Below are positions 1 through 31,277 of a stretch of DNA of 31,277 bases, piece by piece. This DNA comes from a virus. Position numbers and translations under genes: made by a program. A model generated the notes under the pieces. That model saw nothing but the letters and a program-made list of their open reading frames with translations, ran no database searches and had not been told where the DNA came from. Position 1 is the stretch's first letter, and every line of letters begins with the position of its first letter. The DNA is taken from positions 1 through 31,277 of the IMG/VR virus record IMGVR_UViG_3300030673_000032. One strand, written 5' to 3'.

Positions 1-2
1 AT

Positions 3-224
3 ACTACCATCTTCCTGTCGCCTTGTTACAGCTTCATTGATTATAGTCAGGCGATTGGTCGCACCTACCGCAACGGACAGACCAGTAAGTGTACGTTCTA
101 CCACCTGCGCGCCGCACACACTATTGATACCTCGATTTACGAAGCCTTGAGCGAGAAGCGAGACTTCGACGACAAATTAACAGATGTCCCGCCTCAAAGC
201 TGGATGTCATTTATGGGAGAATGA
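3..224 (+). CDS. SNF2/DEAD-like superfamily 2 helicase, C-terminal fragment
   Basis: This reading frame is open from the left edge and encodes the last 73 residues of a helicase whose start lies outside the window. The diagnostic stretch is SQAIGRTYRNGQ (motif VI, Q..GR..R), which contributes arginine residues to ATP hydrolysis in SF2 enzymes. It is followed by a TID..IYEALSEKRDFDDKL tail typical of phage SNF2-like DNA helicases. The likely role is DNA unwinding or translocation during phage replication or recombination. The stop is followed at once by the next start (226) in a closely packed operon. The family call is secure from motif VI and the tail, but the subfamily cannot be settled because motifs I to V are missing. 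Confidence 0.82.
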   Translation, partial: TTIFLSPCYSFIDYSQAIGRTYRNGQTSKCTFYHLRAAHTIDTSIYEALSEKRDFDDKLTDVPPQSWMSFMGE

Positions 225-225
225 T

Positions 226-435
226 ATGAGTAAAGTTGAACCAGTCATCAAACAGACTGTCGGCGGGAAGTTTCATGCTGCTGGAGGTGTGGTGGATACA
301 CTTGAAGATGCGTTCGATAGGTGTGACGCCAAGTGTAGGGGGTGGAGCAACTACTTCTTCGTATTCCCCAGCATAAACGGCATTCGTAATGAAATATGCG
401 GAGACAGGGCATACATAAGGGAGGCACTAAAATGA
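226..435 (+). CDS. Small hypothetical protein, 69 aa
   Basis: I do not recognise this protein. The start at 226 is preferred over an upstream in-frame ATG at 184 because GGGAGA lies 6 nt upstream and because it just clears the helicase stop. The product is soluble, mixed alpha/beta in look, with two cysteines close together (CDAKC) near the middle and an aromatic NYFFVFP strand. The next gene overlaps it by the four-base ATGA, indicating translational coupling. Confidence 0.7.
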   Translation: MSKVEPVIKQTVGGKFHAAGGVVDTLEDAFDRCDAKCRGWSNYFFVFPSINGIRNEICGDRAYIREALK

Positions 436-644
436 CCGACATGTTAAACGTAGATATTCACACAGATGGAACAATTCGAGCGCGAAAAGGCTTCAAGACA
501 TTCGCTGGAATGGTTTGGCATTTATGGCTCATCAACCGCCGATACAATAAATTGGGCGTGAAGGGGGCTTTTACAGTCAGGCTTCCATTACCTGAAGGTG
601 GTTTTGAAACTCGATATCAAACTGATTGGAGGAAGTTCAAATGA
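432..644 (+). CDS. Small hypothetical protein, 70 aa
   Basis: Function is unknown. The start at 432 has a strong AAGGGAGG seven bases upstream and shares ATGA with the previous stop. The product is basic and aromatic (WHLWLINRRYN in the middle, YQTDWRKFK at the end) with no membrane segment. Its end overlaps the next start by ATGA. The position in the early operon suggests a host-interaction or accessory replication role, which is inference only. Confidence 0.7.
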   Translation: MTDMLNVDIHTDGTIRARKGFKTFAGMVWHLWLINRRYNKLGVKGAFTVRLPLPEGGFETRYQTDWRKFK

Positions 645-967
645 AAGACTTTGAGCCACGACCATTTCAAAAGGAAGTGTTAGACCGCATAAAATCAGAG
701 GTGAAAGTACCGCCTATGCTGTGGCCGCCACGAGCGAATCGCACCTACTACGGTGTTGACATTGGCGAAAAGGACGGCGACCATACGGTTATTAGCCGCG
801 TCGAGACGAACGGTAGGGGTGGAATACTGTCAATCGTATTCGATGAGTATAACTCCCTACCAGATTACAAATGGTATCGCAACCCGATTAAATGGTGGGA
901 GTGGCGTCGCTTTTGGCATAGAATCGCAAAGCGTAATGGGAAATATCCGTATGGACGAGCTAAATAG
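641..967 (+). CDS. Hypothetical protein with a GVDIGEKDGDHT motif, 108 aa
   Basis: The start at 641 follows GGAGG by 7 nt and overlaps the preceding stop (ATGA). Around residues 37-55 the segment YYGVDIGEKDGDHTVISRV resembles the first strand of RNase H/RuvC-like folds (G-x-D-x-G followed by a D-x-T turn), as seen in many phage hypotheticals. The remaining acidic residues of a nuclease site are not obvious in this short protein, so I do not claim nuclease activity. The C-terminal third is rich in Trp, Arg and Lys and could bind nucleic acid. Its 3' end overlaps the primase-like gene by 17 nt. Confidence 0.65.
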   Translation: MKDFEPRPFQKEVLDRIKSEVKVPPMLWPPRANRTYYGVDIGEKDGDHTVISRVETNGRGGILSIVFDEYNSLPDYKWYRNPIKWWEWRRFWHRIAKRNGKYPYGRAK

Positions 968-1673
968 CCTCAAGAGCTTTCAGTGGCTTGGCTCGAAAAA
1001 GGGTCGCTACACTACTGACAGGTGGTCACTTGATGAAAACTGTCGTCTACTGAAGGATAGTAAAGCCACGGCAAACGCCCTGCTCACGGGAATCCGTCAG
1101 CTCGACAAGACGGGTCGGTGGAAGCTGATAGCGGTTGACCTTGACAACAAGACAAATTGGAGTGAGGTGATTGAGGCATATAAGGCTCTCGATTTACCGC
1201 AGTCGCTCACGGTGCAGACACCGAGCGGTGGCTACCATATATTCTTTTGGATATTGAAAGACATCCCCGCGCAGAATATCAACGACACCCGACACTGCAA
1301 GAACTTCGAGCTCAAAGGCGACATGAGTAATATCACTGCGCCTGGGAGCATGTTTTCGAGCGGTGAGAGCTACGTTATAGTGCGAGACGTCCCGATTGCT
1401 AGGCTACTGGCTGGAGAGGCATACAGGCTGTGCAAGCATCGTCAGGAGCCACGCATGCCACACGTGCCGAGTGATTTCGTGCCTGAAGCGGGCGATATTG
1501 ACGCTATGGCACACCATTTGGATGAGCGAGCACGCAAAAACCCTCGTGGGTGGCAGATACGTTGCCCATACCACGAAGATAGTCGTTCGAGCGCTATACT
1601 ATTCCATAGTGGATGGCTGTATTGCAGCGGGTGTGGTGAGAAGAAACAACTAGTAATAAAGGAGATGACATGA
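951..1673 (+). CDS. Primase-polymerase (AEP/PrimPol)-like protein with C-terminal CHC2-type zinc motif
   Basis: The 240-residue protein has archaeo-eukaryotic primase signatures. A D-x-D pair lies in IAVDLD (D63, D65) for metal binding. SGGYH (92-96) supplies the nucleotide-binding histidine. An FELKGD segment (119-124) followed by ITAPGS and SYVIV matches the third acidic motif region of phage prim-pol domains, with Glu120 where Asp is usual. Near the end C205-x2-H208 and C225-x2-C228 form a DnaG/CHC2-like zinc motif, here at the C-terminus rather than the N-terminus. The likely role is RNA or DNA primer synthesis for phage replication, probably with the SF3 helicase encoded at 27203-28597. 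The start at 951 is chosen from GGGAA nine bases upstream; an ATG at 936 is possible. Confidence 0.75.
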   Translation: MDELNSLKSFQWLGSKKGRYTTDRWSLDENCRLLKDSKATANALLTGIRQLDKTGRWKLIAVDLDNKTNWSEVIEAYKALDLPQSLTVQTPSGGYHIFFWILKDIPAQNINDTRHCKNFELKGDMSNITAPGSMFSSGESYVIVRDVPIARLLAGEAYRLCKHRQEPRMPHVPSDFVPEAGDIDAMAHHLDERARKNPRGWQIRCPYHEDSRSSAILFHSGWLYCSGCGEKKQLVIKEMT

Positions 1674-1774
1674 AATCAACCATTAACCAAGTAGCAACCT
1701 ACATCGCCTTCGAGTTCGGAATGGACAAAGAAGACTTAATATATATACTAACACTTTTAAAAAATAAACAGTGA
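1670..1774 (+). CDS. 34-residue small protein between primase and zinc protein
   Basis: A short gene with AAAGGAG placed 6 nt before ATG, overlapping the primase stop by ATGA and ending in a GTGA overlap with the next start. The product is MKSTINQVATYIAFEFG followed by an amphipathic MDKEDLIYILTLLKNKQ helix. No family is recognised. The exact gene packing and good ribosome binding site argue that it is translated. Confidence 0.6.
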   Translation: MKSTINQVATYIAFEFGMDKEDLIYILTLLKNKQ

Positions 1775-1971
1775 GTAAAATAAACATCTGTCGCTCAAAA
1801 GTACGGTATACCTCTGAGAAATCTGCTCAAAGGGCGGTTAAGGGGCTGTCTTGGGAATATAAGACCGAGTTCGAGTATTACCGCTGCGGAGAGTCAAAAC
1901 ATTTTCATCTGACCCACAAGAATGTGGACGAAAGGATTGGTCATGGTAACAAATTACAAGGAAGTAGCTAA
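1771..1971 (+). CDS. Small zinc-ribbon-like phage protein, 66 aa, GTG start
   Basis: The product has a C-x2-K start, YTSEKSAQRAV helix, then YYRCGESKHFHLTHKN. This pattern (Cys, Tyr, helix, Y.C, HLT) is widespread in small phage and plasmid proteins, where the Cys/His residues are thought to bind zinc. Here the second CxxC is reduced to C-G-E-S, so metal binding may be weaker. The GTG start lacks its own ribosome binding site but overlaps the upstream stop (GTGA), implying coupled translation. It overlaps the next gene by 29 nt. Confidence 0.6.
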   Translation: MSKINICRSKVRYTSEKSAQRAVKGLSWEYKTEFEYYRCGESKHFHLTHKNVDERIGHGNKLQGSS

Positions 1972-2188
1972 GGAACTTGGTTGTTCATTCCGAATTGGTA
2001 GATGGGGATTTGCAAATCCTATGAAGTTAGTGCGCTACTATATAATGCGGCTTAACGGAAGATATGATTACCCCAAACCATTGCTGCATATACCGCTAGA
2101 TGGCTGGACAACAGACCCAAACAAAATAATTGAAGCCCTGGCCAACGACCCTGCATTCTCTATAAAGTACGGCGAAATCAAGAACTAA
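1943..2188 (+). CDS. Hypothetical protein, 81 aa
   Basis: Not recognised. The start at 1943 is preferred over 1922 because AGGA lies six bases upstream. The protein begins with a short helix (TNYKEVAKELGCSFRIGRWGF) that could be a helix-turn-helix, followed by RYYIMRLNG and a C-terminal segment about residues 50-81 rich in Pro and Asp. It ends about 30 nt before the pentapeptide gene. Confidence 0.6.
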   Translation: MVTNYKEVAKELGCSFRIGRWGFANPMKLVRYYIMRLNGRYDYPKPLLHIPLDGWTTDPNKIIEALANDPAFSIKYGEIKN

Positions 2189-2219
2189 CCCCTTAACCCA
2201 ACAATAAGGAGTAATAGAA

Positions 2220-2930
2220 ATGACAAAAGCAATTAAGATTGAAATCACCTCACGATGGTTCGTAGACAAAGTACTCTTTAGCTATGAGTCTGACGATAAT
2301 AGTATGAAGAAGACACTTGAGGAAGCCCAAAATAGTGGTGCCAACCTGCGTGGTGCCGACCTGTATGGTGCTGACCTGCGTGGTACCAACCTGCGTGGTG
2401 CCAACCTGCGTGGTGCCGACCTGTATGGTGCTGACCTGCGTGGTACCAACCTGCGTAGTGCCAACCTGCGTGGTGCCGACCTGTATGGTGCTGACCTGCG
2501 TGGTGCCGACCTGCGTGGTGCCAACCTGTATGGTGCCGACCTGCGTGGTGCCGACCTGCGTGGTACCAACCTGCGTAGTGCCAAGAACGCAGATTATGCG
2601 ATTGCCCTCACAAGAATCCTCCCAGAGGGAGACATTATCGGCTATAAAAGATGTCGAGATGGTAAGATTGTCAAACTTCTCATCCCAAAAGAAGCGAAGC
2701 GGTCACATGCCTTCGAGCGAAAGTGCCGAGCAGAGTTTGCCGAGGTGCTAGAAATCAGCAAAGGAACACGACAGCTAAAAACTGCTATTAGTAATTACGA
2801 CAGTAGCTTTAAGTTTAGGGTCGGTGAGACAGTACGACCAACCACTCCATACGACGATGACTGGATGAACGAATGCTCTACGGGTATTCACTTCTTCATC
2901 ACTAAGCTAGAAGCTGAGAAATACGTATGA
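2220..2930 (+). CDS. Pentapeptide-repeat protein with DUF5758-like C-terminal domain
   Basis: The 236-residue protein has a 40-residue lead (KIEITSRWFVDKVLFSYE), then 16 tandem pentapeptides of the A(D/N)L(R/Y)G type (about residues 41-121), which form a right-handed beta helix. The region 127-236 contains IIGYKRCRDGKIVKLLIP, RKCRAEFAEVLEI and ECSTGIHFFITKLEAEKY, which I recognise as the DUF5758-type domain often fused to phage pentapeptide repeats. Some pentapeptide proteins (Qnr, MfpA) mimic DNA and bind gyrase, but function is unproven for this type. AAGGAG lies 8 nt before the start. The stop overlaps the next start (ATGA). Confidence 0.85.
   Translation: MTKAIKIEITSRWFVDKVLFSYESDDNSMKKTLEEAQNSGANLRGADLYGADLRGTNLRGANLRGADLYGADLRGTNLRSANLRGADLYGADLRGADLRGANLYGADLRGADLRGTNLRSAKNADYAIALTRILPEGDIIGYKRCRDGKIVKLLIPKEAKRSHAFERKCRAEFAEVLEISKGTRQLKTAISNYDSSFKFRVGETVRPTTPYDDDWMNECSTGIHFFITKLEAEKYV
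2335..2583 (+). repeat. 15-nt tandem repeat array inside the pentapeptide gene
   Basis: About 16 copies of a CTGCGTGGTGCCGAC-like unit. A higher-order 60-nt period is visible: the blocks at 2341-2400 and 2401-2460 differ by a single base. Because the unit is a multiple of three, other frames also stay open across the array, which creates spurious overlapping open frames. Confidence 0.95.
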
Positions 2931-3280
2931 TTATCACCGAACTAAAACCTAACCAAGTATTCGTATTTGGTGCTAATGCAGAGGGAAACCATGGTGCAGG
3001 TGCGGCGAAACAAGCCTATGATAACGGCTGGACTAAATCTGGTCACTCTAAAGGCTTGATGTGGCAATCCTTCGCCATCAACACGATGAGCGGTAAGGAA
3101 GTGATGATAATGGGACTAAAAGACCTCGCCATCACCGCCTATAAGAATCCTGCGCTAGAGTTTCTCCTTACACCAATAGGAACGGGTATCGCTGGATATT
3201 CACTCGAAGAACTAGAGGAAATGTTACCCGACTTTCCCGACAACGTTATTAAGCTATGGAAGGATGATGAATCAGTATGA
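2927..3280 (+). CDS. A1S_2505-family phage non-structural protein, macro-domain-like
   Basis: The 117-residue protein carries VFVFGANAEGNHGAGAAKQA near residues 11-30, GLMWQSFAI, and TPIGTGIAGYSLEELEEML near 82-100. I recognise these as a small, widely distributed phage non-structural family. The two glycine-rich loops resemble the ligand-binding loops of macro domains (N-A-N...G-G-G and IGxGxxG), suggesting binding of ADP-ribose or a related nucleotide. That is inference. It is coupled to the pentapeptide gene upstream and to the next gene by ATGA overlaps. Confidence 0.7.
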   Translation: MIITELKPNQVFVFGANAEGNHGAGAAKQAYDNGWTKSGHSKGLMWQSFAINTMSGKEVMIMGLKDLAITAYKNPALEFLLTPIGTGIAGYSLEELEEMLPDFPDNVIKLWKDDESV

Positions 3281-3522
3281 GTAAACAATCTGAAGAAACT
3301 CCCGTAATGTGGAAACTAGTTGAGATTCAAGAGACGTTCTACAAGGCAAAAGATGGAAAGGTTTATTGGAAGTGGCGGTTTGCGACTAAGAAGAGGTGGA
3401 ACTATCGTCTTACGGCTATGATGGACACCCCATATGTAGTCCTAAGGGCTATTGCAGGTATGCCTCACCCCCTCGTACACAGTCCAGAGAGTATTAAAGC
3501 AAGGGTAGAGAAAACACTATGA
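3277..3522 (+). CDS. Hypothetical protein, 81 aa
   Basis: Function not recognised. Trp- and Lys-rich N-terminal half with YKAKDGKVYWKWRFATKKRW (about residues 22-41), then a short helical end. No cysteines or membrane segment. It overlaps both neighbours by ATGA, so it is part of the same translationally coupled chain. Confidence 0.65.
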   Translation: MSKQSEETPVMWKLVEIQETFYKAKDGKVYWKWRFATKKRWNYRLTAMMDTPYVVLRAIAGMPHPLVHSPESIKARVEKTL

Positions 3523-3614
3523 CCCGCCAAGAAGCCCTCACCCAAGACAACCTCAACGCCCAAGTAGATATAGAATTAAGCATAATGAACGGAGAACAAG
3601 ATGCAGACAATTAG
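3519..3614 (+). CDS. 31-residue candidate small protein
   Basis: A short open frame starting in an ATGA overlap with the preceding stop. The peptide is MTRQEALTQDNLNAQVDIEL followed by SIMNGEQDADN, predicted helical and acidic. The upstream AAGGG/GTAGAG is a moderate ribosome binding site. Its 3' end overlaps the next gene by 14 nt. Continuous gene packing supports it, since otherwise there would be an unusual 78-nt gap in this operon. Confidence 0.5.
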   Translation: MTRQEALTQDNLNAQVDIELSIMNGEQDADN

Positions 3615-3870
3615 AACAGCAGTGGTATTTCGTACCGAGGCAAAGAGCCTAAAGAGCGAAGTCGATACAGCTAACTATAACGAGAGTGACGTACCCCAGT
3701 TTGAGATATGCGTCTTCTCTGATGGTAGAGTTGCCCATAGATGGCTCGTTGGTGCTGGTAGTTCCGTGTGGTGGGATAAGCTCGAAGACCTATACAGAGT
3801 CCACATTTACAGTCACCCCGATTATGGCACAAAAGTTGTATGGAGTGACGGAGAGATTGAAGAGCTATGA
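3601..3870 (+). CDS. Hypothetical protein, 89 aa
   Basis: Not recognised. GGAG lies eight bases before the ATG. The protein looks mostly beta (PQFEICVFSDGRVAHRWLVG, DYGTKVVWSDGEIEEL). It overlaps the next start by ATGA. Confidence 0.65.
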   Translation: MQTIRTAVVFRTEAKSLKSEVDTANYNESDVPQFEICVFSDGRVAHRWLVGAGSSVWWDKLEDLYRVHIYSHPDYGTKVVWSDGEIEEL

Positions 3871-4262
3871 ATCCTAACCCTACCACACCCAAGACGATAC
3901 ATCAGAAACTAGACACTAACACCATACAAACATATTGTTCATGTGGTGAGAAGTTTATGTATTTAAGCGATTTTGAAAAGCATATTGCACCTACCGCGCT
4001 AGAAAAGACGATACGAGAATGTCTCAATGAATTGCTCTCAAGCGTAAGTGGTGCGCCGTCTCACTGGGAGTATACACCAGAACTTGATGAGAAGATTGAC
4101 CAGGCTCTCGCAGAAATTACACAGATAGAGGAAGAGGCAGTCGGGAAAGATGAAGTTGAAGATACTGATTTATCAAAAAGCGCAAAAAGCCGATGGGGGG
4201 TACGCGCAAGGAATCGAGTTCGTGCTGAGACACGAGCTCGCCTGGAGGCACGAAGAGGATGA
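3867..4262 (+). CDS. Hypothetical protein with partial zinc-finger motif, 131 aa
   Basis: Near residues 23-40 the segment YCSCGEKFMYLSDFEKHI looks like a shortened C2H2 finger (Cys-x-Cys ... His), but a fourth ligand is not obvious. The middle is helical and acidic, and the C-terminus from about residue 108 is very Arg-rich (RWGVRARNRVRAETRARLEA), a likely nucleic-acid-binding tail. It sits in the overlapping early operon. No function is assigned. Confidence 0.6.
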   Translation: MNPNPTTPKTIHQKLDTNTIQTYCSCGEKFMYLSDFEKHIAPTALEKTIRECLNELLSSVSGAPSHWEYTPELDEKIDQALAEITQIEEEAVGKDEVEDTDLSKSAKSRWGVRARNRVRAETRARLEARRG

Positions 4263-4663
4263 GTAAACCTATGACACAAGATACTCGAAGTACGTTTGAA
4301 GAGACTACTCCATCATTAGACAATGAGTTGCGAGAGAGACTCGGAGATGAGGACTGGAAGTATACCGATAAGCCCGCTCGAATTGAATCCCTCATCCAAA
4401 AAGCCCGTGAAGAGGCAGAGATTGATGCACGAAAGGCTGGCTATATCGACGGGATTGCATCAGACAAGAGGTCTTTGCAACAACTAGCCCTATCATCTAC
4501 TGTAAAAGCACTAGAGGATGTGCGGATGTATGCCCTTGATTGTACGTTCGGATGCAACTTTGAGAGCAGTCGCACCGAGAAAGCAATACCAATCGCCTCA
4601 ATCGAGAGTCGCATATCGTACTACTCCGCTGAACTCAAGAAGGCTAAGGGGGAGAAGAAATGA
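4259..4663 (+). CDS. Hypothetical helical protein, 134 aa
   Basis: Not recognised. Predicted largely alpha-helical, highly charged, with two central cysteines (LDCTFGCNF) and a Lys-rich end. It shares ATGA overlaps with both neighbours. Confidence 0.6.
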   Translation: MSKPMTQDTRSTFEETTPSLDNELRERLGDEDWKYTDKPARIESLIQKAREEAEIDARKAGYIDGIASDKRSLQQLALSSTVKALEDVRMYALDCTFGCNFESSRTEKAIPIASIESRISYYSAELKKAKGEKK

Positions 4664-5295
4664 GAGTCCTAATTGCCTGTGAATGCTCGGGAAGGGTGCG
4701 CGAGGCATTCCGTAAGTTAGGGCATGATGCTTGGAGTTGCGATATTCTCCCATCGGATGATGACTCACCGTATCATATCCAGGGTGACGTATTAGAACAT
4801 CTTGACGAAGGTTGGGATATGATGGTGGCTCACCCACCTTGCACGTATCTGTCCTATGTAGGCAATAGGCACTGGAATAAACCTGGACGCGCAGAATTAC
4901 GTGCAGATGCTATGAAGTTCTTTATGGCGCTAATCAATGCACCGATACCCAAAATAGCGGTAGAAAACCCACTCGGTGAGCCGTCAAGAGCATACCGAAA
5001 GTATGACCAGATAATTCACCCATATTACTTCGGAGACCCATACCAGAAACGCACTTGCCTATGGCTTAAAGGACTGCCGTTACTCAAATGGTATAAGGAG
5101 CAAGCTATCAAGCCCGAACCATTATTCTTCCTAAAAACGACAGGGAAGGCAATAAATTGGGTTGAAGGAATAGCGGGAATGAGTGCTAAAGACCGCCAGA
5201 AAGCACGCAACACAACATTTCAGGGCATTGCTAATGCTATCGCAGCACAATGGGGTGTTGAGGCTACTAAAGATATTACGAAGGAGAACTCATGA
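4660..5295 (+). CDS. Orphan DNA cytosine-methyltransferase-like protein
   Basis: The 211-residue protein has the order of motifs of C5-cytosine methyltransferases: a SAM-binding start (VLIACECSGRVREAF, residues 3-17, in place of the usual FxGxGG), an acidic strand end (CDIL, 27-30), the catalytic-type PPC (59-61), and ENP (102-104). It then has a KRTCLW segment near 130-135 in the place of motif VIII, and FQGIANAIAAQWG (187-199) like motif X. It is shorter than typical enzymes and lacks an obvious target-recognition domain, so sequence specificity is unclear. No restriction endonuclease is nearby. A likely role is modifying phage DNA to avoid host restriction. A non-DNA methyl acceptor cannot be excluded. 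Confidence 0.7.
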   Translation: MRVLIACECSGRVREAFRKLGHDAWSCDILPSDDDSPYHIQGDVLEHLDEGWDMMVAHPPCTYLSYVGNRHWNKPGRAELRADAMKFFMALINAPIPKIAVENPLGEPSRAYRKYDQIIHPYYFGDPYQKRTCLWLKGLPLLKWYKEQAIKPEPLFFLKTTGKAINWVEGIAGMSAKDRQKARNTTFQGIANAIAAQWGVEATKDITKENS

Positions 5296-5585
5296 CCGAA
5301 GACCAGATTGACGCGATGAAATCTCTTTCACTCGAACAAAAAGAGATGATGAAAGCAAACATCCGCGAAAAGGCTACGTTGAGGTTTGAAGATTTCAAGG
5401 GAAGATGGTATGCGCCATGTTGTGCCGATGATGCCTTTCAAATAGACGAAACTAATTGGTTATTTGCGTACAATTTCAACCCTGCGTGGGCAAAGTTTGA
5501 AACATACGACTCTTTTGAAGACCTAAAAGAGGCAATGGGCAGTGACGCAGAGCAACTTAAGGTTACGAAGGAGAAAATGGAATGA
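5292..5585 (+). CDS. Hypothetical protein, 97 aa
   Basis: Not recognised. A helical acidic lead (residues 1-32) is followed by RWYAPCCADDAFQIDETNWL with adjacent cysteines and aromatic residues. It overlaps the methyltransferase stop and the next start by four bases on each side. Confidence 0.62.
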   Translation: MTEDQIDAMKSLSLEQKEMMKANIREKATLRFEDFKGRWYAPCCADDAFQIDETNWLFAYNFNPAWAKFETYDSFEDLKEAMGSDAEQLKVTKEKME

Positions 5586-5770
5586 GCAAAAAGTTTAAAC
5601 CGTACAGACCATATCTCGCGCTGTACCTTAACCTTGGCTTTATGAGCCTCGGTACGCAGTTAATGTCATACGCAAATGAACGTAACGTATTCAACTACAT
5701 CATGCTTGAATGGAAGTTCTTTAAATGGGGCGGGAAGTTCAATCTTTATAAACCAGGGAGGGATTACTAA
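5582..5770 (+). CDS. Hypothetical aromatic-rich small protein, 62 aa
   Basis: Basic and aromatic (FKPYRPYLALYLNLGFMSLG), with one short hydrophobic stretch at about residues 12-30 that is marginal for a membrane segment. ATGA overlap upstream and TAATG overlap downstream. Function unknown. Confidence 0.6.
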   Translation: MSKKFKPYRPYLALYLNLGFMSLGTQLMSYANERNVFNYIMLEWKFFKWGGKFNLYKPGRDY

Positions 5771-5940
5771 TGGCGCACGAACTCAATCAAGAACACGCAG
5801 AAATAGCCCGTAAAGCCCGAGAACTCATAAGCGGCAACATTGAGCGTCCGCGCAAGATACGCGAATGGTTCGGTGGAAAAGTGTTGGGGGCTGCTGCACG
5901 GCTAGATGAAATTGAAGAATTAACAGAAATGGAGAAATAG
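5770..5940 (+). CDS. Small helical protein, 56 aa
   Basis: The start is in a TAATG overlap with the previous stop and is preceded by a strong GGGAGG. The product is charged and mostly helical, with the core EIARKARELISGNIERPRKI and an acidic end (LDEIEELTEMEK). The neighbouring packing and the ribosome binding site support real translation. Function unknown. Confidence 0.6.
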   Translation: MAHELNQEHAEIARKARELISGNIERPRKIREWFGGKVLGAAARLDEIEELTEMEK

Positions 5941-5941
5941 T

Positions 5942-6076
5942 ATGAAAAAACGACTACATAGGCTTTTTGTGAGACTTGGCATAGCAAAATCGTGCCATAA
6001 GGAGAAGCTCGGCTACCGATGTCAGCATCGTGTATACAATGGTATGAAAGAGTGCGACGGTCGGCCAGTGGTATAA
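5942..6076 (+). CDS. Small Cys/His protein, 44 aa
   Basis: GGAG lies seven bases before ATG. The peptide is strongly basic at the start (MKKRLHRLFVRLG) and then carries CHK, CQH and a final Cys (spacing C18-x-H... C27-x-H29 ... C38), a plausible zinc-binding knuckle. Its stop codon overlaps the -10 box of the promoter at 6069-6077. Function unknown. Confidence 0.55.
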   Translation: MKKRLHRLFVRLGIAKSCHKEKLGYRCQHRVYNGMKECDGRPVV

Positions 6077-6077
6077 T
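6069..6077 (+). promoter_or_regulatory. Extended -10 promoter (TGG-TATAAT)
   Basis: A perfect TATAAT with the extended TGn motif one base upstream. No recognisable -35 box lies 17 nt away. It would start a transcript near 6084 reading into the 6166 gene with a leader of about 80 nt. Confidence 0.55.
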
Positions 6078-6165
6078 AGATTAGTGAATATATCGGTTGA
6101 CTTTGAATCCACCAGAAGCAAAAAGATAATAGTAGAGGTTGTTCCCTCGGAATGGAGCCAATACA

Positions 6166-6405
6166 TTGAGCATTGATACCCCCGTGACAGATGAGCTGAG
6201 ACTTCTTGTAGGTTTCTGCGAAAAAGACCAAGCGTGGTACAAGATAGTCGACGACCCGAACAACCCCGACTCACGGCTGCATCATTCGTGCGGAAGTAGG
6301 CCATCCACTAAGATTGGCTATCAAGTCACCACACAACGCACCTTCAACCCGAAGGCCAAGAAGCTGAGCAAGGCTGCCCAGAAAAGAATGGGCATCGGAG
6401 CATAA
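6166..6405 (+). CDS. Hypothetical protein, 79 aa, probable TTG start
   Basis: The frame is open from 6136. No ATG is available near the beginning. TTG at 6166 is preferred because GGAG stands eight bases upstream; TTG at 6139 or GTG at 6184 are alternatives. The product has a beta-like half (RLLVGFCEKDQAWYKIVDD), HHSCG, and a basic end (FNPKAKKLSKAAQKRMG). It is the last plus-strand gene, has its own upstream promoter, and is followed directly by the bidirectional terminator. Function unknown. Confidence 0.55.
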   Translation: MSIDTPVTDELRLLVGFCEKDQAWYKIVDDPNNPDSRLHHSCGSRPSTKIGYQVTTQRTFNPKAKKLSKAAQKRMGIGA

Positions 6406-6406
6406 A

Positions 6407-6432
6407 AAGAGAGCCCTCACGCGGGGCTCTAC
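6407..6432. terminator. Bidirectional intrinsic terminator between convergent arms
   Basis: Perfect 7-bp stem AGAGCCC (6410-6416) / GGGCTCT (6424-6430) with a 7-nt loop. Read on the minus strand it is followed by CTTTTTAT, an excellent U-tract. On the plus strand it is followed by ACTTTATATT. It sits exactly where the early and late operons converge. Confidence 0.85.
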
Positions 6433-6446
6433 TTTATATTCTGATA

Positions 6447-7184
6447 CTAGATGTATGTGGCGTTGATTTGGACGCCAGCAACAGCATTCGTCGAGTCTGT
6501 CGCAACGGCAGCGCCTACAACGGCGATTGCAATACCCGTAGCAAATCGCTTACCGATAGCACCAAAGTTGAATACCTTTTCGCCTACACCAGCGGCAGTT
6601 GCGGGGATAGCAATAGTCATAACTGGTACATCAGAGGCGACAACAGGGGCGGACGCCTTATTGTATAGCTTGACATAAGCAGCAGTAGCCGTCGGATTTG
6701 ATACAGTAAGCTCAAACAGATTTCCAGCGGTATTTTTGATGTTGTTAAGGTTATTAGATGCAGTTGTTACGAGGTTGTAGGGCGTTCCAGATGGAGTTGA
6801 AACCGCCTGTGACGCAGGAAATGACAAAACTGGAGCTGGCTCAATAGCAGCGTCAGTACCAGCAATAAGCACTTTATGGGCTCCTGCTGAGGTAAAGGCG
6901 CTTACTCGAATGCGTACTGATGTTACACTATTACAGCTTGCTTCGTATGCCTGTGTTGCGTTAGCAGTAGAGTGAGAGGTAACTACTGTGGCCGCATTTA
7001 CCATCGCAACCTGGAATGGGAACCAGTTTGTGCCGTCGCTTGTTGCTTCAAAAACCGACGTGAACGCATATGTTCCTGAGAACTCGAAGCGTACAGTATT
7101 AAGCTGGCTTACATCAAGTATGAGCGCATCGTTTAGTGCGGCGAAGTTAGTTTTGTTGGCTGTGTTTCGTGTAACGTATGACAT
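6447..7184 (-). CDS. Predicted virion structural protein, Ser/Thr/Ala-rich beta protein
   Basis: The 245-residue product is low in charge and rich in Ala, Thr, Val and Ser. The N-terminal segment FEFSGTYAFTSVFEATSDGTNWFPF is a beta-sandwich-like pattern common in phage capsid-decoration or tail-associated proteins. The C-terminal half has VTVSNPTATAAYVKLYNK-like strands. I infer a decoration or adhesion-type virion protein, but the exact position in the particle is unknown. It has its own promoter (7222-7230), an upstream terminator (7247-7273) and a downstream terminator, so it forms a separate transcription unit. AAGGAA precedes the start by nine bases. Confidence 0.65.
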   Translation of the reverse strand: MSYVTRNTANKTNFAALNDALILDVSQLNTVRFEFSGTYAFTSVFEATSDGTNWFPFQVAMVNAATVVTSHSTANATQAYEASCNSVTSVRIRVSAFTSAGAHKVLIAGTDAAIEPAPVLSFPASQAVSTPSGTPYNLVTTASNNLNNIKNTAGNLFELTVSNPTATAAYVKLYNKASAPVVASDVPVMTIAIPATAAGVGEKVFNFGAIGKRFATGIAIAVVGAAVATDSTNAVAGVQINATYI

Positions 7185-7221
7185 TTGTTTGTTTTCCTTA
7201 TATATTTGGATTTATGCCTCT

Positions 7222-7230
7222 ATTATACCA
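7222..7230 (-). promoter_or_regulatory. Extended -10 promoter for the 6447-7184 gene
   Basis: On the minus strand TGG-TATAAT-AGA, the same string as the plus-strand promoter at 6069. It lies about 35 nt before the start codon and just after the 7247-7273 terminator. No good -35 box is seen, but TTGAGTCAA lies directly upstream. Confidence 0.65.
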
Positions 7231-7246
7231 TTGACTCAACAAAGAG

Positions 7247-7273
7247 AATACCCCTCTTTTTAGGAGGGGTATT
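7247..7273 (-). terminator. Intrinsic terminator after the MGKSKKKKC gene
   Basis: Perfect 10-bp stem AATACCCCTC / GAGGGGTATT around a 7-nt loop. On the minus strand it is followed by CTCTTTGTTG. It separates the lysis cluster and the mini-gene from the last structural gene. Confidence 0.8.
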
Positions 7274-7284
7274 TCACTGTTACA

Positions 7285-7314
7285 TTAGCACTTCTTTTTC
7301 TTTGATTTACCCAT
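7285..7314 (-). CDS. Nine-residue mini-gene encoding MGKSKKKKC
   Basis: On the minus strand an ATG preceded by GAAAGGAG with 5-nt spacing opens a 30-nt frame giving MGKSKKKKC and a TAA stop, followed 12 nt later by a strong terminator. The strong ribosome binding site and the position alone between a dyad/leader region and a terminator suggest a genuine translated peptide rather than chance. It is five-ninths lysine with a C-terminal cysteine. No function can be assigned. It could be a bioactive peptide, an RNA-binding or membrane-binding peptide, or a translation-dependent regulatory leader. Confidence 0.55.
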   Translation of the reverse strand: MGKSKKKKC

Positions 7315-7364
7315 GCTGGCTCCTTTCACCCCTTAAAATATATTTTGCGACGTTAAGTTTTTCG

Positions 7365-7386
7365 ACTCAAGTTGAGTATATACTCA
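7365..7386. promoter_or_regulatory. Overlapping dyads (ACTCA/TGAGT), candidate operator
   Basis: A perfect 14-nt palindrome TGAGTATATACTCA (7373-7386) overlaps a second dyad ACTCAA-G-TTGAGT (7365-7377), giving three TGAGT half-sites in 22 nt. It covers the stop of the 62-aa gene and lies about 50 nt before the mini-gene. A further TTGACTCAA lies at 7231-7239 next to the 7222 promoter. A regulator-binding site is the simplest reading, and a weak -35 (TTGAGT) could also be embedded here. Confidence 0.4.
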
Positions 7387-7572
7387 TCCAATTGTACGGT
7401 GGTCGTGCCATTCTGGAGAGTCGCAGTAGTCTTGGTACATGATGCAGACCATTATCTGCCGCGCGATACGTCGTATGGTCACATCATCGGGGAACTCCCT
7501 CTCAAGGTCCTCAATATGGCTTAATTCAGTCCGTATCGCCTGATGCCAGCGTTGTCTCTGCTCTGAATCCAT
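7384..7572 (-). CDS. Small helical protein, 62 aa
   Basis: AAGGATGG precedes the ATG. The product is predicted helical and charged (LSHIEDLEREFPDD, IRRIARQIMVCIMYQDY) with two cysteines. Its helical pattern resembles that of the neighbour at 7526-7777, suggesting a duplicated pair. It lies downstream of the lysis genes. Function unknown. Confidence 0.6.
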   Translation of the reverse strand: MDSEQRQRWHQAIRTELSHIEDLEREFPDDVTIRRIARQIMVCIMYQDYCDSPEWHDHRTIG

Positions 7573-7777
7573 TACCCATCCTTTGACTTACTTCAAACTC
7601 AATATGGGCAATAACCCTGCGGGCAAGATTAACTTGTCGCTCTATCTGTGAATGCTCAAGGATAAACTCGGCAGCCTCTACCTGACGTAGCAAATCCTGA
7701 GCGTCCATTGTCACGTACCGCTCCATATCTCGTTCGAGGTGAAACGTGCTGTGCGACTCTATTCCTTGTCCAGCCAT
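7526..7777 (-). CDS. Small helical protein, 83 aa
   Basis: The start at 7777 is chosen because GGAGGG lies nine bases upstream, inside the 3' end of the holin-like gene (19-nt overlap). A longer version from 7828 has no such site. The middle (DLLRQVEAAEFILEHSQIER, NLARRVIAHIEFEV) is helical. Placement after holin and lysin suggests a lysis accessory or late role, but no membrane segment is present. Confidence 0.6.
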   Translation of the reverse strand: MAGQGIESHSTFHLERDMERYVTMDAQDLLRQVEAAEFILEHSQIERQVNLARRVIAHIEFEVSQRMGNGFRAETTLASGDTD

Positions 7778-8004
7778 GCCAGCAGTCCCTCCAGGGCGTT
7801 CCAGATGTACGAGATAATTCCCGCCCATGTGGCGAGTGCAGCGGCTTGTGCGCCTATTCCTAGTGCCTGTAACCCGTCTGCAAGCCCTGGGAGCAGGAGC
7901 AGTCCTACGACAAAGCTAAAGATGGCGATGAGTACCTGAAGTGCCGTGCGGACTGCACGTCCTCGCCTAGTATTTTTGCTGAAAAAACTCTTGATGTAGT
8001 CCAT
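7759..8004 (-). CDS. Holin-like membrane protein, 81 aa
   Basis: Basic N-terminus (SFFSKNTRRGRAVRT), then two hydrophobic helices at about residues 20-39 and 49-73 (VLIAIFSFVVGLLLLPGLAD; AAALATWAGIISYIWNALEG). Size, charge and two-helix topology fit class II-type holins, which open the membrane to release endolysin. It directly follows the lysozyme gene with a strong AAGGAGG ribosome binding site, the usual lysis-cassette arrangement. Confidence 0.75.
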   Translation of the reverse strand: MDYIKSFFSKNTRRGRAVRTALQVLIAIFSFVVGLLLLPGLADGLQALGIGAQAAALATWAGIISYIWNALEGLLAWLDKE

Positions 8005-8013
8005 ATATCCTCC

Positions 8014-9006
8014 TTACTTTTTAAATCCGCTGAATATGCCAGCTAGGAAGTCGGTGATTGCTTTCACTATCTTCTCTAGCGCTGATAGTCGTACATCTTG
8101 CTCGGTATCTTTTGTCATCGTACCGACATGTACTATTTCATCTGTTGCAGGAATGTTACTTTGACCAGATACAATTCGGTTCGTCTCTACATTATCTGTG
8201 TATGTAACAGTGTACGTAGTAGTTGATTTTCCGTTTACCCCTGTCTGTGTAACCTTAGATGTACTAGACAATATCGTATTGTCGGGGACGGCTACGACGT
8301 TGAATCGAATCACGTCAGTCTTAGTTTCAGTCTTGGTCGTAATCACTGGAGCAGGAGCTGGAACAGGGGTAGGTGCGTTGTATGATGGATTGGCAAACTT
8401 CTTCCATGCGACCGAATCGCCATAGAAGATATTGCAGTCTAAGTCGCCTCCGTATCCATCGAGCCTTCCCTTTGATGTCCATTGCCACATCGCATATCCG
8501 CCAGCCCAGTTCACATCTGGTAGTGAGCCTGCGTTGCTCATGTCGTAGTTGTAGCCTACATTGTTATCACGGTACTGGGCGACCCATAGACCGTAGTTAT
8601 TGTAGATAGAAGACCAATCATACTGGTTGACGACAGATGCGCTCATATAGATAAGCGGACGAACGCCAGTACGGGCATATACATGGTCGAGCCATTGTTT
8701 AGCCCAACTCACATTACTCTTTGGCTCAACTTCCCAGTCAAGCACGAGGATAGCTTCTTTGACATAGCCTTGTATATTATCTACGAAGAAGTTAGCCTCA
8801 CTTATTGGGTCATTTCCATCTGGTCGGGCAAAGTGATAAACGCCGAGCAGCTTTCCCGCAGCCTTAGCCTCTGCGTAGCTTGCAGCGCAGTCGGAGTCAA
8901 CGTATCCTACACCTTCAGTAGCCTTGAATATAATAAAGTCAGCCCTAATAGTAGCATCTGGTAGTCCAGCTTGCCACTTTGATGTATCGATTCCTAGTAA
9001 TGACAT
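8014..9006 (-). CDS. GH25 muramidase endolysin with G5 domain
   Basis: The 330-residue enzyme begins with GIDTSKWQ (Asp7) and has FIIFKATEG, GVYHFARP, and the catalytic pair in LVLDWEVE (Asp90, Glu92), then WVAQY and MWQWTSKGRLDGYGGDLDCN. All are hallmarks of glycoside hydrolase family 25, which cuts the MurNAc-GlcNAc bond of peptidoglycan. A Pro/Ala linker near 212-222 leads to about residues 235-300, where STTTYTVTYTDNVETNR and TDEIVHVGTM fit a G5 wall-binding domain. The last 25 residues form an amphipathic helix (LEKIVKAITDFLAGIFSGF). No signal peptide is seen, so release depends on the adjacent holin. AGGAGG precedes the start and is partly duplicated. Confidence 0.92.
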   Translation of the reverse strand: MSLLGIDTSKWQAGLPDATIRADFIIFKATEGVGYVDSDCAASYAEAKAAGKLLGVYHFARPDGNDPISEANFFVDNIQGYVKEAILVLDWEVEPKSNVSWAKQWLDHVYARTGVRPLIYMSASVVNQYDWSSIYNNYGLWVAQYRDNNVGYNYDMSNAGSLPDVNWAGGYAMWQWTSKGRLDGYGGDLDCNIFYGDSVAWKKFANPSYNAPTPVPAPAPVITTKTETKTDVIRFNVVAVPDNTILSSTSKVTQTGVNGKSTTTYTVTYTDNVETNRIVSGQSNIPATDEIVHVGTMTKDTEQDVRLSALEKIVKAITDFLAGIFSGFKK

Positions 9007-9024
9007 ATTTCCTCCTATTTACTC

Positions 9025-9456
9025 CTATTTACTTGTAACAGTTTGATTGCTTACGGTTTCAGTACGGACGGTTTGATTCTCGACATGTTGGCTCTGGATA
9101 TTTCCGACAGCGGTAATAATGCTCTCGGCGCTACGCTTCGAGATGTCCTCGAACTCTTTGGGAAGGTTACTGAGAGCCTTTAGGCTAACAGATATCTCCT
9201 GGAGTGGAAGCTCTTTATACACCTTGATTTGTCCCTGGAGGTCAGCGATAGCCTTTTCAGCCTCGATGTGGTGCTTGAGCTGTTCCTTGTTGTCATCTTC
9301 CATTGCCTTGATACGCTTCTCAAGTGCGGTAATGAGGAGTGCTTGCTGTTCGATAGTCTGCTTAGGGATGCGAGATTTTACATATAGCCAAGCAATCGCT
9401 ATTGCTGCGAGTACTTCCCCTAGTCCTACGTAGTCTTCAATGCTATCAAACATCAT
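9025..9456 (-). CDS. Membrane-anchored coiled-coil protein of the lysis region
   Basis: The 143-residue product has an N-terminal hydrophobic segment (about 11-27, VGLGEVLAAIAIAWLYV), then a long coiled coil (about 35-85, QQALLITALEKRIKAMEDDN and on), and a Thr/Val/Gln-rich tail with VxNQTV repeats (HVENQTVRTETVSNQTVTS). One membrane helix plus a coiled coil upstream of the endolysin suits a holin, pinholin or spanin-like accessory. Spanins are not expected for a single-membrane host, so a holin-related or anchoring function is favoured. Position between fibre and lysin supports a lysis role. Confidence 0.6.
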   Translation of the reverse strand: MMFDSIEDYVGLGEVLAAIAIAWLYVKSRIPKQTIEQQALLITALEKRIKAMEDDNKEQLKHHIEAEKAIADLQGQIKVYKELPLQEISVSLKALSNLPKEFEDISKRSAESIITAVGNIQSQHVENQTVRTETVSNQTVTSK

Positions 9457-9462
9457 AGTTAC

Positions 9463-11229
9463 CTAGAGATATGCGTTCTCAGCTGTTAGCCTTGATTGAG
9501 CAATAAGTCCTGCGCTTGTTGTTGCTCCTACCGTATATATCAAGAATGGTGTAGCCGCTGACAAGTCATGCTCTGAAGAATTGTTGAATGGAGCTTGGTA
9601 ATTTGCGGCAGCCGACGCCTGAGTGCCTACGAGATTGATACTTGTACCAGCTGAAGCAGAGTCTAGTTTGAATGTAACTGATGTAGTTGAACCAGCATAC
9701 GCAGTGCCACGTTGCGATAGTTTCCAGCTTCCGATGGGTACGGTAAGCACATATCCATTCGCTGAGAATGAGCCGTAGGCAGCGTTAGAAGTAACAGCAG
9801 TGGTTGCTCCCAGTATTGTCTGCAATACCCACCTATTAGCATTTGCAGGAAATCCATACGGAGCCTTCACGCTTGAATAGCTCACCGCGCTCACCCCGCC
9901 ACTAGTAGGAATCGTACAACCCTCTGGGACTTGTACGACCATCGTCGTGTTCATAGAGAAGGTACAGGATTGCACGATACCGTAGTCAAGGGTTGAGCTA
10001 ATTAAGCCACTGGCTTGTGTGCCGAATGGTGAGTCTGCTGTGTACCCTGCTGAGTTCATCGCTGTCAGGTCATTTGGCGTGGTTGTGTTGAGGTCGGTTG
10101 CTACACCGTTGAATGAGTGAGCCGAGGCAAGGTTTAGCTCTGTACCAGTGTAGCCCTGTGAGTGGTAGCCGAGCATAGTAGCTTGGGTGACTTTGGCGTT
10201 GAAGATGGCAACTTGGGCAATAGCGCCCTGAAAAGGAGATGTGCCACCATTGAATGAGCCAATCTCAAGGTTTCCAGCTTGTATAAGGGAGGTTGGATTT
10301 GTCCCAGACCTATATACCTGTGCGGGAACATCAACGCCGTCAATCATGATATAGCTGGTTGTAGGTGTTGCCGTAAAGGTCGACATGTCTATCTGAATTG
10401 TTATGCGTGACCATTTATTTAATGGCAGAGATTGATACGTCTTGACACCGCTAAAGTTTGCTCCCCCTGCGTTGAAGCCTTCAAGGATTACCTGACCAGT
10501 TGGACCAAACTGTAACGCCCATCCGCTCGTGCCGTTGTATCGCGACACGATACCTGCGCTAGTGTAAGAGGTCGGTTTGATATACAGGTCCAACACGAAG
10601 TCATCTGTAAATGTCAGCTTATTCGGTGTGGTCTTTACCCAGTACTTTGTACCACTAAGGAGGGTCGATTGGGTAGGTGCTGCGACAGTACGTGTCGTGC
10701 GAAGTCGGAAGCCGTTTGAGATAATAGGAGTAAGGTCAACGCCAGAGAACACCATTGAGTATGAGCGATTACCTAGGGCAGTAACAGTAGGCATAGGAGA
10801 GCCAGTGAGCAGTGTCCATCCTGGGTTTTGCGTAACCACTTTGAGAGTTCCATCGGGATTAAGTGAGGTAAGAAGCCCATCAACAAGGCTATTCTCCCAG
10901 AAAGACGTAGGAATACACTCAACAAAGTCACCAATATCGTTGCCGAGGTCGGTGTAGCCTGGAGCGAGCGTTAGGTTGGTAAGTGTATTGGCTCCAGCGT
11001 TCACAAGCGCCTTCCAGCTGACCTGATTTGTAACTGTGACATCACCCGTCACTGGATTCGTAGTCTTCTTGTAGGTGATAAAGAAGACTGGGGTATTGAC
11101 GGCAAACTTACTTAGGTCAAAACACTCAAGCACCAATGTACCAGAGGCGCGCGTAGTTTTCACCGTTGTAGCTATGGCGTAGTCTGTGTCAACGCTTGAT
11201 TTTCCAAACTTATCTGCGATGTTTGTCAT
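9463..11229 (-). CDS. Tail fibre or spike protein with LamG/concanavalin-like domain
   Basis: The 588-residue protein is rich in Thr, Ser, Asn and Gly. From about residue 200 to 345 it shows a LamG-type jelly-roll pattern: KLTFTDDFVLDLYIKPTSY, GIVSRYNGTSGWALQFGPTG, WSRITIQIDM, YIMIDGVDVP, LEIGSFNGG, FQGAIAQVAIFNAKVT. Such domains bind carbohydrate and are common in phage receptor-binding proteins. The N-terminal 200 residues probably attach to the tail, and the C-terminal 180 residues are beta-rich. It lies after the tail-tube genes and before lysis, the common place for a fibre. The receptor is unknown. Confidence 0.75.
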   Translation of the reverse strand: MTNIADKFGKSSVDTDYAIATTVKTTRASGTLVLECFDLSKFAVNTPVFFITYKKTTNPVTGDVTVTNQVSWKALVNAGANTLTNLTLAPGYTDLGNDIGDFVECIPTSFWENSLVDGLLTSLNPDGTLKVVTQNPGWTLLTGSPMPTVTALGNRSYSMVFSGVDLTPIISNGFRLRTTRTVAAPTQSTLLSGTKYWVKTTPNKLTFTDDFVLDLYIKPTSYTSAGIVSRYNGTSGWALQFGPTGQVILEGFNAGGANFSGVKTYQSLPLNKWSRITIQIDMSTFTATPTTSYIMIDGVDVPAQVYRSGTNPTSLIQAGNLEIGSFNGGTSPFQGAIAQVAIFNAKVTQATMLGYHSQGYTGTELNLASAHSFNGVATDLNTTTPNDLTAMNSAGYTADSPFGTQASGLISSTLDYGIVQSCTFSMNTTMVVQVPEGCTIPTSGGVSAVSYSSVKAPYGFPANANRWVLQTILGATTAVTSNAAYGSFSANGYVLTVPIGSWKLSQRGTAYAGSTTSVTFKLDSASAGTSINLVGTQASAAANYQAPFNNSSEHDLSAATPFLIYTVGATTSAGLIAQSRLTAENAYL

Positions 11230-11231
11230 GA

Positions 11232-12386
11232 CTATACTCCATATCCGAGTTCAGACTCTTGCTTCTTCTTGATGCCGAAGTCCTTATCATTGACAGCAAT
11301 TGCGCGTACTGCAAGGTTCCCTGGAGTAGTTGCCGTGGCCCCCACTGGTGTCAATCCGCCTGGGGTTGCCCCAATAGCTGTTGTGTCGTATTTCGCTATA
11401 TTCTGAGTGTAGTCACCGAGTTCTGGCGTAGCCATGGCCTTTGTCTCGCCCTTGTAGCTTGGGTTCATAAAGGCTGCGTTAGCAATAAATGAGTTGAGGT
11501 CATTACCCTCGTTCATAACCGCCTCTCGTCCACCCGTATCGTTTGCCGCGTTGTAGACATCAGCCTTTTTGTATAGGGCGTTCTGTCGGTTCTGGCCCCA
11601 CGAGCGGTCAGCCTCACCAGTGTCGAATCCGAACTGGTCTTCAATCTTCCTCATGTCATTCTCGTTGCCCGCTGTGTACTCGTTGAAAGCGGTATCAAGG
11701 CCCTGATTGTCTTTTGCTTGTGTTGCGTTCGCCTTACGGTTGCTCATATTAGCAGCATCAAGAATCTGACGGGTCAGAGCGCGCGAGCCACCAAGTCCCA
11801 TCGTAGAGAGTGAGCTAATGAGGTTCTCAAGAGTATTCTTCGTGTTGAGGTCGGTATCAGTCTTAGCACTAGCAAAATCCTGTAAAGTAGCGACCTTTTT
11901 ACCGCCGTACTTTGTCTCTTCGTTCTTTTTCTCTTGCTCTTTTTCTGCCCTACTTGTATCACGAGCAATCGTAGCCTTCTGTTTAGCCTGATTGCGAATG
12001 GTATCATAGCTTGCGAGAAGCGAGTCAAGACTTGCCAGTTGAGCGGTGTCAAGGGCCCTTCCTGAAGTGCCCGTTCCAGCACCCGATACTAGAGACGGGG
12101 AGTTCGTATCACTGGCTAACCTGTCGGCCAATGAAGTCCCACTACCGCCAGATGGCCCATTAAGGAACGCAGTGGTGTAGTTACTTTGCGCGTCTGCCGC
12201 TGCCGTGTCAGGAGCCCAGCCTTTAGTTGATAAAGCGCCATAAACCGCTTTTGCGACACTTGGGTCGTAATTGACTCGTCCAGTATTCGTAGTAGCGCCA
12301 CCACCGACGGATTCAGACAGGCCTATCTCGGGAAGGCCGAGTAGTGTTGCGATGTTGTCGATTGAATCACCCAGGAAGTTACTCAT
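11232..12386 (-). CDS. Ala/Asn-rich helical virion protein, possible ejection protein
   Basis: The 384-residue product has a Gly/Ser/Thr-rich region (about 85-110) and a strongly charged coiled coil (about 130-165, KATIARDTSRAEKEQEKKNE). More helix follows with ALTRQILDAANMSN and a Gly/Thr/Ala-rich linker near the C-terminus ending KKKQESELGYGV. Low-complexity, Ala-rich helical proteins between tail-tube and fibre genes of podoviruses are often internal or ejection proteins. That is inference from place and composition. It has a promoter-like element upstream (12429-12437). Confidence 0.55.
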   Translation of the reverse strand: MSNFLGDSIDNIATLLGLPEIGLSESVGGGATTNTGRVNYDPSVAKAVYGALSTKGWAPDTAAADAQSNYTTAFLNGPSGGSGTSLADRLASDTNSPSLVSGAGTGTSGRALDTAQLASLDSLLASYDTIRNQAKQKATIARDTSRAEKEQEKKNEETKYGGKKVATLQDFASAKTDTDLNTKNTLENLISSLSTMGLGGSRALTRQILDAANMSNRKANATQAKDNQGLDTAFNEYTAGNENDMRKIEDQFGFDTGEADRSWGQNRQNALYKKADVYNAANDTGGREAVMNEGNDLNSFIANAAFMNPSYKGETKAMATPELGDYTQNIAKYDTTAIGATPGGLTPVGATATTPGNLAVRAIAVNDKDFGIKKKQESELGYGV

Positions 12387-12428
12387 TTTTTATTGCCCTT
12401 GTTTATTTTTCATTCTTTTTATAGTTTC

Positions 12429-12437
12429 ATTGTAGCA
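12429..12437 (-). promoter_or_regulatory. Possible extended -10 promoter (TGC-TACAAT)
   Basis: In the 56-nt gap between the tail protein and the Ala-rich protein the minus strand reads TGC-TACAAT, with AT-rich sequence and a second TATAAT just upstream. No clear -35 box. Confidence 0.35.
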
Positions 12438-12442
12438 TATCA

Positions 12443-14527
12443 TTATATTTTAATCACTCCTTTTTGGCTAAGAAACTCAACACCCACTCCAATGTAGGTG
12501 AATAGGAGACTTAGGTGTGATAGCTCATAGTAGGTATCTTTGGTATTAGATTTTATCGAGAAGCTAACATAGGCGGCATTTTTCCGTATCTTTTGACTCA
12601 CCTTCTTATCTGATGGGTCTTTGAATGACAGAAGGTCGGCAAGTGTTTCATCCCAGCTTCGGTTATTCCATGAGCCACGAGAGGCGTTAGTCGCGTTTGA
12701 ATGAATCGCATCCCAGCCACTCTGAGCGTTCACTGTGCTCGACTCATTGAACGGTATCTTATTGACCTTAACGATATCGCCGTTTTTTGAATGTATCGTT
12801 ACCGTAAGGTCAATGATTCCGACGGCTTGGTCGTGTTGCCATATCTGTCTTAACAGATGCACCCACTCGAGATTATTGTCCTTAGCAAACGAAATCAGTC
12901 CACTCTCGATATAGACTTCAAACGGAACACCCATGTCAGCGTGGCTATGGGAGTTCTTATAGTAGCGAAGTAGTTTGTTACCCTGTCGGATATAGAGGCT
13001 AGGACTCTCGTTTTCAGTTGATGCCCAACGGAAGATGCAATCAGATTCGATGCGCCATACTGACCAGATACCACCGTGGAGGATATCGTACACCCAAATC
13101 TCGTCATTCTTCTGAGCGCCATAGGCGATAGTCCAATAAATTGCCTCGTCGTAGTAGGCGACGTAGGTCTTCGATAGATTCGATTGAGACAGGTTCGTTA
13201 CTCGGTCGCGTATTGCCGAGCTGATTCCATCGGTAGACTGAATGCCAGACACGTTTGGCTTGACACCCGTAGATTTGAACCCGTCCATTGAGAGATAATA
13301 GGCATTATTATTCTCGTGGAGAACTGAGAACGGTGCGTCAGTACCATCATTACCCTCGCGCTTCTTGAACTGATATGTACCAGTCGAGAAGGTCTGACCG
13401 TTAGCGGTAATACTATTAGTCGTTGCGTAAACGTCCCAGATTGCACCCTGACCAGCCATTGTACGAGTCAGAAGGTTGATACAGGTAGTGCCCGCATTGT
13501 CTCGGCCAAGTGCAATGGCCATTGGCTTCTCGATGCCATTGCTACTGACGGTGTAGCTATCAGAGCCGTTAGCTGAGCCAAAGTATAGTTCGTTGCCGAG
13601 GTCTCCGCCCCAGTAAACAATGCCGTCAGTTCCAATCGCCCAAAGACGACCAGAAATATTCGTGAAGTACCACGCCTTGATACCAGCTGTCGTGTTCTCA
13701 ACTGGGGCACTCTTGAGTATTGTCTGCGCGCCAGTATCGGTATACTGCTTCTGAGTAATGGGGAGTTCGTCGACAACACCGACGTATTCACCGTCAGTAG
13801 GCGCGCCAGTGCCTGTTGAGACACTAGCTACGTGGATAGCCCACGTCTGAGCATTTGGGTTTATCGAGAATGCGCTAATATCAATCATGACCGATTTTGT
13901 GCCGCCCCAAGTATCGCGGATAGTTGAAGAGATGACCTTCACGAATGGCGTCATCTTTGTGCTTCCACCGATACCCGTGAATGATACGCGGTAGTAATAG
14001 TCTAGAGCTGCCGTACCACTGAATCCTGCCGTAGTGGCTGCTGGAGTAGATACAGGGTCTGCCACTGGTATGAGGCGCTTCAGCGTGTCTGTGGCTATAT
14101 CATAATAGGTGAATGGGTCTGTGCCATTTCCAATGACGACCTCTCCTGCTATTTGTGCGAACGATAACACAAGGTCTTTGTTGAATGTTATAGCAGCAAA
14201 CTTAGTCCAGCTCGTTAAATCTGCCCTAAGCACATAGAGCCACGCAGAGACACCATCTGTAAAGACGTTCAGCAGGCCCTCAGTCTCGTCTGCACGCTTG
14301 AAGGGGAAATCACACGCAAGCGGTGTAAGGCCCGTTGGAAGGTCTGGAATGCCACTGTCATCAAATGAACCGCGAGGCCTGACGATGCCGTTATAGTCGA
14401 AGATGACGTTATAGGCCGCCTTGAGCGCGTCTTCCTGCATACGACTTGTCGAAAAATATGAAACCTGACCACGCTTCCAGCTATCAATATCCTTTATCTG
14501 GATATCGTCAGAAGTCTTATTAGCCAT
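12443..14527 (-). CDS. Tail-tube B-like / tail stabilisation protein
   Basis: The 694-residue protein starts with DIKDIDSWKRGQVSYFSTSR and has a region around YNVIFDYNGIVRPRGSF followed by beta-rich repeats. Mid-protein segments are WYFTNISGRLWAIGTDGIVYWGG and YYLSMDGFKSTGV, then YDEAIYWTIAYGAQKNDEIWVYDILHGG. This beta-propeller-like layout with VRPRG near the N-terminus is typical of podovirus tail nozzle proteins (T7 gp12 / P22 gp10 type). It follows the tail-tube A-like gene with an 8-nt overlap, the expected partner order. The family call rests on pattern, size and context. Confidence 0.7.
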   Translation of the reverse strand: MANKTSDDIQIKDIDSWKRGQVSYFSTSRMQEDALKAAYNVIFDYNGIVRPRGSFDDSGIPDLPTGLTPLACDFPFKRADETEGLLNVFTDGVSAWLYVLRADLTSWTKFAAITFNKDLVLSFAQIAGEVVIGNGTDPFTYYDIATDTLKRLIPVADPVSTPAATTAGFSGTAALDYYYRVSFTGIGGSTKMTPFVKVISSTIRDTWGGTKSVMIDISAFSINPNAQTWAIHVASVSTGTGAPTDGEYVGVVDELPITQKQYTDTGAQTILKSAPVENTTAGIKAWYFTNISGRLWAIGTDGIVYWGGDLGNELYFGSANGSDSYTVSSNGIEKPMAIALGRDNAGTTCINLLTRTMAGQGAIWDVYATTNSITANGQTFSTGTYQFKKREGNDGTDAPFSVLHENNNAYYLSMDGFKSTGVKPNVSGIQSTDGISSAIRDRVTNLSQSNLSKTYVAYYDEAIYWTIAYGAQKNDEIWVYDILHGGIWSVWRIESDCIFRWASTENESPSLYIRQGNKLLRYYKNSHSHADMGVPFEVYIESGLISFAKDNNLEWVHLLRQIWQHDQAVGIIDLTVTIHSKNGDIVKVNKIPFNESSTVNAQSGWDAIHSNATNASRGSWNNRSWDETLADLLSFKDPSDKKVSQKIRKNAAYVSFSIKSNTKDTYYELSHLSLLFTYIGVGVEFLSQKGVIKI

Positions 14528-15245
14528 GATATAAGTCCGCCATCGTCATATTAGCCAACACGTCGTTCCACGTCATTCCTGCGCCGCGACCATCTAGGCG
14601 CTTAATCGTTAGCACTTGACGCTTTCGGTTATTGTCTCGCATTGTCTTCATATATACATCGGCCTGCTTGTGGAACTTCTCGGCATTACGCGCGATAAAT
14701 GGAACTGGACTCGTATCGGCCAAGAAGGCGGCCATCGAGGTCACAAGCCACGTGATGCTGTCAATGACTACCGTTTGGCTACCGCTTGTATACACGGTTG
14801 GTCGCACATATGCTGGTAGGCGGATATTTGTACCAATGAGAAGCGCTGGAGTCGATTTCATGTGAAGTCCATCAGAGACAATCGCGCATACCCTTATGTC
14901 ACTCGTCGCCTCAAACATAGCCTGGTCGACTATCTTATACCTGTCAACGACAACCCCAGCCCCATCGACAAAGAATACGTGGTCAAATGGCGTATTACCG
15001 AAGTCAATATCAGTCATGTTTGGGATGTCATAGATAAGCACGGTATCTGCTACTGGAGTTGGAAGAGTGTAATTCATATTGAAGAGCGTCTGCCACTTCA
15101 CATATGGCGTATCTGCCCACTGTTCCATCACCTGATTCAAAATATTGAGGCCCGTCTTAAAGTCGTCTCCACTTTCAGTAATAGCCTCGTATTCACCGTT
15201 TGCTTTGGTGTATGCCTTTTCAATAACCTGTAAAACAGTAGTCAT
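14520..15245 (-). CDS. Tail-tube A-like head-tail adaptor protein
   Basis: The 241-residue protein opens with VLQVIEKAYTKANGEYEAIT, then DFKTGLNILNQVMEQWADTPYVKW. This helical start (gene of 200-250 residues, 'LNxxMxxW') is characteristic of T7 gp11 / P22 gp4-like adaptors that dock on the portal ring. Later segments TVLIYDIPNM and SITWLVTSMAAFLAD also fit. It lies between the portal and the tail nozzle gene, consistent with the assembly path portal-adaptor-nozzle. GAGG stands six bases before the start. Confidence 0.72.
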   Translation of the reverse strand: MTTVLQVIEKAYTKANGEYEAITESGDDFKTGLNILNQVMEQWADTPYVKWQTLFNMNYTLPTPVADTVLIYDIPNMTDIDFGNTPFDHVFFVDGAGVVVDRYKIVDQAMFEATSDIRVCAIVSDGLHMKSTPALLIGTNIRLPAYVRPTVYTSGSQTVVIDSITWLVTSMAAFLADTSPVPFIARNAEKFHKQADVYMKTMRDNNRKRQVLTIKRLDGRGAGMTWNDVLANMTMADLYHG

Positions 15246-15248
15246 ATT

Positions 15249-15509
15249 CTACCTCAACTCACTTTTTATTTTTTCTAGTATCAGTACAAGGTCAGCACTT
15301 AAATCAAGCTGATAGTCGGCAGTCCTTTTATTCTCTTTTGCAAGGGCGCGGACATTTTTTGTCAGTGAATGTTTAGAGATGTATTTATCGAGCACTCGCT
15401 TGAACTTGTCCGACTCAGTTGTGCCTGATTTCACCTTTTCGGCAGACTTATCAGTGAACACCGAGTTGTGTCGCTGAAGCTCCTCGCTTGATTGATAACC
15501 CTCAGCCAT
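15249..15509 (-). CDS. Small helical head/tail-junction-region protein, 86 aa
   Basis: Highly charged, helical (SDKFKRVLDKYISKHSLTKN, LALSADLVLILEKIKSEL-like end). It overlaps the portal stop in TAATG and has GGAGGGG upstream. Located between portal and adaptor genes. Possibly a completion or assembly factor, though no family is recognised. Confidence 0.6.
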   Translation of the reverse strand: MAEGYQSSEELQRHNSVFTDKSAEKVKSGTTESDKFKRVLDKYISKHSLTKNVRALAKENKRTADYQLDLSADLVLILEKIKSELR

Positions 15510-17422
15510 TATGCTACCCCTCCAGATGTCTCTGTTTTAGTCTCGGCAGCGTTCTCTGCGTCAGCACCATCGCCGTCCTCTTGGCCCATAACGTCCCCAG
15601 CGGTCAGCATAATGCCGTACTTAGAGGCTGCCTGAATCTTGCCTACTGGTGGTAGGTCTTTGAACGAGATAGAAACGGTCGGCGGCTTAACGTCTACCAT
15701 TGGCTTCTCACCCTCTTTTGCTTTAGCCTGTGCTTCCGCCTGTGCAGCGACTTGCTCTTCCTGAGCAACCTGTATGAGCGCCTGCTTCATTGTCTCGGCA
15801 ATCTTTGCGCTGTTCTCAAGGTTTGAGCTCTTTGTCATCTCCTCCATTAGTAGTGGCATAACTGAGCGCATTACCTTGCCCGTGCTTGGGTCTGACTTAG
15901 CGGCTTCAAAGAATCCAGTCATAAAGGTATTGAGACGCTTGAGGTCTTCTTCCTTCGCCATTGCTCGAGTAGATTCAAAGTCAACGGAGATGTTCACACT
16001 CTTTACGTCGGAGAAGTCAAGGCGGACCTCATTCTTTTCATTGATAAAGGCAGGGTCTACTTCACGGATAAGATTAGCATACTCTTCATCAACCTTGAGA
16101 AGTGCCACTGCCCCGTTCTTTTCAGCTATATTGCGCACTTCGGCGATGTATATATTGAGCTTGTTCTCAAGATTCATCTCGAAGTAAGTCTCATAATTCT
16201 TGCGGTAATAGTTGAGGTCAATGTCGGCTTTTTGAGCTTGGTCATTTACACCAGCTTGAGTCTTTGAGTGCTCCATGTCGCCCGCGCTCGCTGAGATACT
16301 GCTATCGCTTGAGCTTGGAAGCGAGTTCAATAGAACAGATTTAAGCAGATTGTATGAGCTAGGGAAGCTTTGCAGAGTCGTCGTATCAATCGTGAGGAGG
16401 TCAACTTTTCCGTCCTCATCATTGAGAAACATCGTGCCACCCTTAGTCAAATTGAAATTGTCTTCATTGAGTGATATTCCCTGAACCGTCTTTGCTGGGT
16501 CGGTATTATAGTCGGTGGTATAGATAAAGCTTCGGAGAAGAGAGGTAAGTGATTGCTGAGCGCCGTATGCCATATCGACAAGTGAACGACCCATGATAGA
16601 GCTACCGTCATAGTCAGAGTAAAGTCCAATGACGCGACGGCGGTGGCTAAGGTTTGGAATAACACGGATGATGCTCTGTGAGGCATAGTGGAATGTTGCC
16701 ACCCAGTCATCGTCAGTATAGACAAACATCTCATACATTCCCTGCGGTAGTCCCTGCATCTGTGCCTTATAATTCTGAGCAGTCTGACTTGTTGTCTGAC
16801 CAGAGCCATAGTCAAGCACTGTTTTAAGTCCTTCTGGGACATATGTACCCTGTTCTTCTTCGAGTCCCAATTGGGCGCGCTTAAGGTCGCCCTCAGTCTT
16901 CAGTGTTCGGAATATAGTAAAGTTCGTGCTATTGATGTTATTGGCATATGCCTCTGGATAGAGGTCGCCCCAGTAGATAGGCTCTTCGCCCACAGTAAAC
17001 TCGCCATAATCATTCTCAAAGGGAAGGTAGACACCTACTGCACCAAATGTTGCGGCATTGCGAAGCTCAATCCACTGTTTCTGTAAGAGTCCATATCCCC
17101 TTGATGAGCCACTTCGTAGGATAATCTTTTTGGCAATATACTCAAGGCTCAAGTCTTCGGCTTTATTGCGTGTGTGGGCATCGACAGTGAAGGTAGGAAG
17201 CTTTTGCACAACATTCTTCGGCATCTTTTCAAGATACGAGGGAAGAGTGTTGTCTACGAGGTCAGCGAAATCCATCTTACCATCAGAGTTGACGGTCGGC
17301 TTACGGTAGAATATACGCTCATTTCGCTCCATGAATCCAGCTGTAACCAAATCCATAAAATGCTGGCTTTCGTCAAGCTTTTTGCAGAGTTCCTCGGCTG
17401 TAAACGGAAATGTTGGGTTCAT
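15509..17422 (-). CDS. Portal protein (podovirus type)
   Basis: The 637-residue protein fits the usual size of podovirus head-tail connectors. Segments supporting this are the N-terminal helical stretch (PFTAEELCKKLDESQHFMDL), RYKNAATFGAVGVYLPFEND-like sequence near 115-130, and HRRRVIGLYSDYDGSSIMGRSLVDMAYGAQQSLTSLLRSF. A long helical region follows (about 410-560), with an acidic Ala/Glu/Gly-rich C-terminus. Portal rings form the DNA entry channel at one capsid vertex and bind terminase during packaging. It lies in the structural operon upstream of the adaptor and nozzle genes. No other candidate of suitable size exists in the window. Confidence 0.75.
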   Translation of the reverse strand: MNPTFPFTAEELCKKLDESQHFMDLVTAGFMERNERIFYRKPTVNSDGKMDFADLVDNTLPSYLEKMPKNVVQKLPTFTVDAHTRNKAEDLSLEYIAKKIILRSGSSRGYGLLQKQWIELRNAATFGAVGVYLPFENDYGEFTVGEEPIYWGDLYPEAYANNINSTNFTIFRTLKTEGDLKRAQLGLEEEQGTYVPEGLKTVLDYGSGQTTSQTAQNYKAQMQGLPQGMYEMFVYTDDDWVATFHYASQSIIRVIPNLSHRRRVIGLYSDYDGSSIMGRSLVDMAYGAQQSLTSLLRSFIYTTDYNTDPAKTVQGISLNEDNFNLTKGGTMFLNDEDGKVDLLTIDTTTLQSFPSSYNLLKSVLLNSLPSSSDSSISASAGDMEHSKTQAGVNDQAQKADIDLNYYRKNYETYFEMNLENKLNIYIAEVRNIAEKNGAVALLKVDEEYANLIREVDPAFINEKNEVRLDFSDVKSVNISVDFESTRAMAKEEDLKRLNTFMTGFFEAAKSDPSTGKVMRSVMPLLMEEMTKSSNLENSAKIAETMKQALIQVAQEEQVAAQAEAQAKAKEGEKPMVDVKPPTVSISFKDLPPVGKIQAASKYGIMLTAGDVMGQEDGDGADAENAAETKTETSGGVA

Positions 17423-17459
17423 GTTTGTGTTTTCCTTCTTTATTTATATTCTATCACGG

Positions 17460-20400
17460 TTAGAAGCTCTTGTCCGCATAGTTTTGTGTCTTATTTTTTT
17501 TGACTTCATTACCGAGTTTAACTTTTATGCTTACTGGAGTGTATTTACCAGAGGTAACAGACGCCATTTTACGCGCCGTAACTGGAGTCCACTTGACGCC
17601 CGTATTCTTCCTATCACCTGGCTTGTTCGTGGCATTACTGCCCGAACCGCTATCACTACCCCAGCCGCTCTTACTGGTATCGGGATAATTCGCAGCAGGT
17701 GTTGCGCCCTTAGAGCCAAGGAGCGCGTTGAGTGAGTTCCATAGATAGGTCTGACCAGATTTAGTCGAGCCGATACCACCTTCGTCGAAGAAGCCATTGC
17801 TCTTGAGGGTGTCCATCAAACCGACAAGCTTCTTGTAGCTCTCGGACCTACTCAGGATATCCACATATTCTTTGTGACCCTCAGCTTTTGCGGCAGTGTA
17901 TTGGTCGTAGCTGATAGACTTAGCTTTCAGCTGGTTATACAGCTCAGTGTCGCCCTGTGAGATAGCGTAAAGTCGGTCACTGTCGGCCTTCTCCAAGCCA
18001 GTCTGAGCGATAGCGTTTTTGATTGACTGCATCGACAATGGGAGGCGTGAGTTCTTCGAGCCGTCCTTGTTTGGTACTGATACGTCAGAGTAGAGGTTTT
18101 TGCCGTCAAGTGTCAGGAGCTCGTCACCCGTATCACCATAGAAGCCATCACGAACCTGGGCCGCTAACTGACCAATCTTGTCATTTTTCTCAAGCTTCTT
18201 AGTGTTGTCTACCTTACCATCGACGGTGTCGAGGAAGGTAATCGAGTCTTGGACTGATTTGAAGTTATTGTTCTTACCTGTATCGTAAGTGTTGAACATC
18301 TCCTGTGTACCATTGCCAAGCTTACTGTCGCGAGCGTAATTAACCAAGGTGTTAATTGTACTATTGTGCGTTTTGGTATTCGCGTCGTTAATCGTCTTAT
18401 TGATGAAGACACCCTGGTTATCCACTGTGCGGACTCGCCCTGCGGCGTCTTGGCTATCTTTAAGAGTGCCGCGAAGCTCAGGAGAATAGTTCTGACCAAC
18501 TGCATTACCAAACCATGTTGGGATGTCGGCGACCTTCTTTTTCGTACCGTCGGCTTGTGTGACTTCCTTGCTGGCATAGCTCGACTTCACGTTCATACTC
18601 TTGCCCTGTTTGCCCGCGATGTATGGCTGGAAGCCGTTATTTGAGCCTGGCACATAGGATTTAGCAACATTGATGCCATAAGCAGTCGCGGCGTAGCCGT
18701 TATCGCCACCGTTGCTCTCATCAGAGGTCATAGAGTTTAATGCCCCATTTGTGTTCACGATTGAGTCGACATATGGCAGGCTATTGTCAATGATATTGAG
18801 GTACTTTCCGATACTGCTCGGCTGAATAGTGCCGTCCTCGATGTCTTTTTGAATCTGCATTGCCGTGTAAATGACAGCAACGGTCAACTCGACATGCGTC
18901 GCGCGGATTGGGACGAACGTCCCATCGGGCAGTCTAATCGAGATGCCCTGTGGCTTGTCCACCTCGTCACCGTTATTGAAGGCAATCGCGCCAGACTGGA
19001 TAAGCCCCACTGCGCCAACAATAACCGCACCATCTATGGCTTTGTTCTGAAGCACTGCACCGACATTGCGACCCTTTGAACGATTGCTCTGCAAGATGTA
19101 GTCAGCTGCCGATTTTGAGAAGGGGTTGAGCGTTCCCGTGACCGTCGTGTCAATCGCGTTCGTAGCTGTACGGACGAATGGACTGATGAAGTCAAGTGCT
19201 GCTGCTGCGACCTTACCAATAGGTGACTGGCCCTTAATCAGTTGCTCTTTTATCTGCTCAGTAACGGTGCTCTGGTGTGCCACGTTGTCGAGAAACTTCT
19301 GCTTGGCAAGTGGGTCGCCATTGTCGATATAGGCGTTAAAGGCATCAGAAGCGCGCTTGAACTGAGAGTTAGAGGTCATGAAGTTCGCAACACCAGCTGC
19401 GGTGTGCGCCATTAACTCAGCCTCGTTACCCATCAGCTTAGACATCTTATTGATGTTCTCGCGCGTCACGGGCTCACCAAGCTTCGTCAGCATGTTGCGA
19501 GCTTCGATGTCACGATAGCCAGCAGCACGGGCACGGACAGCTCCTTCGACACCGACGAGTGACATTATACTATTGTAGGCGTTGCCAACAATGTAGCGAG
19601 GTATATCGGAGGCAGACTTAGGATGAACAGTCAGTTCACGAGCGGCACTACGAAGTGAGCGCACATACTCTTCAGGAGCGTGAGTGATACTTTTAATCAT
19701 GAGTTTTGGATTCTTCACAAAGTCATTCATCAGCCCAAGGATGTCCTGCGCGAGGTTGCGCTCGATACTTGGTGCGCCGAATAGCATGTTCGACTTGCGA
19801 TAGTGATTCAAGTTGTTATACACCATCTTCGCTCGCTCTTTGCCCGAGGCTTGTGCGGCGAGTAGTCGGATATCACCCTCAAGGTCTTTTTGGAGTAGTT
19901 TCATCTCTGACTGGAGGGCCGAGCGCGGCTTGGTGATACTGGTATCAACTGCACCCATACCGCCCTCTTTGAGGTTCTTGCGGTTGGTATTTTGAGGTGT
20001 ATTATATTCAGCCACCATCTGCTTGAGGCGGTCATACTTCGCAGCAATGCGGTCTTTGAGTCCTGCATTACCTTTATTGCCGTACATACTCAGTGTTTCA
20101 CGGATATCGTCAGCCTTGATTGGGCTTTTGCCAGGCTCAGAAATAGCATTTGCCACTTGACGGATATACTCTTTTGGCTCTTCGAGCGTTGAAATTACAC
20201 GGTCAATCTTATCGCCACGGGCCTGTACGGAGTCTCCCTCTGGGGTAACACCCATACTGTCTGGTACTGAATCGGCTTTGACTGGGGTAACACCATCAAG
20301 CTTATCAAGCCCCTCTTGAGCCGCCTGTTTCACCACGGGGATATTACTCTGAGCTGCTTCCTCATACACCCGACGAGTTTCAGCTGTACCGTCAGTTGGG

Positions 20401-21902
20401 GCCACATAATCTGGCATATCCTCTGGCGCAACTGGCGATGACTGTTTCGCTCGCTGATAGGTCTCAGCCTCATGTGTCGTATTGTTACGCTCAACAATCA
20501 TATCTTTGAGCGTAAGCTCATCGACACCGCTGGCTCGCGCATCGGCAATCGCCTTATCTTGTGCCGCTAATCGCATCTGAAGCTCTGGTATCTTCGTCTC
20601 AGCGCGTTTGCGCATATAGGACGGCGTATCGACGGGCTCGTACTGTGGGGCATCGGAAGCTCTTGCGTCGGCGCTGAATGTGCTATCGGGTATTAGCTGA
20701 GATTGACCGTCACCTATGAGCCTCTGCTGAGCAATAGCATTTTCAGCTGTTGCTGGGGTTCGACGCGTATATGACGGAGTATTATTAATTACAGGTACGA
20801 CGCCCTGAGCGTCCTTGCTCTCGAGCGTGATATTACCGTCTTCTGTCACAGGAGTTAGCGAACCGCCCTTCTTTAGCGCGCGATATTTACTACCGCCGCC
20901 AATAAGAGTACCGAGGACGGCCTGAGTGAAGGCGTCTTTGGCTACTGACTCTGGGGTGATTTCTTGTCCACGAGCTGCTTGCTCAAGCGTTGACAGTGGG
21001 ACACCAGCGGCGAGGTTGATTATTCCCTGCTTGACCGCCTCTTTGAGCACCTGCTTTGCCGTTGTTTCAGCTATCGTAGTAGGGATTGATGAGGCCCCAC
21101 CAGTTGCGACGTTAAGAATCGCCTCACCAGGCTTAGCGAGTCCCTCCATAAGCATTGATGCATCACCACGGTCAGCCACGTCTTTGCCAAACTGCTTCTC
21201 CTGAAGTCTCTTCTGTTCGGCAATAGCTGAGCGGCGAGTATTTGGGTCGCTAGAGTTGGCCGCGATGGTGGCTCCAATCATCTCTGGCGTGTTTCGGACA
21301 CCACGCACCATATAGCTCGCTGGGTCAATAAGTCCAGAGGCTATACCTCCAGGAATATTTCCAACAAACTCACCTGCGTCATTTATCCCAACGCTGTTGC
21401 CCCAGTCCTCAGCTGATTTCTGCCAGTCCTGAGTAGCCTTTGTCACGTCATTATTCGCATCACCAGTAACGGCAGATGAGATGAGTGATGCGCCAGAGCC
21501 AACCGCTCCTGCTGCTCCCTTCCATAGTCCCTCACCAAGTCCTTTGAGGAACCCAAGCAATGAGTCGTCTTTTTTCTCGACTGGCTGTTGTGGCTGGGCT
21601 GACTGCTTCTGCGCCTCGGCCGCAGCCTGCGCGTCCCTAGTTGCCTGAACCTGCTGTGCGGCGGCGGCCCTATTAGCGGCTTCAATCGCGTCGTTCTGGC
21701 GCTTCTGGGTATCTACCTGAGCCTTTTGGTCAGACATGAGATAGTTCTCTACCTGCGGAGCGCTTGTTGTCGTATCGGTAAGGGAGCTTTGTGATGGTTT
21801 CCATCCACTCTGGACAGAACTAATAGACTTAATTGGAGTAGGATTTAGCAAATCCTCTCTTTGTTTTTCCTCGTCATCGTTCGACCATTTAAGCAGTGAC
21901 AT
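17460..21902 (-). CDS. Very large internal virion / ejection-type protein, 1480 aa
   Basis: This is the largest gene in the window. The N-terminal 130 residues are Gln/Ala-rich and disordered or coiled, followed by Gly/Ala-rich membrane-like segments (FLKGLGEGLWKGAAGAVGSG; IGGGIASGLIDPAS-like). The region about 690-980 is helical with ISPFVRTATNAIDTTVTGTL and FSKSAADYIL, then AVIVGAVGLIQSGAIAF. This is reminiscent of LPD38-type 'large polyvalent' regions in podovirus internal proteins. The C-terminus is basic (NTGVKWTPVTARKMAS). Such proteins are packaged in the head and extrude into the host envelope to conduct DNA. No lytic transglycosylase or protease motif was seen. The position between capsid and portal and an extended -10 promoter upstream suggest independent expression. 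Confidence 0.65.
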   Translation of the reverse strand: MSLLKWSNDDEEKQREDLLNPTPIKSISSVQSGWKPSQSSLTDTTTSAPQVENYLMSDQKAQVDTQKRQNDAIEAANRAAAAQQVQATRDAQAAAEAQKQSAQPQQPVEKKDDSLLGFLKGLGEGLWKGAAGAVGSGASLISSAVTGDANNDVTKATQDWQKSAEDWGNSVGINDAGEFVGNIPGGIASGLIDPASYMVRGVRNTPEMIGATIAANSSDPNTRRSAIAEQKRLQEKQFGKDVADRGDASMLMEGLAKPGEAILNVATGGASSIPTTIAETTAKQVLKEAVKQGIINLAAGVPLSTLEQAARGQEITPESVAKDAFTQAVLGTLIGGGSKYRALKKGGSLTPVTEDGNITLESKDAQGVVPVINNTPSYTRRTPATAENAIAQQRLIGDGQSQLIPDSTFSADARASDAPQYEPVDTPSYMRKRAETKIPELQMRLAAQDKAIADARASGVDELTLKDMIVERNNTTHEAETYQRAKQSSPVAPEDMPDYVAPTDGTAETRRVYEEAAQSNIPVVKQAAQEGLDKLDGVTPVKADSVPDSMGVTPEGDSVQARGDKIDRVISTLEEPKEYIRQVANAISEPGKSPIKADDIRETLSMYGNKGNAGLKDRIAAKYDRLKQMVAEYNTPQNTNRKNLKEGGMGAVDTSITKPRSALQSEMKLLQKDLEGDIRLLAAQASGKERAKMVYNNLNHYRKSNMLFGAPSIERNLAQDILGLMNDFVKNPKLMIKSITHAPEEYVRSLRSAARELTVHPKSASDIPRYIVGNAYNSIMSLVGVEGAVRARAAGYRDIEARNMLTKLGEPVTRENINKMSKLMGNEAELMAHTAAGVANFMTSNSQFKRASDAFNAYIDNGDPLAKQKFLDNVAHQSTVTEQIKEQLIKGQSPIGKVAAAALDFISPFVRTATNAIDTTVTGTLNPFSKSAADYILQSNRSKGRNVGAVLQNKAIDGAVIVGAVGLIQSGAIAFNNGDEVDKPQGISIRLPDGTFVPIRATHVELTVAVIYTAMQIQKDIEDGTIQPSSIGKYLNIIDNSLPYVDSIVNTNGALNSMTSDESNGGDNGYAATAYGINVAKSYVPGSNNGFQPYIAGKQGKSMNVKSSYASKEVTQADGTKKKVADIPTWFGNAVGQNYSPELRGTLKDSQDAAGRVRTVDNQGVFINKTINDANTKTHNSTINTLVNYARDSKLGNGTQEMFNTYDTGKNNNFKSVQDSITFLDTVDGKVDNTKKLEKNDKIGQLAAQVRDGFYGDTGDELLTLDGKNLYSDVSVPNKDGSKNSRLPLSMQSIKNAIAQTGLEKADSDRLYAISQGDTELYNQLKAKSISYDQYTAAKAEGHKEYVDILSRSESYKKLVGLMDTLKSNGFFDEGGIGSTKSGQTYLWNSLNALLGSKGATPAANYPDTSKSGWGSDSGSGSNATNKPGDRKNTGVKWTPVTARKMASVTSGKYTPVSIKVKLGNEVKKNKTQNYADKSF

Positions 21903-21937
21903 TTTTGTTTTGATTCCTTTTTTCAGGTTATGAGCTT

Positions 21938-21946
21938 AGTATACCA
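21938..21946 (-). promoter_or_regulatory. Extended -10 promoter (TGG-TATACT) before the ejection-protein gene
   Basis: On the minus strand TGG-TATACT lies directly after the capsid-gene hairpin and about 35 nt before the ATG at 21902. The -35 region (TGTATA at 17 nt) is weak. Confidence 0.45.
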
Positions 21947-21947
21947 G

Positions 21948-21974
21948 AAGAGCCCTGCAATATACAGGGCTCTT
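21948..21974 (-). terminator. Capsid-gene 3' hairpin, partial intrinsic terminator
   Basis: Perfect 10-bp stem AAGAGCCCTG / CAGGGCTCTT with a 7-nt loop, 21 nt after the capsid stop. The minus-strand tail (CTGGTATA) is not U-rich, so it may act as a leaky terminator or an mRNA-stabilising hairpin. The plus-strand side has TTTT. Confidence 0.6.
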
Positions 21975-21995
21975 TTGAGGTTTTCTTGCTTCGGA

Positions 21996-22820
21996 CTAGC
22001 CGATGCTTGAGATACCCTTACGCTTTGGAGTCGACACGACACAAGTGTACATGTAGAGACAGAGCAAGAGGCTACCGAACGCAGCTGCACTTTCGCCGAC
22101 CTTTGAGTCGTCGAGGAAGCGAGGAGCGGCGACAACATCTGGGTTGACCAAGATAGCGCCAGTCGAAGCAGGCATGATATCTGCTGGGACTTCCTTCACC
22201 TTAACACCAGCAAGCATACCGATGTCACCAGTGCGAAGGCTTGATTCCATACCAGCGGTAAATGGATTCATTCGGGCACTGTTGCGGATGCTGTCTGCCG
22301 TAGTCGTGTTCACAAATGCAATGACGTTCTTGAAGAGACGAGCATTGACAATGAATCCACGAGCCTTTAGTAAGTCAGCGTACCCATCAGTGGTTGCAGT
22401 AACTTTTTGGCTGGTAACGACGGCAATAGCCGCAAGAATCGCAAGACGGTAAGCGTCGATGAGTGGTACGAGCTGCTCGGCAACAATAGCGTGAAGGACT
22501 TTTCCGCCTTCGGTAATACTGTTGTTCGTTGCAATAACTGTACGGTCAAGAAACTGCTTAATATCTTTTTGCTGGTCGAGGGTGTAGGTGTTGATTGTCG
22601 AATCAACATTTACGATTCCACCAATTTGCGTACTAAAGGTTTGGCTTGAGTCGTGGGTCGTGATTGCACCTGCGGTGACAACTGTACGAACCTTAACTAC
22701 TTTTGAACCCTTTTCAAACTTGATTTCTTTGTTGTTTCCTTCAAGTTCTTTTGTGAAGCTTTCCTCATCGAATGGTTGGTCGATGACTGGGCTATAAATC
22801 TCGGAAGCTGTAATAGCCAT
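21996..22820 (-). CDS. Major capsid protein
   Basis: The 274-residue protein follows the scaffold-type genes. It has the expected arrangement of a small HK97-fold capsid subunit: an N-terminal arm, an extended-loop-like region (EIKFEKGSKVVKVRTVVT), then a long spine-helix region (YTLDQQKDIKQFLDRTVIA). A helix with YADLLKARGFIVNARLFKNV follows, and a late beta part, MLAGVKVKEVPADIMPASTG, that matches the 'G..V.E....P' closing pattern of many capsid proteins. It is a separate transcription unit with a strong promoter (22967-22994), a leader of about 140 nt, and hairpins on both sides, fitting its need for high expression. AAGGGG precedes the start by eight bases. Confidence 0.8.
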   Translation of the reverse strand: MAITASEIYSPVIDQPFDEESFTKELEGNNKEIKFEKGSKVVKVRTVVTAGAITTHDSSQTFSTQIGGIVNVDSTINTYTLDQQKDIKQFLDRTVIATNNSITEGGKVLHAIVAEQLVPLIDAYRLAILAAIAVVTSQKVTATTDGYADLLKARGFIVNARLFKNVIAFVNTTTADSIRNSARMNPFTAGMESSLRTGDIGMLAGVKVKEVPADIMPASTGAILVNPDVVAAPRFLDDSKVGESAAAFGSLLLCLYMYTCVVSTPKRKGISSIG

Positions 22821-22966
22821 GATTTTATCCCCTTATAGGACTAGTTTTATATTGTGTTTGTTGTGTTGATGACACACGATTACATCGAGTGCTATCTGCT
22901 TTTCCGAGTGAAGGCAACGACTACCTTTGCGTTAATTTCTCAACCGTGAAGCTTTAAGCTAATTTC

Positions 22967-22994
22967 ATTATATCATGGGGTAATTTGTTTGCAA
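22967..22994 (-). promoter_or_regulatory. Strong capsid-gene promoter
   Basis: On the minus strand TTGCAA, a 16-nt spacer, and TATAAT with the extended TGA just before it. The start would be near 22960, leaving a leader of about 140 nt before the ATG at 22820 that includes small hairpins (AAGG...CCTT and GTGT...ACAC). Confidence 0.75.
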
Positions 22995-23000
22995 TAGGAA

Positions 23001-23031
23001 AATCCTCCCCTAGAGTGGCGTGGGGAGGATT
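23001..23031 (-). terminator. Intrinsic terminator upstream of the capsid unit
   Basis: Perfect 10-bp stem AATCCTCCCC / GGGGAGGATT with an 11-nt loop. On the minus strand it runs into TTTTCC. It stops transcription from the scaffold genes just before the capsid promoter. Confidence 0.78.
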
Positions 23032-23040
23032 ATTAGCAGT

Positions 23041-23064
23041 ACGGGGAAAACAGCAAAACCCCGT
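23041..23064 (-). terminator. Second hairpin in the tandem terminator
   Basis: Six-bp stem ACGGGG / CCCCGT enclosing AAAACAGCAAAA, 12 nt after the stop of the 23077 gene. Its minus-strand U content is in the loop, so it is more likely a stability or auxiliary hairpin than a full terminator. Confidence 0.45.
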
Positions 23065-23076
23065 GAGCCTATTGTA

Positions 23077-23577
23077 CTATACTTCTTCGACTTCTTGATT
23101 CTGAATTGAGGATTCCTTTTCCTCAAGACTCTCAAGTTGAACCTTGCTCAGATGACCAGTAGCGCTTTCACGAATCATCACTTCACCGTCAGCATTTTTG
23201 ACAACTGCAAAGCGAGGCAAAACACTGTCATCGGCTGCGACAACAAAGTTCTTCTCGGCAGTGACATTTTTCAAGCCTTCAGCAATAGCGGCTGCGATAG
23301 CTGAACCCTCGGCCGAGCCTTGAGCTACACCATTTTCGCCGACTGTCTTCTTGGCGTCTTTAGCCGTATCTTTAGCTTTTTTCTTGGCATCGGCTTCAAG
23401 GGCGCGCTGCTCTTCTTCGGCTTCTTTAGCGGCTTCGTCGGCAGCTTCTTGCTCAGCCTTAGCGCGAGCGTCTGCCTCTTCTTTGGCCTCTAGGGCCTGC
23501 TTTTCCTCAAGAGCTTTTGCATCTGCAACTTCTTGCTCTTCAGGGATTAATACTTTTTCTTCTTCAACTTTTGTCAT
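23077..23577 (-). CDS. Glu/Ala-rich coiled-coil head protein
   Basis: The start at 23577 is preferred over 23583 because GGAG lies eight bases upstream. Of the 166 residues, about 1-85 are an almost uninterrupted Glu/Ala/Lys coiled coil (EEKQALEAKEEADARAKAEQ). Residues 110-150 form a compact beta-like part (NFVVAADDSVLPRFAVVKNA). Placed between the scaffold and capsid genes, it may be a head-assembly or decoration partner. The exact role is not recognised. Confidence 0.6.
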   Translation of the reverse strand: MTKVEEEKVLIPEEQEVADAKALEEKQALEAKEEADARAKAEQEAADEAAKEAEEEQRALEADAKKKAKDTAKDAKKTVGENGVAQGSAEGSAIAAAIAEGLKNVTAEKNFVVAADDSVLPRFAVVKNADGEVMIRESATGHLSKVQLESLEEKESSIQNQEVEEV

Positions 23578-23603
23578 AATCATGACTCCTTCTTGTGTTT
23601 ATA

Positions 23604-24854
23604 TTATAACCGCTTCTTAATGCCGAGTGTTTCATATAGCTCGTTTGCTGCATTAACAGTTGGGTCGGATGAACGACCATGAGGTACATTCACTTTTGAC
23701 CTTGTATCTACATTATCATGCGTGCCATTTAGGGGCAAGTCGCGTTTCTCGCTGCGAACGCTTTTTAGTGCGTCCAAAATCTTCCTCGGGTCTATTCTCA
23801 ACCCGATAATCACTGGCTTTAAGCCTTCTTCGTTTCCTGGCTCAGTTCCAGGCTGATATATACCACAATCCCTAATGATTGGCATGGCGACTGCCGAAAA
23901 CTCTTTACTGAACTCTTTATTCGTGCTCACCAACTCAGGGTAGTCATCGGCGAGACTCGCAAGTGAATCATACGCCTCAACTGAGCTGCGCATGAGCTTT
24001 TCAGCGGTTTCTTCTTGATGCTTCTCGATAGCCGCCTGACGATTAGCCTCGGCATCGCGTACGCTCTTTCGCTGATTATATCCATCCTGCCATCTTCGCC
24101 AAGCGAGTTCTGCCTGATTTTGGTCAAGCTCAAGCACGTTACCGTCTTCGTCGCGGACTTTTCGGAAGTCGTCAATTGTATATTCAGGGTCTTCCTGGGC
24201 AATCTTCGCCTCTTCCTGAGAACGGGTGGCTTCTTGCAGCTTTTGCTCAGCAGCTTCAGCACGCTCAAGCGCTTCCTTGCGCTCAGTAGCGAGTCGCTGC
24301 ATTCGCTTCTCTACTTCTGGGTTCGATTTGCCTGGGCGCTTGCCCTTTTCAGCATCGTCGCCCTCTTCCTCCGTATCGTCCTTGTCGTCTGCTGCCTGTC
24401 CAGCTCCGTCAGCTCCGTCGTCAGAACCGTCTTCGCCTCCTCGCTTAGAATCTCCTTCAGTATCGGATTTACCCTCGCGAACTCCACCGTCAGCTTCCTC
24501 TGATTTATCTTGTACTTTTCCGTCAGATTTCCCGTCTTTCGATGCCTTCGCGTCAGTATCGTTTCCTGAATCGCCATCCTTACCATTAGAAGGTGCATCT
24601 TTCGATTTGCCACTGCTTTGCTTGTTATCTTTCCGTCCATGCTTGGTATCTGCATCGTTGTCGTCCGAAATGTCCTCATCTCGAACCGCACTGGACTTAG
24701 GTCGTCCCTTAGTCTTACCAGTGGGAGCGGGAGCCTTAATGCCAAGTTCTTCATACATTTTTCCAACTTCGTCATTGGTCGGTTGAGTTGGGGCTGTTCC
24801 TTCTGGAGCTCCTGCGGCCCCTTCTTCGATGATTGCTTGTCCGTCATTGTCCAT
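23604..24854 (-). CDS. Scaffolding protein (predicted)
   Basis: The 416-residue protein is acidic and disordered from about 45 to 175 (runs of Asp, Gly, Lys, Ser). A coiled coil follows (about 178-225, EVEKRMQRLATERKEALERA), then a helical middle and a basic end. Acidic, coiled-coil, low-complexity proteins directly before the capsid gene are typically internal scaffolds. The short motif [ML]YE(E/T)LGIK occurs twice, at residues 33-40 and 406-413, one near each end. AAGGAAGG lies upstream of the start. Confidence 0.65.
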   Translation of the reverse strand: MDNDGQAIIEEGAAGAPEGTAPTQPTNDEVGKMYEELGIKAPAPTGKTKGRPKSSAVRDEDISDDNDADTKHGRKDNKQSSGKSKDAPSNGKDGDSGNDTDAKASKDGKSDGKVQDKSEEADGGVREGKSDTEGDSKRGGEDGSDDGADGAGQAADDKDDTEEEGDDAEKGKRPGKSNPEVEKRMQRLATERKEALERAEAAEQKLQEATRSQEEAKIAQEDPEYTIDDFRKVRDEDGNVLELDQNQAELAWRRWQDGYNQRKSVRDAEANRQAAIEKHQEETAEKLMRSSVEAYDSLASLADDYPELVSTNKEFSKEFSAVAMPIIRDCGIYQPGTEPGNEEGLKPVIIGLRIDPRKILDALKSVRSEKRDLPLNGTHDNVDTRSKVNVPHGRSSDPTVNAANELYETLGIKKRL

Positions 24855-24947
24855 TTCTACCCTTCCTTATATCCCTTATGTTATATGCGTTGCTCTGTTG
24901 TTTTTTGAGTTTTTTATATGTTACTTATGACTATACTATTAAGTACG

Positions 24948-26384
24948 TCAAATGAAAACAGAAAAATTATTATTTGAGTTTGATTTCCTCCCTCCTAGTG
25001 TCAGTTCGGCCTCCATAAACTTGTTAAATCTCTCTCGCTTAGCCTCTTTCCCCTCGGCTTTTTCTGGGTCTGACCTGACATGAGACGCTGAGAATATGTT
25101 TGCTGATGTAATACGATATTTAGCGATAGCCTGTCCCATATAGCAGAGTGAATCCACGGTGTCAGAATAACCACCGACGTGAGTCGGGTGCGACGACCAG
25201 ATATGTTGCCTATCGTTCCACTCGTACTCAAGCTTGTCGAGACAGGTGACGATTCGAGTAAGTCGCTCGTCGATTCGTAAGCCAACAAAAATACGACGAA
25301 GGTGGTTCAACTTGTCTTCGACGCGATTTGGCTTGTTAAGGACAATCGTATTGGTAATTCCCTCTTTGGTAAGCACCTGCTTATATGACTCGTTGCGCGC
25401 ACCCTTCACGTGGGCGGCATCATGCGGCAAGAAGTGGGTATGGACGTTCCATCCCCGCTCAATCCACTCGCCGATGTACCACGTCACGTCCTCGTTGCGG
25501 TTCTCAATATGGTCAAGCACTGTTGGAAAACCGTTCATGTCAACCTGAAATAGAATAATAGAGGTGTAGTCGGCGTTTCCTAAGTCCCACGCAGCGTAAC
25601 AGGGATGCTCTTTGTCAATGTTAAGCATAGAGACGCGCCCCTCTTCCTTCATAATCTTGGCGAGCGCACCGAAGACAGACCCGCTATTCGGACTAATCCA
25701 GCTCGTCATGTACTCCTGCTGATAGAGGGCATCGTTGCCATACTTGTTGATAATTTTCAACCGTTCGGTTTCAAGGAATCCCTTTGCCATATACTGCGCT
25801 ACCTCTGACATACCACAGTGCATATTGCTCGCGTAGGCGAACTCAGGGTGAGCAAGCGCAAAGTTCCACTCCTCAAAGAAGTGATTTTTGCCACGAGGTG
25901 TAGAAATCATTACGCGCCAACCGCCTGTCTCACCAAGCATGGCGGTAATGAACTCGATTGAGGCAGGGTTCAGGACGGCATACTCGTCGAAAACCACACC
26001 CATAAGTCCTGTACCGACGAGCTTATCGGCCTTATTGATACCGACCAGCTTAATCACTGAGCCATTAGTCAGCTCAATCTCCATCTTGGCGCTATTCTTT
26101 CGTACCACCATATCGTCTGGTATCATGTCGAGGAACTTTATCCCCTTAGAGGTCATAGCTATCCAAATGTCATTATAGGCGGTGGAGTAGTTATCGAAAC
26201 AATACCAATATGTGCCAGGCTTGCTGATTGCCTCGCGGATGAGCAGCGTCCACGCAAACAGCGATTTTCCCGCGCGACGGCTCCAACAGAGCACTATGAA
26301 GCGGATACCGTTATCAAAGGCCTTGAGCACCGCCCTCTGATACGAGCGCAGTACAATGCCCGCGCCGATTTTCAAAACGCTCAT
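24948..26384 (-). CDS. Terminase large subunit (TerL)
   Basis: The 478-residue packaging motor has a Walker A motif in LCWSRRAGKS (residues 32-41), Walker B in LMGVVFDE (127-134), and a coupling motif STPRGKNHF (161-169). The C-terminal RNase H-like nuclease follows, with AAWDLGNADYT (Asp267), LPHDAA (Asp322) and a late GGYSDTVDSL (third acidic motif). It cuts concatemeric DNA and pumps it into the prohead through the portal. The start shares ATGA with the stop of the zinc-finger gene, and AAGGAAG lies just upstream. Confidence 0.95.
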   Translation of the reverse strand: MSVLKIGAGIVLRSYQRAVLKAFDNGIRFIVLCWSRRAGKSLFAWTLLIREAISKPGTYWYCFDNYSTAYNDIWIAMTSKGIKFLDMIPDDMVVRKNSAKMEIELTNGSVIKLVGINKADKLVGTGLMGVVFDEYAVLNPASIEFITAMLGETGGWRVMISTPRGKNHFFEEWNFALAHPEFAYASNMHCGMSEVAQYMAKGFLETERLKIINKYGNDALYQQEYMTSWISPNSGSVFGALAKIMKEEGRVSMLNIDKEHPCYAAWDLGNADYTSIILFQVDMNGFPTVLDHIENRNEDVTWYIGEWIERGWNVHTHFLPHDAAHVKGARNESYKQVLTKEGITNTIVLNKPNRVEDKLNHLRRIFVGLRIDERLTRIVTCLDKLEYEWNDRQHIWSSHPTHVGGYSDTVDSLCYMGQAIAKYRITSANIFSASHVRSDPEKAEGKEAKRERFNKFMEAELTLGGRKSNSNNNFSVFI

Positions 26385-26575
26385 TCAGCGGCTTCCTTAT
26401 CCCAGTGCTCTTCGTTAATATGCCGCGTTAGCGCCCCCTTTGAGTATAGGACGCGCCGGCAGTGCGGACAGTCGTGCGACTTATGCTGGTTGCCAACCCC
26501 CAACACTCGACGATTCCTGAAATTAACGAGGTCATTAGACATTTTTTCGGTAGCAACGTCGACTATATTGGTCAT
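26381..26575 (-). CDS. C2H2 zinc-finger protein, 64 aa
   Basis: A classical finger, CPHCRRVLYSKGALTRHINEEH (C-x2-C-x12-H-x4-H), with the usual hydrophobic positions, occupies about residues 36-57. The first 35 residues are basic and partly helical. C2H2 fingers bind DNA, RNA or protein. Sitting translationally coupled between a candidate small terminase and TerL, it may help packaging-site recognition or act as a transcription factor. Its start is in an ATGA overlap with the previous gene. Confidence 0.75.
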   Translation of the reverse strand: MTNIVDVATEKMSNDLVNFRNRRVLGVGNQHKSHDCPHCRRVLYSKGALTRHINEEHWDKEAAE

Positions 26576-27228
26576 GCCACTGCCTCAGTCTCGATATACC
26601 AGACGCCATCGTCACCCTGTTTGGCCTCGTATGGGGCCACGTCAGCCCAGCTTTCGAGCAATACGGTATCTTCGCCGTCTAGGCGTATCACGTCAGCCAC
26701 GCAGCCGTCTAGGTAGTCAAATAACATAGTTATCGCACCGAGATTAGAGCCGCGCATCGCAATACCGTACAAATTGGCCACCATGACCTCAGCCACAGTG
26801 TATCGGTCCTTGTCGTCAATCACGTTATAGGAATACTCACGCTCTTTTTCGCCTATTTCATCGAGCATTTTGCGCAAAAGTATGCCAGGGGCGTTAGACT
26901 CATCTATGACAAGCTTGTTCTCAAATAAGCTCACCGTCGAGTCTACCTCGTCATAAACTCTGTCGTCTATCAGTGCAGCCTTAGCTTTTCCGATAGCGTC
27001 GGGGAACACGGTTCGCACAATCGTCCGCTTAATCACAATTACCTTCTCTGGTTTGCCAAGTATGCGTTCAAACGCCAGCTTTATAGCCTTCACGTCGTCC
27101 TCTTCGCAGCAAATGCGCAAAAGCTCTGCGACGACTGCCTGATTTGAGTTCAACTGAGACACTGAGCGACGAAACGTGAGGTATTTTTGCGGAAGAAAAT
27201 CGTTAAAAGAGTTTTGGAGCTTCTTCAT
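26572..27228 (-). CDS. Candidate terminase small subunit or TerS-like protein
   Basis: The 218-residue protein has NQAVVAELLRICCEEDDVKAIKLAFERILGKPEKVIVIKRT (about residues 29-69), a helical block ending in ERILGKPE that resembles the oligomerisation region of small terminases. The rest is helical and acidic, unlike known small TerS. Placement two genes upstream of TerL favours a packaging role. AGGGGGG lies 8-9 nt before the start, and it overlaps the helicase gene by 26 nt. The call is moderate; a regulatory protein is possible. Confidence 0.45.
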   Translation of the reverse strand: MKKLQNSFNDFLPQKYLTFRRSVSQLNSNQAVVAELLRICCEEDDVKAIKLAFERILGKPEKVIVIKRTIVRTVFPDAIGKAKAALIDDRVYDEVDSTVSLFENKLVIDESNAPGILLRKMLDEIGEKEREYSYNVIDDKDRYTVAEVMVANLYGIAMRGSNLGAITMLFDYLDGCVADVIRLDGEDTVLLESWADVAPYEAKQGDDGVWYIETEAVA

Positions 27229-28597
27229 GGTAATATCCCCCCTTTAGTTTTTCGCCATACTCAGTCCAGTCGGTGTCGAGAAAATTACGGCCGTACTGCC
27301 GAGATAACTCAGCGAATCCTGACCTCATTTCTTCTACCGTCTCTTTCGTAAGCATAAATCGTTGTGTACCCTCATACGCATATTTGTATTCTTGATAGGT
27401 CAGCACGCGACCCTCTTCTACACACATCTTCCCATAAGTGTTAGCTTCTTGCAACCACAAAATCCAGCCGTACATCTGATACTCGTCAATCGGTGGGCGA
27501 GTAGTCTCTCCTTTGGCTAATTTTATGGCGCAGCCGACAGCGTAATTGAGCCACGCCTGCTTATCAGCCAGAATCATCCGCTTCATCTGACCCCCATCGG
27601 CCCGTGGGCTGATGTAGGTGTAGAGACAAAACCTCACTCGGTCAACAAGTGACTGCTCGAACATCATCGTGCTTGGCGCGTTGGAAATCACCTCAATAAA
27701 CCCATAATTGGTCGTCTGGTAAATCTCCGAGCCTTTCACCTCGACCTGAATCGGGTCGCCGCTCGCCATCAAGTGCAGCGTGCCGTAGTTCTCATTGTTC
27801 TGGTTTTTGGCCCCCTTCGCATCGGCATCATATAGGTAAGTGGTATTGTCCATATGTTGGGTGTAAAATCGCCCCCAGTTGCGAGATAGCGAAAATACAC
27901 CAGCTCCCGAGCCTAAGACCTCGGCCAGTCCTTCAGCTAGGGTGCTTTTGCCCGTTCGGCTCTGACCGAAGGTAAATAATAGCCCGTGATTGCCAATTAG
28001 TGCCGAGCCGACGCTCCAGTCGCGCACACGCTGTTGGTGCTCATCCATCGTGTCATACCACTGATTCCATGCAACCCCAGGCTCATATTCTGGGAGATAA
28101 TTCAGCTTCGAGCTTCTTGTCGTGGGGCTTGTAAGGAACCGCTCGTCGGCAAAATCGAGTTCGCCCGTGAATCCGTCGAGCACGCAATTCCCCATCTCGA
28201 AGTAGCGGCGGTTGTCAAACTCAATCTCTGGCGCATACACCTGAAAGTAGTCCCAAAGCGCCTGTGCTCGCTTTGTTGACCAGTTCGACTCCTGCAACTC
28301 AGGGTAGGCTGCCATCGCATCGCGCCAAAACTCCACCTGCTCGCCGCGTCGGTACTGTTTCCACTGACAGTTGATTCTGACAGCAAGGCCATGTTCGCTA
28401 CGGCGCAGGTAAAGTGGGGACTTTCGCCCGTTTGAACAGGTGAAGTTGTCAATCACTGCTCGATAAAACCATTGTAATGTGTCGCCGTTCTTCACGGTCT
28501 CGGGCAACACTGGCAACTCATCACTCGGCGTAGACTTGATGGCCTTAATGTCGTCCGCGTTCCGCTTCTTGAGCTCCTCCTGCTGTTGATTAGGCAT
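27203..28597 (-). CDS. Superfamily 3 (D5-like) replicative helicase
   Basis: The 464-residue protein carries D5/P4-type lead sequence (NCVLDGFTGELDF, residues 137-149), Walker A GQSRTGKST (211-219), Walker B in TYLYDADAKG (253-262), SF3 motif C in ISNAPST (304-310), and a candidate arginine finger in VDRVRF (318-323). It is a viral-type hexameric helicase. Normally an N-terminal primase is fused to it, but here residues 1-130 show no primase motif, and a PrimPol-like protein is encoded separately at 951-1673. It overlaps the next gene downstream and lies in the late-strand operon, unusual for a replication gene. Confidence 0.85.
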   Translation of the reverse strand: MPNQQQEELKKRNADDIKAIKSTPSDELPVLPETVKNGDTLQWFYRAVIDNFTCSNGRKSPLYLRRSEHGLAVRINCQWKQYRRGEQVEFWRDAMAAYPELQESNWSTKRAQALWDYFQVYAPEIEFDNRRYFEMGNCVLDGFTGELDFADERFLTSPTTRSSKLNYLPEYEPGVAWNQWYDTMDEHQQRVRDWSVGSALIGNHGLLFTFGQSRTGKSTLAEGLAEVLGSGAGVFSLSRNWGRFYTQHMDNTTYLYDADAKGAKNQNNENYGTLHLMASGDPIQVEVKGSEIYQTTNYGFIEVISNAPSTMMFEQSLVDRVRFCLYTYISPRADGGQMKRMILADKQAWLNYAVGCAIKLAKGETTRPPIDEYQMYGWILWLQEANTYGKMCVEEGRVLTYQEYKYAYEGTQRFMLTKETVEEMRSGFAELSRQYGRNFLDTDWTEYGEKLKGGYYHEEAPKLF

Positions 28598-28805
28598 CTT
28601 GACCGTCCTTTATCACAAGAGAACTGACCAGTGCGACATTTATCGTGACCCTAGTGTGCTGTTTTATGTCCACCGCCTCAATAAAAGTTATGCTAGGCTC
28701 TCTAGTGAGCTGCCCTTTGATTTCTTTCGCTGCGTCTATGCTGACGTAGTACACGTCGCCATTGCTCATGGAGACGAGCGCATACCCCTGATTCTGATGC
28801 CCCAT
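28590..28805 (-). CDS. Hypothetical protein, 71 aa
   Basis: Small beta-rich protein (GDVYYVSIDAAKEI, HTRVTINVALVSSLVIKDG). The ribosome binding site is weak (AGGGG, 12 nt away), so an internal Met at residue 13 is a possible start. It overlaps the helicase start by 8 nt. Function unknown. Confidence 0.55.
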   Translation of the reverse strand: MGHQNQGYALVSMSNGDVYYVSIDAAKEIKGQLTREPSITFIEAVDIKQHTRVTINVALVSSLVIKDGQDA

Positions 28806-28853
28806 TGTTTTTTATACCCCTATAATTGATGATTGATGTGGTGTAGCTACCCG

Positions 28854-29246
28854 CTACTGTTGGCGTTTCAAGTCGATGAGTTTCTCTTTCCGCTTCTCAC
28901 GATACCGCTTCTGGCGTCGTGCTTCCGCGAGCTTGTCCTTTTCTGAGCGTGATGCCCGTATATTCTTATAATACTCGCTCCAGTATTTTTTGGTAGCCTT
29001 TTTCGCTTCCTCGTATGTGGAAAACTCGCAGCCCTCGCCAATCGGTACTTTCGTCACCTTCCCGAGCGCATAAATCACCGCCTTCTCACGCGCAAGCGTC
29101 ATGCTGCCGTCCTCGCCCTGCACGTAGTCGAACTCAAAATTGAGCGTCGATATGCGTAACCTTTTTACTGAATACCTCGTCGCGAATACCGCCACCTCGT
29201 CGAGCATCTGCTCTTTCAGTGTTTTTTGTGGGTTGACGTCGTTCAT
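28854..29246 (-). CDS. Hypothetical basic-tailed protein, 130 aa
   Basis: The start at 29246 follows AGGAGA by six bases. A longer in-frame start at 29312 would overlap the upstream gene heavily. The C-terminal 45 residues are Lys/Arg/Glu-rich (KYWSEYYKNIRASRSEKDK and on), likely a coiled or nucleic-acid-binding helix. It overlaps the upstream gene by ATGA. Confidence 0.6.
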   Translation of the reverse strand: MNDVNPQKTLKEQMLDEVAVFATRYSVKRLRISTLNFEFDYVQGEDGSMTLAREKAVIYALGKVTKVPIGEGCEFSTYEEAKKATKKYWSEYYKNIRASRSEKDKLAEARRQKRYREKRKEKLIDLKRQQ

Positions 29247-29569
29247 AAGTTCTCTCCTAAATATTTTATTGGGTTTTCTGCTACGACCATTTGCTGTATG
29301 TGGTATTGCCACATAGGTAGGTGCGGTGAAACATGGCGCATCACTCCTACTTCAAGCGACACTGGGTCTATCCATGTATTCTCTCCCCACAGTGCTTTGG
29401 CAAAGTCGTGAGAATAGATATATGCTCGCGGGTCCGTGCCCTCTATAATGAACTTGGTATTTCGGCGTTCAATCTCCAGCGGGTCGACTCCAAAAACTAT
29501 TGGAATCCATCCACTATCAAGGGCCTTCTGTATCGCTCGTGCTAAAATCTCTTGGTTGTTTTCATTCAT
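29243..29569 (-). CDS. Hypothetical phage protein, 108 aa
   Basis: Contains IYSHDFAKALWGE, HVSPHLPMWQYHIQQMV and NPIKYLGE, a pattern I have seen in small early or middle phage proteins of unknown function. The ATG at 29569 has no clear ribosome binding site, so the transcript may be leaderless or start close by. An upstream in-frame ATG at 29587 exists. It is the first gene of the minus-strand arm, next to the divergent regulatory region. Confidence 0.6.
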   Translation of the reverse strand: MNENNQEILARAIQKALDSGWIPIVFGVDPLEIERRNTKFIIEGTDPRAYIYSHDFAKALWGENTWIDPVSLEVGVMRHVSPHLPMWQYHIQQMVVAENPIKYLGENL

Positions 29570-29636
29570 GTGTCTAGCATAGCACACTCGTAAACATAAT
29601 ACTAGGGTTGTTTTGAATTATATCTTCCGAGAGTGT

Positions 29637-29686
29637 GGGGGAGCATATATATAATATATCTCTCCTGTGCCTTGATACCCTCCCCC
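29637..29686. repeat. G/C arms flanking an AT palindrome
   Basis: GGGGGAG (29637-29643) is the inverse of CTCCCCC (29680-29686). Between them lies a TATATATAATATAT-rich near-palindrome bounded by GGAG and CTCC. It could be a cruciform-forming site or RNA hairpin between the minus-arm promoter region and the plus-strand promoter. Confidence 0.45.
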
Positions 29687-29693
29687 CCCATGC

Positions 29694-29722
29694 TTGACTA
29701 TTGCCCTAATATATTTTATTAT
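29694..29722 (+). promoter_or_regulatory. Plus-strand sigma70-type promoter P1
   Basis: TTGACT, exactly 17 nt, TATTAT. A GCCCTAA lies in the spacer. Transcription would run through a TACAT/ATGTA-rich palindromic stretch and the AT-rich origin candidate. Confidence 0.7.
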
Positions 29723-29869
29723 GCATTTATATTATTGTATATCATACACTTACTAGGTCGATTGATATGTACGCATGTATAGTTACATACATGGCTACAT
29801 GCATGGGTGTATGGTATACACTAACTACATATTAGGACATAATCGCATATATATGGTATAAAGTGTTCT
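29723..29869. other. Noncoding stretch with nested TACAT/ATGTA dyads
   Basis: GCATGTA (29773-29779) pairs with TACATGC, with further ATGTA/TACAT and GTGTA/TACAC dyads around 29770-29820. Two extended -10-like TGGTATA strings (29812, 29854) face the plus strand. No credible reading frame occupies it. It is probably regulatory. Confidence 0.4.
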
Positions 29870-30060
29870 ATTTTTGTTCTAGTTGATTTTATATTTCCTT
29901 TAAAAAAGAAGAATAGGAAAATAAGTAAATCAAAAAATTGTCTTTTATCTGTTATCTTCGTTATGATACCTAAATAATTATTTATTTTTTTTGCCAAAAA
30001 TAACGAAAAAATCTTTTCATAACATTTTCGATGTATTTTACGCAACACCACTTATCCACA
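29870..30060. other. Candidate replication origin: AT-rich stretch with DnaA box
   Basis: About 180 nt of very AT-rich sequence with long A and T runs ends in TTATCCACA (30052-30060), a perfect match to the consensus DnaA box. A promoter at 29694 points into it, and divergent operons flank it. A single box and no visible iterons make this a candidate only. The phage could borrow host DnaA, although it also encodes an SF3 helicase and a primase. Confidence 0.45.
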
Positions 30061-30131
30061 GTCTCACCCCTGTTAAATTACATAATCCAATGTCAAATAT
30101 CCATAATCTCTAAAAATAAACACGTTATGCA

Positions 30132-30160
30132 TTGACTTCTATACCCTAAAGGACTATTAT
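30132..30160 (+). promoter_or_regulatory. Plus-strand sigma70-type promoter P2 of the structured RNA
   Basis: TTGACT, exactly 17 nt, TATTAT, the same hexamers and spacing as P1, with ACCCTAA in the spacer. Predicted start near 30166, exactly where the first helix of the structured RNA begins. Confidence 0.8.
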
Positions 30161-30164
30161 AGGA

Positions 30165-30739
30165 ACATAACCAAAGCAAAGGTTACAGACGAAAAGCACC
30201 TACACAATCAATCAGACCACTGAGCACCGAACATTGACTATATGTCAGTTCACCGCCGAAAACTTGATTGACCAGTAAGAGCCACGGACTAACTACGCAA
30301 AGGTTATGTCATCGCACATTTACAATTTAAACCCCATCGACATCATCGACGACACGCAGGGCTATAAGAGGCGAGACGGGCACAAAGATACCATCGCTTT
30401 GACCTACATCATGACACTAGGCGCATGACCCTCTTATATAATGGCGTGACGAGCACGGGGGTTAAAACTGAGTCACCACGCTGCCGACAAGCCCTGCAAT
30501 TGGGCGAGAGCGTGGTGACAATATCTATATCAGTAGGAGGGCGCACAACTTTTCGCCACGCCTAAGCACCACAGTCTGTATGACGAGCGGTGGCGCTAAT
30601 CAATAACCCAGTAGTATTAGGGTGGGCAGGTGGGACAATCTGAGTTGTGGTCAGCCTACTGGTATAGATAACAGAGAATCGCAAGCAATTGGGCGTCATT
30701 AGGTGACGACTTGCAAAGCAGTTGCTTGCGCCTCTGTTA
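30165..30739 (+). ncRNA. Large multidomain structured RNA (candidate, about 575 nt)
   Basis: By hand, five contiguous helical domains can be drawn. (1) ACATAACC (30165-30172) pairs with GGTTATGT (30302-30309) and encloses TCAATCA/TGATTGA (30208-30214/30265-30271) and a GAAC..GTTC hairpin. (2) 30326-30335 pairs with 30458-30466 (one bulge), enclosing TATAAGAGG/CCTCTTATA (30363-30371/30430-30438) and two hairpins. (3) A perfect 11-bp stem GTCACCACGCT/AGCGTGGTGAC (30472-30482/30509-30519) with an inner GCCC/GGGC. (4) A 16-bp helix with a single G-U, 30522-30537 with 30655-30670, enclosing several hairpins. (5) AACAGAG/CTCTGTT with CGCAAGCAA/TTGCTTGCG (30670-30738) and a CGTCA/TGACG tip. Promoter P2 precedes it exactly. 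Size, ornate folding and phage setting resemble GOLLD and ROOL RNAs, but membership was not tested. Confidence 0.7.
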
Positions 30740-30902
30740 CTGGTGGTAATGGCGTGAGCATCCTACTCGTAGCAACGAGAGAGATATGGGCTTAGCGGTT
30801 ATCACTAGTAACATGGGTAATATATGCCATACGTTCCGTGTATACGGGTGGACGTATGGTATACCCTAATAATATTACATAACCCACGCAAAGGGGGCAT
30901 AC
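30740..30902 (+). other. Leader with hairpins before the 30903 gene
   Basis: CTCGT/ACGAG (30766-30779) forms a tetraloop hairpin. CCATACGT (30827-30834) pairs with ACGTATGG (30852-30859) around an inner CCGT/ACGG, extended by GGGTA/TACCC (30815-30819/30862-30866). GGGTAATAT (30815-30823) could alternatively pair with ATATTAC and ACCC at 30871-30886, so two states are possible. It ends in AAAGGGGG, the ribosome binding site of the next gene. It may be the 3' part of the structured RNA or a regulatory 5' leader. Confidence 0.5.
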
Positions 30903-31097
30903 ATGGCGGTACGTAATCAACACGTGAGGCGGTCGAGCCGATACGTCCACAAAACTATTGACGGCGTGCTATACGCCTTTTCGGGTGATACGTTCGTCGG
31001 TATATCACGAGTACGCTACATGGCTGAGAAGGCCGTGAAGGGCGAGTTTACGCTTGACGGAATCATTACCGAAGAGTTAGCAGAGGCGGATAATTAG
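30903..31097 (+). CDS. Small basic protein, 64 aa, first gene of the plus-strand operon
   Basis: AAAGGGGG lies 7 nt before the ATG. The sequence starts MAVRNQHVRRSSRYVHKTI, then GVLYAFSGDTFVGISRVRYMAE. It is not recognised. First gene after the structured region, a classical place for an early takeover protein. Confidence 0.65.
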   Translation: MAVRNQHVRRSSRYVHKTIDGVLYAFSGDTFVGISRVRYMAEKAVKGEFTLDGIITEELAEADN

Positions 31098-31099
31098 CC

Positions 31100-31243
31100 A
31101 TGCAATATCAAGCACAACGGCCTAGCGCCATAGCACGACGCAGGCGAGACAATCACAAGTGTATGCTTGTGACTATTGCGACAGCGTTGGTGCTTATACC
31201 CGTATTGTGGGTAATCACTGTTATGCTTTTAATAGTATTTTAA
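31100..31243 (+). CDS. Small single-pass membrane protein, 47 aa
   Basis: Begins two bases after the previous stop. An Arg/Lys-rich cytoplasmic lead (residues 10-20, IARRRRDNHK) is followed by one hydrophobic helix at about 22-47 (MLVTIATALVLIPVLWVITV). The ribosome binding site is weak, so translation is probably coupled. Possible superinfection-exclusion or membrane-targeting protein, with no family recognised. Confidence 0.55.
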   Translation: MQYQAQRPSAIARRRRDNHKCMLVTIATALVLIPVLWVITVMLLIVF

Positions 31244-31254
31244 GGGAGATTATG

Positions 31255-31277
31255 ATGAGATATACTTTTTCAGACTA
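31255..31277 (+). CDS. Start of a gene cut by the right edge
   Basis: AAGGGAG stands before two tandem ATGs. The second ATG at 31255 has the better 6-nt spacing, and the first is at 31252. Only MRYTFSD is visible, so no function can be proposed. Confidence 0.55.

Follow-up and report, generated by a model that had tools for sequence, protein, structure and literature searches.

A stretch of about 740 nt (30166-30902) in the genome of an uncultivated phage is apparently untranslated and is structured, and our reading of it, to which we give a probability of roughly one half, is that it opens the transcript of the first early operon as a long 5' leader and acts in cis. The genome is the viral record IMGVR_UViG_3300030673_000032, all 31,277 bases of which are referred to here as the window. 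Comparison with relatives indicates that the structured RNA is real and conserved, as is its promoter; Rfam contains no match to it. Most likely the leader is specific to one clade, independent of the gene that follows it and equipped with competing helices, and its action is possibly put-like. One argument for action in cis is that position and promoter are kept in nine genomes. Against it stand the small size of the comparison, which includes only seven divergent long RNAs, and the length itself, 740 nt being a high price for a simple switch in cis. Intrinsic terminators downstream in the early operon are, moreover, no more frequent than in shuffles, so there is little call for antitermination.

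Promoter, extent and relatives of the proposed leader

The leader lies between two sets of genes. The minus strand carries genes for a major head protein (21996-22820), a terminase large subunit (24948-26384) and a primase/helicase-like protein with DUF5906 (27203-28597). Early genes on the plus strand run from 30903 to the right end and occupy 3-5770 at the left end, where the window opens with a helicase C-terminus. The stretch between these sets (29588-30902) holds no convincing gene. The original prediction had said the same of the structured region, and indeed its longest plus-strand reading frames with ATG, GTG or TTG starts encode only 40-46 aa, with none seen to be shared by the relatives. 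Since an independent contig (L002) has the same sequence in this region at 100% identity, the leader sequence is not an accident of assembly. The features discussed below are collected in Table 1.

Table 1. The leader, its putative structural elements and its flanks, in order of position in the window.
Feature	Position	Strand	Remarks
AT-rich block with DnaA-box-like TTATCCACA (30052-30060)	29898..30131		Kept in relatives, upstream of promoter
Sigma-70-type promoter TTGACT-17-TATTAT	30132..30160	+	Found at this position in nine genomes of the family
5' hairpin TAACC-AAAGCAAA-GGTTA	30168..30185	+	Start of predicted transcript
Box 1, GCACCTACACAATC	30196..30209	+	Second-best window site for the box profile, 16.5 bits
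Internal GCAAAGG-loop hairpin TAAC-TACGCAAAG-GTTA	30290..30306	+	Second hairpin and box module
Box 2, GCACATTTACAATT (TTAACAATT family)	30314..30327	+	Best window site, 19.9 bits; next outside leader 12.3
11-bp perfect stem-loop (30472-30482/30509-30519)	30472..30519	+	Only in this genome
16-bp helix (30522-30537/30655-30670) around branched domain	30522..30670	+	Only in this genome
Helix A (30669-30676 and 30680-30688 with 30722-30730 and 30732-30739)	30669..30739	+	Strand a 30669-30688 with 30722-30739; core CGCAAGCAA/TTGCTTGCG; two-sided changes in relatives
Helix B	30730..30818	+	Strand x 30730-30750 with strand b 30798-30818; 20/21 pairs in window
14-bp hairpin (30823-30836/30850-30863)	30823..30863	+	After helix B; predicted fold
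3' GCAAAGG-type hairpin CCC-ACGCAAA-GGG	30883..30895	+	Short stem, inferred; overlaps ribosome-binding region of first early gene
First early gene	30903..31097	+	64 aa; no family match; unrelated to relatives' first genes

The textbook promoter that was predicted to fire into this region is present, and it is conserved. All leaders of the family begin with a TTGAC-17 promoter followed by a hairpin whose loop reads GCAAAGG (GCAAGGG in L032), and in most relatives another hairpin of this type stands directly ahead of the first ATG. The hairpin is also present right after other early promoters of the family, before the ribosome site and ATG, so it appears to be a general, family-wide 5' UTR element of early mRNAs. 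Such further early promoters with the hairpin are at 14008 and 18456 in L004 (reverse strand), 14794 in L014 (reverse strand), 2861 and 7132 in L039, and 340 in L051.

The predicted folding is much better than that of shuffled sequence. From 30166 through the ATG after 30902, the predicted minimum is -257.8 kcal/mol versus -206.4 +/- 7.2 for 100 dinucleotide shuffles (z = -7.1), and 30150-30780 alone gives z = -4.8 with 20 shuffles. As controls, six stretches elsewhere in the window have z-scores in the range of -0.7 to +0.9; that of the AT-rich block upstream is -1.5. The six long leaders of the relatives have z-scores of -1.9 to -4.1, which makes the range for all seven long RNAs -1.9 to -7.1, with coding controls at about 0. 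The helices originally placed at 30165-30739 are there, but the structure does not end at 30739 and reaches to about 30902. The 11-bp perfect stem and the 16-bp helix are likewise present as described; they are without counterpart in the relatives, and folding is their sole support.

Relatives were gathered from a viral collection by searches with the primase, terminase, helicase and 5' motif. Six divergent genomes have a long leader at the same place, measuring 669 nt in L038 (whose sequence is the same as that of L005), 515 in L039, 505 in L008, 489 in L014, 413 in L004 and 389 in L009. The 5'-motif and helicase searches returned further leaders only from this known family. As whole domains differ, the seven RNAs were compared by pairwise blastn rather than in a full-length alignment; L004 and L014, for example, are 86% identical over 225 nt. 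The label "giant" in the original prediction is an overstatement, because the relatives reach only 390-670 nt and length varies as whole domains come and go.

In L024 and L032, two genomes further removed, the AT-rich block, the promoter and the 5' hairpin are present, and no more than 50-54 nt lead up to the first ATG. As the large RNA is missing from this layout of promoter, hairpin and gene, it appears to have been either gained in one clade or lost in others. The two genomes also provide a natural comparison of genomes with and without the RNA.

Perhaps the structured region belongs instead to a replication origin. The conserved AT-rich block next to it, with its TTATCCACA motif, is a candidate origin or regulatory region, and the transcript or the folded DNA strand beside this DnaA-box block could serve in priming or origin activation. 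However, the RNA is transcribed in the direction leading away from the block and so lacks complementarity to it. In addition, L024 and L032 keep the block without a large RNA, and the G-U bias described below favours a plus-strand RNA rather than folded DNA. This makes a role at an origin distinctly improbable. The block also has repeated CTGTTA words, it is conserved in L008 and L024, and TTATCCACA occurs twice in L024.

Covariation and competing helices

The original prediction had itself named compensatory changes among relatives as its test, and helices A and B do show two-sided changes. Helix B, which is 21 bp long, had been missed. In the window, L008, L038 and L039, 96.4% of its cells are paired, a percentage that is partly built in since the alignment was put in register from the longest helices, and two-sided changes occur in 12 of the 21 pairs. 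Its covariation score is 0.794 versus 0.329 in shuffles (reached in 0/500), and is at most 0.27 when the strands are slid. When the 3' domain is aligned in full with MAFFT and without guidance, the picture for A and B together is similar: 94% paired, two-sided changes in 11 of 27 pairs, and a score of 0.500 versus at most 0.17 when slid. Helices A and B as such are found in these four genomes; L004 and L014 have an analogous but different pair, and L009 has one long helix. In L004 and L014 all substitutions within the named helices preserve pairing and three are two-sided, although with two sequences only the shuffle test has no power.

Could long inverted repeats of this kind arise in neutral intergenic DNA, by chance or by mutation? 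Template switching can correct quasi-palindromes and so produce compensatory changes without selection, and the complementary strand of the leader also folds well. Nevertheless, the same helices lie at the same place in diverged genomes, and loop motifs and the promoter are conserved with them. G-U pairs provide a further clue. In a DNA palindrome, G-U and A-C are expected to be about equally common. When helix B is read on the plus strand, G-U occurs in 14 cells and A-C in one, and this excess favours a plus-strand RNA over folded DNA, albeit in related sequences that are not independent. Unselected palindromes are a highly improbable explanation. With its relatives, conserved promoter and compensatory changes, the prediction of a structured non-coding RNA that follows a genuine promoter is supported.

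The outer parts of helices A and B exclude each other because both use strand x, which pairs upstream with strand a, extending helix A, or downstream with strand b to make helix B. The nested 8+9-bp double stem of the original prediction is therefore present as helix A, but it competes with the longer helix B. When the transcript is folded by partition function as it grows, the same order is predicted in 6/6 genomes: part of x pairs with a, and then x pairs mostly with b. In L004 and L014 a single change in x has its counterpart in a as well as in b, such that all three strands change together, a three-strand covariation that rests on these two sequences. The alternative pairing of a with x shows few changes and has weaker covariation support than that of x with b. 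In the same two genomes, strand b includes the 5' arm of the GCAAAGG hairpin ahead of the first gene.

Boxes, known RNAs and possible modes of action

Each copy of the box in the window genome follows a GCAAAGG hairpin, which makes two modules (30168-30209 and 30290-30327). By eye the box, GCAYNTTAACAATT or GCACATTTACAATT, recurs two to four times in the long leaders. The box scores in Table 1 come from a scan of both strands of the 31 kb with a profile trained on the family's own boxes, these sites included.

What if these boxes are boxA elements? In this special case of a cis-acting leader, NusB-S10 would bind the TTAACAATT box beside each hairpin and make RNA polymerase resistant to Rho across the untranslated leader and the early operon, as in nut-type antitermination. 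The core TTAACAATT is among the few 9-mers outside the GCAAAGG hairpin that every one of the seven RNAs keeps with no more than one mismatch, and permuted letters of the E. coli boxA reach the observed match in 0/3000 trials. The order of hairpin then box, at the untranslated 5' end of a long operon and with a core like TTAACAATT, recalls lambda nut and the boxB-boxA-boxC of rrn leaders. However, the boxes (GCAYNTTAACA or GCACATTTACA) deviate at position 3 and at 4 or 5 from the boxA consensus GYTCTTTAANA (PMC5725501). That consensus is the published one and may not be that of the host. In single RNAs the likeness lacks significance when a shorter boxA query of 12 bases is used, and it was noticed before it was tested. 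The leader further differs from nut and rrn in being far longer, in having long-range helices and in that no N-like protein is identified. On balance, boxA-type antitermination is improbable. Within one Patescibacteria class, several 16S leaders have a boxA-like YTCTTTAACA, but it is not the phage box and settles neither the host nor the boxA question.

Membership of a known family of large RNAs had also been suggested; such an RNA would assemble into a cage or dimer. GOLLD, ROOL and OLE have Rfam models, and GOLLD and ROOL, both known from phages, are usually found near tRNA islands (PMC12286853). The likeness consists of size, a large elaborate fold of several hundred nt, and phage origin. 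In contrast, Rfam 15 at gathering thresholds gives no match in the whole window or in the six relatives' loci, and permissive searches (E up to 10 in 29560-30920 of the window, up to 1 in the relatives) return unrelated chance matches only. Nor does the window have a tRNA island. The relatives are without a conserved sequence block as long as in these families, and leader position and variable domains set the RNA apart. Membership is barely credible. The one dubious ARAGORN match in the window is a tRNA with an undefined anticodon (27931-28021) on the opposite strand to the primase-like gene, within it, and is almost certainly false.

The original prediction had described an RNA with its own promoter. 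The promoter is there, but no terminator-like site and no T-run terminator was found on the plus strand of the window's leader up to the first ATG, and the RNA appears to enter the first early gene as its leader, which does not speak for a stand-alone RNA. The first gene after the leader differs in every genome compared, and these genes are mutually unrelated; the leader is therefore not a switch for one gene. The simplest reading is a leader that acts in cis on the early operon.

The main rival is that the structured part is cut from the early transcript and acts in trans as a stable phage RNA (a decoy, an inhibitor or a regulator of a host factor), the first gene merely lying downstream. Length and an elaborate fold would suit such an RNA, as would the lack of a tie to any particular gene, and the two copies of the same hairpin that flank it are possible processing signals. 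What does not fit is that the sequence contains no evident terminator or 3' end of its own, that it changes rapidly, with whole domains lost or gained between relatives (389-740 nt), and that distant relatives do not have it. We consider a trans-acting RNA rather unlikely, though a serious contender.

If the leader does act in cis, it would do so as nascent RNA on whatever early genes follow. Strand x would pair back with a at first, and forward with b once b has been transcribed; in L004 and L014 this exchange could gate the hairpin ahead of the first gene. The likeliest use would be the adjustment of early expression: the leader might modify or pause RNA polymerase in a put-like manner, or it might gate access to the first gene. 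The target may be RNA polymerase, Rho, translation of the first gene or mRNA stability.

By analogy, the closest functional counterpart of the leader is the put RNA. In phage HK022 this RNA has about 70 nt and two stem-loops, and binds the beta-prime zinc-binding domain of RNA polymerase (PMC9378689). Both are nascent stem-loop leaders just downstream of an early phage promoter and serve whatever early genes follow. However, HK022 is a lambdoid phage and its put RNA is short, whereas the leaders here have 390-740 nt and many helices and belong to another phage lineage. Attenuators and riboswitch-type leaders with exclusive helices offer a second likeness, in that one strand pairs upstream or downstream. 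They differ from the present leader, which has no terminator hairpin with a T-run and no fixed downstream gene.

A broader and more tentative proposal, possible though less likely than not, is that these RNAs are a new class of large phage leader in which programmed strand exchange during transcription controls the whole early operon, whichever gene comes first. The RNA would have been inserted into an ancestral layout of promoter, hairpin and gene, and is known so far from one clade of uncultivated phages. Phage early leaders have earlier yielded N/nut and put. If the proposal is true, these RNAs would extend the ways in which phages direct early expression through RNA, here in a lineage that has no cultured members.

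Genomic setting

The terminase is only about 25-30% identical to those of named phages, which says nothing about the host, and blastn of the leader region against named phages gives no match. Among bacterial genomes the terminase has only remote matches (24-29%), so this search yields neither a prophage nor a host. Endolysin matches were rejected as shared-domain matches. The C-terminal stretch alone of the GH25-type endolysin (8014-9006) matches proteins in Patescibacteria genomes, which is a possible hint of a Patescibacteria host but no proof.

Some smaller observations concern the rest of the window. A pentapeptide-repeat protein (ADLRGANLYGADL...) is encoded among the early genes at 2220-2930, and a bidirectional terminator-like stem lies at 6410-6430, between the converging early (plus) and late (minus) gene sets. 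A second conserved stretch at 29645-29722, near the start of the minus-strand genes, is 84% identical to L004 over 80 nt. It contains a TATATATA block, a run of C and, at 29694, a promoter-like TTGACT-17-TATTAT on the plus strand. Finally, L006 and L038 are the same 37,793-base contig, both ends of which fall in the intergenic block with overlapping content, and this suggests that the genome is circular or permuted.
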